Shown piece after piece: positions 1 to 64,000 of a DNA stretch of 64,000 nucleotides. Within the stretch, counting starts at the first letter, position 1. Every line of letters begins with the position of its first letter. Location of the stretch: assembly GCF_024199925.1 (NCBI RefSeq), contig NZ_JANADR010000001.1, forward strand, positions 2,232,001 to 2,296,000, in the 5' to 3' direction. A model generated the notes under the pieces. That model ran no database searches and was not told where the DNA came from. It saw only the letters and a program-made list of their open reading frames with translations. Both the position numbers and the translations under genes were made by a program. This stretch comes from Bradyrhizobium sp. CCGUVB1N3. GTDB lineage: Bacteria > Pseudomonadota > Alphaproteobacteria > Rhizobiales > Xanthobacteraceae.

Positions 1-943
1 CGAAGCCGAAATTGGCGAGTGAACCGTTGAGGCTTTCGATCAACGTCCACAGCGCGCCGTCGAGGCCAAAACGCTGGCCGATCAGGCCGAGCGCCTCGAC
101 GCCCCCGATGAACAGCGCGACCACCACGGAGGCACCGGTGATGGTGAGGTTGTACCAGAGCTTGCGCAGGGGATCGACGAAGGCCCAGCGATAGGCGCTC
201 ACCATCAGCGTCGAATCGGCCGTGTCGACCAGTGCCATGCCGGTGGCGAACAGTGCGGGAAACACCAGCACCTCGGACAGCGAGGCGCCGCGCGCGGCTT
301 CCGTCGCGGAGATGCTGAGCAAACCGACCTCGGTCGCGGTGTCGAAGCCGAGCCCGAACAGGAAGCCGAGCGGATACATGTGCCATGATTTCGAGACCAT
401 GCGAAACATCGGCGCGAGCAGCCGCGCCAGGAGGCCACGGCCGGCCAGCAGCGCCTCAATGCCTTCTGCATCATGGGTGCCATGGGCGCGCACCGCGCGC
501 AGCGTCCGCCACAGGCCGACGAAGATCGCAAGATTAAGCACGGCGATCAGCAGCAGGAAGAGCGCGGACACCGAGGTGCCGATCACGCCGCCGACGGTCT
601 TGAGCAGGCTGTCGCCGCCGAGCCTCACGACGCCAAGGCAGAGCAGCAGCGTGGCAACGACGACCACCGTGGAATGGCCGAGCGCAAAATAGAGGCCGGC
701 GCTTTTCGGCGCATCGCCCGCGTGCATCAGCTTGCGCACGACGTTGTCGATCGCCGCGATGTGATCGGCATCCACGGCGTGGCGCAGGCCGAACACCCAG
801 GCGAGCAGCGCGGTCGCCATGATCGCGGGCCGGTCGGCGAACAGCGCGAAGGCCCAAGCCCATGCGGCGATATTGGCGAGGATAAGTCCCGCGAACAGCA
901 GCAGGGTGCCGGATTTGCCCCCCTGCCCAGACCCCTTCGTCAC
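1..943 (-). CDS. NiCoT-family nickel/cobalt permease (3' end outside window)
   Basis: An inner-membrane secondary transporter of the HoxN/NixA (NiCoT) family, importing Ni2+ or Co2+. The reading frame stays open to base 1, so the C terminus is missing; about 314 residues are visible against roughly 330-370 usual. The hallmark transmembrane-II metal signature is present as RHAVDADHIAAIDN (H-x4-D-H), followed by LYFALGHSTVVV, also typical of the family. Several hydrophobic helices follow. The start is taken as GTG at 943, preceded by GGAG eight bases upstream; the product then begins MTKGSGQGG. The gene lies just downstream of glpD on the same strand but has its own NikR-type operator 29 bases upstream of the start, so it is probably transcribed independently and shut off by nickel. 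Nickel rather than cobalt is inferred from that operator. Family assignment is secure; metal preference is not. Confidence 0.9.
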   Translation of the reverse strand, partial: MTKGSGQGGKSGTLLLFAGLILANIAAWAWAFALFADRPAIMATALLAWVFGLRHAVDADHIAAIDNVVRKLMHAGDAPKSAGLYFALGHSTVVVVATLLLCLGVVRLGGDSLLKTVGGVIGTSVSALFLLLIAVLNLAIFVGLWRTLRAVRAHGTHDAEGIEALLAGRGLLARLLAPMFRMVSKSWHMYPLGFLFGLGFDTATEVGLLSISATEAARGASLSEVLVFPALFATGMALVDTADSTLMVSAYRWAFVDPLRKLWYNLTITGASVVVALFIGGVEALGLIGQRFGLDGALWTLIESLNGSLANFGF

Positions 944-971
944 GCGACCCGCTCCGTCCTGCCGTACCCCG

Positions 972-999
972 GTATGATCTTTCTATCGAACTATCATAC
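972..999 (-). promoter_or_regulatory. NikR operator (GTATGA-N16-TCATAC)
   Basis: A perfect inverted repeat GTATGA-N16-TCATAC, exactly the half-sites and spacing of the E. coli NikR operator; arms extend outward by one matching base pair (GGTATGAT/ATCATACC). It sits 28 bp upstream of the GTG start of the nickel permease and 12 bp past the glpD stop codon. Established knowledge: Ni-loaded NikR represses nickel uptake genes through this sequence. No nikR gene is in the window. Confidence 0.88.
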
Positions 1000-1011
1000 C
1001 CGGGGGCAAGC

Positions 1012-2520
1012 CTAGATATTGCTCTCAAACGCGTCCCGCTGGGCTGGCGTCAGATGCAGGCCATGCTTGGTGCGACGATCCAGGAAGTCGGCCGGACTTT
1101 TGGCCCATTCTTTTTCGCGCAAATACGCGGCTTCGCGTTCATAGAAGTCGCCGCCGAAATGACGCCCGAGATCGGCGGAGATGCGGGCCGAGCCCAACAG
1201 CTCACGCGCGCGCGTCCCGTAAAGGCGCGCATAGTGATGGATCAGCTTGCGCGGAAGGTCGGGATAATCGCGCGCGAGGTTGACGACGAAACTATCGAAG
1301 GGACCGCCGATGTCGCCGCCCGGCAGCGGCGCTCCCGCTGTCCATGCCGGCGACATTTTTGGAAACCAGGCCTCCAGACGCCCGAGCGCATGCTCGGCGA
1401 GCCGGCGATAGGTCGTGATCTTGCCCCCGAAGATCGACAGCAGCGGCGGCGTGTCGGGCGTGCCGTGAACCTCGAAAACATAGTCGCGCGTCACCGCGGA
1501 CGGATTGTCCGCGTTGTCGTCGTAGAGCGGCCGTACGCCGGAGAAGGCATGGACCACTTCGCTTGCGCGCGGCGGAGCCCGGAAGTAGCGGCTCAGGACC
1601 TTGAGCAGATAGTCGATCTCGCCGTCGTCGATCGCGACGTCCTCGGCGCGGCCGTCGTAGGGAATGTCCGTGGTGCCGATCAGCGCGAGATCGTCCTCAT
1701 AGGGATTGACGAAGATGACGCGGCGATCCTCGTTCTGAAGCAGGTAGGCCTGCGGCCCGCTCCAGAATTTCGGCACCACCACATGGCTCCCCTTGACCAG
1801 CCGGACATTGTGCGACGAGTTCAGGCCGGCGACGCCCTGCACGACGTCCTGCACCCAGGGACCTGCCGCATTGACGAGCGCACGCGCGCGAACGAACTCC
1901 GGGCCGCCGTCCTCGCCCTGCATCTCCAGACGCCAGGCGTCCCCTTCCCGGCGCGCGCTCACCGCGCGGGTGCGCGGCAGGATTTTGGCGCCGCTCTGCG
2001 CAGCATCGATCAAATTGAGGATCACAAGCCGGGCATCGTCGACCCAGCAATCCGAATATTCGAAGCCGCGGCGGAATTCGGCGCGCAGCGGCGCGCCCTC
2101 CGGCTCATGCGCAAGGTCGAGACCGCGGCTCGGCGGCAACCGCTTGCGCCCGCCCAGATGGTCGTAGAGGAACAGACCGGTGCGGACCAGCCAGGCCGGC
2201 CGCTGCTCCGGCGAGTGCGGCAGCACGAAGCGCATCGGCCAGATGATGTGCGGGGCCGACGCAAGCAGCACCTCGCGCTCGATCAGGGCCTCGCGGACCA
2301 GGCGGAACTCGTAATATTCGAGATAGCGCAGCCCGCCATGGACGAGCTTGCCGGAGCGCGACGAGGTCCCTTCGGCGAAATCGTCCTTCTCGCACAGCAG
2401 GACCTTCAGCCCGCGCCCCGCCGCGTCACGGGCGATACCGGCGCCATTGATGCCACCGCCGATGATGGCGATGTCGACAAGCCCGTGATCCCTGCCCGCC
2501 TCAGGCGTAGCGCCCGTCAT
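1012..2520 (-). CDS. glpD: Glycerol-3-phosphate dehydrogenase, FAD-dependent (GlpD family)
   Basis: A 502-residue FAD enzyme that oxidises glycerol-3-phosphate (or, in the close EryB relatives, a tetritol phosphate) and passes electrons to quinone at the membrane. Near the N terminus it has the dinucleotide-binding motif IGGGINGAGIARDAAGRG, followed by the family block TSSRSGKLVHGGLRYLEYYE; the C terminus holds FGGKITTYRRLAEHAL and the RRTKHGL motif. Length matches E. coli GlpD (501). The ATG at 2520 overlaps the stop of the aldolase gene by four bases (ATGA), which fixes the start and indicates translational coupling. It is the last gene of the leftward operon that carries an ABC transporter, FGGY kinase, 2-hydroxyacid dehydrogenase and aldolase. 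In rhizobia GlpD is linked to an ABC glycerol importer with two ATPases, and EryB to erythritol genes, so the true substrate here could be glycerol phosphate or another polyol phosphate. Confidence 0.9.
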   Translation of the reverse strand: MTGATPEAGRDHGLVDIAIIGGGINGAGIARDAAGRGLKVLLCEKDDFAEGTSSRSGKLVHGGLRYLEYYEFRLVREALIEREVLLASAPHIIWPMRFVLPHSPEQRPAWLVRTGLFLYDHLGGRKRLPPSRGLDLAHEPEGAPLRAEFRRGFEYSDCWVDDARLVILNLIDAAQSGAKILPRTRAVSARREGDAWRLEMQGEDGGPEFVRARALVNAAGPWVQDVVQGVAGLNSSHNVRLVKGSHVVVPKFWSGPQAYLLQNEDRRVIFVNPYEDDLALIGTTDIPYDGRAEDVAIDDGEIDYLLKVLSRYFRAPPRASEVVHAFSGVRPLYDDNADNPSAVTRDYVFEVHGTPDTPPLLSIFGGKITTYRRLAEHALGRLEAWFPKMSPAWTAGAPLPGGDIGGPFDSFVVNLARDYPDLPRKLIHHYARLYGTRARELLGSARISADLGRHFGGDFYEREAAYLREKEWAKSPADFLDRRTKHGLHLTPAQRDAFESNI

Positions 2521-3275
2521 CGCTTTCCGCTGTGCTTCTTCTCGATCCGTTGCCGTGCCGCCGCCTTCGCAGCGCGCGCCTTTGCCGGCTTTTGACTCGA
2601 CTTGGCCATGGACTTGGGCTTGGGCGCCTGCAGGCCGTAAGTCGAGAATCCCTTCGCCGTGTCTGCGATCTCCGCCTCGCTGAGAATGTGCGGCGCGCCG
2701 AGTGCGAGCGAGAGATAATACTGGCGCGCGATGGTCTCGAGCTCGACGGCAAGCCACATCGCCTTGTCGAGATTCGCCCCCACCGCAATCATGCCGTGAT
2801 TGGCGAGCAGGCAGCCGTTGCGGCCTTCGAGCGCTTGCAGGGCGAGTTCGGACAGCTCAGCCGTGCCGTAGCGCGCATAGCCGGCGCAGCGGATATCGTG
2901 GCCGCCGAACGCCGCCATCATGTAGTGGCAGGCGGGGATCGGCTTACGGGCGATAGCGAGCACGGTCGCGTAGGTCGAGTGGGTGTGGACGACACCGCCG
3001 ACATCCGGCCGCCCGCGCATGATGTCGCGATGAAAGCGCCATTCGGTGGACGGCTGCAGCGGTCCTTCCCAGGAGCCGTGTTCGCCATCGAGCGGCATCG
3101 AAGCGATCATCTCCGGCTTCATCGCGTCGTAGGGCGTCGCCGACGGCGTGATCAGCATCCGGTCCTTGTAGCGGGCGGAGATATTCCCCGACGTCCCCTG
3201 GTTCAGACCCGAGGCGTTCATCCACCGGCATTTGGCGATGATCGCTTCGCGTAACTGTCGCTCCTCACGGGTCAT
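2517..3275 (-). CDS. Class II aldolase/adducin family protein (fuculose-phosphate aldolase-like)
   Basis: A 252-residue zinc-dependent class II aldolase of the FucA/AraD/adducin type, expected to cleave a keto-sugar phosphate to DHAP (or to epimerise a pentulose phosphate). Visible family motifs are SGNISARY near residue 30 (phosphate binding), HTHSTYATVLA (zinc histidines) and LANHGMIAVG toward the C-terminal third. The start ATG at 3275 has AAAGGTG upstream. The last ~35 residues are Lys/Arg/Ala-rich (KPKSMAKSSQKPAKARAAK...) and lie beyond the aldolase fold, an unusual basic tail that might bind nucleic acid or be unstructured. The gene is 19 bp downstream of the hydroxyacid dehydrogenase and overlaps glpD by 4 bp, so it belongs to the transporter operon. 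Substrate unknown. Confidence 0.85.
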   Translation of the reverse strand: MTREERQLREAIIAKCRWMNASGLNQGTSGNISARYKDRMLITPSATPYDAMKPEMIASMPLDGEHGSWEGPLQPSTEWRFHRDIMRGRPDVGGVVHTHSTYATVLAIARKPIPACHYMMAAFGGHDIRCAGYARYGTAELSELALQALEGRNGCLLANHGMIAVGANLDKAMWLAVELETIARQYYLSLALGAPHILSEAEIADTAKGFSTYGLQAPKPKSMAKSSQKPAKARAAKAAARQRIEKKHSGKR

Positions 3276-3294
3276 GTCGAAACACCTTTCGTCT

Positions 3295-4335
3295 TCAGCA
3301 CGGGTTGAGCGGCGGCTCGCCGGCGAGATAGCGGCGAACCTCTTCCGCGGCCTGATCGGCAGCAATGGTGACGGTGCGCAAGGAAGCGCCGGCGATGTGC
3401 GGCGTCAGCGTGACGTTCGGCAGTTGCAGCAGCGGCCAGTCCGGCGGCACCGGTTCGACCGCAAACGTATCGAGCATGGCGCCACCGAGGCGCCCCGAGG
3501 ACAACACCTCGAACAGCGCCTTGTAGTCAACCAGCGGGCCGCGCGCCGTGTTGATCAGCAACGCGCCGGGCTTAACCCGCGCGAGCGCTGCGCTATCGAT
3601 GAAGCCCGTCGTCTCGCTGGTGACCCGCGCATGCAGGCTGATGACGTCAGCGCGCGCCAGCAGGTCCGCGAGGCCGACGTGCTCGACGCCGTCATTGCGG
3701 TCCTGCGCGCTGAGCTGGACGTAGGGGTCGGCGACCAGGATCTTGCAGCCAAAGGCCTTGAGCAGCTTCACCACGCGGGTGCCGATCGCCCCATAACCGA
3801 CGATGCCCACCGTCATCTCGCCAAGCTCCCGCCCGGTGCGGTCGGCGCGATAGAGGTCGCCGCGCCACTCGCCGCCGCGCAAGGATTCGTGTCCGCTGCG
3901 GATCAGGCGCGTTTCGGCGAGGATGGCGCCGATGGTGAACTCGGCCACCGCGCTCGCGTTGCGACCGGGCGTGTTGACCACGATCACCCCGTGATCGCGC
4001 GTGGCCTGCATGTCGATATTGACGGGACCGCCACGCGAGACCGCAATGAACTTCAGGTTCGGCAAGCGCTCCAGCATCGACCGCGAGATCGGCGCGAGAT
4101 GCGTCACGAGCAGCGCGGCGTCGCCGATGAAGTTGGCGACCTCGTCCGGATCGCCCATGAACTCCTTCAGCCCATCGAGCTTCGAGCCGGCATAGCCGTG
4201 CTCCATCGGCTCGTCCGGCCAGGGCTGCTCCAGAAGGCGGATATCGACGCGGTCGCCGCAGGCAGCCGTGATCTTCTCGGCGAACACCGACGGCAGCATG
4301 AAGCGGTCACCGACGATGGCGATGGAGCTAGACAT
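3295..4335 (-). CDS. D-isomer-specific 2-hydroxyacid dehydrogenase (NAD-binding)
   Basis: A 346-residue cytosolic oxidoreductase of the D-2-hydroxyacid dehydrogenase/phosphoglycerate dehydrogenase family. The nucleotide-binding loop reads TVGIVGYGAIGTRVVKLL, and the catalytic residues are recognisable: Arg in INTARGPLVD, Glu in DTFAVEPVP and His in TPHIAGAS. Start chosen at ATG 4335 (MSSSIAIVGD), which overlaps the kinase stop by 8 bp; a slightly longer version from 4350 is possible but reads into the kinase and has no better ribosome-binding site. Position between the FGGY kinase and the class II aldolase suggests it acts on a sugar acid or phosphorylated sugar acid in the same pathway, for example reducing or oxidising a 2-keto/2-hydroxy acid intermediate. 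That role is inference. Confidence 0.88.
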   Translation of the reverse strand: MSSSIAIVGDRFMLPSVFAEKITAACGDRVDIRLLEQPWPDEPMEHGYAGSKLDGLKEFMGDPDEVANFIGDAALLVTHLAPISRSMLERLPNLKFIAVSRGGPVNIDMQATRDHGVIVVNTPGRNASAVAEFTIGAILAETRLIRSGHESLRGGEWRGDLYRADRTGRELGEMTVGIVGYGAIGTRVVKLLKAFGCKILVADPYVQLSAQDRNDGVEHVGLADLLARADVISLHARVTSETTGFIDSAALARVKPGALLINTARGPLVDYKALFEVLSSGRLGGAMLDTFAVEPVPPDWPLLQLPNVTLTPHIAGASLRTVTIAADQAAEEVRRYLAGEPPLNPC

Positions 4336-5908
4336 GACCGGCTCCCACACGCAGGGCCGCGAGCTGCTTCCAAACCGGCCGCGACGCGAGCCTCGCCTCC
4401 AGATAGGCCGGGAACATCTTTGCGTAGCGCGCGGCCAACGCCGGATCCGGCGTCTGTGGTTCGTTCAAATATGGTCTCACCCAGTCCTCCGCGCAGGCCG
4501 TCATATCCGGATAAAGTCCGGTTGCGACGGCAGCGATCATCGCGGCCCCTCCTGCTCCGGCTTCGCCGCGGCTGCAGACGCGCACATTGCAGTCGAGCAC
4601 AGCCCCAAGGATGGTCCCGAGCGCGCGGCTGCGCGCTGCGCCGCCGGTGATCCGCACCTCGCCCGGCAACGCGCCCATCGCGGCATAGCAATCGCGCGCG
4701 GCGAAGGCGAGCCCTTCCATCACGGCGCGCATCAGGTCCCAATAGCCGTGACGCGACCGCAGGCCGATCAGTTGCGCGCAAGCCTCATGGGCGACGAAGG
4801 GCCCGCGCTCGCCGGCATCGGAGATGAAGGGATGAAACAGGAGCTCGCCGGCTTTTGCTCCCAGCACCTTCGCGTCGAGATGTCGGATCAGATCTGCACG
4901 CGAGCGCACCACGCCCTCGGCGGCCAAGAGATCGCGCGCGAGATCGAGCAGCCAGTCGATGTTGAGCGTCGCTGCCATGTTGGACTGCATCTGGGTGTAG
5001 TGACCGGCGACCGGGAACGGCATGGTGTAGCCGGTCGCCTCCGCATTCAGCGTCACCGCGTCGGCGCTGGTCGCGAGCCGCATATGCATGCCGGTAGACC
5101 CGATGATGGTGCAGCCGACGTCGGGTGAGGGATCGTAGAGGCCCGCGCCGAGCGCGTTGCAGACCACGTCGACATAGCCGAGCGAAACCGGCACGCCCTC
5201 AGGCAGTCCGGTCTCGATGGCGGCGGCCGCACTCAGCGGATGCGTCGTCGCGACCCCGTCGACGACCTCGGGAAACAGGGCTGCGCAATCGGCGATGCCG
5301 ATCAGTCGCGCGGTCTCCGCGTCAAAGCGGCGCTTGCGGAAATCGCCACATGTAAAGGTCGATTCCGACGGATCGGTCGCGCGCTGGCCGGTGAGCAGGA
5401 AGTAGAGCCAATCCTTGCAGTGAAAGGCGGTCCTGGCCCGGGACAGCGTTTCGGGCGCATGCGCCTGTAGCCAGGCGAGCTGCGGCCCCTGCTGGCAGGC
5501 ATTGAGTCCGGAACCGGTGCGCCGATAAAGTGCGGCGTTGCGCTCGCTGGAGCGGATCTCCTCGACGAGGCTGGCGGCCCGGGAATCCAGCCACAGCAGC
5601 GCCGGCGCGACTGGGCGGCCGTCACCGTCGATGAGCCAGGTGCCATCGCCCTGCCCCGTGACCGCGACGGCAGCAAGGCGTGTGGAAATATCCGGCACGG
5701 CCGCAATCAGCCCACGCAACGCGGCAACAGTGTCGGTCCAGGTCCGCGACATGTCCTGCTCGACGCGGCCGCCGGGCGAAGTCGTGTATGTATTAGGCAG
5801 GGAGAAATCGCCGAGCTGCCGCCCGTCGCGCGCGAACGCCACGGTCTTGATCAGAGACGTGCCGGCATCGATGCCGATGATGACGTCGCGGCCCGGCGAG
5901 GTCTGCAT
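4328..5908 (-). CDS. FGGY-family carbohydrate kinase
   Basis: A 526-residue ATP-dependent sugar/polyol kinase of the FGGY family (xylulokinase, glycerol kinase, erythritol kinase group). The N terminus carries the phosphate-1 loop IIGIDAGTSLIKTVAF, and the second domain has MRAVMEGLAFAARDCY and EVRITGGAARSRALG, matching the FGGY signature and adenosine-binding loop. Length is typical (490-530). The ATG at 5908 follows the ATPase stop by two bases and is preceded by a GGAGG-rich stretch. It is encoded between the transporter ATPases and the hydroxyacid dehydrogenase, so it most likely phosphorylates the imported compound. It is clearly different from the smaller FGGY kinase at 12713, so the locus encodes two kinases. 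Substrate not assignable from sequence; the xylulokinase/erythritol kinase type is favoured over true glycerol kinase because the family's glycerol-specific N-terminal block is absent. Confidence 0.85.
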   Translation of the reverse strand: MQTSPGRDVIIGIDAGTSLIKTVAFARDGRQLGDFSLPNTYTTSPGGRVEQDMSRTWTDTVAALRGLIAAVPDISTRLAAVAVTGQGDGTWLIDGDGRPVAPALLWLDSRAASLVEEIRSSERNAALYRRTGSGLNACQQGPQLAWLQAHAPETLSRARTAFHCKDWLYFLLTGQRATDPSESTFTCGDFRKRRFDAETARLIGIADCAALFPEVVDGVATTHPLSAAAAIETGLPEGVPVSLGYVDVVCNALGAGLYDPSPDVGCTIIGSTGMHMRLATSADAVTLNAEATGYTMPFPVAGHYTQMQSNMAATLNIDWLLDLARDLLAAEGVVRSRADLIRHLDAKVLGAKAGELLFHPFISDAGERGPFVAHEACAQLIGLRSRHGYWDLMRAVMEGLAFAARDCYAAMGALPGEVRITGGAARSRALGTILGAVLDCNVRVCSRGEAGAGGAAMIAAVATGLYPDMTACAEDWVRPYLNEPQTPDPALAARYAKMFPAYLEARLASRPVWKQLAALRVGAGHV

Positions 5909-5910
5909 GG

Positions 5911-7026
5911 TCAGCCCCCCTCCGCATGGCGAATGCAGGTGCCGTCCGCGCCGAAGATGTGGAGGTGACGCGGCTCCAGCCCGAGTGGAATGACGTCGCC
6001 CGGCCGCGCCGCGATCCGGTTCGGTGTCACCGCGATCAGGAGATGGCCGGCGCATTCGCCGGCGACATGCGACTGGTCGCCGAGCCATTGATTGGATACG
6101 ACGCGCACGCGGACCTCTCCCGTCCCGACTGCGACCTTCTGCGGGCGGATGCCGACCCGGACCCGCCTGGTCTGCGCAAGCGCCTGCCGCGCTGCTTGAT
6201 CGAGCGTTTCACCCGAGATGTTGAACGCGATATCGGAGCCGACCGACAGGCGGAAGCCGCCATCGGCGGGTGCGACCTCCGTCTCCAGCAGATTCATCGG
6301 CGGCTCGCCGATGAAGCTGGCGACGAAGAGATTGGCCGGACGGTTCTTCAGTTCCTTTTCGCTCGCAAATTGCTGAAGGACGCCGTCCTCCATCACCGCG
6401 ATGCGATCGGCGAGCGCGCTCGCCTCGGTCTGGTCATGGGTGACGAAGATCGCCGTCATGCCCCGTTCGGCCAGCAAGCCCTTGATCCGCCCGCGCAGCA
6501 CCGCCCGCAGTTGCGGCTCGAGCTGGCCCATGGGCTCGTCGAGCAGATAGAGGTCGGCGTCCCGCACCAAGGCACGCGCCAGCGACACACGCTGCTGCTG
6601 CCCGCCCGAGATGGCGCGCGGAAAGCTGTCGAGAATATCTTCGATCTCGACCAGCCGCGCGATCGCTTCGACCCGGCGCGAAATCTCGCTGCGCGAGAGC
6701 TGCTGCGCCTTGAGCGCAAAGGCAATGTTCTCGCGCACCGTCAGCGGCGGATAGAGCGAATAGCCCTCGAATGCCATTGCCACTTTGCGCTTCGCCGGCG
6801 GCAGCTCGTCGATCCGCCGTTGCGACAGCGCGATCGCGCCCGAGGTCACGCTCTCGAAGCCTGCGATCATCCGCAAGGTCGAGGTCTTGCCACAGCCGGA
6901 CGATCCCAGCAGCGCAACGATCTCGCCCTTCTTCACTTCCATGTCGAGCGCGCGCACGGCATGAACCGGCGGCTTGCCGCGGCTGCTGTAGACCTTGTCG
7001 ACGTTCTTGATTTCGAGCATGGCCAT
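5911..7026 (-). CDS. Carbohydrate ABC transporter ATP-binding protein (ATPase A of an unequal pair)
   Basis: A 371-residue MalK/UgpC-type ATPase with a C-terminal TOBE/regulatory region, energising the CUT1-type importer encoded upstream. Walker A GSSGCGKT (residues 41-48), signature ISGGQ (139-143), Walker B LLDEP (161-165) and switch His197 (VTHDQ) are intact. Two positions deviate: the Q-loop reads AFEGYSLYP (Glu87 in place of Gln) and the D-loop reads GQLEP where SNLDAK is usual. Start ATG 7026 has GAGGAGAG seven bases upstream. It directly follows the second ATPase gene (13 bp). Its deviations differ from those of that partner, suggesting the two form an asymmetric heterodimer. Rhizobial glycerol importers (GlpS/GlpT) also have two ATPases, and the GlpD gene in this operon supports a polyol substrate. 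Confidence 0.9.
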   Translation of the reverse strand: MAMLEIKNVDKVYSSRGKPPVHAVRALDMEVKKGEIVALLGSSGCGKTSTLRMIAGFESVTSGAIALSQRRIDELPPAKRKVAMAFEGYSLYPPLTVRENIAFALKAQQLSRSEISRRVEAIARLVEIEDILDSFPRAISGGQQQRVSLARALVRDADLYLLDEPMGQLEPQLRAVLRGRIKGLLAERGMTAIFVTHDQTEASALADRIAVMEDGVLQQFASEKELKNRPANLFVASFIGEPPMNLLETEVAPADGGFRLSVGSDIAFNISGETLDQAARQALAQTRRVRVGIRPQKVAVGTGEVRVRVVSNQWLGDQSHVAGECAGHLLIAVTPNRIAARPGDVIPLGLEPRHLHIFGADGTCIRHAEGG

Positions 7027-7039
7027 CGGTCCGCTCTCC

Positions 7040-8146
7040 TCACGCCGCCTGACGCCGGTGCGGCAGACCAACCCGGAGTCCCGTCGCACGATCGAACAAC
7101 AGTGCCGCCTCCGGCGCGAAACGGACGAAGACGCCGTCGTCAGCACTCGCCATCGGTGAATCCGGCGGCAGCGCCGCGAGCCATTCGGAGCCATCGGCAA
7201 AGCGCAGCAGCAGCACGGCCCGTTCGTGCATCGGTGTGACCGCGACGACGCGCGCGGGAACGGCGTCTTCGCTGGCTGACCGGGTAATGACGAGATCATC
7301 GGGGCGAACGCCGAGCCAGCACTGACTGAGGTCGGCCGCCTGCTGATCCACGGGATCGAGCCTGACCTTTGTCCCGGCAATTTCGGCCGTCAGGCCCGCC
7401 TGTTCGGTGTGGGGCGAGACTTCGGCGAGATTGATGCTAGGATCGCCGAACAGGCGCGCCACCGCGACGGACGCCGGCCGGGCGTAGATTTCTTCGGGGC
7501 GTGCGACCTGGACGAGACGGCCCTCGATCAGCACCGCGATGCGGTCGGCGATCGCCATCGCTTCGCGATAGTCCTGGGTGACGTAGAGCACCGCAGCGGA
7601 GCTGCGGCGCAGCAGGCTCGGCAGCTCGAGCCGCATTTCATAGCGAAGTTTTGCATCGACGTTGCGCAAGGGATCATCCAGCAGCAGCACCTCTGGATTG
7701 CCGATCAGCGCACGCGCCAGCGCCGTGCGCTGCTTTTGCCCGTTGGACAATTCGCGCGGCATATGGCCGAGCACATGCTCGATCTTCAACAACCGGCTGA
7801 TCGACGTGACCCGCGAGGCCAACTCTCCGCCCTTGGCCTTCGCCCGTAGGCCGCTCGCAATGTTGTCCTGCGCGCTCATATGCGGGAACAGCGCGAAGTT
7901 CTGGAAGGCCATGCCGATGCCGCGCTGCTCCGGCGGCGCGCCGACGATCGATCGCCCGCCAACCAGAATATCGCCCTCGTCGGGCTCGAACATGCCCGCG
8001 ATCATGCGCAGCAGCACGGTCTTGCCGCTACCTGACGGCCCGAACACCGCAACGATCTCGCCGGGCTCGACCACCAGCGACAAGTTGTCGGCGCAACGCA
8101 CCGCGCCGAAAGCCTTGCCGACGGAATTGAGTTCGAGACGCGCCAT
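7040..8146 (-). CDS. Carbohydrate ABC transporter ATP-binding protein (ATPase B, catalytic-site variant)
   Basis: A 368-residue ATPase of the same importer. Walker A is normal (GPSGSGKT, 36-43), as is Q-loop Gln82, but three catalytic elements depart from consensus: the signature is LSNGQ (133-137), Walker B reads LLLDDP so the catalytic Glu is Asp158, and the switch histidine is replaced by Gln191 (VTQDYREAM, normally VTHD). Glu-to-Asp and His-to-Gln changes are the classic marks of the degenerate site in heterodimeric ABC proteins. A TOBE-like C-terminal domain follows. The start ATG at 8146 lies 3 bp after the permease stop. It probably pairs with the ATPase encoded just downstream, giving one consensus and one weak nucleotide site. 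The function of a second ATPase in this subfamily is known mainly from the rhizobial GlpS/GlpT system. Confidence 0.9.
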   Translation of the reverse strand: MARLELNSVGKAFGAVRCADNLSLVVEPGEIVAVFGPSGSGKTVLLRMIAGMFEPDEGDILVGGRSIVGAPPEQRGIGMAFQNFALFPHMSAQDNIASGLRAKAKGGELASRVTSISRLLKIEHVLGHMPRELSNGQKQRTALARALIGNPEVLLLDDPLRNVDAKLRYEMRLELPSLLRRSSAAVLYVTQDYREAMAIADRIAVLIEGRLVQVARPEEIYARPASVAVARLFGDPSINLAEVSPHTEQAGLTAEIAGTKVRLDPVDQQAADLSQCWLGVRPDDLVITRSASEDAVPARVVAVTPMHERAVLLLRFADGSEWLAALPPDSPMASADDGVFVRFAPEAALLFDRATGLRVGLPHRRQAA

Positions 8147-8149
8147 GTG

Positions 8150-9007
8150 TCAGCCTTTCACCGCACCGAGCGAGAGCCCCTCGACCAGATAGCGCTGCGC
8201 ATAGAGCGCAAGCAGCAGCGTCGGCGTCACCGAGAGCACGATGGCGGCTGCGATCTGGCCGTACTGGATGCCGGAAGCCGTGACGAAGGCGAGCGCACCC
8301 ACAGTCACCGGCTGCTTGTCGGCGGAGGCCAGGATCAGCGCGAAGACGAAATTGTTCCAGCAGAAGATGAAGGACAACAGACCCGCCGCCGCGATGCCGG
8401 GACCGGCGAGCGGCACCGCGATGCGGGTGAAGGCCTCGCGCCAGGAATGGCCGGCGAGCCGATAGGCGTGCTCGATGTCCGGGCTGATGTCCTCGAAATA
8501 GCCGCGCACGATCCACAGGATCAGCGGCAGCGCGATGAGCTGATAGACCCAGACGATGCCGAAATACGTGTCGCTGAGCCCGAGCTGCTGGTAGTACAGA
8601 GACAACGGCAGCAGCACGAGCAGAGGCGGCGCAAAGCGGAACGACAGCAACGTGAACGCGATGCTTTCGCCGAGCCGGAACTTGAACCGCGCGAACGCGT
8701 AGGCCGCGGGCACGCCGAGCAGCAGGGCCAGCAGCACCGCCGCACTCGACAGCACGAAGCTGTTCATGAGGTTGCGCATGAACGGAATCTCGAGATTTCC
8801 GGCCGTGGTTCGGAGCTGGCCAGAGATCAAGGCCTGATAGTTGGAAAGCGTCGGCTCGAACAGGATGTGCGGCGGAATCCGAAGGATCTGTTCATTCGTC
8901 TGGAACGACATCATGAGGATCCAGACGATCGGGAACATGAAGAAGATTAGCACCAGCGCCAGCGCCATGCCCCGGAAGATGCGACCTGCGAGACTGGAAT
9001 GATCCAT
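8150..9007 (-). CDS. Carbohydrate ABC transporter permease (MalG-like)
   Basis: A 285-residue CUT1 inner-membrane permease, the MalG/UgpE-type second subunit. It has six predicted membrane segments, the first at MALALVLIFFMFPIVWILMM, and a coupling loop near YRLAGHSWREAFTRIAVPLAGP that corresponds to the EAA motif contacting the ATPases. The C terminus ends QRYLVEGLSLGAVKG, the usual end of this family (RGLTAGAVKG in the paralogue at 54752). Start ATG 9007 has GGCGGAGG upstream and is 14 bp past the other permease gene. Member of the leftward polyol/sugar operon. Confidence 0.92.
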   Translation of the reverse strand: MDHSSLAGRIFRGMALALVLIFFMFPIVWILMMSFQTNEQILRIPPHILFEPTLSNYQALISGQLRTTAGNLEIPFMRNLMNSFVLSSAAVLLALLLGVPAAYAFARFKFRLGESIAFTLLSFRFAPPLLVLLPLSLYYQQLGLSDTYFGIVWVYQLIALPLILWIVRGYFEDISPDIEHAYRLAGHSWREAFTRIAVPLAGPGIAAAGLLSFIFCWNNFVFALILASADKQPVTVGALAFVTASGIQYGQIAAAIVLSVTPTLLLALYAQRYLVEGLSLGAVKG

Positions 9008-9021
9008 CGCCGCCTCCGCCC

Positions 9022-9954
9022 TTACGCGTGACCGTGGGCGCGTGCGCGCAGCCGCAGCCAGTTCTTGATGAAGATGTTCGACAGGATGTTGGTGATCAGC
9101 CACAGGATCATCAGCAGCGCCGCCGAACGGCCGACGTTCGTGTACTGGAAGAATTCGAGATAGGCCTGGACCTGGAACACCATCAGCCGGTCGCCGGGCC
9201 CGCCCTGCGTCATCGCATAGATGATGTCGAACTGCTGGATCGAATCAAGCAGGCGGAACAGCGAGGCCGTGATGATGTAGGGCGCGAGCATCGGCAGCGT
9301 GATGCGGAAGAACACGAAGCTTGCCGGAACGCCGTCGAGCGCCGCGGCCTCGAACGGCTGGCGCGGCAGCGAGCGCAGGCCGGCGAGCAGCAGGATCATG
9401 ATGAAGGGCGTGTAGACCCAGATGTCGACCAGCACGACCGTGAACAGCGCGCTCGACGGGTCCGACGCCCATTTGAAATCGTGCACGCCGAACAGGCTGA
9501 CCAGATAGGACAGGATGCCGAAGCTCGGATTGGTCATCAGCTTCCACATCAGCGCGGCGATTGCGGGCGCCGTCATCAGCGGCAGCAGGAGCACGATCGA
9601 CACCGCATTGTGGAAGCGCGTCGGCCGCCGCAGGAGCAGCGCGATGCCGAGGCCAAGCAGAAGCTCGAGCACCACAGTCAAGGCGGTGTAGACGAGCGAG
9701 ATGCGCAGCGTATTCCAGAATGCGGGGTCGGAGAGGAAGTCGATGTAGTTGTCGACACCGATGAAGCCGCGCAGATACGGCAGGTTCAGCCGATAGCGCT
9801 GGAGCGAATAGACCGCGGCCGTCACGAACGGCACGAGGATGGCGATGCAGACCAGCAGAGCCGGCAGGCTCAGCAGGTAAGGCAGCATGCGCCCGCGCAG
9901 CCTCGTGGTGCGGCGCGGAAGCGCGTTGGTCTGAAGGAGTTGAACCATGCTCAT
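9022..9954 (-). CDS. Carbohydrate ABC transporter permease (MalF-like)
   Basis: A 310-residue CUT1 permease, first membrane subunit (MalF/UgpA type). Six hydrophobic segments are visible, beginning LPYLLSLPALLVCIAILVPF. The coupling helix motif is FEAAALDGVPASFVFFRITLP, a good EAA consensus, and it retains the conserved TQGGPGDRLMVF loop of CUT1 permeases. It is separated from the binding-protein gene upstream by 124 bp containing a strong stem-loop, so its translation level is probably lower than that of the binding protein. Confidence 0.92.
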   Translation of the reverse strand: MSMVQLLQTNALPRRTTRLRGRMLPYLLSLPALLVCIAILVPFVTAAVYSLQRYRLNLPYLRGFIGVDNYIDFLSDPAFWNTLRISLVYTALTVVLELLLGLGIALLLRRPTRFHNAVSIVLLLPLMTAPAIAALMWKLMTNPSFGILSYLVSLFGVHDFKWASDPSSALFTVVLVDIWVYTPFIMILLLAGLRSLPRQPFEAAALDGVPASFVFFRITLPMLAPYIITASLFRLLDSIQQFDIIYAMTQGGPGDRLMVFQVQAYLEFFQYTNVGRSAALLMILWLITNILSNIFIKNWLRLRARAHGHA

Positions 9955-9985
9955 GATGATACGGGATCACATACTCTCTGCAACA

Positions 9986-10023
9986 CCGCCGGCCCGGATC
10001 GGGTAGGCGTTCCGAACCGGCGG
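9986..10023 (-). other. Intergenic stem-loop between binding-protein and permease genes
   Basis: On the transcribed (minus) strand, CCGCCGGTTCGGA pairs with TCCGGGCCGGCGG: a 13-bp stem with two G-U wobbles and a 12-base loop. It has no T-tract. Hairpins in this place commonly protect the 3' end of the binding-protein message, giving more binding protein than permease; that role is inferred from position. Confidence 0.6.
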
Positions 10024-10078
10024 GTTGTCGTGGCGCGGAGGAATTGAGGCACCACGAAAGGCATCAACCGAGGCAAGC

Positions 10079-11518
10079 TTAACCAAGACCTGCCTGTTTC
10101 AGCTGACGGTTGATGCTGTCGGCGAGCTTGTCGAGGCCTTCGTCGACGCTGATCTCCTTGGCGACCATCTTCTGGAGCGAGGCCGCCCATTCGGTGGTCA
10201 GGTCGAAGAACAGCGGCTGCGCCGTGAAGTAGATCTTGGCGCCCGGGGCGGAGACGTCATGCTGTTCCAGATAGCCGGGATAGGATTTCGCGATGCGGTC
10301 GCGGAACTCCGAGTCCTTCCAGACCGAGGCACGCACCGGGTTGACAAAGTCCATCTTGCGGGCACCGAACAGGCCGTGCTCGGTCGAGGCCGCCCATTGC
10401 ATGAACACCCAGGCCGCATCCTTCTGCTTGGAGAAGCTCGACATTGCGAGCGACCAGATCCAGACGTTTGGCGTCGGCGCCTTGGCCGCCGGGTTCGCGG
10501 CGAAGGGCGCGTAGCCGAGATGGCCCTTCTCCTTGTTATCGCCGCCGTTCATGAAGTAGCCGAGAATATCGGCATCGAAGATCATGCCGGATGCGCCGGC
10601 GCCGAGGTCGGTGCCGACCTGGTACCAGGTGTAGGTCGACCAGTTCTTCGGACCCGAGCCCTGGATCATCTTGACCCATTTCTCGTGGAAGTCCTTCGAA
10701 GCCTTGGTGTTCATCGCGGCCTTCAGCTTGCCGCCTTCCATCACAAAGTCCTTCTGGCCGAAGTTCGAATAGGCCGAGAGGAATCCGGGATGGATCGTCG
10801 CCCAGGAGCGCGAACCACGAACGCCGACGCCGTATGGCCCGCCTGCGTCCTTGGTGATCTTCGCCGCGACCTCGAGCATTTCGTCGAGGTTCTGCGGCGG
10901 CTTGACCCCGACCTTGTCGAAGATGTTGCGATTGTAGGCGATGTTATTGAGCTCGTAGCCCCAGGGGATGCACCACTGCTTGGCCTTGCCCGAACCGAGC
11001 TCGGAGCCCGCGACGCCGTCCCATGCGGTCGAGGACCGCAGGCCCGGCAGCACGTCGTCCCAGGCGAAGGCCGGGTTGGTCTTGGCGGGATCCTTGATGT
11101 AGGTGTTGAGGTCCTCGATCCAGCCGGCCGGACCGTAGGTCCAGGTCATGTACGCGCCGGTCATGAAGGCGTCGTACTGATCCGACTTCGACGACAGCGC
11201 CGCCGTCACCTTGTCGAAATAGACGTCCTCCGGGAAGATGTCGTACGTAACGTTCATGCCCGTCAGCGCCTTGAACGCTTCGAGGTCGCCGATCATGGCA
11301 TCGACGTAGGGATGCTTGTTCAGCAGCAGTTTGACGGACTTGCCGCTGTAGGCCTTCCAGTTGAAGTCCGCGGCCATCGCCCGCGACATCGCGGAGGCGA
11401 AGCCTGCATTGGCCGCTGCGCCGGCGATGCCGAGCTTGGCGGCTCCATCCAGTAGATCACGCCGGCTAATACGTTTGCCGGCGTAGGAATCGAACAGATT
11501 CTTCTCGCGGTCGTGCAT
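10079..11518 (-). CDS. Extracellular solute-binding protein of carbohydrate ABC transporter
   Basis: A 479-residue family 1 (CUT1) solute-binding protein, the periplasmic receptor of the importer. The N terminus looks like a twin-arginine signal, KRISRRDLLDGAAKLG followed by an alanine-rich hydrophobic stretch ending SRAMAADF, so Tat export of a folded protein is likely. The mature part has the usual two-lobe pattern with aromatic residues (YMTWTYGPAGW, STYTWYQVG) suited to sugar stacking and the conserved QWCIPWGYELNNIAYNR. The start ATG 11518 is preceded by GGGAGG at good spacing. It is the first transporter gene after the SorC-type regulator, 22 bp downstream. Ligand unknown; polyol or sugar inferred from neighbours. 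Confidence 0.9.
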   Translation of the reverse strand: MHDREKNLFDSYAGKRISRRDLLDGAAKLGIAGAAANAGFASAMSRAMAADFNWKAYSGKSVKLLLNKHPYVDAMIGDLEAFKALTGMNVTYDIFPEDVYFDKVTAALSSKSDQYDAFMTGAYMTWTYGPAGWIEDLNTYIKDPAKTNPAFAWDDVLPGLRSSTAWDGVAGSELGSGKAKQWCIPWGYELNNIAYNRNIFDKVGVKPPQNLDEMLEVAAKITKDAGGPYGVGVRGSRSWATIHPGFLSAYSNFGQKDFVMEGGKLKAAMNTKASKDFHEKWVKMIQGSGPKNWSTYTWYQVGTDLGAGASGMIFDADILGYFMNGGDNKEKGHLGYAPFAANPAAKAPTPNVWIWSLAMSSFSKQKDAAWVFMQWAASTEHGLFGARKMDFVNPVRASVWKDSEFRDRIAKSYPGYLEQHDVSAPGAKIYFTAQPLFFDLTTEWAASLQKMVAKEISVDEGLDKLADSINRQLKQAGLG

Positions 11519-11540
11519 AGTAACCTCCCATGGTGCGCGT

Positions 11541-12551
11541 TTACGTTCCCTTCCGACCCTTGTTCTTGGTTTTGCCGGATGTTGCCTCCGGCTTGTCGGT
11601 AGCGAGTGCCTGCGCTGTCACCTCATCGATGATGAGGCCGTGCAGGAGGCTGCTGCGCAACACCGCGCGCAGCGCCGTGACTTTTGCCCGTCCGCCGCCG
11701 ATCGCGACGATGCGGTGTTTCCTCAAATCGGCCGCCTCCATCGAGGTGGCGCGCGCCGAGAGGTCGATGTCGAGCATCGCGCCATCGGCATTGAAGAAGT
11801 GGCCAAGCAGATCGGCGCAAGCGCCATTGCGCTTCAGTTCCACGACCTCGTCCGGCTTGATCATGCCGCTCGAGACCAGAAAGCCCTCGGCGTGGATCTG
11901 GCCGACGCCGACGAACAGCAGCGAGGCCTTGCGGGCGAGCGCGAACACGTCGGCGATGCCGTACTGCTGCATCAGCACCGCACGGTCGGCGACGGAATTG
12001 GCGAACACCGGAACCGGCAGAAGATAGGCCTCCGCGCCGGTGCGCTCGGCGAGCCGATGGATGACGTCGAACGGATTGGCGGCAAATTTCCGCGTCAGTC
12101 CACCGAGCAGCGACACGAATTGCACGCCGCGAGCCGGCGTCTGCGGCAATTGTTCCACCATCGCGGCGAGCGTGCGGCCATGGCCGACGCCGATGATCTT
12201 GTGCTCGCCGCGCTCGAGGAGCTGCCGCAGGTAGCTGGCACCCTCCAGCGCCAGCGCCTTCAGCGGCAGGTCGCCCTCGCCGAGGTCGGGCGCGACCCGG
12301 CAGAAGGAGAGCCCGTAACGCTCGACCAGCGTGTTCTCCAGCGCGACGCATTCGGCCACCGGCCCTTCCACGAAGACCCGGATCATGCCCTCGCGGCTGG
12401 CGCGCGCGATCAGCCGGTGCGCCTTGGTGCTCTGGATATTGAGGCGGTCGGCAACCTCCGACTGCGTCAGCCCGGCGGCGAAATAGAGCCAGGCCGCGCG
12501 TGTCGCGAGCGAGGCTTCGCCGTCAATCGTCGCCAGCCTGTCGGGTTGCAT
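11541..12551 (-). CDS. SorC/DeoR-family sugar-binding transcriptional regulator
   Basis: About 336 residues. The N-terminal helix-turn-helix reads ATRAAWLYFAAGLTQSEVADRL and is followed by TKAHRLIARASREGMIRVFV, the sigma70-region-4-like HTH of the SorC family; the remainder is the SorC effector-binding domain with GVGHGRTLAAMVEQLP and the phosphosugar-binding pattern. Members include EryD, SorC, DeoR of Bacillus and CggR, normally repressors released by a phosphorylated sugar. The ATG at 12551 is used; a TTG at 12578 would add nine residues and would place the start inside a TTGCAA repeat. It is the first gene of the leftward operon and is divergent from the kinase at 12713, so it probably controls both arms through the 12.55-12.71 kb region. 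The effector is likely a phosphorylated intermediate of this pathway. Confidence 0.88.
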   Translation of the reverse strand: MQPDRLATIDGEASLATRAAWLYFAAGLTQSEVADRLNIQSTKAHRLIARASREGMIRVFVEGPVAECVALENTLVERYGLSFCRVAPDLGEGDLPLKALALEGASYLRQLLERGEHKIIGVGHGRTLAAMVEQLPQTPARGVQFVSLLGGLTRKFAANPFDVIHRLAERTGAEAYLLPVPVFANSVADRAVLMQQYGIADVFALARKASLLFVGVGQIHAEGFLVSSGMIKPDEVVELKRNGACADLLGHFFNADGAMLDIDLSARATSMEAADLRKHRIVAIGGGRAKVTALRAVLRSSLLHGLIIDEVTAQALATDKPEATSGKTKNKGRKGT

Positions 12552-12572
12552 CACCACGGCGAAAAAGCCCGC

Positions 12573-12607
12573 TTGCAAATTTCTTCATCTCTTGCAAAAA
12601 ATTGCAG
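12573..12607. promoter_or_regulatory. Repeated TTGCAA sites in divergent promoter region
   Basis: The palindrome TTGCAA occurs at 12573-12578 and 12592-12597, with a near copy TTGCAG at 12602-12607; start-to-start spacings are 19 and 10 bp. This AT-rich patch lies between the SorC-family regulator and the divergent kinase and is a plausible operator for that regulator. No direct evidence beyond position and repetition. Confidence 0.4.
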
Positions 12608-12712
12608 AGGCCGGCCGGGACGTCAATCCCCAAAACGTGCTGCAGTGCAATCGGGGGCCGCGATTGTGATCGCAGCCGCAACGGTCACAGTGTGAAAGGG
12701 AGGTGAGAGCGC

Positions 12713-13993
12713 ATGACCGGTGTGTTCCTCGGCATCGACGTCGGAACCAGCGGCGTCCGCGCCTGCGCCGTCGATGCGCGCGGCGACATCCAGGGCATGG
12801 CGTCTGCCACCCTGCCCCCGCCGCGGCAGGACGGTGATGCGATCGATCAGGATCCGGAAGTGTGGTGGCACGCGAGCGTTGTTGCGATCAGCAAGCTCGG
12901 ACGCAGCATCGATCTCGAAGCCGTCGAGCGCGTTTGCGTTGACGGCACGTCCGGCACGCTGCTCCTGATCGACGCGGCCGGCCGGCCCTGCACGCCGGGG
13001 CTGATGTACAATGATGCCCGCGCGACAAAGGAAGCGCAGCGCATTGCAACGATCGCGCCGAAGGAAAGCGGCGCTCACGGCGCCAGCAGCGCATTGGCGA
13101 AACTGCTTCATTTGCTGGGCCACAGCGAAGCGATAGGCGCGCGCTTTGCCGTGCATCAGGCCGATTGGATCGCCGGCCGGCTGGCGGGAACTCAAGGCGT
13201 CAGCGACGAGAACAACGTCCTCAAGCTCGGCTACGATCCCGTCACGCGCAACTGGCCGGCCTGGCTCGATCAGCTCGGCGTGCCCCACACGCTCCTGCCG
13301 CGCGTGTTGGTGCCGGGGACGCCGTTTGCCGAGATCGATCCGGGGATTGCCTCAGAGCTCGGCCTGTCGAAAACGGCGCGCATCACGGCCGGCACCACCG
13401 ACGGCGTCGCCGCTTTCGTTGCGACGCGCGCCGATAGCCCCGGCGATGCCGTGACCTCGCTCGGAACGACGCTGGTCGTCAAGCTGCTCGCAACGCAGCC
13501 GATCTTCGCTGCCAACCAGGGCGTCTATTCGCACCGCCTTGGCGAGCGCTGGCTCGCCGGCGGCGCCTCCAATTCCGGCGGCGGCGCGCTGCTCGCGCAT
13601 TTTTCGGCGGCAGACATGGAACGGCTGACACCGCAACTGCGGCCGGAGGAACCAACCGGGCTCGACTACTATCCTTTGCCAAAACCCGGCGAGCGCTTTC
13701 CGATCGCCGATCCGACGCTGGCCGCACGCATCGCGCCGCGCCCGGCGGAAGATCATCGCTTCTTCCAGGCCCTGCTCGAAGGCATCGCGTCGGTCGAGGC
13801 CCTCGCCTATGAGCGTCTCGCCGCTCTCGGAGCACCGCGACTGCGCCGCGTCGTCAGCATCGGCGGCGGTGCGAAAAACGCGGCATGGACCGAGATCAGG
13901 CGCCGCGCGCTCGGTGTTGCCGTCACGACGGCCGAGCAAACCGAGGCAAGCTATGGCGCAGCGCTGCTGGCCTTGCAGGGCAGCCCGTCATGA
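12713..13993 (+). CDS. Small FGGY-family kinase (D-ribulose kinase-like)
   Basis: A 426-residue FGGY kinase, markedly shorter than the 490-530 residues usual for xylulo- or glycerol kinases and resembling the short D-ribulose/D-xylulose kinases described in cyanobacteria and plants. N-terminal phosphate loop VFLGIDVGTSGVRACAVDARG, then RVCVDGTSGTLLLID, ITAGTTDGVAAFVATR (second phosphate loop), and C-terminal RRVVSIGGGAKNAAWTEIRRR with TEASYGAALLA. Start ATG 12713 has an excellent GGGAGGTGA. It begins the rightward operon and overlaps the HAD gene by 4 bp. Together with the larger kinase at 4328, it implies either two kinase steps or two substrates. Substrate by homology type only. Confidence 0.85.
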   Translation: MTGVFLGIDVGTSGVRACAVDARGDIQGMASATLPPPRQDGDAIDQDPEVWWHASVVAISKLGRSIDLEAVERVCVDGTSGTLLLIDAAGRPCTPGLMYNDARATKEAQRIATIAPKESGAHGASSALAKLLHLLGHSEAIGARFAVHQADWIAGRLAGTQGVSDENNVLKLGYDPVTRNWPAWLDQLGVPHTLLPRVLVPGTPFAEIDPGIASELGLSKTARITAGTTDGVAAFVATRADSPGDAVTSLGTTLVVKLLATQPIFAANQGVYSHRLGERWLAGGASNSGGGALLAHFSAADMERLTPQLRPEEPTGLDYYPLPKPGERFPIADPTLAARIAPRPAEDHRFFQALLEGIASVEALAYERLAALGAPRLRRVVSIGGGAKNAAWTEIRRRALGVAVTTAEQTEASYGAALLALQGSPS

Positions 13994-14859
13994 GAGCCGG
14001 CACCATCGAAATCGATGCGTTGAGCGCGATCGCCGACCGGTTCGATCACGTGCTGCTCGACCAATGGGGCACGCTTCATGAAGGCGGCACCGTCTTTCCG
14101 GCCGCACGGGACTGCGTGGCAAGACTCAAGGCGGCGGGCAAGCGCGTGCTCGTGCTGTCGAACTCCGGCAAGCGCGCGCGCAGCAACGAAGAGCGGCTGA
14201 CCCGGCTAGGCCTGCCGCCGACGGCCTATGACGGCATCCTGACCTCCGGCGAAGTGACCTGGGCGGGATTGCTTCAACGCGCGCGCGCCCCGTTCGCCGA
14301 TCTCGGCCGATCATGTCTTCTCATCACGCGCGGCGGCGATCATTCTGTTGTCGATGGTCTCGACCTTTCGATCGTGACCGAAATCGAGAAGGCCGATTTC
14401 ATTCTGCTGGCCGGCCTCGATGATGACGTCGCCGAACCCGAGCAATGGCGCGCGCGCTTCGGCGCGGCGGCAGCGCGCCGATGCCCGATGCTGTGCGCCA
14501 ATCCTGATATGACCATGTTCAGCGCGAACGGATTGATCCCGGCGCCGGGCGCCTTGGCGCGGTTCTACGAGAAGCTTGGCGGCGCCGTGGCATTCGTCGG
14601 CAAGCCGCACGCGCCGATCTTCGAGGCAGCGCTGGAGCAACTCGGCCATCCCGATCCGAAGCGGGTCCTGATGATCGGCGATTCCATCGATCACGATGTC
14701 GCCGGCGCGCGGGCCAAGGGAATGCTGACCCTGCTCCTCGGCGCGGGCGTGCACCGGGACGCGCTCGCCGGCGCGCCCGATCTGCCGGCGGCGATCCGCA
14801 TGCTGGCGGGGTCGCCGGAGATGACACCGAATTGGCTGATGAATCACTTGACCTGGTGA
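13990..14859 (+). CDS. HAD-superfamily class IIA hydrolase (TIGR01459-like)
   Basis: A 289-residue haloacid dehalogenase-like phosphatase of the NagD/class IIA type. Motif I is HVLLDQWGTLHEGG; the first aspartate is followed by Q-W-G rather than D-x-D-G, as in the TIGR01459 subgroup, so the usual second Asp is replaced by Trp. Motif II is VLVLSNSGKR, and the C-terminal motif IV is RVLMIGDSIDHDVAGARAKG, with FVGKPHAPIFEAAL supplying the conserved Lys. ATG 13990 overlaps the kinase stop (ATGA). It may dephosphorylate a sugar phosphate made by the neighbouring kinase. Because the general-acid Asp of motif I is missing, activity of the standard kind is uncertain. Confidence 0.82.
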   Translation: MRAGTIEIDALSAIADRFDHVLLDQWGTLHEGGTVFPAARDCVARLKAAGKRVLVLSNSGKRARSNEERLTRLGLPPTAYDGILTSGEVTWAGLLQRARAPFADLGRSCLLITRGGDHSVVDGLDLSIVTEIEKADFILLAGLDDDVAEPEQWRARFGAAAARRCPMLCANPDMTMFSANGLIPAPGALARFYEKLGGAVAFVGKPHAPIFEAALEQLGHPDPKRVLMIGDSIDHDVAGARAKGMLTLLLGAGVHRDALAGAPDLPAAIRMLAGSPEMTPNWLMNHLTW

Positions 14860-14867
14860 GGCCTGCG

Positions 14868-15896
14868 ATGCGGGAGCCTGCACAACTCGACGATCTCCGC
14901 CACATGTCGGCGCGCGTCGGCCGCGACATCCTGCTGGTGCAGGGCGCCGGCGGCAACTCCTCGATCAAGGATGGCGACGTGCTCTGGGTGAAGGCGTCCG
15001 GCACCTGGCTTGCGGATGCGGAAGCCAAGGACATCTTCGTGCCGGTCTCGCTTGGCGCAGCGCGCGCCGCGCTCATGCAAGGCGACGAAAAGGTGCCTCT
15101 CGCTCCCGACGCCAACACGCCATTGCGCGCCTCGATCGAGACCTCGCTCCACGCGCTCATGCCGCATCCTGTCGTGTTGCACGTCCATTCCGTGAACACG
15201 ATCGCCTGGGCAGTGCGGTCCGACGCGCGCGAGGAGCTTGCCGGGCGCCTGGACGGATTGGCCTGGCGCTGGCTCGACTATCATCATCCGGGACTGCCGC
15301 TGGCAAAGGCCGTGAATGATGTTCTGGCGGAGGACGCCGTGGATGTCCTGATCCTCGGCAATCATGGGCTGGTGGTCGGCGCTGACAGCTGTGTGGCAGC
15401 AGAGGCGCTGGTGCACGAAGTGGAGAGGCGGCTCGCGCTTACCCCGCGCAACGCCATACCTGCCGATGACGAGGCACTCCGCTCAATCTGCGCCGGCACG
15501 GACTATCGTTCACCAAAAGATCCGCTGTGCCACAGCATCGCGATCGACCGCTACAGCCGTGCCATTGCGACCAGCGGCTCGCTGTATCCGGACCATGTCG
15601 TCTTCCTCGGTCCCGGCCTGCCCGTGCTGGACCATGGCGAGGATCTGCGCGTCCTGACGTCGCGACCCCGGTCGGACCGGTTGCCGCCTCCGGTCGCGCT
15701 CCTCGTTCCCGGGCTCGGCTGCGTCATTCGCAAGGATGCGAGCGATGGTGCCGAAGCCATGCTGACCTGTCTCGGACTGGTGACCTGCCGCGTGCCCCTT
15801 ACGGCAGAGGTCCGCTATCTCTCAGCCGAGAACGAGCATGCATTGCTGAACTGGGACGCCGAACGCTATCGCCAGCAATTGACCGCCGATCGCTGA
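14868..15896 (+). CDS. Class II aldolase-domain protein (RhaD-like long form)
   Basis: A 342-residue protein with a class II aldolase/adducin fold resembling the aldolase half of bifunctional rhamnulose-1-phosphate aldolase/short-chain dehydrogenases, but without the dehydrogenase half. Motifs: LVQGAGGNSSIKDGDVLWVKASG near the N terminus, VLHVHSVNTIAW (zinc histidines), and LILGNHGLVVG. A ~120-residue C-terminal extension (from DYRSPKDPL) matches that long form. Start ATG 14868 is nine bases past the HAD stop with GGTGAG upstream; a TTG at 14832 would add 12 residues overlapping the HAD gene. Last gene of the rightward operon; it ends 6 bp from the convergent reductase gene. Probably a keto-sugar-phosphate lyase; substrate unknown. 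Confidence 0.83.
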   Translation: MREPAQLDDLRHMSARVGRDILLVQGAGGNSSIKDGDVLWVKASGTWLADAEAKDIFVPVSLGAARAALMQGDEKVPLAPDANTPLRASIETSLHALMPHPVVLHVHSVNTIAWAVRSDAREELAGRLDGLAWRWLDYHHPGLPLAKAVNDVLAEDAVDVLILGNHGLVVGADSCVAAEALVHEVERRLALTPRNAIPADDEALRSICAGTDYRSPKDPLCHSIAIDRYSRAIATSGSLYPDHVVFLGPGLPVLDHGEDLRVLTSRPRSDRLPPPVALLVPGLGCVIRKDASDGAEAMLTCLGLVTCRVPLTAEVRYLSAENEHALLNWDAERYRQQLTADR

Positions 15897-15901
15897 CCCG
15901 G

Positions 15902-16858
15902 TCAGCCGCCAATCCCGGAATCCCATCCGCCGACGAGGAGCGATGCGGCCGCGAGATCCTCGGACGCCGCCCCGACCGACTTGAACAACGTGATCTCGCT
16001 CTCCTCCAGACGGCCGGGCCGCGCGCCGCTGGTCAGCTCATGCAGATCACCACAAATCCTGCCGGCGTCCCAACGTCCGGCGGCGATCGGCTGGAGCAGA
16101 TCGCCGGCCTCCGCGAGCGCGCCGCCGTAGGTATCGACGAAAACGCGGCTGCGGCAGATGGCCTCGTCGTCGCTCTCCCGCATGTTGGGCGTGAACGCGC
16201 CGACGAGATCGAGATGTGTGCCCGGCCTCAAGTATCGGCCCAGGATGATGGGCTCGACCGATGTCGTCGCGCAACTGACGATGTCCGCCTCGGCCAAAGC
16301 CGCCGGCAGATCGGCAACCCCCTCGGCGGCGAACCCTTGCCGGGAGATCTCGCCTGCAAAAGCCTGCGCGCGCTCCGGGTTACGGCCCCAAACGAGCACG
16401 CGCGCGATCGACCGCGTGGCGCGATGCGCTGCCGGCAGACAGGCTGCGATGCGACCCGTCCCGATCACGAGCAAAGTGCTGCTGTTCGGGCGCGAGAGAT
16501 AGCGCGATGCAAGCGCAGACGCTGCCACCGTCCGCCGATTGGTCAGCGCCTCGCCGTCGATCAAGGCACGCGGCTGGCCGGTCGAGCCGTCGAACAGCGT
16601 GTAGAGCGACGACACGGCGCCCAGGCCAAGGGACGCGTTCGCAGGGAATACCGTGACGAGCTTCACCCCGAGCGCCTTGCCTCTCTCCCAGGCCGGCATG
16701 GTCAGGAGATGACCGGGCTTGTCGGGCGTTCCGACGTCGTAACTCTGCCGAACCGGCATCGCCTCGCCGCCTCGTCGGAAGGACTCGGCCAGCGCGTCGA
16801 TCAGTCTGACGTAGTCGAGGCCGGCCTCGACCTCTGCGGCGGTATAGTAGCGCAGCAA
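15902..16858 (-). CDS. Ornithine cyclodeaminase/mu-crystallin family protein (probable ketimine reductase)
   Basis: A 318-residue NAD(P)-binding protein of the OCD/mu-crystallin family. The substrate-binding block GVKLVTVFPAN, the segment RALIDGEALTNRRTVAASALAS and the Rossmann turn LLVIGTGRIAACLPAA are all characteristic. The family includes ornithine cyclodeaminase, alanine dehydrogenase and mu-crystallin-type ketimine reductases that reduce delta1-piperideine-2-carboxylate to L-pipecolate. Here it is followed upstream on the same strand by an AmaA-like oxidase and an AmaB-like aldehyde dehydrogenase, so the ketimine reductase role fits best: it would supply L-pipecolate to the oxidase. That function is inferred from gene context; the enzyme could equally use proline-like imines. 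Confidence 0.8.
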   Translation of the reverse strand: MLRYYTAAEVEAGLDYVRLIDALAESFRRGGEAMPVRQSYDVGTPDKPGHLLTMPAWERGKALGVKLVTVFPANASLGLGAVSSLYTLFDGSTGQPRALIDGEALTNRRTVAASALASRYLSRPNSSTLLVIGTGRIAACLPAAHRATRSIARVLVWGRNPERAQAFAGEISRQGFAAEGVADLPAALAEADIVSCATTSVEPIILGRYLRPGTHLDLVGAFTPNMRESDDEAICRSRVFVDTYGGALAEAGDLLQPIAAGRWDAGRICGDLHELTSGARPGRLEESEITLFKSVGAASEDLAAASLLVGGWDSGIGG

Positions 16859-16890
16859 GATTCCCTCATTTCATCTATGGTGCATGGAAT

Positions 16891-18174
16891 TCACAGCCGC
16901 GCTTCGGTCAGATGAACGAGCTGGGATCCGGCGCGGTAGAGAGCCTCCTGCGCGAGGCGGAAGCGCGGCTCCTCGCAAGCTGCGACCGGCAGCGGAAGGT
17001 CGCTTTCAGCGACATGGCCGAGCACGTAGGATGCCAGCACACCGCCAAACACCGTGCCCGGCGCGATGCCCCGGCCGTTGTAGCCGCTGAAGGCAATGAC
17101 GTTGCGGTCGAGCTTGTGAAAGCGCGGTAGATTGTCCGAGGTCATGCCGATCATGCCGAACCAGCCCGCCTCGAACCTGATGTCGGCAAGCTGCGGAAAC
17201 AATTTTCGCAGCGAACGAATGGCCCACGCTCGGTGGATCGCGGCGCCGCTTCCCTCGAGCGCACCGACGCTGCCGAACACCAATCGGCCCGCGCGATCGA
17301 AGCGGAACGAGGAGAGCACCTGCTTGGTGTCCCAGGCTCCCTGCCGCTCCGGCAGGATCGACGCCTTCAGATTGTCCGACAAAGGCTCGGTCGCAAAGTT
17401 GAAATAAGGCAGATGAATCTGCTCCTGCCGAACCTGCGACCACGGTCCCTGCGCATAGGCATCGGTGGCAACGATCACCCAATCCGCGCGGACTGATCCC
17501 GCTCCGGTGTCGATCTTCCAGCGCGAGCCGTCCTCGTGCGCAGCAAGAACCGGACTTTGGGTGAATATCATCGCGCCCGCCGCCAGCGCGACACGCGCCA
17601 GGCCGCGGACATAGGCGAGCGGCTGAATGGTGCCGGCGCGCTTGTCCAGCAGCGCACCGGCGTAGTCGCCGCCGCCGATTTTGCGGCGCGTTTCCTCGGC
17701 GTTGAGCACCGCGACCGGTGCACCGCGCCGCTGCCATTGCTCCGCGCGGGCCTCGATCTCGGCCAGGCCCTTGCTTCCGACGGCGCAATGCAGCGTGCCC
17801 GCGCGCTCCGGCTCGCAATCGATGCCGTGTCTCTCGATGAGATCGAACACTCGCTGTGGTCCTTGACCGAGAAGGTCGATCAGGCGCTCGCCAAAGGTCT
17901 GCCCCAGCGTCGCGGTGAGAGCATCGGGCATGACCCACATGCCCGCATTGACGAGACCGACATTGCGCCCCGAGCCGCCGAACCCGATTTCGGACGCTTC
18001 GAGCACGGCGACGCGCGCGCCTCCCTCGGCGAGATGAAGCGCAGAGGACATGCCGGTATATCCGCCGCCGATGACGACGACATCGACATCCAGCTCGCCC
18101 AGGAGCGTCATGGTCTCGGGCGCGGCCGGCGCCGTCAGCGCCCAAAGACCGTGCGATCGGGGATCATCGTGCAT
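16891..18174 (-). CDS. FAD-dependent oxidoreductase, AmaA/L-pipecolate oxidase-like
   Basis: A 427-residue D-amino-acid-oxidase-type (DAO) flavoprotein. The dinucleotide-binding motif is VVIGGGYTGMSSALHLAEGG near residue 35, then GFGGSGRNVGLVNAG; the C terminus has FSGYNGRGIAPGTVFGG, typical of this family. Length agrees with Pseudomonas putida AmaA (about 428), which oxidises L-pipecolate to delta1-piperideine-6-carboxylate. PuuB-like gamma-glutamylputrescine oxidases are related and cannot be excluded by sequence. It is encoded 6 bp downstream of the AmaB-like dehydrogenase, which removes the semialdehyde formed from pipecolate oxidation, and upstream of a mu-crystallin-type reductase, so the lysine/pipecolate assignment is preferred. 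Confidence 0.78.
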   Translation of the reverse strand: MHDDPRSHGLWALTAPAAPETMTLLGELDVDVVVIGGGYTGMSSALHLAEGGARVAVLEASEIGFGGSGRNVGLVNAGMWVMPDALTATLGQTFGERLIDLLGQGPQRVFDLIERHGIDCEPERAGTLHCAVGSKGLAEIEARAEQWQRRGAPVAVLNAEETRRKIGGGDYAGALLDKRAGTIQPLAYVRGLARVALAAGAMIFTQSPVLAAHEDGSRWKIDTGAGSVRADWVIVATDAYAQGPWSQVRQEQIHLPYFNFATEPLSDNLKASILPERQGAWDTKQVLSSFRFDRAGRLVFGSVGALEGSGAAIHRAWAIRSLRKLFPQLADIRFEAGWFGMIGMTSDNLPRFHKLDRNVIAFSGYNGRGIAPGTVFGGVLASYVLGHVAESDLPLPVAACEEPRFRLAQEALYRAGSQLVHLTEARL

Positions 18175-18180
18175 CAGGTC

Positions 18181-19746
18181 TCACACCACGTCGAACTTGA
18201 CGCCCTGGGCCAGCGGGAGCGTCCGGCCATAATTGATGGTGTTCGTGGCCCGGCGCATGTAGGCCTTCCACGCATCGGACCCGGACTCGCGTCCGCCGCC
18301 GGTCTCCTTCTCGCCGCCGAACGCGCCGCCGATCTCGGCGCCGGACGGACCGATATTGACGTTGGCGATGCCGCAATCGGAGCCGCGCGCCGACAGGAAC
18401 GTCTCGGCCTCGCGCAGGTCGTTGGTGAAGATCGACGAGGAGAGCCCTTGCGGAACGGCATTGTGCAATTCGAGCACGGCATCGAGATCGCTGTATTTCA
18501 TCACATAGAGGATCGGCGCGAAGGTCTCCTGCTCGACGGGCCCAGTCTGTGCTGCGATCTCGACCAGCGCGGGACGAACGTAGTGCGCGTCCGTGGCGCC
18601 CTCGACGGCAATCCGCTCGCCGCCGTGAATGACGGCTCCTGCCCCCTTCGCGGCCTCGAGCGCGCCCTGCATTGCACGATAGGCGGCGCCGTCGATCAAC
18701 GGACCAACCAGCGTGCCGGCTTCCAGGGGACTGCCGACGGCAACAGAGGCGTAGGCCCGCTTCAGCCGCGGAACAAAGCTGTCATACACGCTCTCATGGA
18801 CGAAGAGACGGCGAAGCGTCGTGCAACGCTGGCCGGCGGTTCCCATCGCGGCAAAGGCAACGCCGCGCAGCGTCAGGTCGAGATCGGCCGTCGGCGCGAC
18901 GACGGCCGCATTGTTGCCGCCGAGCTCGAGAATTGCGCGCGCGAAACGCTTGGCGAGCCGCGGTCCCACGGCGCGGCCCATCGCGGTCGAGCCCGTGGCC
19001 GACACCAGCGGGACCTTCGCATGATCGACAAGCACTTCGCCGAGGTCGCGGCCGCCGATCAGCAGCGCCGCTAGCCCTGCGGGCGCGCTTCCGCCTTCCT
19101 TCGTAAAGCGCGTCAGCGCGCGGTCGAACAGCGCCTGCGTCGCCAGCGCAGTCAGCGGGGTTTTCTCGGACGGCTTCCACACGATGCTGTTGCCGCAGAC
19201 GAGGGCGAGCGCCGCGTTCCATGCCCAGACTGCCACCGGGAAATTGAACGCGGAGATGATGCCGGTCACGCCAAGCGGATGCCAGCTCTCCATCATCCGG
19301 TGCTCGCCGCGCTCAGTGGCGATGGTCAGGCCGTAGAGCTGGCGGGACAGCCCGACGGCGAAGTCGCAGATGTCGATCATCTCCTGGACTTCGCCGAGGC
19401 CCTCGGACACGATCTTGCCGACCTCGATCGAGACCAGCCAGCCCAATGCCTGCTTGTTGGCGCGCAGCTCTTCGCCGAACAGCCGGACCAGCTCACCGCG
19501 CTTCGGTGCCGGCACGAGCCGCCAGACCTGGAACGCCGCGTGCGCCTTCGCAATCAGCGCGGCGGCATCGGCCGCGCTGACTTCCCTGACCTTCCCGACG
19601 ATCTTGCCGGTGATCGGCGTCTGCACGGCCAGCGTGCCTTCCGCGTAGCTCGCGCGGCTCACGCCGAGGTCGGCGAGGAGCCTGTCGACCTCAGCGGCAA
19701 GATCGGCGGTGTGAGCTTGTGTCTGAGGAGCGGATTTGACGGACAT
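18181..19746 (-). CDS. amaB: Aldehyde dehydrogenase, AmaB/aminoadipate semialdehyde dehydrogenase-like
   Basis: A 521-residue NAD-dependent aldehyde dehydrogenase of the ALDH7 (antiquitin/AmaB) type. Family features: ISAFNFPVAVWAWNAALALV around the cofactor site, SATGSTAMGRAVGP, catalytic Glu in LELGGNNAAVV and catalytic Cys in GTAGQRCTTLRRLFVHESVYD. The GTAGQRCTT signature and C-terminal GPSGAEIGGAFGGEKETGGG are diagnostic of ALDH7. Expected reaction: L-aminoadipate semialdehyde (piperideine-6-carboxylate) to L-2-aminoadipate. ATG at 19746 (MSVKSAPQ) is preferred with GGAAAG upstream; a TTG at 19839 would add 31 unlikely residues. First gene of the leftward lysine/pipecolate operon, 6 bp before the oxidase. 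Confidence 0.85.
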   Translation of the reverse strand: MSVKSAPQTQAHTADLAAEVDRLLADLGVSRASYAEGTLAVQTPITGKIVGKVREVSAADAAALIAKAHAAFQVWRLVPAPKRGELVRLFGEELRANKQALGWLVSIEVGKIVSEGLGEVQEMIDICDFAVGLSRQLYGLTIATERGEHRMMESWHPLGVTGIISAFNFPVAVWAWNAALALVCGNSIVWKPSEKTPLTALATQALFDRALTRFTKEGGSAPAGLAALLIGGRDLGEVLVDHAKVPLVSATGSTAMGRAVGPRLAKRFARAILELGGNNAAVVAPTADLDLTLRGVAFAAMGTAGQRCTTLRRLFVHESVYDSFVPRLKRAYASVAVGSPLEAGTLVGPLIDGAAYRAMQGALEAAKGAGAVIHGGERIAVEGATDAHYVRPALVEIAAQTGPVEQETFAPILYVMKYSDLDAVLELHNAVPQGLSSSIFTNDLREAETFLSARGSDCGIANVNIGPSGAEIGGAFGGEKETGGGRESGSDAWKAYMRRATNTINYGRTLPLAQGVKFDVV

Positions 19747-20241
19747 GACAGGCTTTCCGAAGTCGGCGTTGATTTGGACGGCGCGACCGTTTGGCTGCGC
19801 AGGACGGCTCTTGATCGAACTGAAGTGGCTGCTGGTCAATGGCTAATTCTCATCAGGCCACAGCTCGGACATGCCGCGCAGCCATCGAAAACTCGTTGCT
19901 GCCCGCCCAAGGAGGCGCCACCAGGACATCATGCGAGATTTGCATGAACTTGCCGAAGTATTCCTGCCTTTTCAAGGCCGTCAAACGACGATTGCTCAAC
20001 AGGTCATTCCTACGCGGAATAATCAGCCGTCCCGCCGATTCCTGCCGTCCACCGCCCTCCTCGCCGCCTTTGAAGCGGAGACGTACGCATCGGCAGGACC
20101 TGGTTCAGCCGCGCAACGCTTAACGAAAATTCATCGACGACGGCTGCAATTCACGCCGATTTGTCTACCCGCGTGAACTATCAGCCCAGATAATTTGCGC
20201 TGCGCCGTAGTTGGGGCCGGGCAAGTTGAACGGAGGCTAGC
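19747..20241. promoter_or_regulatory. Intergenic region upstream of the pipecolate operon, with 15-bp inverted repeat
   Basis: Nearly 500 bp without a convincing gene between two divergent genes. A perfect inverted repeat ATTCC-TACGC-GGAAT lies at 20006-20020; its size resembles Lrp/AsnC-family sites, which often control lysine and pipecolate genes. On the minus strand around 19850-20040 a reading frame without a start codon can be read (ending ...AARHVRAVA), possibly chance or a gene remnant. The stretch 20160-20241 is the likely promoter of the small exported protein. Confidence 0.35.
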
Positions 20242-20523
20242 ATGCAGAAAGCCACGGTGCATGTCGCAGCGGTGATCCTCGTTCTGGTTGCGGCGGCCGC
20301 AGCGTATGCAAAAGGCAGCGCGCACGGCGGAGGATTGGCGGCACCAGCCAACCCGGCGGTCCCGCCGACCCTGACGTCCAACTCGCACCTTTTGGATTAT
20401 GCACCTCTGCCCGCCGAGCGGCAGGTAACACGGAGCGAGGACCCGTCTCTCGCGCGCGACCTTGGGCCCACACGCGAAGAGAGCGACCTCGACAGCAAGC
20501 TGGCGATCTGTCGAGGCTGCTGA
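20242..20523 (+). CDS. Small exported protein of unknown function
   Basis: A 93-residue protein with a clear signal peptide (MQKATVHVAAVILVLVAAAAAYAKG, cleavage probably after AYA) and a polar mature part rich in Pro, Ala and charged residues, ending with two cysteines (ICRGC). Start ATG is preceded by an ideal GGAGG seven bases upstream. I do not recognise the family. It stands alone between the pipecolate operon and the two-component genes; the terminal CxxC-like pair could bind a metal or form a disulfide. Signal peptide and ribosome-binding site make it likely to be real. Confidence 0.6.
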   Translation: MQKATVHVAAVILVLVAAAAAYAKGSAHGGGLAAPANPAVPPTLTSNSHLLDYAPLPAERQVTRSEDPSLARDLGPTREESDLDSKLAICRGC

Positions 20524-20573
20524 TCGCGCTATGAGGCGCCATCACCGAGATGCGGCCTCTCCGCGGGTTTCCT

Positions 20574-21209
20574 TCACGGCGCCACCAGTCTCTTGCGAAT
20601 GGCATAGCGGACCAGCTCAGCCGTCGACGACATCCCGAGCTTGCGCATCGCCGATGCGCGATGCGTCTCAACCGTCTTCACGCTCAGCTTCAGGATGGTG
20701 CTGATGGATCTGTTGGTATGTCCTTCGGCAATGAGCTGAACCACGCTCTGCTCGCGCGAGGTGAGCAGCATGGCCGACTTGTTCTGCTTGTTCAGCTGGT
20801 AGTCGTGGAGCAGCTTTTCCAGCAGCAGGCTGGTGAAGTAAGGTCTGCCGTCGAGCAGCGCCTCGATGGCGGAAATCAGGTGGTTCCTGGCATCCGACTT
20901 GAACAGGAACCCGCGGACTCCCGCCAGGATGGCTTCGGTCAGCAGTTCCTCATTCTCGTGCATCGTCAGGATCAGCACTTCCGTGCGCACATGCAGCGCC
21001 TTCAGGCGACGGCTGACCTCCAGCCCGTTCATGAGCGGCATCGAATAGTCGACGATCACGATATCGGGCCGCGTCTCCAACGCCAATGCGACCGCCTGCT
21101 CGCCATTGGTCGCCTCTCCGCTGACGATCCAGTTGGAGCGGGTTTCGACGATCGCCCGCAGCCCGGAGCGCACGACTTCATGATCATCCGCAATCACGAT
21201 GCGCTTCAC
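20574..21209 (-). CDS. NarL/FixJ-type response regulator 1
   Basis: A 211-residue response regulator: receiver domain with acidic pocket ADDH (8-10) and phospho-acceptor Asp54 (IVIVDYSMP), Thr in LILTMHE and Lys in FLFKSD, then a LuxR/NarL HTH (LTSREQSVVQLIAEGHTNRSI...). The start is taken as GTG at 21209 (VKRIVIADDHE), because the paralogue at 21356 begins MKRFLIADDHE at the same place; an upstream in-frame ATG (21284) would add a Pro/Gly-rich leader crossing a hairpin. It is the third gene, after the histidine kinase and the second regulator, on the same strand. A role in controlling the adjacent island is inferred. Confidence 0.88.
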   Translation of the reverse strand: MKRIVIADDHEVVRSGLRAIVETRSNWIVSGEATNGEQAVALALETRPDIVIVDYSMPLMNGLEVSRRLKALHVRTEVLILTMHENEELLTEAILAGVRGFLFKSDARNHLISAIEALLDGRPYFTSLLLEKLLHDYQLNKQNKSAMLLTSREQSVVQLIAEGHTNRSISTILKLSVKTVETHRASAMRKLGMSSTAELVRYAIRKRLVAP

Positions 21210-21240
21210 GACGTCGTTCCCGTATGCCGGCCCGCGGGGC

Positions 21241-21258
21241 CCATCGAGCGATCGATGG
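21241..21258 (-). other. Hairpin in leader of response regulator 1
   Basis: Perfect inverted repeat CCATCGA-GCGA-TCGATGG with a four-base loop, 32-49 bp upstream of the GTG start and inside the 146-bp spacer between the two regulator genes. No T-run follows, so it is more likely a leader or processing structure than a terminator. Confidence 0.35.
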
Positions 21259-21355
21259 AGGCGACCGGCAGAAAGATCGAACAATCATACCGGCCGCGGT
21301 CCAGCGGGTTATCCCACAAAACCCTGAAATCCCTCGGCGATTGTACCCAAAGGCC

Positions 21356-21985
21356 TCATACCTCGATCAGCCCGGCCCGCACCGCGTAGCGGACCAGCCC
21401 GGCCGTCGAATTCACGTCGAGCTTGCGCATCGCGGCCGCCCGGTGCGCTTCCGTCGTCTTGACGCTGAGGTTCAGGATGGAGCTGATCCCCTTGTTGCTG
21501 TAGCCCTCCGCAACCAGCTTCACGACGAGCTGCTCCCGCGGGGTGAGCGCCTGCCTGCTGTCCAAGCCGGGGGTCAGCCCGCAATCCAGATCGTCCTGAC
21601 AGCTCCTGGTGCAGAACGGCTTGTGCGCCAGAAGCGCCTCGACCGCCGCCAGCAGCAGCTTGTTGGCGTCGGACTTCAGCAGGAACGCGCGCGCACCTGC
21701 CTGGAACGCCTCCTGCGCGAGCAGGCTGGAATTGTGCACCGTGAAGATCAGCACCTCGGTTTGAAGCGGGTATTCCCTGATCCGCCGTGCGACTTCCACT
21801 CCGGTCATGCGCGGCATGGAAAAATCGACGATGGCGACGTGGGGCTGGTTGGCGATTGCAGCGGCAACGGCCTTGCTGCCGTCATTGGCTTCAGCGACCA
21901 CCTCCCAATCCGCCCGCTGTTCGAGCACGGCGCGCAGACCCGATCGCACCGCCTCGTGATCATCTGCGATCAAAAACCGCTTCAT
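21356..21985 (-). CDS. NarL/FixJ-type response regulator 2
   Basis: A 209-residue response regulator closely paralogous to the next gene: receiver with DDH at 8-10 and Asp54 (VAIVDFSMP), Thr in LIFTVHN, Lys in FLLKSD, and a C-terminal LuxR-type HTH (LTPREQLVVKLVAEGYSNKGI...). ATG 21985 (MKRFLIADDH) has TTGGAG upstream; a GTG nine codons earlier is less likely. It lies 94 bp downstream of the histidine kinase gene. A short insertion with cysteine (RSCQDDLDCGLTP) before the HTH is absent from the paralogue. Two near-identical receivers beside one kinase suggests branched phosphotransfer. Confidence 0.88.
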   Translation of the reverse strand: MKRFLIADDHEAVRSGLRAVLEQRADWEVVAEANDGSKAVAAAIANQPHVAIVDFSMPRMTGVEVARRIREYPLQTEVLIFTVHNSSLLAQEAFQAGARAFLLKSDANKLLLAAVEALLAHKPFCTRSCQDDLDCGLTPGLDSRQALTPREQLVVKLVAEGYSNKGISSILNLSVKTTEAHRAAAMRKLDVNSTAGLVRYAVRAGLIEV

Positions 21986-22079
21986 GGCAGCCCACTCCAA
22001 GTTTTTTGACACGGTGGCAGCCCCAGGCGCCAGGCGCGATAGACGATTTCGGCCACCACCGGTGATCAGTTTTCTTCTT

Positions 22080-22898
22080 TCACGATGTGCCTACGTGGAC
22101 CCTCGCGACTGTTGTGGCCTTCCTGCTACGTTTGTTTCCGACGACATCGCGCGGCAACACCGCCAGCAATGTGGTGCCGGAATGTCGCGCCGCCGAGTCG
22201 GATTGGATGTGAAGCGTGCCTCCGATCTGCTGCAATCTGGCCCGCATGGCCGGAATCCCAACGCCCATCACGGCCTTCGTGCCGGACCTCGCACGGTCAA
22301 CCGGAAAGCCCCGCCCGTTGTCGCTGACCGTCAGTTGAAAATGGTTGCCGCTCGAGGCGACGGCGATTTTCACTTCCGTCGCCTTCGCATGACGAAAGAC
22401 GTTCGTGAGGGCCTCCTGGATGACCCGAAGCAGCGCATGCTGCTTGTCACGCGACAAGCGATCGATATCCGACGAAATCCTGGTCGTGACGCGCAGGGAT
22501 GTCCGCGCGGCAAACCCCCGCGAATACCGCTCGATCGTCGCTTTAAGACCGTCAACGGTGAGATTCTGCGGGTGCAGCAGATAGGCAAATGCGCGGATCT
22601 CCCGCAGCGCTTCGTCGATCGAACCATCGATCTCGTCACATAACCGCGCAGCACCGGCCGGGTCGTTCAGGCAGGTGCGCAGGCGCATCAGCCCGAGGCT
22701 CGCCGCGATCAAATGCTGACAGGTCGAATCGTGAAGATCGGACGCAATCCGCTGCTGGATGCACTCCTGGAGCGACACCAGGCTGGCGTTCGCATGACCG
22801 TCGGCCAGTTCTTCTTCCGGACCAATCGGCAGCCACTCCCTGACGCCGGACCGTTTCGACTCGCAGGTGGGGGAGCCATGTAGCTTCATGGTACGCAC
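22080..22898 (-). CDS. Soluble histidine kinase (HisKA_3/NarX-type transmitter without sensor domain)
   Basis: A 272-residue protein consisting of almost nothing but a transmitter. The dimerisation/phospho-acceptor box is QQRIASDLHDSTCQHLIAAS with His56; the ATPase domain has the N-box EALTNVFRHA (about 162-171), G1 DNGRGFP (193-199) and G2 MGVGIPAMRARLQQIGG. There is no membrane segment, PAS, GAF or heme domain: only about 45 residues precede the H-box, including a single cysteine (TCESKRS). NarX/FixL-family kinases normally carry a sensor, so the input must come from another protein or from direct binding. It heads a three-gene set with two FixJ/NarL regulators. Confidence 0.87.
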   Translation of the reverse strand: MRTMKLHGSPTCESKRSGVREWLPIGPEEELADGHANASLVSLQECIQQRIASDLHDSTCQHLIAASLGLMRLRTCLNDPAGAARLCDEIDGSIDEALREIRAFAYLLHPQNLTVDGLKATIERYSRGFAARTSLRVTTRISSDIDRLSRDKQHALLRVIQEALTNVFRHAKATEVKIAVASSGNHFQLTVSDNGRGFPVDRARSGTKAVMGVGIPAMRARLQQIGGTLHIQSDSAARHSGTTLLAVLPRDVVGNKRSRKATTVARVHVGTS

Positions 22899-23010
22899 TC
22901 ACTCTTGGAGTGACTCCCGGCATCGAAACTCACTGCCGAGTCTTCAACGGTCCCGAACGCGAGAGTCGCTCCCTGCCCCGTCGACGCAACGTCGGATGAT
23001 CATCTCAGGA

Positions 23011-23202
23011 TCAAGACCCGCGCCTCGGCGTTGCTCGATTATACACCCCGGGATCAGGTGCACTACCAAGTAGAACTCGATGCGGATTGAAATCTCGAAT
23101 ATGTGAGATGAAGTCCGGAGCGGTATGACTATGCAGCCCGTGCCAGATCGGTTGCGAACCGACGCTCAACATCAATGCAACAGAGACTAAAACGCCTTCC
23201 AT
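23011..23202 (-). CDS. Possible small hydrophobic-N-terminus protein (doubtful)
   Basis: A 63-codon frame beginning ATG 23202 with GGAG six bases upstream. The product starts MEGVLVSVALMLSVGSQPIW, like a short signal or membrane segment, then a His- and Pro-containing tail. It occupies the 364-bp spacer between the kinase gene and the next exported protein, which otherwise shows only an imperfect CTACCAAGTAG repeat near 23062. No family recognised; codon bias cannot separate it from chance. Confidence 0.25.
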   Translation of the reverse strand: MEGVLVSVALMLSVGSQPIWHGLHSHTAPDFISHIRDFNPHRVLLGSAPDPGVYNRATPRRGS

Positions 23203-23262
23203 CAGGCTCCACGGGCGCACCGGCGGAACAAAACTCCGCCACGACTCCCCAAGCGCTCAGGA

Positions 23263-23499
23263 CTAGCGTTTGCTGGCGCTGGACTTCTTCTTCCCTTTTG
23301 CGGGCGGTACGAGCTGCTGGGGCGGCACGATCACGAGGGGATGATGCGGCACCTCGAGGCGATTCGTGGCGGCGTCGTCCCTGAGGGCATCGGTATCCAG
23401 GCGCTGACCCCGGTCCACCGAATCGCGCGGTTCCGCAACCGCAGTCGACGCCGTCATGAGTCCAACGACTGTTCCCAGCACCATGCGTCTCGTGATCAA
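23263..23499 (-). CDS. Small exported basic protein of unknown function
   Basis: 78 residues with an N-terminal signal (MITRRMVLGTVVGLMTASTAVAE, cleavage probably after AVA; the TRRM start is weakly Tat-like). The mature part carries a Pro/Val-rich run (HHPLVIVPPQQLVPP) and a lysine/serine tail (KGKKKSSASKR). It begins 12 bp downstream of the beta-barrel protein gene on the same strand, so the two are probably co-transcribed. Function unknown; a periplasmic accessory to the outer-membrane protein is a guess. Confidence 0.55.
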   Translation of the reverse strand: MITRRMVLGTVVGLMTASTAVAEPRDSVDRGQRLDTDALRDDAATNRLEVPHHPLVIVPPQQLVPPAKGKKKSSASKR

Positions 23500-23511
23500 C
23501 TGACCGACCTT

Positions 23512-24333
23512 TCAAAAAGCAAAATCCAGTCGCGGACCGATCCGGAGATCCCTGTAACGCCGCACCGCAACGTTGGACGTCCGCACCTCGTAAAGCACGG
23601 TGGTCGTCAGCGACAGGTTGCTCGCGAAATTGTACTTCAGCCCGACATCCGCCGAGTAGATCTGATCCCGGCGGCCGGTATTGAGTCCGTCGGTGAACCA
23701 GAAGGCTTCGAACAACGGCGTGCTCACGATCGACCATTTCGGGGCGAGCATGATCTCGATGCCCAGCACGGCATCGAAGCGCCAACGGCGCGCCTCCGCG
23801 AGATCAGAGAACCGATAGGTCAACAGCAACAGCGGCGACAGGGTCACGTTGTCGACGCGGAAATCTCGTGCCACCGATCCCATCACGTCGTGCGAGATGA
23901 AGGCCAAATCACGGTACACGCCATCGAAGTCGTAGCGGTTCTCGTAGATCGCGGAGAATCGCCAGCCGTCCCAGTTCTCGGTCAGCCGCGCGCCCAGGCG
24001 GGCCACGGCGGCATTGCCGTCCTTCTCGGTAGCGAACGCATCGTACTGCGTGCGGGCATAAAACCGGTAGGACAGATCATTGGTCAGGTTGCCGTCCAAC
24101 CTGAGGCTCACGTCGGGCTCATAGTATAGGTCGGATCTGCGGTTGTCGCGACTGAACAGGGCATTGTCGGTGAGTGTCGGGGAGAGCGAACCGACGACAC
24201 TCCACGAGGGAGCCGCGTAATACGGAACGGGCGCGCTCGCCGCCTTGAATTCAGTGAGGTCGAGGTCCGACGCCCATGCGCCACCAGCGCCGACCAATCC
24301 CAAAGCCGACAAGAGAATTGCGGCCTTCTGCAT
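23512..24333 (-). CDS. Putative outer-membrane beta-barrel protein
   Basis: 273 residues with a cleavable signal peptide (MQKAAILLSALGLVGAGGAWA) and a mature sequence of alternating polar/hydrophobic strands with many aromatics, ending in phenylalanine (IGPRLDFAF), the terminal residue recognised by the BAM machinery. Strand-like segments such as LSYRFYARTQYDAF, WRFSAIYENRYDFDG, LSPLLLLTYRF and LSLTTTVLYEVRT support a barrel of about 10-12 strands. No enzyme motif seen. Similar proteins in Bradyrhizobium are annotated only as outer-membrane or hypothetical. It is the first gene of a two-gene unit preceded by an AT-rich palindrome. Confidence 0.65.
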   Translation of the reverse strand: MQKAAILLSALGLVGAGGAWASDLDLTEFKAASAPVPYYAAPSWSVVGSLSPTLTDNALFSRDNRRSDLYYEPDVSLRLDGNLTNDLSYRFYARTQYDAFATEKDGNAAVARLGARLTENWDGWRFSAIYENRYDFDGVYRDLAFISHDVMGSVARDFRVDNVTLSPLLLLTYRFSDLAEARRWRFDAVLGIEIMLAPKWSIVSTPLFEAFWFTDGLNTGRRDQIYSADVGLKYNFASNLSLTTTVLYEVRTSNVAVRRYRDLRIGPRLDFAF

Positions 24334-24403
24334 GTCGCTCCTCGATGGCCTCTGCGTACACTGCGAATCTTTTCATGCTGTTCTACGATTGTGGCGTGTC
24401 GGT

Positions 24404-24419
24404 GATTTAATTTTAAATC
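24404..24419. promoter_or_regulatory. AT-rich palindrome upstream of the outer-membrane protein gene
   Basis: GATTTAA-TT-TTAAATC, a perfect 7-bp-arm inverted repeat, 71 bp upstream of the start at 24333. It is the most AT-rich patch in this GC-rich area and lies in the 208-bp spacer after arcA, where no other feature was seen. Likely a promoter or protein-binding site. Confidence 0.4.
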
Positions 24420-24541
24420 TCGAGTTGAAACGGCTAGTCGGGTTTTCACGGAAGGCCGGCGTACTGCCGCACGCACGGAACCCCGCGCTGCAACAACGCC
24501 CGGCCGAGCAAGGCGTCGCGGCCGGACTTCGCGCGATCCGC

Positions 24542-25804
24542 CTAATAATCCACCGCGTCCCGAGTGATCGGACAGGTCATGCAATGACCGCCGCCGCGGC
24601 CGCGGCCGAGCTCCGCGCCGACGATGGTGATCACCTCGATACCCTCCTTGCGCAGCAAGGTGTCGGCGTAGGTGTTGCGATCGTAAGCGAACACGACGCC
24701 GGGAGACGCGCAGACCAGATTGGCGCCGCTGTCCCACTGCGTGCGCTCGCGCATATAGGCGCTGCCGCCGGTCTCGACGACGCGCAGCTTCTTCAGGCCC
24801 AAGGCTTCCGCAATGACCTGCACGAACGGCTTGTCGTCCTTGCGCAGCTCGATGCCGGTGGCGTTGTTTGCGGGCCGGTACGAGAACGCCCTGATGGTAT
24901 CGACGATGTCGGGATAGATCAGCACGCAATCACGGTCCGCGAAGGTGAAGACGGTATCGAGATGCATCGCCGCACGGAGTTTTGGCATCGCGGCCACGAT
25001 CACGCGCTCCGCCGCTTTCTTCTTGAACAAGGCCGCAGCAAGCTGGCTGATCGCCTGCCGCGAGGTGCGCTCGCTGAGGCCGATCAGGACGTTGCCCTTG
25101 CCGATCGGCATCACGTCGCCGCCTTCCAGCGTGGCAAGGCCATGATCCTGGGTCGGGTCACCCCACCAGACGTTGACCTTCCCCGCAAAGTCCGGATGGA
25201 ACTTGTAAATCGCCGTGGTGAGGATCGGCTCTTCATGCCGCGCCGGCCAATAGAGCGAATTGAGGGTGACGCCGCCATAGATCCAGCAGGTCGTATCCCG
25301 CGTGTACAGCGTATTGGGCAGCGGCGGCAGCAGATACTCGGTCATGCCGGCTGCCTCGCGAATGAGCCGCAGCGTCTCGCCGCCATGGGCGTCCGGAAAA
25401 TCGTAGGTGGAAACACCGCCGATCAGGGTTTCGGCCAGGTCACGCGGCTTGAGGCTCTCCAGATAGGCGCGCAGGTCGTCGACGATATCTGGCCCGACCT
25501 GGTTGGGAACGACCTGGTTGTCGAGGATCCATTTCCTGGCCTCGGGGATCGCGACGGTCTCGGCAAGCAGATTGTGCATCTCCACCACTTCGATGCCGCG
25601 ATCGCGCATCTTCTGCACGAAATCGAAATGATCGCGCTTGGCATTGTCGACCCACAACACGTCGTCAAACAGCAGCGTGTCGCAATTGGAGGGCGTAAGA
25701 CGCTGATGGGCGCGGCCCGGCGAGCAGACCATCACCTTGCGCAACTGTCCGACCTCAGAGTGCACGCCGAAAGCAGTGGAGGAGTCCGAAGCTTGCTTTG
25801 CCAT
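24542..25804 (-). CDS. arcA: Arginine deiminase
   Basis: A 420-residue arginine deiminase hydrolysing L-arginine to citrulline and ammonia in the cytosol, the first step of the ADI pathway used for ATP at low oxygen and for acid protection. Conserved blocks: [30 protein letters not shown], the EGGD of [22 protein letters not shown], and the catalytic cysteine (Cys408) in [17 protein letters not shown]. Length is typical (406-420). It follows the ArcD-type permease gene, separated by 14-bp tandem repeats. No ornithine carbamoyltransferase (arcB) or carbamate kinase (arcC) is present in the window, so citrulline must be handled by genes elsewhere. Confidence 0.95.
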
Positions 25805-25813
25805 GGGAACTGC

Positions 25814-25869
25814 CTTGCTTAGATGGTCTTGCTTAGGTGGTCTTGCTTAAGTGGTCTTGCCTAGATGGT
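25814..25869 (-). repeat. Four tandem copies of a 14-bp unit between arcD and arcA
   Basis: Four head-to-tail copies on the plus strand: CTTGCTTAGATGGT, CTTGCTTAGGTGGT, CTTGCTTAAGTGGT and CTTGCCTAGATGGT, differing by one to three bases. They begin 10 bp before the arcA start codon and run through the arcD stop codon at 25861-25863. Each unit contains a stop triplet and a GCAAG stretch, so they occupy the ribosome-binding and coupling region of arcA. Confidence 0.9.
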
Positions 25870-27294
25870 GATGTAGCCGGTCGCCAATCCGTGAATCCCG
25901 ACCACGGCGCCGATCACGGCCACGATGAAGATGATCCATTCGACCGGCTTGAAGACCTTTGCCCTCTGCTCCAGGCGAGCCCAGAAATACAAGACCGTAC
26001 CGGGCGCATAGAGAATCGCGGCCAGCAGCAGGTATTTCATCCCCGCCGCATAGATCAGAAACAGCGTGTAGACGACGGCGATTCCGGTGAAGATCAGGTC
26101 GCGCCTGCGCTGGTCCGGACGCTTCTCATAGGTCTCGCCCCGCCTGACCAGCAAGAGCCCGTAGGCGGCGACCAGGAAAAACGGAATGAGGTTCATGACG
26201 CTCGTCAGATTGAGCATGAATGCGAATGCGTCGCGCGACCAATAGGTGCTGATCACGAAGAGCTGGACGACCACGTTCGTCAACCACAGCGCGGCCGCCG
26301 GCACCTTGTTCGCGTTCTCCGTGCCGAACACCGCCGGCATGTCTCTCGTCCGGCCGGCGGCGGAGAGCACTTCGGCGCAGATCAGCGACCACGCGAGATA
26401 GGCGCCCAACACCGAAATCAGAAGTCCAATGCTGACGAAGACGGCGCCCCAGTGCCCGACCACCGCCTCCAGCACCGTCGCCATCGAGGGCTGCCGCATG
26501 TCCGCGATCTCGGCGCGCGGGAGCACGGCATAGGGCAGCATGGTGACGAACACCATCAGGCTCGTCACGATCACGAAGCCGAGGATCGTCGCAGCTCCGA
26601 CATGGGCACGCTCGCTGGCATAGCGCGAATAGACGCTGGCGCCCTCGATGCCGAGAAAGACGAACACCGTGACCAGCATGGTCGCCCGGATCTGCTCGAA
26701 CAGGCTCTTGTCCGGCGTGCCCTCGCCGCCCCAGAAATTGGCGCGGAACATGTCCGCCTTGAAGGCGAAGATCAGGATCGCGATGAAGACCAGGATCGGC
26801 ACGATCTTGGCGATGGTGACGATGGTGTTGATCGCGGTCGCCTGCTGCACGCCGCGCAAGATCATGAAGTGGAACAGCCAGATGCCGATGGAGGCGACGA
26901 TGATCGCGGTGACGGTGTTGCCATCGCCGAACACGGGAAAGAACGCACCCAGCGTGGACTTGATCAGGACCCAGTAGGATACGTTGCCGATGCAGCTCCC
27001 GGACCAGTAGCCGAGCGCGGACAGGAAACCGGGATAGTCGCCAAATCCCGCTTTCGCATAGGCATAGACGCCGGCGTCGAGATCGGGCTTGCGTTCGGCC
27101 AGCGACTGGAAAACACGGGCCAGTGTGTACATGCCGCCACCCGCGATGCACCAGGCAAAGATGGCTCCGAATGGACCGGTTGCGATGCCGAAGGTCCGCG
27201 GCAACGAGAAGATGCCCGAGCCGACCATCGAACCGACCACCATCGCGGTCAGCGCGAAGAGTGAAAGCTTCTGGGTCGATGACGTCGCGGTCAT
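25861..27294 (-). CDS. arcD: APC-family amino acid antiporter, ArcD-type (arginine:ornithine)
   Basis: A 477-residue APC-superfamily permease with about 12-13 membrane segments. The first helix has the family signature VVGSMVGSGIFSLPRTFG, and PDLDAGVYAYAKAGFGDYPGF, FVFLGIEGASVYSRYASER and WLTNVVVQLFVI are typical of the basic amino acid/polyamine antiporter branch (ArcD/LysP/AdiC). Located immediately upstream of arginine deiminase, it is best read as the arginine/ornithine exchanger. A paralogue of nearly the same length lies at 38175. The final residues (ATGYITI) are read through the first of the 14-bp repeat units. A copy of the island's shared 20-bp motif lies 70-90 bp upstream of its start. 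Confidence 0.88.
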   Translation of the reverse strand: MTATSSTQKLSLFALTAMVVGSMVGSGIFSLPRTFGIATGPFGAIFAWCIAGGGMYTLARVFQSLAERKPDLDAGVYAYAKAGFGDYPGFLSALGYWSGSCIGNVSYWVLIKSTLGAFFPVFGDGNTVTAIIVASIGIWLFHFMILRGVQQATAINTIVTIAKIVPILVFIAILIFAFKADMFRANFWGGEGTPDKSLFEQIRATMLVTVFVFLGIEGASVYSRYASERAHVGAATILGFVIVTSLMVFVTMLPYAVLPRAEIADMRQPSMATVLEAVVGHWGAVFVSIGLLISVLGAYLAWSLICAEVLSAAGRTRDMPAVFGTENANKVPAAALWLTNVVVQLFVISTYWSRDAFAFMLNLTSVMNLIPFFLVAAYGLLLVRRGETYEKRPDQRRRDLIFTGIAVVYTLFLIYAAGMKYLLLAAILYAPGTVLYFWARLEQRAKVFKPVEWIIFIVAVIGAVVGIHGLATGYITI

Positions 27295-27363
27295 GGAGGC
27301 CTCGCGCAGCCTGCAGTGTCTTCCTTCACCTTCGGGTTGCGACTATGCGCCGTCAATGTCACA

Positions 27364-27405
27364 GGGAACATCGGGTGATTACCTAATCGCGGATCAGGAT
27401 TCCCC
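27364..27405 (-). promoter_or_regulatory. Shared island motif, site A (upstream of arcD)
   Basis: On the minus strand AGGTAATCACCCGATGTTCC, 17 of 20 identical to site B at 31769, reading toward arcD. A second block GGATCAGGATTCCCC (plus strand 27391-27405) is almost identical to one at 36104-36119. The spacer 27295-27437 contains no gene; this is its only notable content. Confidence 0.6.
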
Positions 27406-27437
27406 TCGCTGGACACCGGCTTCAGGCGATCGCAATC

Positions 27438-30400
27438 CTAGCTTCGTCGCTGTTGACCGAACCAGGTCACGTACAATGTCGGCAGGAAAACGAGTGTCAG
27501 AACGGTCGCAACCAGAAGCCCGCCCATGATGGCAACGGCCATCGGTCCCCAGAATACGGTCGGCGCAATGGGGATCATGCCGAGAACGGTCGATACGGCC
27601 GTCAGCATGATCGGCCGAAATCGCGAGCTGCTGGCATCCACGGCCGCCTCCCAGGGACCCTTGCCTTGCGAACGCTCCGCGTCGATCTGGCTGATGAGGA
27701 TCACGGCGTTCTTGCTGATCATGCCGAGCAGAGCGAGCACGCCGAGAATTGTGACAAAGCCCATCGGCCTGCCCGAGAGCAGCAAGGCGGCTACCACGCC
27801 GATCATCCCGAGCGGCGCTACGCTCAAGACCATCAGCAATCGCGGGAAGCTCTGCAACTGAACCATGAGAACCGTGAGCATGACGAACAGCATCATGGGT
27901 ACGACCGCGATGACGGACGCCTGCGACTTCTGACTCTCTTCCACAGTCCCGCCGACGACCACATCGTATCCAGGGAGAAGAGTGGTCCTCAGCTTCTCCA
28001 TGGCGGGCGACAGTGAGTCCACGACCGCGCCCGGGAGTACGCCGCCGGTGATGTCGGCACGGACCGTCAGGGTCGGAACGCGATTGCGCCGCCAGATCAG
28101 TGGATATTCCTGCTGGTATTCGAATGTCGCAAACTGGTTGAGTGGCACCGTCTTCCCGCTCGGGAGCGGCACCTGGAGCGTACGCAGGGTCGACAGCGAG
28201 ACCCGCTCTTCATCGAGTGCTCGTGCCACGACATCGACCAGATAGATATCGTCCCGGACCTGGGTCACGGTTGCACCGGATATGACGGTGTTCAACACGC
28301 TGGCGATCGCCTGCGAGCTCAATCCAAGCAAGCGCGCCTCATCCTGATCGACGCGGATGCGAACCTGGCGGTCGGGCTCCATCCAGTCGAAATTGACACT
28401 TTTCGCGTTGGGGTTGGAGGCGATGGTCTGCCCGACCTTCAGCGCGATCTCCCGTACCTTCTCCACGTCGGGACCGTTGACCCGATATTGCAGCGGCCAG
28501 CCAACCGGCGGACCAAGCTCCAGAGGAGACACGGCCGAAACCGCGCCTGGAAACTCTTCCGCCAGGAAGCGCTCCAGTTTCGCGTGCAGGCGCTCGCGCG
28601 CCGCAACATCCTTTGCCACCACCACGGCCTGGGTGAAGAAATTGTTCGGCAGCTCGACGTTGAGCGGCAGATAGAAGCGGATCGCGCCGCGTCCCACATT
28701 GGTGCTCCAATGATGGACGTCAGGATCTCCAGCCAAGGCCGCATCGAGGCGTTTCGCCGCCGTTTCGCTCGCGTAGATCGACGCATTCTGCGTCAGGCTG
28801 AGATCCACCAGCAATTCTGGCCGATCGGACGACGGAAAGAATTGCTGCGGGATCAATGGCAGCGCCAGAATGGACGCAACGAACAGCGCAAGCGATATCG
28901 CGATCGTCAGCCATTTGGCGCGCATGGCGACCGAGAGAAAGCTCCGGTAGAAGCCGTATATCCTGCCGGGCGCCGCCGCACTCCTCTGCTTCGGTGGAAC
29001 GAGGATGACGACGCCGATCAACGGCGTGAAGATGACCGCCACGAACCACGACACCAGGAGCGCGATCGCAACCACGGCAAACAGCGAGAACGTGTACTCG
29101 CCGGCCGAGCTCGCGGCAAAGCCGACCGGTATGAAGCCCGCGATCGTCACGAGCGTGCCCGCGAGCATGGCAAAGGCGTAGCTGCGATACGCGAACGTCG
29201 CCGCCTCCATCTTGCTGTCGCCTTTCGCGAGCCGGTTGAGTGTGGCGTCCGTGGTCGTCATCGCATCGTCGACCAGCAACGCGAGCGCGATGATGAGAGC
29301 GCCAAGCGATATCCGCTGCATATCAATGCTGATCAGCTTCATGATCGGAAAGACGATCGCGAGCGTCAACGGGATGGCAAGCGCGATGATGAGGCCTGGA
29401 CGAACGCCGAGGCTGATGAAGCTCACGGCGAGGATGATGGCGATTGCCTGCAGGAGCGACGTCATGAACTCGCCGATCGCCCCGTCCACCACGACCGCCT
29501 GATCGGCCACCAGGCTCGGCTCGATTCCGATCGGAAGGTTTGCCGTGATCTCGGCCATCGCCTTCTTAATGTTCCTGCCGAGCGCAAGAATGTCGCCGCC
29601 GTCACGCATGGCGATCGCGAGCCCGATTGCCGGCTGACCATTGACTCGAAACATCGGTTGCGGAGGATCGACGTTGCCGCGCCGCACCCGCGCAATGTCG
29701 CTCAGGCGGATCGTGCGGCCGCCGGCCACGAAATTGACGTTCGCGATATCCTGTTCCGACGAGAAGCCGCCCGTCACCCGGACCGAGATGCTCTCCTTGC
29801 CCGTCTGAATCGTGCCTGCGGGCCGCACGATGTTCTGCGCCTGCAGTGCGGCGAGCAGTGCCGCACGATCGATACCCAGGGTGGCGAGTTCCTGCTTGGA
29901 GAATTCGACGAGGATCACCTCGTCCTGCACACCGAGCAGCTCGATCTTCGACACGTCGGGGACCTGCAGCAATCGGGAGCGGATGTCCTCGACACGGTCG
30001 CGCAACTCGCGCTGCGTGAAGCCGTCGCTGGTAAAACCGTAGATGATCCCGAAAGTATCGCCGAAATCGTCGTTGAAGCCCGGACCGATCACGCCGGCCG
30101 GCAGGGTGTGGCGCATGTCGCCGACGCTCTTTCGCACCTCGTACCAGGTATCGGAGACTTCCCTCGCGCTCGCGCTTCCCTTCAGGTTGACGAAGATCGT
30201 GGTGAGACCTGCCCGGGTGAAGCTGCGCAGGAAATCCAGATGCGGCGTTTCCTGCAACTGGCGTTCGAGCCGCTCCGTGACCTGTTTCATGGTCTCCTCG
30301 GCCGAGGCTCCCGGCCAGGCGGCCTGGACGACCATGGTCTTGATGATGAAGGACGGATCTTCGTTCCGGCCCAGCCGGAAATACGCCAGGCACCCGGCAA

Positions 30401-30476
30401 TCACCGCGACTATCATGATATAGACGACCAGCGAGCGGTGCTTGAGCGCCCATTCAGAGAGGTTGAAACCGGTCAT
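27438..30476 (-). CDS. RND efflux permease (HAE-type, TriC-like)
   Basis: A 1012-residue resistance-nodulation-division inner-membrane pump exporting hydrophobic compounds by proton exchange. N terminus LSEWALKHRSLVVYIMIVAV starts the first helix; the central membrane domain contains LGALIIALALLVDDAMTTTDA, with the paired aspartates essential for proton relay. The large periplasmic loops and about 12 membrane segments are as expected, and length matches TriC/AcrB. Start ATG 30476 overlaps the adaptor stop by 4 bp. No outer-membrane factor gene is adjacent, so it must borrow a TolC-type channel. Substrates unknown. Confidence 0.9.
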   Translation of the reverse strand: MTGFNLSEWALKHRSLVVYIMIVAVIAGCLAYFRLGRNEDPSFIIKTMVVQAAWPGASAEETMKQVTERLERQLQETPHLDFLRSFTRAGLTTIFVNLKGSASAREVSDTWYEVRKSVGDMRHTLPAGVIGPGFNDDFGDTFGIIYGFTSDGFTQRELRDRVEDIRSRLLQVPDVSKIELLGVQDEVILVEFSKQELATLGIDRAALLAALQAQNIVRPAGTIQTGKESISVRVTGGFSSEQDIANVNFVAGGRTIRLSDIARVRRGNVDPPQPMFRVNGQPAIGLAIAMRDGGDILALGRNIKKAMAEITANLPIGIEPSLVADQAVVVDGAIGEFMTSLLQAIAIILAVSFISLGVRPGLIIALAIPLTLAIVFPIMKLISIDMQRISLGALIIALALLVDDAMTTTDATLNRLAKGDSKMEAATFAYRSYAFAMLAGTLVTIAGFIPVGFAASSAGEYTFSLFAVVAIALLVSWFVAVIFTPLIGVVILVPPKQRSAAAPGRIYGFYRSFLSVAMRAKWLTIAISLALFVASILALPLIPQQFFPSSDRPELLVDLSLTQNASIYASETAAKRLDAALAGDPDVHHWSTNVGRGAIRFYLPLNVELPNNFFTQAVVVAKDVAARERLHAKLERFLAEEFPGAVSAVSPLELGPPVGWPLQYRVNGPDVEKVREIALKVGQTIASNPNAKSVNFDWMEPDRQVRIRVDQDEARLLGLSSQAIASVLNTVISGATVTQVRDDIYLVDVVARALDEERVSLSTLRTLQVPLPSGKTVPLNQFATFEYQQEYPLIWRRNRVPTLTVRADITGGVLPGAVVDSLSPAMEKLRTTLLPGYDVVVGGTVEESQKSQASVIAVVPMMLFVMLTVLMVQLQSFPRLLMVLSVAPLGMIGVVAALLLSGRPMGFVTILGVLALLGMISKNAVILISQIDAERSQGKGPWEAAVDASSSRFRPIMLTAVSTVLGMIPIAPTVFWGPMAVAIMGGLLVATVLTLVFLPTLYVTWFGQQRRS

Positions 30477-31576
30477 GGCTCCGACCCGAGCACGCGTACC
30501 TTTTGGCCCGGGTGCAGCGCCTGAACGCCCGCGGTGACGATGATGTCGCCGGCGGCCAGGCCCTGCGAGATGATCACCTGCGCCTGGTCGTAGCGCAGGA
30601 CTTCGACGTTGCGCGCCGAAACCACGTTGGTCGCGGGATCGACGATCCACACAGCGGGCTGCTGGTTCAGCCGGGTCAGCGCCGATGCCGGTATGTCGAT
30701 CACCGGTCCCGAGCTGGTTTCGACGCGTCCGTTCACGGTTGCGCCAAGCTGCATCGCCGCGGGAGGATCGGTCAAGCCGACTTTGACCTCGAACGTCCGG
30801 GTGACGGGATCGGCTTGCGCGGCAATCTGGCGAATGCGTCCCCGCGCCGTGACCCTCGGATCGTCGGCCAAGCTCACAATCACCTCCAGGCCGGCCGGTG
30901 CCGACCTGACCAGTTGAGCGGGAACGTCGAAAACCGTGTCACGGCCATCCTGCCGCGCGATCCTCGCTATCATTTGCCCGGCCTGAACAACCTCGCCGGC
31001 CGACGGTCCTGTCGCGGTGATCTTGCCCGGCGCGTCGGCGCGAAGCTCGGTGAAACTGACGAGGTCGTTCGCGGAGTTCAGTTGGGCTTCGGCCGCATCG
31101 ACCTGCGCCTGGGCAGTCTGTTGGGCCTGCGTCGCCGCCTCGAAGTTCGCCCGCGTGGTCCAGCCCTGCGCCAGCAAGGTCTCTTGGCGCTCATAGTGGT
31201 TGCGCGCCTGCGTCAACTGGCCCTGGGCCGCAGCAAGACCAGCCTTTGCCTGACGCAGCGCGTTCAGCTCATTCTGAGGCTCCAGTCGAGCCAGCAATTG
31301 TCCCGCCTCGACCCGATCACCGATTTTGGTGTCGTTCGCGAGCAGGCGCCCCGAGATGCGGAATGCGACGCTCACTTCGTCCTCGGCCTCGATGCGCCCC
31401 GTGAAGGTCACTAGCGAACGGGCCTCGCGCTTTTCGACCGTCTCGGTGCGAACCGGGCGCGGCTGCGGCACATTTTTCGTTTCGTCTTCCCTTCCGCAGC
31501 CCGCCAGCAGCAGCGACGATGCTGCCGCAACCGTCAACAGGAAGACCTGACGAGGCGTCACTCGGCTGCCGCACAT
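30473..31576 (-). CDS. RND efflux periplasmic adaptor, lipoprotein
   Basis: A 367-residue membrane fusion protein with a lipoprotein signal (ASSLLLAGCGRED, lipidated Cys at about 27). Domains: beta-barrel/lipoyl halves around VSVAFRISGRLLANDTKIGDRVEAGQLLARL and DAPGKITATGPSAGEVVQAGQMIARI flanking an alpha-helical hairpin (RQAKAGLAAAQGQLTQARNHYERQ...). It links the RND pump encoded immediately downstream to an outer-membrane channel. Divergent from the mrp-like operon across a 325-bp spacer. Confidence 0.9.
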   Translation of the reverse strand: MCGSRVTPRQVFLLTVAAASSLLLAGCGREDETKNVPQPRPVRTETVEKREARSLVTFTGRIEAEDEVSVAFRISGRLLANDTKIGDRVEAGQLLARLEPQNELNALRQAKAGLAAAQGQLTQARNHYERQETLLAQGWTTRANFEAATQAQQTAQAQVDAAEAQLNSANDLVSFTELRADAPGKITATGPSAGEVVQAGQMIARIARQDGRDTVFDVPAQLVRSAPAGLEVIVSLADDPRVTARGRIRQIAAQADPVTRTFEVKVGLTDPPAAMQLGATVNGRVETSSGPVIDIPASALTRLNQQPAVWIVDPATNVVSARNVEVLRYDQAQVIISQGLAAGDIIVTAGVQALHPGQKVRVLGSEP

Positions 31577-31768
31577 GAAGCTGGGCCCTTCGCGTTCCGG
31601 AATCGAGTGGTTGCCGGGGCGATCAGCCGTTCCGAGGGCTACAGGTTCCCGGTGTCGGCATTTTTGCTGAAAGGCCCGGCTGTCAATATCGGTAATTCTA
31701 CTCGGAGTGGCCGGATGGAATCGTGGTTAGCCAGGGTTCGGACCCTAGGAGATTCCCGGGACGCGATC

Positions 31769-31789
31769 AGGAAATCACCCAATATTCCC
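31769..31789 (+). promoter_or_regulatory. Shared island motif, site B (between RND pump and cation antiporter operons)
   Basis: AGGAAATCACCCAATATTCC(C) on the plus strand, the best copy of the motif and the reference for the others, 113 bp upstream of the first antiporter gene. The 325-bp divergent spacer 31577-31901 otherwise shows no convincing gene. Confidence 0.6.
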
Positions 31790-31901
31790 CGGTTCCACCG
31801 ACAGCGCATGATGCAATCGTCCGTCGTTGCAGCGTGCATGGCCGGTTCAAGACAGGGGCCGAGCCCGGTGACGTGATGCGCGGGCGATCGAGGAAGCCGA
31901 C

Positions 31902-32423
31902 ATGACGGGATCCTCAGGCGATCAAGATGCACGCTCGGGCATCACGAATGGTGGCGTGTGGTCGAGTGCGATCTCGCGGGCCGCATTGTTCCTCGGTCTC
32001 TGGCTCGTGCTGGCCGGTGCCAGGCCTGCCGATCTTCCCGCCGCGGCAGCCGCCGTGGCGGCCGCAACCTGGACGAGCCTGCACCTGCTGAAGCCGAGCC
32101 CATCGCGGCGTTCGCTCAATGCGATTGCCCGACTGGCGCTGCTCTTCCTGTACCACTCCGTCGTCGCCGGATTGGACGTTGCACGACGCGCGCTCGATCC
32201 CCGGCTGCCGCTCCGCCCGGGATTCGTGGCTTACCCAACCAGTCTTTCGCCCGGCATGCGACGTAACGTGTTCACGACGCTCACCAGCCTGCTGCCGGGA
32301 ACGGTGCCATCCGGGCAGAGGAACGGAGATATCCTCTATCATTGCCTCGACGTCGAACAGCCCGTGCTTGCCGACCTTGCCGCAGAGGAGGCGGCGCTTG
32401 TTCGAGCTCTCTACAATGACTGA
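31902..32423 (+). CDS. mrpE: Na+/H+ antiporter subunit MrpE/MbhA-like
   Basis: 173 residues, MrpE/MnhE family. Hydrophobic N-terminal half (SRAALFLGLWLVLAG...) followed by RLALLFLYHSVVAGLDVARRALDP and GFVAYPTSLSPGMRRNVFTTLTSLLPGT, the family core. GAGGA lies seven bases before the ATG. First gene of a six-gene operon of cation antiporter subunits; required for assembly of the complex in known Mrp systems. Its stop overlaps the next start by 8 bp. Confidence 0.9.
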   Translation: MTGSSGDQDARSGITNGGVWSSAISRAALFLGLWLVLAGARPADLPAAAAAVAAATWTSLHLLKPSPSRRSLNAIARLALLFLYHSVVAGLDVARRALDPRLPLRPGFVAYPTSLSPGMRRNVFTTLTSLLPGTVPSGQRNGDILYHCLDVEQPVLADLAAEEAALVRALYND

Positions 32424-32697
32424 TTTTCTAACAGTGGCAGTCGGCTTCATCCTGACGATGCTGGCGCTCGGGCTGGTGTCGATCCTGCGCGGTTCGAGCG
32501 ACGCCGATCGCATGATGTCGGCGCAGTTGATCGGGACCGGAGGGATCGCTGCGCTGCTGCTGCTTGGCACGGTCACTGGCGTGCCGGCTGCCGTCGACGT
32601 GGCGCTGATCCTGGCATTGCTAGCCACCTTCGCATCCATCGCGTTCGTCAAGAAGGGGCTTGCGCGCCTCGAAGCCGATTCAACGGACAGCACATGA
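32416..32697 (+). CDS. mrpF: Antiporter subunit MrpF/MbhB-like
   Basis: 93 residues with three membrane segments (TVAVGFILTMLALGLVSILRG, GGIAALLLLGTVTG, VDVALILALLATFASIAFVKKG) and the conserved SSDADRMMSAQLIGT between the first two, diagnostic of MrpF/MnhF. Start overlaps mrpE by 8 bp and the stop overlaps mrpG by 4 bp, indicating tight translational coupling. Confidence 0.9.
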   Translation: MTDFLTVAVGFILTMLALGLVSILRGSSDADRMMSAQLIGTGGIAALLLLGTVTGVPAAVDVALILALLATFASIAFVKKGLARLEADSTDST

Positions 32698-32987
32698 GCC
32701 TCGCAGGCGACATCGTGACAATCGTGAGCGTATCGGCGGGCGCCTTCTTCTTTCTGGCCGGCACCGTCGGCCTGCTTCGCTTTCCCGACACCTTGACCCG
32801 TCTGCATGCGCTCACCAAGGCGGACAATCTCGGCCTGGGCTTCGTCGTGCTCGGATTGCTCCCGCAGGCAGCAAGCCTGCGTGACGGGTTGAAATTGATC
32901 AGCATCTGGTTGCTGGCGCTGCTGGCAGGCGCAACCGTCTCCCAATTGATCGCGCGTAGCGCGCGCCAAAGCGGATCGGCAAGATGA
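32694..32987 (+). CDS. mrpG: Antiporter subunit MrpG/MbhC-like
   Basis: 97 residues with three membrane segments, MrpG/MnhG family: FFLAGTVGLLRFPDTLTRLHALTKADNLGLGFV is the conserved block (G-x-LR-x-PD-x-x-T-R-L-H-A). Overlaps both neighbours by 4 bp (ATGA). Structural subunit of the membrane cation/proton antiporter. Confidence 0.9.
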   Translation: MSLAGDIVTIVSVSAGAFFFLAGTVGLLRFPDTLTRLHALTKADNLGLGFVVLGLLPQAASLRDGLKLISIWLLALLAGATVSQLIARSARQSGSAR

Positions 32988-33928
32988 GCATCGCGACAGT
33001 CTTCGAGATCGTGCTCGCCGCCGTGGTGCTAGGCCTCGCCGTCTGGACGATTGCCGTACGCGAGACCTATTCGGCAACGGTCGGCTTTGTCGCCTACGGA
33101 CTATTGGTTGCGCTGGTCTGGGTGCGTCTGGACGCCGTTGACGTCGCCCTGACGGAGGCCGCAATTAGCGGAGGCCTGGGTGGAATCGTGCTGTTGGGTG
33201 CCGCAGCCCGGCTACGGGACACCGAGGCGACGACCACGGAAACACCGAGCCGGATGGTGCGTCTCGGCGGGGCTGTACTCTCCGCGGCAGTCGCTGCCGC
33301 ACTGGCGATCTTGATCCTGCTCTTGCCTGATCCCGCACCAACGCTCGCGCCGGCAGCCGCCGCGAATGCCTCGGCGACAAGCCTCGCCAACCCCGTAACC
33401 AACGTGCTGATGGCGTTCCGCGGGATGGACACCATGCTCGAGAAGGTCGTGCTCCTGCTCGCCATCGTCGGTGTCTGGTCGCTTGCATCGGATCAGGCCT
33501 GGGGTGGCCGTCCGGGACCCCGCCACGAAGCCGATCCGAATGGCGTTCTCGCCTTTCTCGCGCGGCTGTTGCCGCCCGCCGGTATCGTCATCGGCATCTA
33601 CATCCTGTGGACCGGAGCCGATCATCCGGGCGGCGCGTTTCAGGGCGGCGCGGTTCTGGCATCGATGTGGCTCCTGGTCATCATGGCGGGATTGGCGGAC
33701 ACGCCGCCTGCGAGCAGCCGACGGTTGCGGCTTGTCCTCGTGGCCGGGCCCGGCCTGTTCCTCCTCATCGGTCTTGGCGGGCTCTGCTTCGGCTCGGCGT
33801 TTCTTGCCTATCCGATCGCCTTCGCCAAGCCGCTGATTCTGAGCATCGAGATCGCGATGCTGCTGACGATTGCGGTCACGCTCGCCCTGCTGCTCGCCGG
33901 CGCACCGGAACGGAGAGTGCAGCGATGA
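32984..33928 (+). CDS. Fused antiporter subunit MbhD (DUF4040)-MbhE-MrpB
   Basis: A 314-residue membrane protein joining three normally separate modules. Residues 1-80 match DUF4040/MbhD (RLDAVDVALTEAAISGGLGGI), which in Mrp systems is part of the C terminus of MrpA. Residues 90-170 match MbhE (LANPVTNVLMAFRGMDTMLEKVVLLLAIVGVW). Residues 187-310 are MrpB/MbhF, with IYILWTGADHPGGAFQGGAV. It overlaps mrpG and mrpC by 4 bp each. No large MrpA (NuoL-like) gene is present before it, so the operon resembles the MbhA-H module of membrane-bound hydrogenases rather than a classical seven-gene mrp operon. The fused arrangement is seen directly; function as part of a Na+/H+ antiporter is inferred. Confidence 0.85.
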   Translation: MSIATVFEIVLAAVVLGLAVWTIAVRETYSATVGFVAYGLLVALVWVRLDAVDVALTEAAISGGLGGIVLLGAAARLRDTEATTTETPSRMVRLGGAVLSAAVAAALAILILLLPDPAPTLAPAAAANASATSLANPVTNVLMAFRGMDTMLEKVVLLLAIVGVWSLASDQAWGGRPGPRHEADPNGVLAFLARLLPPAGIVIGIYILWTGADHPGGAFQGGAVLASMWLLVIMAGLADTPPASSRRLRLVLVAGPGLFLLIGLGGLCFGSAFLAYPIAFAKPLILSIEIAMLLTIAVTLALLLAGAPERRVQR

Positions 33929-34269
33929 GCGCCGTGACGGTATTCGGATTGAGCGCGGCTACCGCGGTCGGACTAGGGCTCTACGGCCTGATCACGAATA
34001 CGCAGCCGCTGCGCAAGATCATCGCGTTCAACCTGCTCGGCAGCGGCGTATTCCTCCTGTTCGGCATCATCGGACGCCGGGGCGCTGCAGCGGGCTTTGG
34101 CAACGATCCGGTGCCTCAGGCCCTGGTGATTACCGGAATCGTCGTCGCTTTCTCCGCGACAGCCCTCGCGATCGCCCTGTTGTTGCGGCTGTACCAGACC
34201 GCTGGCTCAACGACGCTGCAAAGCGGCGCGCCGCGCGCGGGCTCGCGCGCCGATCCCGCCGGTGGCTGA
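33925..34269 (+). CDS. mrpC: Antiporter subunit MrpC/MbhG (NuoK-like)
   Basis: 114 residues with three membrane segments, MrpC/MnhC family related to NuoK of complex I. Characteristic stretches are GLGLYGLITNTQPLRKIIAFNLLGSGVFLL and the DPVPQALVITGIVVAFSATALAIALLLRLY block. Starts 4 bp inside the fused subunit and its stop shares one base with the MrpD start (TGATG). Confidence 0.9.
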   Translation: MSAVTVFGLSAATAVGLGLYGLITNTQPLRKIIAFNLLGSGVFLLFGIIGRRGAAAGFGNDPVPQALVITGIVVAFSATALAIALLLRLYQTAGSTTLQSGAPRAGSRADPAGG

Positions 34270-36035
34270 TGCTGCCCCCTGTCCCCGCACTGGCGACGAC
34301 CGCGGGCGGCTTCCTGCTCGTGCTGTCGATCGTCCTGCCCGTCGCGGGCGTCCTGCTGGCCTTCGCTCTCGGCGACCGCTACGTCCGGCTGGTTGCCTTC
34401 GCGGTCTTGCCGATCGGGTTGGCGATCGCCGCGGCTATCCTGCTGGCGCTGCCGCAGAGCGATGGCCACCTCGTCTATCTGCTCGGCGCCTGGCCGCCAC
34501 CGCTTGGCGTAGCGCTGCGTGCGGACGGACTGTCAGCTGTGATGATTGCAGCGACGGCGGTCGTGATTTCTGCGGTCGCCATCTATGCCGCGTCTGATTT
34601 TCGGCCTGCAGCTGCGGCGCGGGCACCGGCCGCATTCTGGATTCTGCTGCTGGCAATATGGGGGGCGCTGAACACGATCTTCGTGGGGGGAGACCTCTTC
34701 ACACTTTATGTCGCCCTGGAACTGTTGACATTCGCCGCAGTGCCCTTGGTCTCGCTCGACGGCCGTTCGGAGACACTCCAGGCGGCGTTGCGATATCTGC
34801 TCTTCGCGCTGCTTGGGTCGGTGCTTTATCTGGCGGGCACGGCCCTGCTCTATGGTCTTTATGGCACACTCGACGTCGTGCTGCTGTCACGTCGCGCCAA
34901 CGCGCAGCCGGGCACGCTCATCGCCGCTGCATTGATGACGACCGGTCTTCTTGCCAAGACTGCGCTCGTTCCCTTGCATCTGTGGCTGCCGTCCGCCCAC
35001 GCGGGCGCTCCGGCAACCGCCAGCGCGATCCTGTCGGGCCTCGTCGTGAAAGGGTCTTTCTTCATCATCGCGCGACTTTGGTTTCAGTTGATGCCGGCAC
35101 TGCCCGGCTTTGCGGCTACGCAGCTACTCGGAGCACTGGGAGCAGCGGCAATCGTGCTCGGAAGCTTTGTCGCTCTACGGCAGGAGCGGCTGAAACTCCT
35201 GATCGCCTATTCGACCCTGGCCCAGATCGGCTATCTCTTCCTGATGTTCCCGCTGGCACTGGATGCGTCGGACAGGCTGGAGGCCGGCGATGCCCTGGCA
35301 GGAGGAATGCTACAGACCATCACCCACGCCATGGCAAAGGCGGCGATGTTCATGGCCAGCGGATCGATTTACGCAGCACTTGGTCATGACCGCGTCGCAG
35401 GGTTAGGTGGTGTTGCGCGAGCACTTCCCCTCAGCACCCTGGCTTTCGCGTTCGGCGGAATTGCGCTGATGGGCGTACAGCCGAGCGGCGCTTCCGTTGC
35501 CAAAGATCTGCTGTTGCAAGCCGCGGCTGAAAAGGGACAATGGTGGTGGGCAATTGTGCTCCAGGCCGGCGGGATCTTCACGGCCGCCTACGTTGTGCTT
35601 GTCCTGGCGCATGCGTTCGCACCTTCGCCGAACCTCATCGCTCTTGCGAGCCCGGTGCCACGAATTCGGGACTTGGCGCCGCTTGTGCTGGCTTTCGGCT
35701 CGCTCCTGCTCGGCCTCGTGCCCTTCGGAAGTTACCTTCCGGCTGCGTATGACACGGCGCCAAGCGGATTGAACTTTGCGCCGCTGTCGAAAGCTATTGT
35801 CCCCGTTTTCGGAGGCACCGTACTGGCATTCCTCGCCCGCCCGGGGGCTCATTCGCCCGCGTCTCCCACAGCCCGGCTCCTCATGCGCCCGGTTTGTTCG
35901 CTCCGGGAAGGCTGCATCGCGCTCGGCGACCTCATCGAACAGGGCAACGATCTTCTTTGCCGATGGCCGACGGCAAGTATTTCCCTTCTTTCACTCGCTG
36001 TGCTCTTCAGTGCTTTGATGCTTGCAACCGTGTAA
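34269..36035 (+). CDS. mrpD: Antiporter subunit MrpD/MbhH (NuoL/M/N-like)
   Basis: 588 residues, about 14-16 membrane segments, proton-conducting antiporter-like subunit. The conserved ion-path residues are visible: Glu in LFTLYVALELLTFAAVPLVSL, Lys in GLLAKTALVPLHLWLPSAHAGAP and the following ASAILSGLVVKGSFFIIARLW, and ITHAMAKAAMFMASGSIY. Length exceeds typical MrpD (about 490-500) because of a C-terminal ~90-residue extension ending in an extra membrane helix (ISLLSLAVLFSALMLATV), which recalls the long tail of some MbhH/NuoL relatives. It is the only NuoL/M/N-type subunit in the operon. Confidence 0.9.
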   Translation: MLPPVPALATTAGGFLLVLSIVLPVAGVLLAFALGDRYVRLVAFAVLPIGLAIAAAILLALPQSDGHLVYLLGAWPPPLGVALRADGLSAVMIAATAVVISAVAIYAASDFRPAAAARAPAAFWILLLAIWGALNTIFVGGDLFTLYVALELLTFAAVPLVSLDGRSETLQAALRYLLFALLGSVLYLAGTALLYGLYGTLDVVLLSRRANAQPGTLIAAALMTTGLLAKTALVPLHLWLPSAHAGAPATASAILSGLVVKGSFFIIARLWFQLMPALPGFAATQLLGALGAAAIVLGSFVALRQERLKLLIAYSTLAQIGYLFLMFPLALDASDRLEAGDALAGGMLQTITHAMAKAAMFMASGSIYAALGHDRVAGLGGVARALPLSTLAFAFGGIALMGVQPSGASVAKDLLLQAAAEKGQWWWAIVLQAGGIFTAAYVVLVLAHAFAPSPNLIALASPVPRIRDLAPLVLAFGSLLLGLVPFGSYLPAAYDTAPSGLNFAPLSKAIVPVFGGTVLAFLARPGAHSPASPTARLLMRPVCSLREGCIALGDLIEQGNDLLCRWPTASISLLSLAVLFSALMLATV

Positions 36036-36073
36036 AGCAACGGCAGACCGAAGTTCGGATCGCTCGGTCGGCC

Positions 36074-36119
36074 AGGAACTTACCCAATTTGCCACCTAGT
36101 CGAGGATCAGGATTTCCCC
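36074..36119 (+). promoter_or_regulatory. Shared island motif, site C (upstream of DUF1269 gene)
   Basis: AGGAACTTACCCAATTTGCC at 36074-36093, 16 of 20 identical to site B, followed by GGATCAGGATTTCCCC at 36104-36119, nearly the same block as at site A. It lies about 200 bp upstream of the DUF1269 start. The preceding bases contain GACCGA-N12-TCGGTC (36047-36070), a weak terminator-like hairpin after the antiporter operon. The rest of the 258-bp spacer shows nothing else. Confidence 0.55.
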
Positions 36120-36293
36120 ACTCGCCAGGGACCCGGCCGGTTGCCTTGCGCGAGCCTTTTCGCGCATCGGAACATTCATCCTTTGAGCCAAGGGTTTTCT
36201 CCGATGCCGCGCACAGCGCCGGCGGACTACCTTCACTCCGGAGCGCACCATCGGCAACATCCCGCCCAGCCGACAAAGCGTAAGGAGGTTTCG

Positions 36294-36797
36294 ATGTCCG
36301 ATCTCGTCGCGATCGTGTACCCGACCGAGGCAAAAGCCGAGGAAGTGCGTCAGCGGCTCCTCAAATTGCAGAAGGAATACCTCATCACAATCGGCGACGC
36401 CGTGATCGCCGTCAAAACCGATACCGGCGGCATCAAGCTCAACCAGCTCGTCAACACCACGGCCGTGGGAGCGATGACCGGAAGCTTCTGGGGGCTGTTG
36501 ATCGGCGTCTTGTTCCTGAACCCGATCCTCGGTGTCGCGGTCGGCGCGGCGTCCGGCGCCCTCGGCGGCGCACTGTCCGATTTCGGCATCGACGATGCCT
36601 TCATGAAGGAGCTGTCAGCCAACCTCCACACCGGCAATGCTGCCCTGTTCGTCCTGATCAAGCACATGACGGCGGACAAGGTGCTCAAGGAGATCAAGGA
36701 CGCCGGCGGCGTCGTGCTGAAGACGTCACTGGACGAGAGCAAGGAAAAGATGCTGCGTGACGCACTCGCCAGCGCAGCGGAGCGGCCGGCGGCTTGA
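36294..36797 (+). CDS. DUF1269 family membrane protein
   Basis: 167 residues. Begins MSDLVAIVYPTEAKAEEVRQRLLKLQKEY and contains a glycine-rich membrane hairpin (GAMTGSFWGLLIGVLFLNPILGVAVGAASGALGGALSD) flanked by soluble ferredoxin-like alpha/beta segments, the DUF1269 pattern. An ideal AAGGAGGT ribosome-binding site precedes the ATG, suggesting strong translation. Members are often stress-inducible; their biochemical role is not known. Single gene, convergent with the BI-1 protein gene 17 bp away. Confidence 0.85.
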   Translation: MSDLVAIVYPTEAKAEEVRQRLLKLQKEYLITIGDAVIAVKTDTGGIKLNQLVNTTAVGAMTGSFWGLLIGVLFLNPILGVAVGAASGALGGALSDFGIDDAFMKELSANLHTGNAALFVLIKHMTADKVLKEIKDAGGVVLKTSLDESKEKMLRDALASAAERPAA

Positions 36798-36814
36798 CGC
36801 CGCCTTCCACCGCT

Positions 36815-37525
36815 TTAGCGACGATTGCCGAAAAGGCGCAGCAGCATCATGAACAGGTTGATGAAGTTGAGATAGAGCGACAGCGCGGCGAGAACGGACT
36901 TGCGGCCTGCCGACGTCTCATCGTCCGTGCTGTCGTACATCGCCTTGATGCGCTGCGTGTCATAGGCGGTGAGGCCTGCAAAGACACCGACACCGACGAT
37001 CGAGATCAGCCAGTCGAGCCCGGTCGACCTCAGGAAGAGGTTGACCAGGCTTGCGATGATGATGCCGATCAGGCCCATGAACAGGAAGGTGCCGACCCCG
37101 GACAGGTCGCGCCTCGTCGTATATCCGTACAGGCTGAGCGCGCCGAAGGTCGCAGCCGTGATGAAGAACACGCGGGTGATCGAGGAGCTGGTGTAGATGT
37201 GGAGCAGGATCGAGAGCGAAATGCCGACGAGGGCGGCATAGACAAAAAACAGCGTCCTCGCCGTCGAGACCGACAGCGTATTGATGCGCGATCCCAGGAA
37301 GAATACCAGCGCGAGCGGCGCCAGAATGAAGACCCACATCACCGGACTTTGCAGCCAGGCGGGATCAACCAGCTGGTAGGTCAGCCACGCCGCGACCGCC
37401 GTCACGCCGACGCCCGCGGCCATGTGATTGTAGATCCGCAACATGTAGTCGCGCAGTCCGACGTCAAACGCAATCGCGCGGCCTGCCTGGCCTGAGTCCG
37501 CCAGGTTCTGATCATAGTTCGACAT
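36815..37525 (-). CDS. Bax inhibitor-1/YccA family membrane protein
   Basis: 236 residues, seven predicted membrane helices, BI-1/TMBIM family (UPF0005). The first ~30 residues are soluble; motifs include HMAAGVGVTAVAAWLTYQL, the middle LAPLALVFFLGSRI and the C-terminal GLTAYDTQRIKAMYD, where the conserved aspartates of the putative Ca2+/pH gate lie. Eukaryotic and bacterial BI-1 proteins act as pH-sensitive calcium leak channels or, in bacteria (YccA), FtsH modulators. Upstream (91-112 bp) is a copy of the island motif. Confidence 0.9.
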   Translation of the reverse strand: MSNYDQNLADSGQAGRAIAFDVGLRDYMLRIYNHMAAGVGVTAVAAWLTYQLVDPAWLQSPVMWVFILAPLALVFFLGSRINTLSVSTARTLFFVYAALVGISLSILLHIYTSSSITRVFFITAATFGALSLYGYTTRRDLSGVGTFLFMGLIGIIIASLVNLFLRSTGLDWLISIVGVGVFAGLTAYDTQRIKAMYDSTDDETSAGRKSVLAALSLYLNFINLFMMLLRLFGNRR

Positions 37526-37592
37526 CGCTCTCCTCCTCTCGCACGTCGGCGGGATGAGATCAGGCTATTCCGGTGTGCAGGTTCCAGACATC

Positions 37593-37628
37593 AGCTGATC
37601 ACCCGAGGATTCGGGGTGAATTTCCCCT
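37593..37628. promoter_or_regulatory. Shared island motif, site D (two opposed copies between BI-1 and DUF6894 genes)
   Basis: Plus-strand AGCTGATCACCCGAGGATTC (37593-37612) points to the DUF6894 gene; minus-strand AGGGGAAATTCACCCCGAAT (complement of 37609-37628) points to the BI-1 gene. Both keep the TCACCC core and overlap around CCCGA-GGAT-TCGGG. More degenerate than sites A-C. Spacer 37526-37760 holds nothing else recognised. Confidence 0.45.
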
Positions 37629-37760
37629 GGTCGGACGGCGTGGCGATCGCCTCGACCTTACCAGAGCGCAATCTGCCAGACCGCTCGTCATCCCTTTGGC
37701 GGATGAGCCTTACGGGTTTGTCACTGGCAGCCGTCCACGCTGCGGCCTAATGCAGCCAGG

Positions 37761-37991
37761 ATGCGCTACTTCTTTCACATTGTCGACAGATATGGCCTGT
37801 TCCCGGACAGGATTGGATGCGAGCACGGCGACCAGGATGCGGCACTGGAGCATGCCCGGCGGATTGCCGCCGAGCTCGCCAAGACTGGAGAGTTCTTTCG
37901 GTCCAGCTTCGTATTTGTGGCGCGGGCTCCGGCACCCGGTTCGCTGTCGAGTTCCGATCGACCCTCGGCTGCGCAGGTCAGGGAAGCCTGA
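37761..37991 (+). CDS. DUF6894 family small protein
   Basis: 76 residues starting MRYFFHIVDRYGLFPDRIG, then CEHGDQDAALEHARRIAAELAK: this R-Y-F-F-H-(V/I)-x-D start with a following helix matches the small DUF6894 proteins abundant in Bradyrhizobium and relatives. Function unknown. The C-terminal third is Pro/Ser-rich. Preceded by GCCAGG only, so translation may be modest. Confidence 0.65.
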   Translation: MRYFFHIVDRYGLFPDRIGCEHGDQDAALEHARRIAAELAKTGEFFRSSFVFVARAPAPGSLSSSDRPSAAQVREA

Positions 37992-38064
37992 GGACGGCTC
38001 TTTCGCAAGCGTCCGGCGATGCCGATTTACGGCCATTGCCCTCTACAGAGAATCCCTGATGTGC

Positions 38065-38081
38065 GGGCGGGAAAGCCGCCC
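38065..38081 (+). other. GC-rich hairpin between DUF6894 and permease genes
   Basis: GGGCGG-GAAAG-CCGCCC, a perfect 6-bp stem. It lies 74 bp after the DUF6894 stop and 94 bp before the permease start; without a T-run it is at best a weak terminator. Confidence 0.3.
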
Positions 38082-38174
38082 TAAGGTCGTAGGCCTCAAG
38101 GGTCGGCCGACATTCCGCGATTCCCCGCGATCTGTCGTATCAGGCTCATTTCCGATCGGGAGGCCATTGCTGTC

Positions 38175-39614
38175 ATGGCTCCTTCGTCGAACGAGGCCGC
38201 TCAGACGCTGTCACGCAGTGCGCTCACCGCGCTCGTGATCGGGTCGATGGTCGGTTCGGGCATCTTCGCGTTGCCCGCATCCTTCGGCCGGGCAACGGGC
38301 GTGCTTGGGGCCATCATCGCCTGGATCATTGCCGGTACCGGCATGCTGATGCTGGCGCTAGTGTTCCAGGCACTCGCCCGCCGCAAGCCGGAGCTGGATG
38401 CCGGCATCTACGCCTATGCGAGGGCCGGGTTCGGGGATTACATCGGCTTTGCCTGTGCCGCCGGTTATTGGATCGGCTGCTGTCTTGCCGACGTCGCCTG
38501 TCTCATCCTGATCAAGGCCACGCTCGGACAGTTCTTCCCCGTGTTCGGCGACGGCACGACGCCGACGGCGATCGCGGCGGCATCCGTGCTGCTGTGGGGC
38601 GTTCACGTCCTGGTGCTGCGCGGCATCAAGGGAGCGACCACCCTCAACACGATCGCGACCTACGCCAAGATCATCCCGATCCTGGCGTTCATCATCGTAG
38701 CGATCTCCGCCGTGGACGCCGAACGGCTCTCGCAAAGCTTCTGGGGAACGGACGAGCCATCCCTTCCCGACGTCTTTGCGCAGGTCCGCGGCACGATGCT
38801 GCTTACCGTCTTCGTCTTCGTCGGGATCGAGGGCGCAAGCGTGTACTCCCGCTATGCCATGGATCGCTCCGACGTCGGAGTTGCGACCGTCATGGGCTTC
38901 CTCATCGTCCTGAGCCTTCTTGTCCTGGTCACGCTGCTGTCCTACGGCGTGATGCCGCGCGAGGCGCTGGCGGCGCTTCCAACGCCGTCGATGGCCGGCG
39001 TGATGGAGGCGATGGTCGGCCGCTGGGGCAGCATCTTCATCAGCATCGGGCTCCTGATCTCGATCCTCGGAAACTACCTGTCATGGTCGCTGCTGGCGGC
39101 CGAGGTCCTGCATTCGGCCGCGATGAACCGCACCATGCCCTCCTTCCTGGCGCACATGAACGCGCACCAGGTCCCGGCCGGCGCGCTCTGGCTCACCAAC
39201 TGCGTGATCCAGGCCTTTCTGCTCATCACCTGGTTTGCGGAATATGCCTTCACGCTCGCGCTCAAGATGACCAGCGCGATGACTCTGATCCCGTATCTCT
39301 TCGTTGCCGCGTATGGGCTAAAGCTCGCCTCTCTCGGCGAGACCTACGATGCAGGCGAGCGCGCCCGCACCGTCGACTGGGTTCGCTCGGCGGTCGCAAC
39401 GCTCTATGCGGCCGGCATGATCTACGCGGGCGGGCCAAAATTTCTGCTGCTGTCGTCCATCCTGTATGCACCCGGAACGGTGCTGTTCTTTCTCGCAAAG
39501 CGCGAGCGCAAGGAGACGACGTTCAGACCATTCGAAGCCGTCACATTCGCAGCGCTGGCGGTCGCCGCATGCGCCGGCATCTACGCACTGACCGTCGGAG
39601 CTATCTCGATCTGA
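38175..39614 (+). CDS. APC-family amino acid permease (ArcD paralogue)
   Basis: 479 residues, about 12-13 membrane segments, closely similar along its length to the ArcD-type permease at 25861: VIGSMVGSGIFALPASFGRATG, LDAGIYAYARAGFGDYIGF, FVFVGIEGASVYSRYAMDRSD and SLLAAEVLHSAAMN all have direct counterparts. It is not beside a deiminase gene, so substrate is less certain; arginine/ornithine, lysine/cadaverine or another basic amino acid exchange are possible. ATG 38175 is preceded by GGGAGG thirteen bases upstream. The upstream region holds only a weak resemblance to the island motif (ATCAGGCTCATTTCCGAT). Confidence 0.85.
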   Translation: MAPSSNEAAQTLSRSALTALVIGSMVGSGIFALPASFGRATGVLGAIIAWIIAGTGMLMLALVFQALARRKPELDAGIYAYARAGFGDYIGFACAAGYWIGCCLADVACLILIKATLGQFFPVFGDGTTPTAIAAASVLLWGVHVLVLRGIKGATTLNTIATYAKIIPILAFIIVAISAVDAERLSQSFWGTDEPSLPDVFAQVRGTMLLTVFVFVGIEGASVYSRYAMDRSDVGVATVMGFLIVLSLLVLVTLLSYGVMPREALAALPTPSMAGVMEAMVGRWGSIFISIGLLISILGNYLSWSLLAAEVLHSAAMNRTMPSFLAHMNAHQVPAGALWLTNCVIQAFLLITWFAEYAFTLALKMTSAMTLIPYLFVAAYGLKLASLGETYDAGERARTVDWVRSAVATLYAAGMIYAGGPKFLLLSSILYAPGTVLFFLAKRERKETTFRPFEAVTFAALAVAACAGIYALTVGAISI

Positions 39615-39647
39615 ACTCATTCGTTTGGTTGTCAACTGGAGGCGAGC

Positions 39648-39884
39648 ATGAACATCCGGGCCATCTGCGGCGTTCTGATCCTTGGACTGGCAGCAGCGAT
39701 TGCACCTTCGGCGCTCTCTCTTGCGCAGTCCGACACCAAGGGCGTAGCCGCGCCGAAAGAGCCAGGCGCGGCCGCGCCCAGCACCACCGCACCCAATACC
39801 AACATGAACCCGACGAAACACCGCTACTGGCGCCATCGCGGCGGCACGCATCCGCACTATGGCAGCCGTCGGGTTCGCACCTAG
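39648..39884 (+). CDS. Small exported protein of unknown function
   Basis: 78 residues with a signal peptide (MNIRAICGVLILGLAAAIAPSALSLAQ) and a mature part rich in Ala/Pro/Thr/Asn followed by a basic, aromatic end (KHRYWRHRGGTHPHYGSRRVRT). Similar His/Arg-tailed small proteins are common in Bradyrhizobium but uncharacterised. CTGGAGG lies upstream at good spacing. 33 bp after the permease, so possibly co-transcribed with it. Confidence 0.6.
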   Translation: MNIRAICGVLILGLAAAIAPSALSLAQSDTKGVAAPKEPGAAAPSTTAPNTNMNPTKHRYWRHRGGTHPHYGSRRVRT

Positions 39885-39917
39885 AAAAGGGATGAGATCC
39901 CGCGAATTGGTCGATCG

Positions 39918-41054
39918 ATGAGCGACACCCGGATCGGACAGGACAGGCTGCGCGAGGTGGTGCGGCGCGACGAAGCCGACCCTGCCGGAGGCGGTGGCCG
40001 GCGCAGCCTGCTCACGACCGGACTCACCCTGCTCGCCGCATGCGTCACACTGTTCCTGGCATGGCAATCCGTTTCGAGCCTCCTCGTCGTCTTCGCGGGC
40101 GTGCTGTTTGCGGCGCTCCTGGATGCTGCCGCGCGGGCGCTCGCGCCTGCCCTCCCGCTTAGGCGGGTCTGGCGCTTGACGCTCGTGCTTCTGTTCCTCA
40201 CCGCCCTGTCGGGACTTGGTCTCGTTTGGGGTGCGCGCAAGCTGCCGGAGCAGACGCGGATATTGCTCAAGGTGATGGACGCCCAGCTCGACATCCTCCA
40301 GCAGCACCTGTTGTCGTACGGCGTCGATCTGCTCGGTCCGGAATGGGGCCGGGATTTCGCGCAATGGCTGTTCTCCGATCAGGGCCGGCTCCTCAGCCAC
40401 GCCCAGTTCGTGCTGGGAGGCGCCTCGAGCGTGCTGACCGCCACGCTGGTGATCCTGTTCCTCGGAATCCTCTTTGCGTTCGATCCCACCAGCCATCGCG
40501 AAAGCCTGGTCATGCTGGTGAAGCCGCCCTATCGCGCACGAACGCGCGAGGTGATGGACGAGATGGGCAACGTCATGCGACTCTGGTTCGTCGGACAGCT
40601 CATCCGCATCATCCTGATGACGCTGTGCGTCTGGGTAGCGCTTTACCTCATCGGGCTGCCCGGTCCGTTCGTGCTTGGACTCCAGGCGGGGTTGTCGAAC
40701 TTCATCCCGTATCTCGGGCCTATCGTTGCCGCCATTCCGATCGCGCTCGTCGCGATGCCGCTCGGCGGTTCGCTGCTGATCTGGGCCGTCGTCGTCTATA
40801 CGATCATCCAGTCGATCGAAGGCTATGTGATCGGCCCGTTGATCCAGCGCCAGGCCGTGGAAATCCCGCCGGCCTGGACTCTGGTTGCGATCGTCCTGCT
40901 CGGCGCGCTGTTCGGCGTCATGGGCATTGCACTGGCGATGCCGCTGGTTGCGATCGGCCGGGTCGCAATCGTCAGATTCTATGTCGAGGATTACCTCGGC
41001 GATGGTCCCGGACTGGCACTCAACAACGGCAAATCACGCGTGGGTGACCCATGA
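39918..41054 (+). CDS. AI-2E family transporter (PerM/UPF0118)
   Basis: 378 residues with about eight membrane segments. The family core is visible in LVVFAGVLFAALLDAAARAL, the central soluble loop, and LGLPGPFVLGLQAGLSNFIPYLGPIVAAIPIALVA followed by IQSIEGYVIGPLIQRQAVEIPPAWTLVAIVLLGALFGVMG, which is the UPF0118 signature. Members include TqsA (autoinducer-2 exporter) and Na+/H+ antiporter-like proteins, so substrate is open; in this stress-related setting ion or small-molecule export is plausible. The stop overlaps the next start by 4 bp. Confidence 0.88.
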   Translation: MSDTRIGQDRLREVVRRDEADPAGGGGRRSLLTTGLTLLAACVTLFLAWQSVSSLLVVFAGVLFAALLDAAARALAPALPLRRVWRLTLVLLFLTALSGLGLVWGARKLPEQTRILLKVMDAQLDILQQHLLSYGVDLLGPEWGRDFAQWLFSDQGRLLSHAQFVLGGASSVLTATLVILFLGILFAFDPTSHRESLVMLVKPPYRARTREVMDEMGNVMRLWFVGQLIRIILMTLCVWVALYLIGLPGPFVLGLQAGLSNFIPYLGPIVAAIPIALVAMPLGGSLLIWAVVVYTIIQSIEGYVIGPLIQRQAVEIPPAWTLVAIVLLGALFGVMGIALAMPLVAIGRVAIVRFYVEDYLGDGPGLALNNGKSRVGDP

Positions 41055-41653
41055 ACGACACTGAGCGCGAGATGGATACACAGCAGGCGGAGAGCGGCGA
41101 AGCTTATTCGGGTATGGCCCATTTCCTGTGGCGGCAGCTTCCCTATGTCGTGGCGTTGGTGCTGGCGATTGCCGGCGTCGGCTACACCAATGTCTCGCAC
41201 CAACCCCTCGTCGGCTATTGGGAGTTCCTGGCACTCGCCATCGGTGTGGTCTGTGTCATCACCAAATGGCCGGAGGTCGACGGCAAGGAAGCCCGGTTGC
41301 GGTTGATCTGGACACAGGCGCTGCACTGGGTCGCCGTCCTGGTCACGATGAACATCATCCTGGTGTCGGGCGTGCAACAATTGCTTCCGACACCGGCAAC
41401 AGGTCTCGTTTTGCTGACATTGCTCGCGCTCGGAACGTTCCTGGCGGGCGTCAGTCTTCTGTCGCTGCAGATTGCCTTCCTCGGCCTTGCAATGGGCTTG
41501 GCCGTTCCGGCGATATCCTGGCTGAAGCAGTCCTTCTTCTTCTTCCTGCTGGGCGCCGTGCTCCTCATCGGCCTCGCCCTCACCTTCTGGCTTCGCCAGG
41601 ACCGGCGGCCGAGGAGCGCGCCCGCCGACACCAAGACGCACATGGAGGCCTGA
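41051..41653 (+). CDS. Multi-spanning membrane protein of unknown function
   Basis: 200 residues with about 30 polar N-terminal residues and five or six hydrophobic segments (LPYVVALVLAIAGVGY, WEFLALAIGVVCVI, WVAVLVTMNIILVSGV, LVLLTLLALGTFLAGV, LQIAFLGLAMGLAVPAI, FFFFLLGAVLLIGLALTF). No motif recognised. It overlaps the AI-2E family transporter by 4 bp, implying a shared function, perhaps as an accessory subunit. Confidence 0.75.
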   Translation: MNDTEREMDTQQAESGEAYSGMAHFLWRQLPYVVALVLAIAGVGYTNVSHQPLVGYWEFLALAIGVVCVITKWPEVDGKEARLRLIWTQALHWVAVLVTMNIILVSGVQQLLPTPATGLVLLTLLALGTFLAGVSLLSLQIAFLGLAMGLAVPAISWLKQSFFFFLLGAVLLIGLALTFWLRQDRRPRSAPADTKTHMEA

Positions 41654-41654
41654 C

Positions 41655-42140
41655 ATGCGAATGACACGGATCGTTGCACTGATCGGCGTATCGGCGCTGC
41701 TATGCGCGCTCACCCTGCCCGCGCGCGCGGAGACCTTCAGGGTCGGCCGTCTCCTGTGCTTCAGCAACCCGCGCGTCGGGCTGGTGCTCGGATCGGCGCA
41801 GACGCTGCGTTGCGTGTTCCATGCGCGAAACCCGGCCCGACAATACATCTATGAGGGGCGGATCCGGCGCGTTGGCCTTGATATCGGCGTGACCAGCGCA
41901 GGCACCCTCTCCTGGGCCGTGCTCGCCAAGAACTCGCGCATCGGCCCCGGCACCCTGCGCGGCAACTACGTCGGCGCGAGCGGCAATCTCGCACTGGGAC
42001 CCGGCCTCGGCGCCAATGTCCTGGTCGGCGGCTCACGACGCAGCGTCATGCTGCAGCCGCTCTCGATTGAGCGATCGATCGGGCTCAATCTCGCAGCCGG
42101 CGTCACCAATCTCACGCTGGGGCCGAGGGGACAGCGATAG
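41655..42140 (+). CDS. DUF992 family exported protein
   Basis: 161 residues: signal peptide (MRMTRIVALIGVSALLCALTLPARA) and a mature domain with RVGRLLCFSNPRVGLVLGSAQTLRCVFHA...YEGRIRRVGLDIGVTSAGTLSWAVLA, the DUF992 pattern with two cysteines likely in a disulfide. The family is almost confined to rhizobiales; role unknown. GGAGG sits six bases before the start, one base past the previous stop, so it belongs to the same operon as the AI-2E family transporter. Confidence 0.85.
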   Translation: MRMTRIVALIGVSALLCALTLPARAETFRVGRLLCFSNPRVGLVLGSAQTLRCVFHARNPARQYIYEGRIRRVGLDIGVTSAGTLSWAVLAKNSRIGPGTLRGNYVGASGNLALGPGLGANVLVGGSRRSVMLQPLSIERSIGLNLAAGVTNLTLGPRGQR

Positions 42141-42192
42141 CGATAGCCGGCGCCTGTCGCGCGCGATAGCGGCGCCGCCGTTCAAGCTAGAT

Positions 42193-42204
42193 GGGAATAT
42201 TCCC
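42193..42204. promoter_or_regulatory. GGGAATATTCCC palindrome upstream of hdeD
   Basis: A perfect 12-bp palindrome 97 bp upstream of the HdeD-family start, in a 160-bp spacer. Its half GGGAATATT also ends site B of the island motif (minus strand), so it may be a related binding site. Confidence 0.4.
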
Positions 42205-42300
42205 GTTCCGACGCTCAGGGTTTCGTCCGATATCGGCGTTGCGGGTTCCAAGCTAGCATTCAGGCGTGTCGATCGAGCCATTGCCGATGAGGAGAATGGC

Positions 42301-42858
42301 ATGACAGCCTATGACGGCCGAACCGAGATCGAAGGTCTCGTTCCGCCCCCATTCTGGGTGTGCGCGCTGCTTGGCATCGTGCTGATCGCCGCCGGTCTCT
42401 TTGCTCTCGGCGACGTCGTGTTCGCGACCCTCATCAGCGTCAAGCTGATCGGCGTGATCGCGATCGCGGCCGGCGCGTTCGAGATCATGCACGCCTTCTG
42501 GACCAGGGGATGGGGCGGCTTCCTGTGGCAGGTTGTGCTTGGCGTGCTCTATCTGGCGCTCGGTTTCCTGCTGCTCAGCCAGCCTGTGTCGGGTGCTCTC
42601 ATCCTGACCTACTTCCTCGGCGCGATACTGTTCGCCTCGGGCGCCATTCGCTGCGTGCTGAGTTTCGCGCATTGGCGGCAGAACGGATGGATGATGCTCA
42701 TCTCCGGCGCCTTTGCAACGCTCGCAGGTCTCGTGATCCTGCTCGGATTCCCCGACATCAGCATCTGGGCCCTTGGATTCCTGCTGGGCGTCGACCTGAT
42801 CTCGCACGGCCTGGCGTGGCTGCTCTACGCGCTGCAATCCGTGCGGCGAACTGCGTGA
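42301..42858 (+). CDS. hdeD: HdeD family acid-resistance membrane protein (DUF308)
   Basis: 185 residues with six membrane helices arranged as repeated DUF308 pairs: VCALLGIVLIAAGLFALGDVVFATLIS, LIGVIAIAAGAFEIMHAFW, WQVVLGVLYLALGFLLLSQP, LTYFLGAILFASGAIRCVLSF. HdeD of E. coli contributes to acid resistance at high cell density. Start ATG 42301 has GAGGAG six bases upstream, which rules out longer in-frame starts. Followed by two small genes that may share its transcript. Confidence 0.85.
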   Translation: MTAYDGRTEIEGLVPPPFWVCALLGIVLIAAGLFALGDVVFATLISVKLIGVIAIAAGAFEIMHAFWTRGWGGFLWQVVLGVLYLALGFLLLSQPVSGALILTYFLGAILFASGAIRCVLSFAHWRQNGWMMLISGAFATLAGLVILLGFPDISIWALGFLLGVDLISHGLAWLLYALQSVRRTA

Positions 42859-42873
42859 CAAGAAGAGGAGAAG

Positions 42874-43179
42874 ATGATGAACGCTCCCACCCGCCGTGCT
42901 TTCCTCGGCTTTGCCCAGAATGCCGTTGCCGCCGCAGCGATCGGCGCCATCGGCGTTCGCTTGATCGAGAGCGCGGAAGCCATGCCGATCGCTCCCGATC
43001 TTGGCCTCGCCGGCAAGCCGGACGACCTCGTCACGACTCAAGGGTGGGGACCATCGCCCGCTCCCGGCTGGGGATCTCCCGGTTGGGGGCGACCGCCACC
43101 GCCGCCGCCGCGACGCAGGCGCCGCTGGGTTTGCTGGTGGCATCGCGGCCGTCGTCATTGCGGATGGCGGTGGAGGTAG
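42874..43179 (+). CDS. Small Tat-signal protein with Pro/Trp/Arg-rich tail
   Basis: 101 residues. Twin-arginine signal: PTRRAFLGFAQNAVAAAAIGAIG, ending about ESAEA. The mature ~65 residues are unusual: Gly/Trp/Pro repeats (GWGPSPAPGWGSPGWG), a run of six prolines, five arginines and a C terminus of alternating Trp, Arg, His and two Cys. AGGAG precedes two adjacent ATG codons (42874 and 42877). Comparable short proteins occur in Bradyrhizobium without known role. Tat export of so small a protein suggests cofactor binding or folding in the cytosol; this is speculation. Confidence 0.6.
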   Translation: MMNAPTRRAFLGFAQNAVAAAAIGAIGVRLIESAEAMPIAPDLGLAGKPDDLVTTQGWGPSPAPGWGSPGWGRPPPPPPRRRRRWVCWWHRGRRHCGWRWR

Positions 43180-43222
43180 CACCGCCTTCTCGCACGTCCG
43201 TAACCCAGCGATGGAGGACACC

Positions 43223-43462
43223 GTGCGCACCAACAACCAATGGCTCCTTGCGGCCGTGCTGGCCGTCCTTCTCATTGCAGCCACCTGGTACTGCGTGTCG
43301 GTATGGCAGGCGACGCCCATGCCGCTCTACGGCAACATCATCCTGGCCGGCGCCGCGATCATGATCCTGGTGTCCGGCTGCGGCCTGATCGCGCTGATGT
43401 TCTACAGCCGTCGCAAAGGCTACGACGAGCCTGCACGCAGCAACCGGACAACGCATGAGTGA
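43223..43462 (+). CDS. Small two-helix membrane protein
   Basis: 79 residues from GTG 43223, which has GGAGG five bases upstream; an in-frame ATG at 43211 would overlap that ribosome-binding site. Two hydrophobic segments: LLAAVLAVLLIAATWYCVSVW and IILAGAAIMILVSGCGLIALMFY, then a basic tail. No family recognised. It sits between the Tat protein and the RND adaptor gene. Confidence 0.55.
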   Translation: MRTNNQWLLAAVLAVLLIAATWYCVSVWQATPMPLYGNIILAGAAIMILVSGCGLIALMFYSRRKGYDEPARSNRTTHE

Positions 43463-43507
43463 GCGCGGCCTGAGCCACTGATCCAGGGCCTGGGCAAGGA
43501 GCGGACG

Positions 43508-44731
43508 ATGGACCTTGCACAAGCCTCGGTCAGAATCTTGGTGGCAAGCGTTGTGACGATCTTCACCGGCGAGACAGCCTGGACGCAGGCTGCTCCCGCC
43601 GGTCCTCCTGCGGTCGGCGTCGTGGAAGCGACCAAGCGGCCGATCACCGAGACCAGCGAATTCATCGGGCGGATCGAGGCGATCAATCGCGTCAACGTCG
43701 TCGCACGCGTCACCGCGTTTCTGGAAAAGCGCCTGTTCGTCGAAGGTGCGGAAATCAAGACCGGAGATCAGCTCTATCATCTCGAACGCGGCCCCTTCGA
43801 AGCCGACCTCGAGGCAAAGCAGGCACAGGTAGCGCAGCTCCAGGCGACGCTCGAGAATGCCAAATTGACCACCGAACGCGCACGCACGCTGCTCGGAGGA
43901 CCGGCCGGACAACAATCGACCTATGACGCGGCGATCGCGAACCAGCGCAGCCTGGAAGCGCAGGTTCAGGCCGCGCAGGCACAGGTCGAGGCTTCCCGGA
44001 TCAATCTCGACTACACTGTGGTCAGCGCGGCGATCGAAGGCAAGATCGGACGCACGTCGGTCACCGAAGGCAATGTCGTCAGTCCGAGTTCAGGCGTGTT
44101 GACCACCATTGTCAGCCAGGATCCGATGTACGTCACCTTCCCCGTGCCGCTGCGCCAGGGCCTGGAATTGCGCGAGCGCTATGGCCCGAAAGGCGGCCTG
44201 GAAGCCGTGGTGATCAGGCTCCGGTTGCCCGACGGCCGCATGTACGGCCAGGCTGGCAAGCTGAATTTCGTCGACAACACCATCGCGCAGAACACCGACA
44301 CGGTTACCGTGCGCGGCGAGATCGCCAACCCGATCCTGCGGGCACCTTCGGCCGCGGGCGTGACCGTCCACGAACTGACCGACGGCGAATTCGTCACCGT
44401 TGTGCTCGAAGGCGTCCAGCCGGTCGAGGTGCTGGCGATTCCCCGCTCCGCCGTGCTCTCGGACCAGCAGGGTGACTATGTTCTCACCGTCGGTCCCGAC
44501 AACAAGGCCGAGCAGCACCGCATCAAGCTCGGACAATCGACGCCGATCATTGCCGCCGTGATCAGCGGGCTCACCGCCGGCGACAAGGTCATTGCCGAGG
44601 GCCTGCAGCGGGCCCGTCCCGGCCAGGTCGTCGCGCCCGGTCCGGCAAGCCCGCTGATCCTGTCGAGCATGAACGCCGCTACGGGCGGCGACGCCGACAC
44701 GTCCGGCAAAGCGGTGGGCAAAAAGCCATGA
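43508..44731 (+). CDS. RND efflux periplasmic adaptor (AcrA/MexA family)
   Basis: 407 residues, signal peptide to about TAWTQA, then lipoyl ([21 protein letters not shown]), alpha-hairpin ([25 protein letters not shown] and [25 protein letters not shown]) and beta-barrel domains with the [10 protein letters not shown] strand typical of AcrA/MexA. CAAGGAG is at ideal distance. The last bases overlap the pump gene by 4 bp. Pairs with the AcrB-like pump; no outer-membrane factor adjacent. Confidence 0.9.
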
Positions 44732-47700
44732 TATCCGCGGTCTTCATCGATCGTCCGCGACTGGCGATGGTGATCGCATTCATCATCACCATCGCCGGTG
44801 CGCTCGCGCTGATGCAGATCCCGGTGGCGCAATTTCCGGACATCGTGCCGCCGCAGGTCTCGGTCTCCGCTACCTTCCCCGGCGCGTCCGCGGAGGTGGT
44901 CGAAGGCAGCGTCGCCCAGCCACTGGAGGCGCAGGTCATCGGCGTGGACCGCGCCCTCTACATGAAATCGACCAGTGCCAATGACGGCACCTATACGCTC
45001 ACCGTTTCCTTCGCGCTCGACACCAACCCCGACATCAATACGGTCAACGTCAACAACCGCGTCCAGAGCGCGCTGTCGCAACTGCCGACGGAAGTCCAGC
45101 AGCAGGGCGTGACGGTCCGCAAGCGGTCCTCGGCGATCCTGCAATTCCTGGTGCTATACAGTGCCGACGGACAGCAGGATCCGCTCTTCATCACCAACTA
45201 TGCCATCATCAACGTGCTCGATGCCCTCGCCAGCACGCCGGGGGTCGGTCAGACCAATCTGTTCGCCAAGATGAACTACTCGATGCGGATCTGGTTCGAT
45301 ACGCAGCGGCTGACCAGCCTCAATCTGACTCCGTCGGACGTCATTGCCGCGATCCGTGCACAAAGCGTCCAGGCGCCGGTCGGCCGCATCGGCGCGCGGC
45401 CGATCAGCGATGACCAGCAATTCCAACTCAATGTGCAGACCCTCGGCCGGCTCGCCACCACCGATCAATTCGCCAACATCGTGCTGCGCGCCAATCCGGA
45501 CGGCTCCTCGCTAGTGGTGAAGGACGTTGCGCGGGTCGAGATGGGCGCGCAAACTCTCGACAGCGAAGCGCGGATCGATGGACGCGCTGCCGTGCCGATC
45601 GCGATCTATCTCGCACCGGGCGCCAATGCCGTGACGACCGCGAAGGCGGTCGCGGCGACGATGCAACGCCTGTCCAAGCGATTCCCGACCGGACTCAGCT
45701 ATCTTGTGCAATACGACTCCACGAGCTTCGTGTGGGATACGATCACCGAGGTCCTGCGGACACTTGCCGAGGCCTTCGTCCTGGTCGTGATCGTGGTGTA
45801 CCTCTTCCTCGGCAATCTCCGCGCCACCGTGATCCCGGCCGTGGCCGTTCCCGTGAGCCTCATCGGCACTTTCGCCGTGCTGCTGGTGCTCGGCTATTCC
45901 GCCAACACGGTGTCGCTGCTCGCAATGGTGCTCGCCATCGGCATCGTGGTGGACGACGCGATCGTCGTCGTCGAGAACGTCGAGCGCGTGATGGAGGAAG
46001 AGCCGGATCTGTCGCCGACCGAGGCCGCCAAGAAGGCGATGACGCAGATCACCGCGCCAATCATTGCGATCACGCTGGTGCTGCTCTCCGTGTTCGTGCC
46101 GATCGCGTTCATTCCAGGCATTTCCGGCACGCTGTTTCGTCAGTTCGCGGTGACGATCAGCGCGGCGATGATCATCTCGGCATTGAACGCGCTGACACTG
46201 TCGCCGGCGCTGTGCGCGCTGTTCCTACGCCACACCGGGCCCCGGCGCGGCATCATCGGGCGCGTGCTTGATGGCATCGACTGGTTGCGCGACCGCTACA
46301 GCAGCGGCGTGCGCCGACTGTTGCGCGTGGCTACCCTCTCGCTCCTGCTCGCGGCCGTCTTCGCCGGTGCGATCTTCGGCATGTCGCTGATCACGCCGAC
46401 GGGGTTCCTCCCCGAGGAAGACCAGGGCGCCTTCTTCACGTCGGTGCAGCTCCCGGACGGCGCGTCGGTCGCGCGCACCAGCGAGGTCACTCAACGGATC
46501 GAAGACATCCTGAAGAAGATGCCGGCCGTCGATCACGTTCTTGCCGTCATCGGCTTCTCACTGCTCGACGGCGCATCCGAGCCGAACAGCGCGCTGGTCG
46601 TGACCCGGCTCAAGCCTTTTGCCGATCGCAAGGCTGCGGCCGATTCCGCACAGGCCTTGATCGCGCAAACCTTCGCAGCCGGCGCGCAGATCCCACAGGC
46701 AAACGTGCTGCCCTTCAACATGCCGCCGATCATCGGCCTCTCCACCTCCGGCGGGTTCGAATACCAGCTCGAGGCGCTGGAAGGACAGAGCCCCGCGGCG
46801 ATCTCCAGTGTCACCAGCGCACTGATCGGCGCCGCCAACGCAGATCCAAGGCTGACGCGCGTCTTCTCGACGTTCACGGCGACCAATCCTTCGATCTTTC
46901 TCGACATCGACCGCCGCAAGGCGCAGGCGCTCGGCGTCACCGTCAGCGACATCTTCACCGCCTTGCAGGCGACGCTCGGCGGCATCTACGTCAACAACTT
47001 CAACCTGTACGGCCGCACCTGGCAGGTTAACGTCCAGGGCGAGGCGTTCGATCGCGCCGATATCTCCGACATCTGGCGGATCTACTTGCGCAACGACACC
47101 GGCCAGATGGTGCCGATACGGTCGCTGGCCGGCATCAAGATCGTGACCGGACCGCAGGTGATCACCCGCTACAACAACTATCGCTCGGTGACGGTGAACG
47201 GCAGCCCGGCGCCAGGCATCTCGTCCGGCACCGCGATTGCAACCATGGCGGAGATCTCCAACACCGTGCTGCCGGCGGGCTACGGTTTCGAATGGACTGG
47301 CACCGCCTATCAGGAGCAGCAGGCCGCCGGCCAGACCGGCATCGTGCTGATGCTCGCCGTATTGTTCGCCTATCTGTTTCTGGTCGCGCTCTACGAAAGC
47401 ACGGTGATCCCGATCCCGGTGCTGCTGTCGGTCGTCGTCGGCGTGCTCGGCTCCTATGTCGGCATCAAGATCGCCGGGCTCAATCTCGATCTCTATGGTC
47501 AGATCGGCCTCGTGGTCCTGATCGCGCTCGCCGCCAAGAACGGTATCCTGATCGTGGAGTTCGCAAAGGAGCAGCGCGAGGCGGGCGTGGCGCTCCACGA
47601 TGCGGCGATCCGGGGGGCGCACATGCGCTTCCGCGCGGTCATGATGACATCCGTTGCGTTCATCCTCGGTCTCCTGCCGCTCGTCATCGCAACCGGCGCC

Positions 47701-47880
47701 GCCGAGCTCAGCCGCCGTGCCGTTGGCACCGCCGTGTTCGCCGGCATGCTCGCCGCAAGCTCGATCGGGATCTTCATGGTGCCGATGCTCTACGTGACGT
47801 TCCAGCGCCTGCGCGAGCGGGTGAAGACGAAATCCGGATCAACCACCCACCTGACGCCCCCCGTCGATGAAACGGCCTAG
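44728..47880 (+). CDS. RND multidrug efflux permease (AcrB/HAE1 family)
   Basis: 1050 residues, the length of AcrB (1049). First helix [43 protein letters not shown] is the classic HAE1 start; TM4 carries the proton-relay aspartates in [26 protein letters not shown], and the TM10 lysine block is [27 protein letters not shown]. Proton-driven tripartite drug exporter. Clearly distinct from the TriC-like pump at 27438, so the window carries two RND systems of different subfamilies. Confidence 0.93.
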
Positions 47881-47883
47881 ACC

Positions 47884-48954
47884 ATGACGCGCAATCGAAA
47901 ACGCTGGCTGCTAGCCCTCCTTGTCGCAGCCCTCGGAGTGGGCGGCTACTTTGCCTGGCAGAAGCTGGGAGGCGACAGCCTTCCGCCCGGCTTTGCCAGC
48001 GGCAACGGCCGCATCGAGGCGGTCGAGATCGACATTGCGACCAAGACACCGGGGCGCATCAGGGACATCCTGGTGAGGGAGGGTGATCTGGTCTCAGCCG
48101 GACAGGCGCTGGCGCAAATGGATACCGTGCAGCTCGAGGCGCAGTACCGCCAGGCCCAGGCGCAATTGCGCCGCGCCACGATCGGGATCGAGACCGCCAA
48201 GAGTGTCGTGACCCAGCGCGAGGCCGAGAAGAAGACGGCAACCGCCGTGATCGGACAGCGCAGCGCCGAGCTGGATGCGGCCGATCGAAAGCTGCAACGT
48301 TCGGAGCAATTGATCAGGACCAACGCCGTGTCCCAGCAGGTGCTCGACGACGACCGGGCGGCCGCCAACGGCGCGCGCGCGGCCGTGGCCGCGTCAGAGG
48401 CCCAGCTCGCCGGCTCGGAAGCCGGGATCAGCGCCGCCGAGGCCCAAGTCGTCGATGCCGAGGCTGCCGTCGAGGCGGCGAAGGCGGCCATCGAGAGCAT
48501 CAAGGCCGACCTCAACGACTCGACGCTGCGCGCGCCGCGCGATGGACGCGTCCAGTTCCGCGTCGCTCAGCCGGGCGAAGTGCTCTCCGCCGGCGGACGC
48601 GTGCTCAACCTCGTCGACCTCGGCGACGTCTACATGACCTTCTTCCTGCCGACGGCGCAGGCCGGCCGCGTCGCGATCGGCTCGGAGGTCCGCCTCGTGC
48701 TCGACGCCGCGCCGCAATGGGTCATTCCGGCCAAGGCGCCGTTCGTCGCCAGCGTTGCTCAGTTTACGCCGAAGACCGTCGAGACCGAGGAGGAGCGCCA
48801 GAAGCTGATGTTCCGCGTCCGAGCCCATATCTCGCCGGACCTGCTGCGGAGAAATATCGAGCAGGTCAAGACGGGCTTGCCCGGCCGCGCCTTCGTCCGG
48901 CTCGATCAAAACGCCGAGTGGCCGGCGCAACTGACGGAACATCTGGTCAAATGA
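47884..48954 (+). CDS. HlyD-family adaptor (YhiI-like)
   Basis: 356 residues: a membrane anchor ([18 protein letters not shown]), then lipoyl, long alpha-hairpin and beta-barrel domains ([64 protein letters not shown]). It starts 3 bp after the RND pump stop and overlaps the next gene by 4 bp. The trio adaptor, double ATPase/permease and ABC-2 permease has the same order as E. coli yhiI-rbbA-yhhJ, so it is the periplasmic partner of that exporter. Confidence 0.88.
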
Positions 48955-51734
48955 GCGACGCGTCGAACGGCGATCAGCCAGCTTCTTCGGCGCCGGTCAT
49001 ACGCCTGGAAGCGGTCGGGCTGTCCTATGACAAGACTCGCGCACTGGACGGCATCACGCTCGACGTTCCCTCGGCACGCATGGTTGGATTGATCGGACCT
49101 GACGGTGTCGGAAAGTCCAGCCTGCTTTCGCTCGTCGCCGGGGCGCGCGCGATCCAGGAGGGCCGCGTCCACGTGCTCGGCGGCGACATGGCGGACGCTG
49201 CGCACCGGCGGCGGACCTGCCCGCAAATCGCCTACATGCCGCAGGGCCTGGGCAAGAACCTCTACCCCACCCTCTCCGTGTTCGAGAATGTCGATTTTTT
49301 CGGGCGCTTGTTCGGACACGACCGGCATGAGCGCGAAGAGCGCATTCAGCAACTCCTGGAAGACACCGGCCTTGCTCCCTTCACAGACCGGCCCGCCGGC
49401 AAGCTTTCCGGCGGCATGAAGCAGAAGCTCGGCCTCTGCTGCGCTCTGATCCACGATCCCGATCTCCTGATCCTCGATGAGCCCACCACGGGCGTCGACC
49501 CGCTCTCGCGGCGGCAGTTCTGGGAGCTGATCGAGACAATCCGAAAGGATCGTCCCGGCATGAGCGTGATCGTCGCCACCGCCTATATGGAGGAAGCCGC
49601 GCGCTTCGACTGGCTCGTGGCAATGAACGACGGCCGGGTGCTGGCCACCGGCACGCCGGCAGAGCTGCTGCAGCAGACCGGCGCCGACAATCTCGATGCC
49701 GCCTTCATCGCCCTGCTGCCTGAGGAGCAGCGACGGGGTTACAAGGAAGTGGTGATCCCGCCGCGCGCGAGCGAGCATGACGACGACATCGCGATCGAGG
49801 CCGAGCAGCTGACCGTCAGGTTTGGCGACTTCACGGCCGTCGATCGCGTCAGCTTCCGCATCGCGCGCGGCGAGATTTTCGGCTTCCTCGGCTCCAACGG
49901 CTGCGGCAAGACCACGACGATGAAGGTGCTGACCGGACTGCTACCCGCCAGCGAAGGCGAGGCCAGGCTGTTCGGGCACGAGGTCGATCCCAACGACATG
50001 GATGTCCGCCGGCGGGTCGGCTACATGTCGCAGGCCTTTTCGCTCTATTCCGAGCTGACGATCCGGCAGAACCTCGAGCTGCACGCACGCCTGTTCCGCC
50101 TCGCGCCTGACACCATCGAAGACCGCGTCCGCCAGATGGTCGAAGACTTCGACCTCACCGACGTCATCGACGCGCTGCCCGACGCACTGCCGCTCGGTGT
50201 GCGCCAGCGTCTGTCGCTGGCAGTCGCCATGATCCACGCGCCCGACATTCTGATCCTGGACGAGCCGACGTCGGGCGTCGATCCGGTCGCGCGCGACGGC
50301 TTCTGGCAGATCCTGTCCGACCTGTCGCGGCGGGACAACGTCACGATCTTCGTGTCCACCCATTTCATGAACGAGGCCGAGCGCTGCGACCGTATTTCGC
50401 TGATGCATGCCGGCAAGGTGATGATCAGCGATACGCCGGTGCGAATCGCGGAGCGTCGCGGCGGCGGCAACCTGGAGGAAGCCTTCGTCGCCTACCTGAA
50501 AGACGCGATCGCCGCGACAGACGCGCGTGAGGCGCGCACCACGCCGCATGTCGCGACCGAACCTGCCGCCGCCAAGGCGCACGGCGCCGTCCATAGTGCA
50601 TTGAGCTTCTTCGATCCCCGACGCGTGTTTGCCTACACCAAGCGCGAAGCGCTCGAGCTCAGGCGCGATCCGATCCGCGCCACGCTTGCCGTTCTCGGCA
50701 GCCTCATCCTGATGTTCGTGATGGGCTACGGCATCAACATGGACGTCGAACATCTCTCCTTCGCCGTCATGGACCGCGACGACACCACCATCAGTCGCGA
50801 CTATGTCCTGCAGATCGCAGGGTCCCGCTATTTCACCGAGCTCGCGCCGATCACCGATTATGACGACCTCGACCGCCGCATGCGCAATGGCGAGCTGAGC
50901 CTGGCCATCGAAATTCCACCCGGTTTCGGGCGCGACGTCGCGCGCGGCAGCAACGTCCAGATCGGCGCCTGGGTCGACGGCGCGATGCCGTCGCGCGCAG
51001 AGACGGTGCGCAGCTACGTGCAGGCGATGCATGCGACCTGGCTGGCGCAGCGCGCCCGGCAACTCCTGGGCAATGCCGCGACCACCGGCGACTACCAGCT
51101 CGAGGTCCGCTTCCTGTACAACCCCGATATCAGAAGCATCGTCGCGATGGCGCCCGCCGTGATCCCGATCCTGCTCCTGATCATCCCGGCGATCCTGGCG
51201 ACGCTGAGCGTCGTACGGGAGAAGGAGCTGGGATCGATCATCAACTTCTACGTCACGCCTGTGACCCGGATCGAGTTTCTGCTCGGCAAGCAGCTCCCCT
51301 ATGTCGCGCTCGCCATGCTGAACTTCTTCCTGCTGACGGCTTTCGCCGTGTTCGCATTCGGTGTTCCCTTCAGGGGCAGCTTCGTGGCCTTCACGGCGGC
51401 CACCCTCCTCTACGTCGTCATCACGACGGCAATGGGGCTGGTGATCTCGTCGTTCATGACGAGCCAGATCGCGGCGATCTTCGCGACCGCGCTGCTCACC
51501 ATGATTCCGGCCACGCAATATTCGGGGCTGGTCGATCCGGTATCATCGCTCCAGGGCGCAGGCGCGATCATCGGGCGAATCTACCCGACGGCCCATTTCG
51601 TCACCATCACGCGCGGCACCTTCTCGAAAGGGCTCGCCTTCGGCGATCTTTCAGAACCGTTCCTTGCGCTTCTCGTCACCATCCCTGTGCTGCTCGGGCT
51701 CGGGGTGCTGCTCCTGAAGAAACAGGCGAACTAA
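48951..51734 (+). CDS. rbbA: RbbA-type ABC exporter: two ATPase domains fused to an ABC-2 permease
   Basis: 927 residues: ATPase 1 (Walker [10 protein letters not shown], signature LSGGM, Walker [13 protein letters not shown]), ATPase 2 (Walker [10 protein letters not shown], Walker [13 protein letters not shown]) and a C-terminal ABC-2 membrane domain ([20 protein letters not shown]... [19 protein letters not shown]). The first switch region is [15 protein letters not shown], lacking the His, and the second signature is [12 protein letters not shown], lacking LSGGQ, as is usual in RbbA. E. coli RbbA is ribosome-associated and transport-related. ATG 48951 overlaps the adaptor stop (ATGA). The complex is presumably an exporter of unknown substrate. 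Confidence 0.88.
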
Positions 51735-51736
51735 TC

Positions 51737-52849
51737 ATGCGCGCAGGCAACATCGTCCAGCTAGGTGTCAAGGAACTGCGCGGCCTGTTGCGCGATCCGA
51801 TGATGCTGGCGCTGATCGTCTATGCCTTCACGGTCTCGATCTATACCTCGTCCAGGGCGCAGCCGGAGACGCTGAACCAGGCGGCGCTGGCCATCGTCGA
51901 TGAGGACAGGTCGCCGGCCGCCACCCGCATCGTCACCGCGTTCAGTCCGCCCTATTTCACCGTCCCGCAGCTGATCCCGCAGTCGGAGATGATGTCCCGC
52001 ATGGACGCCGGGCTCGACACCTTCGCGCTCAACATCCCGCCCAACTTCCAGCGCGACCTGCTGGCGCAGCGATCGCCCGCCATCCAGCTCAACGTCGATG
52101 CGACGCGCATGTCGCAAGCTTTCACGGGAAGCGGCTACATCCAGTCCATCGTCAGCGACGAGGTCAGCGAGTTCCTGTCCCGCTACCGTTCGACCGCGCC
52201 GCTGCCGATCGATCTGGCAATGCGCGCGCGCTTCAATCCAGAACTCAACAAGGGCTGGTTCGGCGCCATCAACAATGTCATCTCCTCGGTCACGATGCTC
52301 TCGATCATCCTGACCGGCGCGGCGCTGATCCGCGAACGCGAGCACGGCACCATCGAGCACCTGCTGGTCATGCCGGTGACGCCGTTCGAGGTGATGGCGA
52401 GCAAGATCTGGTCAATGGGGCTCGTCGTCCTCATCGCCGCCAGCGTCGCGCTCATCTTCATCGTGCAGGGACTGCTCGCGGTCCGGGTCGGCGGCTCCGT
52501 CCCGCTGTTCCTGTTCGGCACGGCGCTCTACCTCTTCGCGACCACAAGCATGGGCATCTTCCTCGCCACATCCGCCGGCACCATGCCGCAATTCGGCCTG
52601 CTCCTGATGCTGGTGCTGATGCCGCTCCAGATGCTGTCAGGCGCGACAACGCCAAGAGAGAGCATGCCGCAGATTATCCAGGACATCATGCTCGCCGCGC
52701 CGAACACCCATTTCGTCATCCTCGCGCAAGCCGTCCTGTTCCGGGGTGCGGGGCTGACCGTCGTCTGGCCGCAATTCGCGGCCCTGCTTGCGATCGGCGG
52801 GATCCTGTTCTTCGTGTCACTTCGCCGCTTCCGGCAATTCCTGCGATGA
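51737..52849 (+). CDS. ABC-2 type transport permease (YhhJ-like)
   Basis: 370 residues with one N-terminal and five C-terminal membrane helices (RDPMMLALIVYAFTVSIYTSS; VISSVTMLSIILTGAALIREREHGTIEHLLVMPVTPFEVM...), the ABC-2 layout with the conserved REREHGTIE coupling helix. Two bases after the RbbA-like gene stop; completes the exporter as the second permease. It ends 12 bp from the convergent SDR gene; no terminator hairpin is evident between them. Confidence 0.9.
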   Translation: MRAGNIVQLGVKELRGLLRDPMMLALIVYAFTVSIYTSSRAQPETLNQAALAIVDEDRSPAATRIVTAFSPPYFTVPQLIPQSEMMSRMDAGLDTFALNIPPNFQRDLLAQRSPAIQLNVDATRMSQAFTGSGYIQSIVSDEVSEFLSRYRSTAPLPIDLAMRARFNPELNKGWFGAINNVISSVTMLSIILTGAALIREREHGTIEHLLVMPVTPFEVMASKIWSMGLVVLIAASVALIFIVQGLLAVRVGGSVPLFLFGTALYLFATTSMGIFLATSAGTMPQFGLLLMLVLMPLQMLSGATTPRESMPQIIQDIMLAAPNTHFVILAQAVLFRGAGLTVVWPQFAALLAIGGILFFVSLRRFRQFLR

Positions 52850-52861
52850 ATGCACTCTTTC

Positions 52862-53629
52862 CTAGCCGAGGCCGCCGTCGACCTGGAAGCACTGGCGCGT
52901 CACGCGTTTGCTGTCGTCGGACGCGAGAAACAGTGCCATTCGCGCGATATCCTCGGGTGTCACTGCGTCAGGAATGGCCTGCCGCGTGCGGAGTTCAGCG
53001 ATCGCCTGCTCGTCGGGATACCAGAGCCGGCGCTGACGCTCCGTGATCACCATGCCGGGCGCAATCGCATTGACGCGGATGCGGTCCGGGCCGACCAGCC
53101 GAGCCAGCGAGTTGGTGAAGCCGACGATCGCCGCCTTGGCCGCAGCGTAAACCGGCAGCGCCGGCGCGCCGCGCATCCATGCGATCGACGACATGTTGAT
53201 GATCGAACCGCCGCCGCGTGCCCGCATCTGCGGCACGATCGCCTGCGCCGTGAAGAAGACGTGCTTGAGATTGGCCCCGATCATCCAGTCGAATTCGGCC
53301 GGCGTCACCTCGGACAGAGACTGGCGCTGGTCGTTGGCGGCATTGTTGACCAGCACCGCGGCATCGCCAAGCGCGCCGTGGACGCGCGCCATCGCCTCGC
53401 GCAGGGCGTCGATGTCGAGCAAATCGCACGGCACGAACAGCGGCGCCGCGCCGCTTGCGCCCGTCACCTCCCGCACCAGCGCTTCGCCGGCTTCGGTGTC
53501 GATGTCGAGGAAGGCGACGCGGGCCTTTTGGGCCGCGAAGGCTCGCACGAAGGCCGCGCCGATGCCGCTGGCGCCTCCGGTGATCAACACCACCTGGCCC
53601 GCAAGGCCCGGATAACTCGTCTCGGTCAT
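52862..53629 (-). CDS. Short-chain dehydrogenase, aldose 1-dehydrogenase-like
   Basis: 255 residues, classical SDR: cofactor motif LITGGASGIGAAFVRAF, NNAAN, catalytic Ser in INMSSIAWMRG and Tyr/Lys in YAAAKAA. Overall pattern, including NDQRQSLSEVTPAEFDWMIGANLKHVFF and GMVITERQRRLWYPDE, resembles the NAD-dependent D-xylose 1-dehydrogenase XylB of Caulobacter, so oxidation of an aldose to its lactone is likely. ATG 53629 overlaps the ATPase stop by 4 bp; it is the last gene of the ROK-controlled transporter operon, making the imported sugar its probable substrate. Confidence 0.85.
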   Translation of the reverse strand: MTETSYPGLAGQVVLITGGASGIGAAFVRAFAAQKARVAFLDIDTEAGEALVREVTGASGAAPLFVPCDLLDIDALREAMARVHGALGDAAVLVNNAANDQRQSLSEVTPAEFDWMIGANLKHVFFTAQAIVPQMRARGGGSIINMSSIAWMRGAPALPVYAAAKAAIVGFTNSLARLVGPDRIRVNAIAPGMVITERQRRLWYPDEQAIAELRTRQAIPDAVTPEDIARMALFLASDDSKRVTRQCFQVDGGLG

Positions 53630-54741
53630 GCGATCAGCCGCTCCGTCTCGGGGTCGAACAGGCAGATGCGGCGCGTGTCGAGCGCGAAAGCGGCGCGCTC
53701 GCCGGGCACCGGCCGGATGTCCGGCGCGATCCGCGCCAAAGCGGACTCGCCGCCGAGCCGCAACAGCACGATGGTCTCCGCGCCGGTGGGCTCGACCATC
53801 TCGACCGGCGCATTGACGACGACGGGCGCCCCGGCGCCGTTGGAGAAACCGCGACTTCCCTCGGCGATGCATTCCGGCCGAATCCCGACCACGATGTCGC
53901 GGCCGACAAAAGAGGCGGCCGCGTCATACCCTTGCAGCCGCAGGCGGGCCTCGTCCGGCCGCCCTGCCCCGATGACGACGACCGGCCCGCCATCTTCGGC
54001 TTCCAGCCGCGCCTTCATCGTGTTCATCGGCGGCGAGCCCATGAAGCGGGCGACGAACAGATTGGCCGGATAGCGGTAGACGGTGTCGGGATCGGCGAAC
54101 TGCTGCACCTCGCCCTGGTGCATGACGGCGATCCGCGTCGCCATCGTCATCGCCTCGATCTGGTCATGGGTGACGTAGACGATGGTCGCGCCGATGCGCT
54201 GATGCAGCCGCTTGATCTCCATCCGCATCTCGACGCGCAGCTTGGCATCGAGATTGGAGAGCGGCTCGTCGAACAGGAACAGCAGGGGGTCGCGCACCAG
54301 TGCGCGCCCCATCGCCACGCGCTGGCGTTGGCCGCCGGACAGTTGCGACGGCTTGCGGCCGAGCAGCGGCTCGATCTGCAACAGGCGCGCGACATTGGCC
54401 AGCGCCTTCTCCTGCTCTGCCCGCGAGACGTGGCGGCATTCCATGCCGAACGTGATGTTCTGGCGCACCGTCATCGACGGATAGAGCGCGTATGACTGGA
54501 ACACCATGGCGATGTCGCGGTCCTTCGGCGGAACGTCGTTGACGATCCGGCCGCCGATTTCGATCGTCCCCGCGCTGGGGCGATCGAGCCCGGCCACGAT
54601 ATTGAGCAGCGTTGACTTGCCGCAGCCGGATGGCCCGACCAGCACGGTGAACTCACCGCTCTCGATGTCGAGATCGATCCCCTTCAGCACCTCCAGATTG
54701 GCGTAGCGCTTCGACAGGGCGCGAATGCTCAAAGCTGCCAT
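53626..54741 (-). CDS. Carbohydrate ABC transporter ATP-binding protein (UgpC/MalK type)
   Basis: 371 residues with all consensus motifs: Walker A VGPSGCGKST, Q-loop MVFQSYALYP, LSGGQRQRVAMGRAL, FLFDEPLSNLDAKLR and VTHDQIEAM. C-terminal TOBE/OB regulatory domain. A single ATPase for this importer, in contrast to the two variant ATPases of the left locus. Ten bp downstream of the permease; forms a homodimer by family precedent. Confidence 0.93.
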   Translation of the reverse strand: MAALSIRALSKRYANLEVLKGIDLDIESGEFTVLVGPSGCGKSTLLNIVAGLDRPSAGTIEIGGRIVNDVPPKDRDIAMVFQSYALYPSMTVRQNITFGMECRHVSRAEQEKALANVARLLQIEPLLGRKPSQLSGGQRQRVAMGRALVRDPLLFLFDEPLSNLDAKLRVEMRMEIKRLHQRIGATIVYVTHDQIEAMTMATRIAVMHQGEVQQFADPDTVYRYPANLFVARFMGSPPMNTMKARLEAEDGGPVVVIGAGRPDEARLRLQGYDAAASFVGRDIVVGIRPECIAEGSRGFSNGAGAPVVVNAPVEMVEPTGAETIVLLRLGGESALARIAPDIRPVPGERAAFALDTRRICLFDPETERLIA

Positions 54742-54751
54742 GACGTCTCCA

Positions 54752-55609
54752 TTATTTCACGGCGCCGGCGGTCAGGCCGCGTACGAAGTATTTGCCACCG
54801 ATCAGATAGATCAACAGGGTGGGCAGGGCAGCGATCACGACCGCGGCGCTTTGCACGCCATGCTGCGGGATATCGGCGACCGCGGCTGAGAGCGCGATCA
54901 ACGCGGCGGTGACCGGCTGCTGTTGGCCGGTCGTGAACGTCACGCCATAAAGGAACTCGTTCCAGATATGCGTGAACTGCCAGATCACGGTGACGACCAG
55001 GATGGGCGGCGAGAGCGGCAGAATGATCCGCCAGAAAATGCGAAAGAACCCCGCGCCATCGATGCGCGCGGCCCTTATCAATTCCTGCGGGATGGCAACG
55101 TAGTAGTTGCGGCAGAACAAAACCGTGAAGGAGAGCCCCTGGATCGTGTGGATCAGCACCAGTCCCGTGAGCGTGTTCATCAGGCCCGTATCGCGCAGCA
55201 CAATGGTCCAGGGCAGCAGACGCATCTGCTGCGGAAGGAAGATGCCGAGCGTGACGACGCCATAGATCCACTGATCGCCGCGAAAGCGCCAGAGCGAAAC
55301 CGCGTAACCGGCGACCGCACCGAGCAGGGTCGAGAAGATCGTCGCAGGAATGGTGACGAGCGCGGAGTTCAGCATGTACGGCCGGATGCCTGCGCAGGTT
55401 TGCGCCACGCAGAAGTCGGACCAGGCCGTGAGGTAGTTGCCGAAGGCCCAGTGCAGCGGCCAGCCGATCATCGAGGTCTGCGCGATTTCCTCGTTGCTGC
55501 GCAGCGAGTTCAGCACGACGACGATCAGTGGTACGAGCCACGCCGCCGCGACCAGCGAAACGACGAGATAGATCAGCATGCGGCTCGGCGCAAAGTTTCG
55601 CTCACGCAT
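54752..55609 (-). CDS. Carbohydrate ABC transporter permease (MalG-like)
   Basis: 285 residues, six membrane segments, CUT1 family. Coupling motif ELIRAARIDGAGFFRIFWRIILPLS and the C terminus GKYFVRGLTAGAVK. The start (ATG 55609) overlaps the other permease by 8 bp. Unusual feature: two cysteines in the first periplasmic loop (DFCVAQTCAGIRP), possibly a disulfide. Confidence 0.92.
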   Translation of the reverse strand: MRERNFAPSRMLIYLVVSLVAAAWLVPLIVVVLNSLRSNEEIAQTSMIGWPLHWAFGNYLTAWSDFCVAQTCAGIRPYMLNSALVTIPATIFSTLLGAVAGYAVSLWRFRGDQWIYGVVTLGIFLPQQMRLLPWTIVLRDTGLMNTLTGLVLIHTIQGLSFTVLFCRNYYVAIPQELIRAARIDGAGFFRIFWRIILPLSPPILVVTVIWQFTHIWNEFLYGVTFTTGQQQPVTAALIALSAAVADIPQHGVQSAAVVIAALPTLLIYLIGGKYFVRGLTAGAVK

Positions 55610-56531
55610 GAGCCGCCCGCCGTCGCTGGAGATATCGCCACGCGGCGTACGGCAGCAGCACCGCGAGAAGAATCAACAACATGAGCACAGCCGCCGCCGC
55701 ACCGCGACCGAGCAAGCCCCGCTGGAACATCAGGTCGTAGACGACGAGAGCCGGCAGCTGGGTCGCAAGTCCAGGACCGCCGTTGGTAAGCGCGCGCACG
55801 AGATCGAAGGTCGAAATGGCGAACTGCAGCTGGATGACGATGACGGTGACGGTGATCGGCCAGAGTGTCGGCAGGATCACGCGCCGGTACATGCGGACCG
55901 GCCCGGCGCCGTCGATCTGCGCGGCCTTGATCAGGTCGGCATCGACGGACCGGAGGCCGGCGAGGAACAGCGCCATGGCGAAGCCCGAGGATTGCCAGAT
56001 CGCAGCGATGACGATCGTCCAGATTGCCATGTCGCGGTCGACCAGCCAGTCGAAGCGGAAGGAGGTCCAGCCTAGGTCCTGGACGAGCTTCTGGATCCCA
56101 AGGCCGGGTTTGAGCAGCCAACTCCAGACCGTGCCGGTGACGACGAACGATACCGCGAGGGGGTAGAGGAAGATGGATCGCAGCACGTTCTCGCCGCGAA
56201 TGCGCTGGTCGATCAGGATCGCAAGCATGAGGCCGGTCACCAAACTCAGCAGCACGAAAGCGCTGCCAAACAGCAGAAGATTGTCGAAGGCGATGTTCCA
56301 GTTCCGGGTCGCCAGGACCGACGTGTAGTTGCGCAGACCCACCCAGCCCGAGACCGGGACAAGCGTGGATGGCGTGAACGAGATCCAGATCGTCCACAGC
56401 GAAAACGAAACTAGGTGCGCCGCCGATAACAGAAGCGGCACCCAGATCATCAGATACTCGGGCAGCCGGCGCACCACGCCAGGTTTCGTCAGCCGCCCTG
56501 TTCGCGGTGCCGCAGCGACGGTGACTGTCAA
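55602..56531 (-). CDS. Carbohydrate ABC transporter permease (MalF-like)
   Basis: 309 residues, CUT1 family with helices beginning LPEYLMIWVPLLLSAAHLVSF. Coupling segment VDADLIKAAQIDGAGPVRMYRRVILPTLWP; the family loop RALTNGGPGLATQLPALVVYD follows. ATG 56531 overlaps the binding-protein stop by 4 bp. Pairs with the MalG-like subunit. Confidence 0.92.
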   Translation of the reverse strand: MTVTVAAAPRTGRLTKPGVVRRLPEYLMIWVPLLLSAAHLVSFSLWTIWISFTPSTLVPVSGWVGLRNYTSVLATRNWNIAFDNLLLFGSAFVLLSLVTGLMLAILIDQRIRGENVLRSIFLYPLAVSFVVTGTVWSWLLKPGLGIQKLVQDLGWTSFRFDWLVDRDMAIWTIVIAAIWQSSGFAMALFLAGLRSVDADLIKAAQIDGAGPVRMYRRVILPTLWPITVTVIVIQLQFAISTFDLVRALTNGGPGLATQLPALVVYDLMFQRGLLGRGAAAAVLMLLILLAVLLPYAAWRYLQRRRAAHA

Positions 56532-57814
56532 CGCGCCCCCTCGACGGCCTCGGCGAGGCGGGTGACCGCCTGCTCCGGCGTAATCGTCTTGTTCTTCACA
56601 TACTCTGTGATCACGTCGATCATCGCCGCGGTCAGGCCGTTTTCCTGCGCCATGTTGTGCGCGAGGCTCAGGACGGCCTGATTATTGGCGACAGCGTCTT
56701 TCAAAGCTGCAGCAGTTCGCCGTTGACCGTCCGACCAGCCGGCGCCAGAGAGGTCGACATCGGTGCGCACGGGTATCGATCCCGTGATCTGCGAATACAT
56801 TGTCTGGATCGCCGGATCCATGACGAGCTGGGCCATCAGCGTCTGACCGGCCTGTAGATCGGGCTCACTGCGCTGCCAGAATATGAAGGCATCGGCATTC
56901 AACAGGAACACCGGCTTGCTGTTGTCGCTGGGGCCCGGGGCGATGACAAAGTCGTCGAACTTGAAACCGGCATTGCGCAGCACGCCCTGCGCCCACCCGC
57001 CCTGGATCATCATGCCCATGTCGCCGTCGACGAAACGCTTCAGGTTGGTGGCAAAGGGTTGGGCGCCCACATTGGGGTCCATCCAGTCCGCGATCTTGCG
57101 CACCTGAGCGAAGGCAGCTCTTATCTCGGGGCCCTTCAAGGCCTTCTCGTCGAGATTCATGAGGGCTGCGCGGTATGAAGTCGGACTGATGCCGGCGAAG
57201 GAGGCCTCGAATTTCTGCCCGTCGTCGGGGCGGGTGCCGCCGTTGGCGATGGGATATGCGACACCGCCCGCTTTCATCTTCTCGGCGAGATCGTTGAAGT
57301 CAGCCCAGGTGACGGGGATCTTGTCGGCCTTGGCCTTGTCCATCGCACGTTTGGAGAGAAACAGCATATTGGTGCTGTAGATTTGCAACGGCAGCGAAAT
57401 CCACTTGCCCCCCGGCTTATGCAATCGTGCAAGATCTGGAGCCACAACCTTTTCGTAGCCGGCGGCAGCGACAAGGGCATCGAGATTGACGGTCGGGGCT
57501 ATTTTCGACCAGGCGGCAATCTCGGGGCCCTTGAGTTGCGAACAGGCTGGCGGATCGCCGGCTATGATCTGAGCACGTAGCTTGTTCATCATCTCGGTGG
57601 TGAACCCGGGGACGGGCGAGTGCTGCCAAACCCCGCCCTTCTCCTCGAATTTCTTGCCGAGCGCCGTGATAGCCGCGCCATCGCTGCCTGCGGACCATTG
57701 CGAGATGACGGTCAGTCTCGGCTTGACCGCGCTTTGCGCGCGAGCAAATGCCGGCAGTGCCAGCGCGGCAGCGGATCCAGCGAGCAGACGACGCCTTGTT
57801 GTTGTGATCGGCAT
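56528..57814 (-). CDS. Extracellular solute-binding protein (CUT1)
   Basis: 428 residues with a twin-arginine-type signal (MPITTTRRRLLAGSAAALALPAFARAQ) and the two-lobe binding fold: TVISQWSAGSDGAAITALGKKFEEKGG at the N terminus, DGDMGMMIQGGWAQGVL in the middle. CGGGAGGAA precedes ATG 57814, which excludes the longer upstream frame. It follows the ROK regulator by 59 bp on the same strand and captures the sugar imported by the two permeases. Confidence 0.92.
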   Translation of the reverse strand: MPITTTRRRLLAGSAAALALPAFARAQSAVKPRLTVISQWSAGSDGAAITALGKKFEEKGGVWQHSPVPGFTTEMMNKLRAQIIAGDPPACSQLKGPEIAAWSKIAPTVNLDALVAAAGYEKVVAPDLARLHKPGGKWISLPLQIYSTNMLFLSKRAMDKAKADKIPVTWADFNDLAEKMKAGGVAYPIANGGTRPDDGQKFEASFAGISPTSYRAALMNLDEKALKGPEIRAAFAQVRKIADWMDPNVGAQPFATNLKRFVDGDMGMMIQGGWAQGVLRNAGFKFDDFVIAPGPSDNSKPVFLLNADAFIFWQRSEPDLQAGQTLMAQLVMDPAIQTMYSQITGSIPVRTDVDLSGAGWSDGQRRTAAALKDAVANNQAVLSLAHNMAQENGLTAAMIDVITEYVKNKTITPEQAVTRLAEAVEGAR

Positions 57815-57873
57815 AGCAAGTTCCTCCCGGGTGTAATTTTTTGGCGCGAGCGAGCCACGCGGCTTAGTGCATT

Positions 57874-59040
57874 TCAGGCAGCCTCCGTCGATGCGGCCGG
57901 CATGCCGCCGCGGCACGCCAGACAACAGGCGGCAAAGGCGAGCGCGGCATTCGGATCGTTACCGTTCGAAGGCGGTACGAAAGCGAGCGACACCTCGGCA
58001 AGCTTCCGCCCCCCGAGCAGGCTGGTATCGATCCCCTCGACCACGGACTTTCGGTCGTCCTCTGCGAGAAGGGATGGCCAGCCACTAATGACGACGCCAG
58101 GACTTGGTTTCACGTTCAGCGTATTGCCAATCGCAAGGCCGAGCCGGAACAGCCGGCGCCGCAACTCCTGACGCACGCGCAACGGAATCGGGATTTGATT
58201 GACCCAATTGTCGCCGAGCTGGAGCAAATCCGCCTCGGCAACACCGAGAAGCTCGGCCTGCGCAGGGAGCGACGTGTAGGCCTCGACACAGCCATGATGG
58301 CCGCAGCGGCATCGCGGACCGCCCTCGCCGAACACCATGTGCCCCAGTTCGACCGGCCGCGAGGCATTGGCCTCGACCGCGTCGTCCACCCATGCGCCTG
58401 CGACACCCTGACCGACAAACACGAACAGATGGGCGCCTGTAAACGGATAATCTCCGGTGCGGTAGCGATGAAACATCGCATGCGCCACAACCGAGTTCGT
58501 GAACTCGACCGGCGCATCCGCGAACATCTCGCCAAACATATTGCGAACGAGTGCGACGTCACAGGGAATGATCGGATTGTCGCTCGAACGGCCGAGCCCC
58601 GGAACCGAAATACCGATCTGCGCGAGGTCGATCCCGCGCCGCCGCGTCCAGCTCCGCAGCAATTGCCCCGCATCGCGAAACACGCCGCCGACGGATTCGA
58701 CGGTCAGCGTCGTCGGCAGTGGCAGACGCTCGACAGAACTCAGCTCGCCCGAAAGCGTGCCGACGCCGACGCTCAGCCGCTGCGCGGTCAGCTCGAACGC
58801 GCCCAATGCCACGGACTTGTCGAGCGACACGAGGCCAGTCGGGCCACCGAAGTAAGGCGCAGGTCGCCTCACTTCCTCGATCAGGCCTTCCGCCTTCAGG
58901 TCAAACAGGATGCGCGACAGGCTCGCCTCGGACAGGCGCACCGCCCTCGCCAGAGGAGGCCGAAACATGCCGCCTGACTTGAGCAGATGCCCAAGAATGG
59001 CTGCACGCGTCTGCCGCCGACTTCTCGGCTGCTCCGACAT
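57874..59040 (-). CDS. ROK-family transcriptional repressor
   Basis: 388 residues. N-terminal winged helix (QTRAAILGHLLKSGGMFRPPLARAVRLSEASLSRILFDL), then a ROK domain with the structural zinc motif GPRCRCGHHGCVEAYTS preceded by ELGHMVFGE. NagC/XylR-type repressors are released by a sugar or sugar phosphate. ATG 59040 has GGGACGG upstream; an ATG six codons earlier lies inside the operator and lacks a ribosome-binding site. First gene of the transporter operon, so it probably represses itself and the transporter. The catalytic DxGxT motif of ROK kinases is not seen, consistent with a pure regulator. Confidence 0.9.
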   Translation of the reverse strand: MSEQPRSRRQTRAAILGHLLKSGGMFRPPLARAVRLSEASLSRILFDLKAEGLIEEVRRPAPYFGGPTGLVSLDKSVALGAFELTAQRLSVGVGTLSGELSSVERLPLPTTLTVESVGGVFRDAGQLLRSWTRRRGIDLAQIGISVPGLGRSSDNPIIPCDVALVRNMFGEMFADAPVEFTNSVVAHAMFHRYRTGDYPFTGAHLFVFVGQGVAGAWVDDAVEANASRPVELGHMVFGEGGPRCRCGHHGCVEAYTSLPAQAELLGVAEADLLQLGDNWVNQIPIPLRVRQELRRRLFRLGLAIGNTLNVKPSPGVVISGWPSLLAEDDRKSVVEGIDTSLLGGRKLAEVSLAFVPPSNGNDPNAALAFAACCLACRGGMPAASTEAA

Positions 59041-59056
59041 TTCCGTCCCTGTCGTC

Positions 59057-59104
59057 ATTCTTACTTAGTGTAAGAATGTGCGCGCGGAGCGTTTCGACTG
59101 TCAA
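59057..59104 (-). promoter_or_regulatory. ROK operator and promoter
   Basis: A perfect inverted repeat ATTCTTAC-N5-GTAAGAAT at 59057-59077, 17 bp upstream of the repressor start. On the minus strand TTGACA (59099-59104) is a consensus -35 box; 17-18 bp on, the weak -10 region (GCACATT) abuts the repeat, so a bound repressor would block transcription start. Classic autoregulatory layout; binding is inferred. Confidence 0.7.
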
Positions 59105-59187
59105 GCCGCTTGCAGGCCAGATGCGGGACTCAGTGTTGTGCGAGGCAGCAAAGTCTCTCGCAACGGACTCGTCTTCCGAAGGAACAA

Positions 59188-60318
59188 TCAGAACGCCGTC
59201 TGGTACATCTTCAGGATCGCATCGCGACCGAGATCGCGCGGATTGTTGTCGAGAAGGCGACGGATCGCGTGGGCCTCGTCGGCCATGGCGCCAAGGTCGT
59301 CCGCGGGCACGCCGAGCGCTGACAACTTCATCTCGATGCCGAGATCCGCGCAGAACTTGTAGGCCGCCTCGAACGCAGCCGCAGGATCCTTGGTCGCCGG
59401 CGCGCCCAGCGCCTCCAGCACGGCCTCCGTCTTCGCTTCCACCGCCGGCATGTTGAACGCCAGCGTGTGCGGGAAGATCACCGCGCAGGCGAGGCCATGG
59501 GCGATGTGATGGCGGGTGCCGAGCGGATAGGCCACCGCGTGGCCGGCGGTGGTGTTCACCGGACCCAGGCAGAAGCCGCCATAGAGCGACGCCAATGACA
59601 GCGCAGCCCGCGCCTCGCGATCCGCACCGTCCTTGACCGCGCGCGCGAGATAGCGGCCGACGAGGCGGATGCCTTCGAGCGCATAGAGATCGATGGTCGG
59701 ATGTGCCTTGCGGCTGGTGAAGGCCTCGGCGCAATGTGCGAGCGCATCGACGCCAGTCGCAGCCGTAACCGGCGGCGGAACGGTCATGGTGAGGTCGGGA
59801 TCGACGACCGCGAGGTCGGCCAGCATGAAGCGGCTCTGCACGGCGAGCTTGTTGCGGGTCGCGGGATCGGTGACGAGTGCGCGGATGCCGCCCTCGCTGC
59901 CGGTGCCTGAGGTGGTCGGCACCTGGATCAGCGCGACGGCGCGACCCGCCACCTTGTCGGGACCGACGACATCGGCGAGCTTCTGCTCGCCGGTGCAGAG
60001 CACGGCGACGAGCTTGGCGAGATCCATCGCGCTGCCGCCGCCGAAGCCGACCACGAGATCCGGACGCGCCGCGCGCGCGACGCCAAGCGCCTTCTCCAGA
60101 TTGGGAACGTCCGGCTCCGGCTTGACCTCGCCGAACACGGTCACCTCGCCCGGCAGCCCGAGCAGGTCGACGCGCGCGGCGTTGAAGGCGTCGGCGACGA
60201 CGAGCGGACGCCGCACGCCCTTCTCGCGTGCGAACCGCGCCACCGCAGCGATGGTGCCGGATCCGAACTCGATCACTTCCGGACGGATGATTTCGATCGG
60301 TGCAGACAAGCTGGTCAT
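59188..60318 (-). CDS. Iron-containing alcohol dehydrogenase
   Basis: 376 residues of the group III metal alcohol dehydrogenase/maleylacetate reductase family. Cofactor loop GFGGGSAMDLAKLVAVL, TTSGTGSEGGIRALVTD, and metal histidines in TGVDALAHCAEAF and HAVAYPLGTRHHIAHGLACAVI. ATG 60318 with GGAAAGAG upstream. Last gene of the operon with DapA-like aldolase, DUF1537 kinase and PdxA2, 16 bp after pdxA2. It may reduce or oxidise a short-chain aldehyde or hydroxy acid made in the pathway; the precise reaction is unknown. The 147 bp to its right, toward the ROK promoter, holds no other feature. Confidence 0.88.
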   Translation of the reverse strand: MTSLSAPIEIIRPEVIEFGSGTIAAVARFAREKGVRRPLVVADAFNAARVDLLGLPGEVTVFGEVKPEPDVPNLEKALGVARAARPDLVVGFGGGSAMDLAKLVAVLCTGEQKLADVVGPDKVAGRAVALIQVPTTSGTGSEGGIRALVTDPATRNKLAVQSRFMLADLAVVDPDLTMTVPPPVTAATGVDALAHCAEAFTSRKAHPTIDLYALEGIRLVGRYLARAVKDGADREARAALSLASLYGGFCLGPVNTTAGHAVAYPLGTRHHIAHGLACAVIFPHTLAFNMPAVEAKTEAVLEALGAPATKDPAAAFEAAYKFCADLGIEMKLSALGVPADDLGAMADEAHAIRRLLDNNPRDLGRDAILKMYQTAF

Positions 60319-60334
60319 GGTTCTCTTTCCGGGC

Positions 60335-61366
60335 TCACGCGCGCGTCGCGCTGGCAGCAAGACGTTCGGCATATTCGATCGCCTCGATCAGGCTGCGCTC
60401 GTTGGCGATGCCCTTGCCGGCGATATCGAAGGCGGTGCCGTGGTCGACCGAGGTGCGAATGATCGGCAGCCCCAGCGTGATGTTAACACCGGACAGCTCC
60501 TGCCAGCGGCCGGTAGCAGGATCGACCTCGAAGCCGAGCAGCTTGACCGGGATGTGTCCCTGGTCGTGATACATCGCAATCACGGCATCGTATTGGCCGG
60601 CGCGCAGTTTCACGAACACGGTATCGCCCGGCACCGGGCCGACGATATTCAGTCCATCGGCAACGGCCTTCGCGATCGTCGGCTCGGAGACGTCGATGTC
60701 CTGGCGTCCGAACAGTCCGCCCTCGCCGGCGTGCGGATTGAGCGCGGCCACGGCGATCTTCGGCCTCGATAGGCCAAGACCACGCAGCGCCTTGTCGGTG
60801 AGATCGATGACGTAGCGCAGACGCTCCGGCGTCAGCCGCTTCGGCACGTCCTGGAGCGCGACATGGGTGGAGACATGGCTGACGCGCATGTTGCCATGGG
60901 CAAGCATCATCACGGAGCCCTTGACGCCGGTAAGCTCGGCCAGCATCTCGGTATGGCCGGGATAGTGGAAGCCGGCCTTGTTGAGCGCCTCCTTGTTCAA
61001 GGGCGCGGTGACGATCCCACCGATCCGCCCGGCCTGTGTCAGGCGCACGCCCTGCTCCACCGCCTTGAAGGCGAAGCGGCCGCCGTCGGCCGTCAGCACG
61101 CCAGGCTTGATCGGCTCGCCTTCATCATCGGCCTGGAGAAAGCACAGGTTCGGCCAGTCCCTGTCCGACGCGCGCACCTCGGGGATGTCGAGTTTCGCGG
61201 CCAGTTGCACGGCCGCATTCTTCAATGCTGCGCCGCTGCCGATGATCAACAGCCGGAGATCACCGGCTTCGATCCGCGATCGCAGCTTCTCGCAGGCCTT
61301 GATGATGATCTCCGGACCGATCCCGGCGGGATCGCCCATGGTGATGGCGAGATGCGGATGGGTCAT
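60335..61366 (-). CDS. pdxA2: 4-phospho-D-threonate/erythronate dehydrogenase (PdxA2 family)
   Basis: 343 residues, PdxA fold: LAITMGDPAGIGPEIIIKA at the N terminus, metal-binding His in YPGHTEMLAEL, and YHDQGHIPVKLLGF, with ITLGLPIIRTSVDHGTAFDIAGKG at the C terminus. PdxA proper acts in vitamin B6 synthesis; PdxA2 forms sit beside DUF1537 kinases and oxidatively decarboxylate 4-phospho-threonate (or erythronate) to DHAP and CO2. Here the gene overlaps a DUF1537 kinase gene by 4 bp, making the PdxA2 role very likely. The exact stereoisomer is not decided by sequence. Confidence 0.88.
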   Translation of the reverse strand: MTHPHLAITMGDPAGIGPEIIIKACEKLRSRIEAGDLRLLIIGSGAALKNAAVQLAAKLDIPEVRASDRDWPNLCFLQADDEGEPIKPGVLTADGGRFAFKAVEQGVRLTQAGRIGGIVTAPLNKEALNKAGFHYPGHTEMLAELTGVKGSVMMLAHGNMRVSHVSTHVALQDVPKRLTPERLRYVIDLTDKALRGLGLSRPKIAVAALNPHAGEGGLFGRQDIDVSEPTIAKAVADGLNIVGPVPGDTVFVKLRAGQYDAVIAMYHDQGHIPVKLLGFEVDPATGRWQELSGVNITLGLPIIRTSVDHGTAFDIAGKGIANERSLIEAIEYAERLAASATRA

Positions 61367-62478
61367 ATGTCATGTCTTTCGTTGATCAACTGACTGTCCT
61401 GCAACAGCGTGCGCCACAAGTTCGGCGCGCCGAAGGCGCCTGATTTCGAGATCACCGCGACGCCGTCCCAGCGGCCGCCGCGAATGATCGAGCATGGCAG
61501 ACCCGGCATGATGCGTCCGGTCACCTCGAGCGCGTTTGCGCCTAGCGCAAGGCACAGCGCCCGTAAGGTCTCGCCGCCCGCGACGATCAGCGTGCCCGGC
61601 GGCTCCAGCGCCGTCGTCAGCAACGTGAGTCCGCGCGCGATGCGGCGCGCCGCCTCACCGCGGGACAGACCGGACGGGAGGTCGAACTTCGCCAGCGCAA
61701 CGCCTTCCGTACCGAGCTTGCGGCGAACCAATCCGGCGTTGTCTTCGCGAGTTTCCGCAAGCGCGACGACGGCCTCGCCGCAAGCCGCAAGCTGTGCGGC
61801 CGTCGCAGGCTGGTCCGATCCGAACAGCCCGAGGACCGGCTTGCGCAATACCGACGGCGCTGACGCATCGCTGCCGCGTGCGAGCGCGCCTGCAAGCCCA
61901 CCGCTGCCGCACCACAGGACCGGCTGCGACGCGCGGCGTCCGATCGCGACGATGCGATCGAGATCATCCTCGCTCTCGGCGTCGAAGACGCTGATGCCGG
62001 CCGGCAAATCGGTATCAAACCGCCCGGTCTGCGCGTCGAGCCCCTCGGCCGTGAGTTGCGCCAGCAGGTTCTCGCCGACCCGCGACCAGCTCCCGTCATG
62101 CGCGCGCGCATATTGCTGGCCGCCAAAGGTGCGACGACCCTGATAGGCGAAAGCCGGAGCCACGATGCAGGATCTCCATGGCCCCGATCGCAGGCACGCC
62201 CCGAGCTCGGCCGCCCAGGCGCCGCGCAACAGGCTATCGACCTTCTTGTAGGCGATCGCCCCGTCGCGCAGCAGCGGCGCGAGGCGCTCGACGATCGCAA
62301 CACTCTCCGCCCTGTCGCGCTCCCGCGTGCCGGTATCGATCGCGAGGCAGGCGGGACGTTGCGAAGGCAGCGCCTCTGCCCATGTCACTTGAAGCGGTCC
62401 GCACACGCCAACGAACTCGGCGGCCGTATCCAGCGCACCGGTCAGATCATCGGCGAGAAGGCGGAGCGATGGCCTCAC
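61363..62478 (-). CDS. Four-carbon acid sugar kinase (DUF1537, DtnK/OtnK-like)
   Basis: 371 residues, DUF1537 family kinase phosphorylating D-threonate, L-threonate or D-erythronate at C4. N-terminal RLLADDLTGALDTAAEFVG and AYKKVDSLLRGAWAAEL are the substrate-binding blocks; the C-terminal ATP-binding domain has TLIVAGGETLRALCLALGA and the terminal GAFG. Slightly shorter than many members (about 420). Flanked by overlapping neighbours on both sides (ATGA with pdxA2 and with the DapA-like gene), so the proteins are coupled. Confidence 0.9.
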   Translation of the reverse strand: MRPSLRLLADDLTGALDTAAEFVGVCGPLQVTWAEALPSQRPACLAIDTGTRERDRAESVAIVERLAPLLRDGAIAYKKVDSLLRGAWAAELGACLRSGPWRSCIVAPAFAYQGRRTFGGQQYARAHDGSWSRVGENLLAQLTAEGLDAQTGRFDTDLPAGISVFDAESEDDLDRIVAIGRRASQPVLWCGSGGLAGALARGSDASAPSVLRKPVLGLFGSDQPATAAQLAACGEAVVALAETREDNAGLVRRKLGTEGVALAKFDLPSGLSRGEAARRIARGLTLLTTALEPPGTLIVAGGETLRALCLALGANALEVTGRIMPGLPCSIIRGGRWDGVAVISKSGAFGAPNLWRTLLQDSQLINERHDI

Positions 62479-63377
62479 ACCTGCTCCTTGACGAGCCCTG
62501 TGGCCAGAAGCTTGTCGGCGTTCTCCTGCGACAACGGCAGCAGCGGCGGCCGCAGCCGGCGCCAGCCGGCGTGCCCCGTCTCTTGCGCCAGCAGCGTCTT
62601 CAGCGAAGCAATCTGCGGGAACACGGACACGCGCTCGCGCGCCTTGATGATGCGGTTCTGCGCCGCCTCGAGCGCGGCGTCATCGTCGTTATAATGACGG
62701 AATACGTAAGCGAGCTCACGCGCCACCAAATTCGAGGTTGCAGTGATGCAGCCCGCACCGCCCTTCTTCAGAAGCGGCAGCAGCAGCGGATCGGCGCCTG
62801 CAAGCACCGCAAAACCCGGGAACTTCTCGATCATCGCGGTCATGTTGGCGAAGTCGCCGGAGGAGTCCTTGATGCCGACGATGACGTCCGGATAGGCCGC
62901 GCGCAGCCGGGCGATCACCGCGTGCGGGATCGGCTGATGCGACATCTGGGGGATGTGATAGAGCACGACCTTGAGTCTGACATCAGCGACACGCTGAATG
63001 ACCTCGCTGTAGGAGGCATACAGCCCCTCGTCGGTGATGTCCTTGTAGTAGAACGGCGGCAGCATCACGACGGTGGTGACACCGAGCGAGAGGGCATGTC
63101 GCGTCAGTTCGACGGTCTCGGTCAACGCCGGCACGCCGGTTCCGGGCAGGAGCTTTGACGGCGCGATCCCCGCGCGGACGACGCTCTCGATCAGCGCCTT
63201 GCGTTCGCTCGCCGAAAACGAGTTCGCTTCACCGGTCGTGCCCAGCAACGCGATGCCGTCACAGCCTTCGCTGAGGAGACGGAGACAATGCTTGACGAAG
63301 ACGGCATGATCCGGCGCAAGATCGGCATCCAGCGGCGTCAACGCCGCGCAAAATACGCCTTTGGGCTGAACGTCCAT
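62475..63377 (-). CDS. DapA/NanA-family aldolase
   Basis: 300 residues, dihydrodipicolinate synthase/N-acetylneuraminate lyase superfamily, Schiff-base class I aldolase. GTTGEANSFSASERKAL near residue 45, catalytic Tyr in VLYHIPQM and Schiff-base Lys in IVGIKDSSGDFANM. Members of this family in sugar operons cleave 2-keto-3-deoxy sugar acids to pyruvate plus an aldehyde. ATG 63377 has GGAGGAG eight bases upstream, excluding the two ATGs further left of the frame. First gene of the operon, divergent from the IclR regulator. A true dapA is unlikely in this setting. Confidence 0.85.
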   Translation of the reverse strand: MDVQPKGVFCAALTPLDADLAPDHAVFVKHCLRLLSEGCDGIALLGTTGEANSFSASERKALIESVVRAGIAPSKLLPGTGVPALTETVELTRHALSLGVTTVVMLPPFYYKDITDEGLYASYSEVIQRVADVRLKVVLYHIPQMSHQPIPHAVIARLRAAYPDVIVGIKDSSGDFANMTAMIEKFPGFAVLAGADPLLLPLLKKGGAGCITATSNLVARELAYVFRHYNDDDAALEAAQNRIIKARERVSVFPQIASLKTLLAQETGHAGWRRLRPPLLPLSQENADKLLATGLVKEQV

Positions 63378-63404
63378 GACGAGAGCTCCTCCATTGGCAT
63401 CCGG

Positions 63405-63436
63405 CCGATCCATTGATCGGATTCCGAACAATTGTT
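63405..63436. promoter_or_regulatory. Candidate operator palindromes between DapA-like gene and IclR regulator
   Basis: Two perfect palindromes lie close together: CCGATC-CATT-GATCGG (63405-63420) and AACAATTGTT (63427-63436), 28-59 bp upstream of the DapA-like start. IclR-type regulators often bind such a site between themselves and the divergent operon. The rest of the 230-bp spacer has no gene. Confidence 0.4.
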
Positions 63437-63607
63437 GTCAAACCTTGAGGAGGTGATTAGACTTCGCGGTCGCGGCCGTCAAGCGCGCAGCCCATGCCCT
63501 TCCATTCGGGACGGCTTCCCTGCTTGCCTGGCAAGCCGAAATAGAGCGCGGATTCGCGAGGAGTTCCAACTCTTTCCGCCGGGCGTCAGACGAGGGGGAA
63601 ACGAACA

Positions 63608-64000
63608 TTGGCCAAAACCACATCGCCAGCCGACAATCCCAAGAATTTCGTGAACTCGGTGGCCAAGGCCTTCGCAGTGCTGAAGAGTTTTTCGGCCGAA
63701 GAGTTCGAACTGACGATCACGGAGATTGCCGAGCGCGCCGAGATGGACCGCGGCACGGCGTTCCGCCTGGTGCAGACGCTGGTCAAGCTCGGCTACCTCC
63801 ATGCCAATGAGGCGACGCGCCATTATCGTCTCAGCCTGAAGTGCCTCGATCTCGGCTACACGGCGCTCTCCGCCGGGAATTTGCGCGGCCAGGCCGAACC
63901 GCTGCTGCGCGAACTTGTCCCGGCGCTCGGTGACGCCGCCTCGCTCGGCGTTCTCGACGGCAGCGACGTCGTCTACCTCGCGCGCGTCAGCGCCGGCCTC
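63608..64000 (+). CDS. IclR-family transcriptional regulator (3' end outside window)
   Basis: 131 codons are visible, open at the right edge. The N-terminal winged HTH reads LTITEIAERAEMDRGTAFRLVQTLVKLGYL followed by RHYRLSLKCLDLGYTALSAG, then the start of the IclR effector domain (DAASLGVLDGSDVVYLARVSAG). The start is a TTG at 63608 with GAGGGGGA nine bases upstream; later GTG codons in the same frame would remove part of the N terminus. Divergent from the aldolase/kinase/PdxA2 operon, which it most likely controls in response to a sugar acid. Confidence 0.88.
   Translation, partial: MAKTTSPADNPKNFVNSVAKAFAVLKSFSAEEFELTITEIAERAEMDRGTAFRLVQTLVKLGYLHANEATRHYRLSLKCLDLGYTALSAGNLRGQAEPLLRELVPALGDAASLGVLDGSDVVYLARVSAGL

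Follow-up and report, generated by a model that had tools for sequence, protein, structure and literature searches.

What a short motif recurring between the genes of one Bradyrhizobium island stands for, and which protein might read it, is the question raised by this locus. The window, i.e. the whole stretch of 64,000 nucleotides analysed here, had been given a sequence-only reading that proposed a motif of about 20 bp in four intergenic regions and, tentatively, a regulon under regulators encoded nearby. The three 20-mers that it named lie where it had placed them: site B at 31769-31788 (+), site A at 27365-27384 (-; 17 of 20 positions shared) and site C at 36074-36093 (+; 16 of 20). In the window the next best 20-mers have 7 mismatches, and in the whole genome AGGWAMTYACCCRATNTKCC is found with 0 mismatches at A, B and C only; with 3 mismatches there are 11 further matches against 7 for the reversed-pattern control at 3 or fewer, so that beyond A-C nothing is clearly above chance. 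A second block said to be common to A and C is real as well, these two being the only exact matches of GGATCAGGATTYCCC in 10.44 Mb. At up to 2 mismatches there are 67 matches, 14 of them reading GGATCAGGATTTTGC; the six of these 14 inspected in context were one insertion-sequence end, and the copies were rejected as sites.

Architecture of the element and its promoter context

The motif is recurrent, but the conserved unit is about 48 bp long instead of about 20, and three sites, E, F and G, had escaped the earlier reader (Table 1). A comparison of sites A and B over 43 nt gives 77% identity. Two conserved blocks make up the element, their centres about 22 bp (two helical turns) apart: a left block like GGnA-aTTC and a right block like TCAGGGTTTTGTCGGAT or TAGGTAATCACCCGAT. 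Site D, which had been described as two opposed copies, is real, yet it is one 48-bp element on the minus strand. The common orientation ascribed to A, B and C relative to their genes does not hold for C, the left half of which matches A the other way round. Over 25 bp it is 84-88% identical to site A of two relatives (G270 and G121), and 15 bp are alike with site A of a third (G286), where arcD and DUF1269 are divergent neighbours; a -10 box is absent at the expected place. We prefer to read site C as the probable relic of an oppositely oriented arcD-type site, not as a genuine DUF1269 operator; the working DUF1269 element would be E.

Table 1. Coordinates in the window of the sites, regulatory genes and predicted target genes, with profile E-values for the whole own genome.
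Feature	Position	Strand	Context or domain evidence	Predicted -10 box	Profile, E
RR2, NarL/FixJ-family response regulator	20574-21209	-	Pfam Response_reg and GerE; candidate activator
Site G	21303-21350	-	before RR2, between RR1 and RR2; also found by PWM	TATGAT 21284-21289	R2, 2.0e-6
RR1, second NarL/FixJ-family regulator	21356-21985	-	Pfam; alternative or partner activator
HisKA_3 kinase	22080-22898	-	PF07730 and PF02518; adjoins regulators
Arginine deiminase	24542-25804	-	Pfam PF02274; NCBIfam arcA above cut-off; putative target behind arcD
Basic amino acid/polyamine antiporter, arcD-like	25861-27294	-	TIGR00905 above cut-off; predicted target of site A
Site A	27362-27409	-	before arcD-like antiporter/arginine deiminase genes	CATAGT 27342-27347	R1, 1.1e-6
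Site B	31744-31791	+	before Mnh/Mrp-type antiporter operon	CATGAT 31807-31812	R1, 4.0e-6
MnhE-F-G-B-C-D-like multisubunit cation/proton antiporter operon	31902-36035	+	predicted target of site B
Site C	36074-36119	-	left half kept; right half and -10 not conserved
Site E	36166-36213	+	core 98 bp before DUF1269 start	TACCTT 36228-36233	R2, 1.1e-7
DUF1269 protein	36294-36797	+	PF06897; predicted target of site E
BI-1 (Bax inhibitor 1 family)	36815-37525	-	PF01027; predicted target of site D
Site D	37582-37629	-	before BI-1	TAGCCT 37562-37567	R1, 1.1e-4
Site F	42192-42239	+	core 79 bp before DUF308 and efflux genes behind	TAGCAT 42254-42259	R2, 5.0e-7
DUF308, gene without Pfam match, MFP, RND pump, MFP, ABC transporter	42301-51734	+	putative operon of site F

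A -10 box of the form [TC]AnnnT follows the 48-bp element after 13-15 bp, and the two blocks centre near -65 and -43, counted from the -10. It is present at all six window sites, at 147 of 152 non-redundant sites and at 212 of 217 distinct sites (different 48-mers scoring at least 18 bits with full flanks); for five control triplets of offsets the count is 2 to 10 of 217. The stricter TAnnnT occurs at this offset in 105 of the 152 non-redundant and 152 of the 217 distinct sites; at any remaining offset between 0 and 33 the non-redundant set has it 0 or 1 times. Information amounts to 0.97-1.36 bits per column inside the element versus 0.09-0.20 in the 30 bp upstream, and to 0.10-0.28 at 41-110 bp downstream. 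A -35 box was not recognisable: at least four of six positions of TTGACA match in 27 sites versus 20 at control spacings, so that we claim no such hexamer. An element followed by a -10 without a -35 points to an activator-type promoter.

An alternative sigma factor promoter, e.g. of EcfG (GGAAC-N16-CGTT) or RpoN, is a reading that we find very hard to credit. GGAAC is frequent in the left block of the alignment, but GGAAC-N15-18-CGTT is found in 1 of the 217 sites, a looser form in 5 and an RpoN-like pattern in none, and the conserved downstream box is TAnnnT, about 55 bp from the left block. These pattern counts largely refute it.

Similarity of one block to the other is weak; direct-repeat scores are negative, yet best at 22 bp, both in the A/B class and with all classes pooled. 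Dyad symmetry of the right block exceeds the null only in the A/B class (3.7 vs 2.3), and we rejected it as a property of all classes. Two subclasses are distinct, GGTRATYACCC (A, B, perhaps D) and GGGTTTYGTC (E, F, G), yet they have a common frame and -10 spacing.

Occurrence in the genome and in relatives

The scan of the whole genome proposed in the sequence-only reading was made with two profiles, R1 built from 12 sites (A1) and R2 from 27 of 44 sites (A2; without the A, B and D classes), which scored the best 150 of 4394 and the best 150 of 2396 candidates of a first-look filter. R1 gave A, B and D at E 1.1e-4 or better and then a match at E 0.75; R2 gave E, F and G at E 2.0e-6 or better and then one at E 0.56. 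These six are the only significant profile matches in 10.44 Mb, and all of them lie at 21.3-42.2 kb of the window, in one 21-kb island. A weak R2 match within the kinase gene (E 0.56) and a match upstream of that gene (22985, 13.3 bits) were treated as chance. In other genomes 15-23 candidates were scored per genome; with this filter weak sites may be missed, and per-genome site counts are lower bounds. The circuit is private in this genome, the six significant copies standing before RR2, arcD-arginine deiminase, the Mrp-type antiporter, DUF1269, BI-1 and the DUF308-efflux genes. That the element is merely some repeat scattered over the genome, or an RNA element duplicated among intergenic regions, is scarcely conceivable. 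The 77% likeness of A and B would suit such an origin, but six significant copies confined to one island do not, nor does the register of each copy with a -10 box at a family-typical distance to the start codon, and the profile searches showed no many-copy spread outside promoters.

Conservation upstream of orthologues had been named as a check on the regulon, and it is there: 80 of the fetched loci yielded 217 distinct copies, at element-to-start distances typical of each family. Among these, 35 precede arcD orthologues, 15 MnhE, 33 DUF1269 and 35 BI-1 (the core at a median of 73 bp before the start of BI-1); 26 are DUF308 sites (F class), and 15, among which there may be false matches, precede genes that are unnamed or of other kinds. 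Of 51 named loci that have a close RR2 (L232-L282), 49 also show the element before that gene, and lone HK-RR1-RR2 cassettes (L230, L231) retain site G. Among 28 loci with distant RR2 relatives, the best results (L283, p 0.023; L287, p 0.03) were not significant after 28 tests.

Equal hits in coding and intergenic DNA would have spoken against the motif. By the gene calls of a home-made caller, 125 of 127 matches in 41 sequences are intergenic, as are 126 of 129 in 79 loci, a scan that is not independent since many named loci share their genome with sites used in the matrices. The 'coding' matches (2 of 127, 3 of 129) fall where BI-1 and DUF1269 sites normally stand and are consistent with miscalled starts. 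Under the final matrices the control of reversed sequences reached at most 4.9 against a threshold of 13 bits (41 sequences) and gave 0 matches (79 loci); with the first 8-site matrix its maxima had been up to 15.2. Near-duplicates were kept out of the 44-site list, and eight weak matches were taken out before that list and the later matrices were made, including three of 15-18 bits inside the MFPb coding sequence that we judged false positives. Two sites found by both matrices, L164:9385 and L167:4665, were omitted from both later matrices.

Candidate regulators and the proposed circuit

The arcD-like antiporter stays below the cut-off of the arginine-ornithine antiporter model TIGR03810 (547.6 vs 591). 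In the Mnh-like operon the gene order is conserved and the last gene carries Proton_antipo_M; the other subunits are putative, their names being labels of our own. Order and spacing suggest that the site F genes, from DUF308 to the ABC transporter, form one operon.

RR1 and RR2 both carry PF00072 (receiver) and PF00196 (LuxR-type HTH), and their recognition helices are very alike, not identical. They have the only DNA-binding domains among 27 ORFs of the region scanned with Pfam (some antisense; no small ORFs, and of the Mnh genes only the last). Best matches of RR2 among solved structures are VraR, NarL and DevR. Its start is that of the script's gene caller; a longer ORF, from a TTG at 21284, is possible but would begin within the predicted -10. 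From its position, the adjoining HisKA_3 kinase would be the cognate kinase. Most of the relatives tested have a PAS domain that this kinase lacks. Homology can be traced upstream of its start, where the frame has stops, and the domain seems to have been lost in the window's copy.

Element and RR2 occur together. Of 265 genus genomes, 69 have R1 matches, each of them also RR2, and 183 have neither (Fisher 8e-51, a value that does not count independent events, as the genomes are related and the genes linked). R2 matches were found in 79 genus genomes, 72 of which have RR2. Counted by form, RR2 is present in 69 of 69 genomes that have the arcD/Mnh/BI-1 form and in 71 of 72 that have the other. 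Among 391 family genomes they occur in 4 genomes of two other genera, all with RR2 at 70-89% identity. Some copies are far from RR2, by 2.0 Mb (G024) and 0.4 Mb (G373) or deep inside other contigs (G072, G104), which argues for action in trans. Seven RR2 genomes gave neither an R1 nor an R2 match; among them G136 is without a site (L237), and G023 and G184 have one by PWM. Six genomes without RR2 have marginal R2 matches (E 6.6e-4 to 2.4e-3); the nominal E-values, which may be wrong by a factor of five, predict about 0.8 such genomes. Since RR2 mostly comes linked with RR1 and the kinase, co-occurrence cannot tell it apart from them.

That some unrelated regulator, only carried along with the island, binds the element we consider improbable. 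One genome (G180) does have a strong DUF308 site (E 9.5e-8) and no RR2 orthologue, its best response regulator relative being 34% identical. However, nearly all named loci with a close RR2 have the element before it, as do the lone cassettes, genomes with RR2 at another place show copies remote from the island, and the region encodes no DNA-binding domain besides RR1 and RR2 in the scan above.

The evidence is best for a local regulon that the adjacent two-component system drives. In this respect the earlier proposal stands, but RR2 itself and the DUF308 genes must be added to its members. A shared element precedes several transcription units and the gene of the regulator RR2, and it may well be the operator; its co-occurrence with RR2 and the site before that gene point to RR2 as the regulator. 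Probably the element is the upstream half of activator-dependent promoters at which RR2/RR1 and the HisKA_3 kinase activate the island, with RR2 autoregulating. The kinase would phosphorylate RR2 (or RR1, or both), and RR2/RR1 would occupy both blocks as tandem dimers adjoining RNA polymerase, in a class II position. Bound there, the regulator would activate rather than repress. Since the RR2 promoter bears the element, such a switch would be self-reinforcing. Acid/ion or low-oxygen stress might be the signal, judging from gene content.

More tentatively, the locus might be a portable stress island with a complete transcription circuit private to it: its own kinase (which carries PAS in relatives), two paralogous regulators and a dedicated two-block module, the subclasses being read by the two paralogues. 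The module would precede most transcription units; with the second regulator under its own module, the whole island would switch on together. A division of labour, RR1 and RR2 splitting the GGTRATYACCC and GGGTTTYGTC forms between them, is rather unlikely. The distinct subclasses and the slightly different recognition helices would fit it, but BI-1 sites are intermediate, a matrix begun from E, F and G sites recovered most A, B and D sites, and an unsystematic search found no genome with one regulator and one subclass.

Comparison with known systems

Among the matches listed in the literature searched (titles and abstract starts), no description of the motif or island was found. With the adjacent two-component system as regulator, an uncharacterised stress island of Bradyrhizobium and relatives becomes a testable circuit with six promoters, predicted starts and few regulators. 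In this species the regulon would keep to a single island in a genome of 10 Mb, a clean example of such confinement; in other species operators accompany the same genes (DUF308, Mnh) at other places. The little-known families DUF1269 and DUF308 would gain a handle via co-regulation with arginine deiminase, a cation/proton antiporter and BI-1.

The DosR/DevR box is a 20-bp palindrome, TTSGGGACTWWAGTCCCSAA. That system resembles ours in its NarL-type regulator, a core flanked by GGG and CCC and its stress genes, and DevR is among the best solved-structure matches of RR2. It differs in the GGG-CCC spacing (8 bp, versus 6 in the A/B class); moreover, sites E-G are without CCC, and the element here is private to one island. 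In NCBIfam, RR2 scores best with MctR (182 bits) and the kinase with MctS (130.9 bits), which recalls MctSR/NarXL; these scores are far below the curated cut-offs of 300 and 700, and here two regulators stand beside one kinase.

The motif of EcfG in the alphaproteobacterial general stress response is given as GGAAC-N16-CGTT (PMC3892343). Stress-type genes and a common GGAAC in the left block are points of likeness, but the CGTT form of GGAAC-N16/17-CGTT occurs in 1 of 217 sites. The FixK/FnrN box TTGANC-N2-GATCAA is found with up to 2 mismatches around 3 of 217. The earlier reader had not recognised the motif as FixK, RegR or EcfG, and the near absence of the FixK and EcfG consensus boxes agrees.

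FixLJ differs in operator and targets, and RR2 is not FixJ by the curated model (NCBIfam NF006900, 83.6 bits; cut-off 255). The likeness to FixLJ lies in a NarL/FixJ-family regulator with two adjacent binding regions upstream of the promoter: for S. meliloti FixJ, PMC4999443 gives regions at -69 to -44 and -57 to -31 (fixK), with the site TAAGTAATTTCCCTTA and the SELEX form GTAGTTTCCC. The A-type sites here (AGGTAATCACCC) resemble this FixJ site. The best reading is that element and circuit belong to the NarL/FixJ-type kind of regulon.

Element sites in the CCGUVB1N3 genome

The three 20-bp sites A, B and C put forward by the sequence-only reading were found at the positions claimed, A differing from B at 3 positions and C at 4; all other 20-mers in the window had at least 7 mismatches. 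In the whole genome (10,444,098 bases, with the window at C1:2232001-2296000) exact matches to the joint consensus occur only at A, B and C, and we obtained 11 matches with 3 mismatches versus 7 for the control. A and B align at 77% identity across 43 nt, hence the conserved unit is longer than 20 bp. Two profiles of the 48-bp element, R1 (built from 12 sites) and R2 (built from 27 sites), detect A, B and D (E 1.1e-6, 4.0e-6 and 1.1e-4; next match 0.75) and E, F and G (E 1.1e-7, 5.0e-7 and 2.0e-6; next match 0.56) in this genome, and since both were built partly from these sites themselves the E-values mean that nothing else in the genome is similar and are no independent test. All six sites fall within window positions 21,303-42,239. 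No site accompanies the DUF1269 paralogue at another place in this genome (L081).

Features of the stress-gene island, with distinct element copies in the fetched loci counted by the gene behind
Feature	Position in the window	Strand	Gene behind	Distinct copies
HisKA_3 kinase and two NarL/FixJ-type regulators	20.6-22.9 kb
Window kinase	22080-23000	-
Site G	21303..21350	-	RR2	58
Site A	27362..27409	-	arcD	35
Site B	31744..31791	+	MnhE (Mnh operon)	15
Site C (probable relic)	36074..36119	-
Site E	36166..36213	+	DUF1269	33
Site D	37582..37629	-	BI-1	35
Second basic amino acid antiporter	38175-39614
Site F	42192..42239	+	DUF308	26
Other copies			other	15

Two further observations concern the same genome. 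The second basic amino acid antiporter within the island (TIGR00905 above cut-off) had no element found upstream. The string GGATCAGGATTTTGC is present at 14 places (for example L009, L012 and L013), and the six copies viewed in context are one insertion-sequence end (CAGGCTGTTGAAGAAGTCTCTGGCG...).

Site C had been taken as an oriented site of DUF1269. The 20-bp similarity is present, but only the left half is retained, on the minus strand, and the right half and -10 are not conserved. In three relatives (G121, G270 and G286) arcD and DUF1269 are divergent, with an A-type and an E-type site in between. The stretch from C to E in the window matches this intergenic region over 25 bp at 88% (G121) and 84% (G270) and over 15 bp (G286), and a multiple alignment is concordant. 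C is probably what remains of an A-type site after other genes entered between arcD and DUF1269. Such an origin would also account for the second block shared by A and C, which had been noted before and has exact copies only at these two places in the genome.

Conservation in relatives and promoter anatomy

A DUF1269 search of 60 genomes gave a match in 17, and several of the 20-kb stretches around these matches are islands whose gene content is shared but whose gene order varies. Matrix searches bore out the expected conservation before orthologues for A (arcD), B (MnhE) and D (BI-1); where Mnh is absent, as in G005, the B-type element faces DUF1269. E, F and G, before DUF1269, DUF308 and RR2 respectively, belong to a family that looked weaker but keeps this frame and is the same kind of element. 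The starting 8-site matrix alone was not convincing, as its reversed-sequence control reached maxima up to 15.2 bits. For the final matrix the control maxima are 4.9 bits, with the threshold set at 13, and on the question whether matches favour intergenic over coding DNA, 125 of 127 are intergenic (41 sequences, 857 kb). Altogether 80 fetched loci hold 217 distinct copies. The stretch L227 (from G064) has two DUF308 genes with one copy each, at 771 and 12660.

Across the 217 copies the element is conserved at 0.97-1.36 bits per column versus 0.09-0.20 in the upstream flank, and a second conserved patch lies downstream. There, TAnnnT is found 13-15 after the 48-bp element in 105 of 152 non-redundant sites, with 0 or 1 occurrences at any other offset from 0 to 33. 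With T or C at the first position ([TC]AnnnT) the same offsets hold the box in 147/152 non-redundant sites, 212/217 distinct copies and all six window sites, compared with 2-10/217 in five control offset triplets. This -10 box had been left out of both profiles and of the matrices. No -35 box stands out at the element copies. If the start is assumed 7 nt past the -10, the block centres would lie near -43 (right) and -65 (left). Direct-repeat scores between the two blocks are negative and their likeness is weak; the best shift is 22 bp in the A/B class and in all classes pooled, and 20, 21, 24 and 29 in other classes. The right block of the A/B class contains a dyad (GGTRATYACC) that exceeds a shuffled-column null, while at D, E, F and G the dyad score of this block is below it.

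Association with RR2 and the candidate activator

We consider the local HisKA_3 kinase/RR1/RR2 system a likely driver of the island's predicted promoter element. RR2 occurs in 82 of 265 genus genomes (E <= 1e-60). At E <= 1e-3, R1 sites were found in 69 of the 265, and every one of these genomes has RR2. R2 sites at E <= 3e-3 are present in 79 genomes, 72 of them with RR2, and 75 of the 82 genomes with either kind have it. As the genomes are related and the genes linked, these statistics show association, not binding. At E <= 1e-4 for R2, RR2 is present in 71 of 72 genomes. The exception is G180, where a search found no RR2 orthologue and the DUF308 gene retains a strong element (L212); recent loss of RR2 or another regulator are possible explanations. 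The R2 matches of the other six genomes lacking RR2 are marginal. A family survey gave R2 matches at E <= 1e-4 in 35 of 391 genomes, four of them from two other genera, and all four carry an RR2 70-89% identical. Eight DUF1269-family loci (26-81% identity, some paralogues) of five genomes absent from the 82 with RR2 (G018, G022, G001, G010 and G012, assumed from their genus to be among the 265) gave no match at 13 bits.

Several copies lie far from RR2 and are candidates for action in trans. In G024 (a single-contig assembly) and G373 (one contig) a copy before DUF308 is 2.0 Mb and 0.4 Mb from RR2, respectively. In G072 and G104 copies before a ferric-reductase-like gene are on contigs other than that of RR2, with the nearest contig end some 200 kb and 60 kb away, and in G072 the Mnh operon, an OpgC gene and a DUF992-like gene also have distant copies in front. 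In these other species the ferric-reductase-like gene (G072, G104) and the OpgC gene (G072), in L153 and L215, may belong to the regulon although they are not part of the island. G163 was left out, as its sites and RR2 are on separate short contigs that may be neighbours. G407, with site and RR2 also on separate contigs, is ambiguous because a paralogous kinase and regulator are encoded about 12 kb away from that site.

By inspection the receivers and HTHs of both regulators look intact. In a scan of 79 named loci the element precedes RR2 in 49 of the 51 with a close RR2, the remaining 28 being distant relatives. Because the element is in its own promoter, also in two lone cassettes (L230, L231), and its HTH shows slightly higher conservation (mean 0.90 vs 0.86 for RR1), we favour RR2 over RR1 as candidate activator; the difference is small, and RR1 may be the activator. 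Lone second HK-RR1-RR2 cassettes occur in G121 (L230), G103 (L231) and Bradyrhizobium iriomotense (L232), with the island genes absent from the fetched 20 kb; compared with the window their regulators are 95-98% and their kinases 84-88% identical, and the element stands before RR2. In Novosphingobium sp. PhB165 (L283) a GGGGTTTTCCCGAT-like string lies upstream of 9989, before a 53% RR2 relative; the best core score is on the other strand, with p 0.023 among 28 tests, and this is only a lead.

The kinase of four of five tested relatives has a PAS match, three above the Pfam cut-off. The window kinase has no N-terminal PAS, and homology extends upstream of its start into a stop-containing frame, so that its sensing part seems decayed or lost in CCGUVB1N3.

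Island function and known systems

The combination of arginine deiminase (arcA curated model above cut-off), basic amino acid antiporter, cation/proton antiporter, BI-1 and a DUF308 protein (its match to the HdeD acid-resistance model is weak, 35.6 bits with a cut-off of 189) suggests a role in pH/ion or low-oxygen stress. In Rhizobium the arginine deiminase pathway is described as serving arginine catabolism under low oxygen (PMC4070871). Searches of open-access papers by title or abstract start gave no description of the motif or the island. The sequence-only reading had not recognised the motif as EcfG, and EcfG promoters as given in PMC3892343 are all but absent from the element copies. 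FixJ sites as presented in PMC4999443 differ from the island element.
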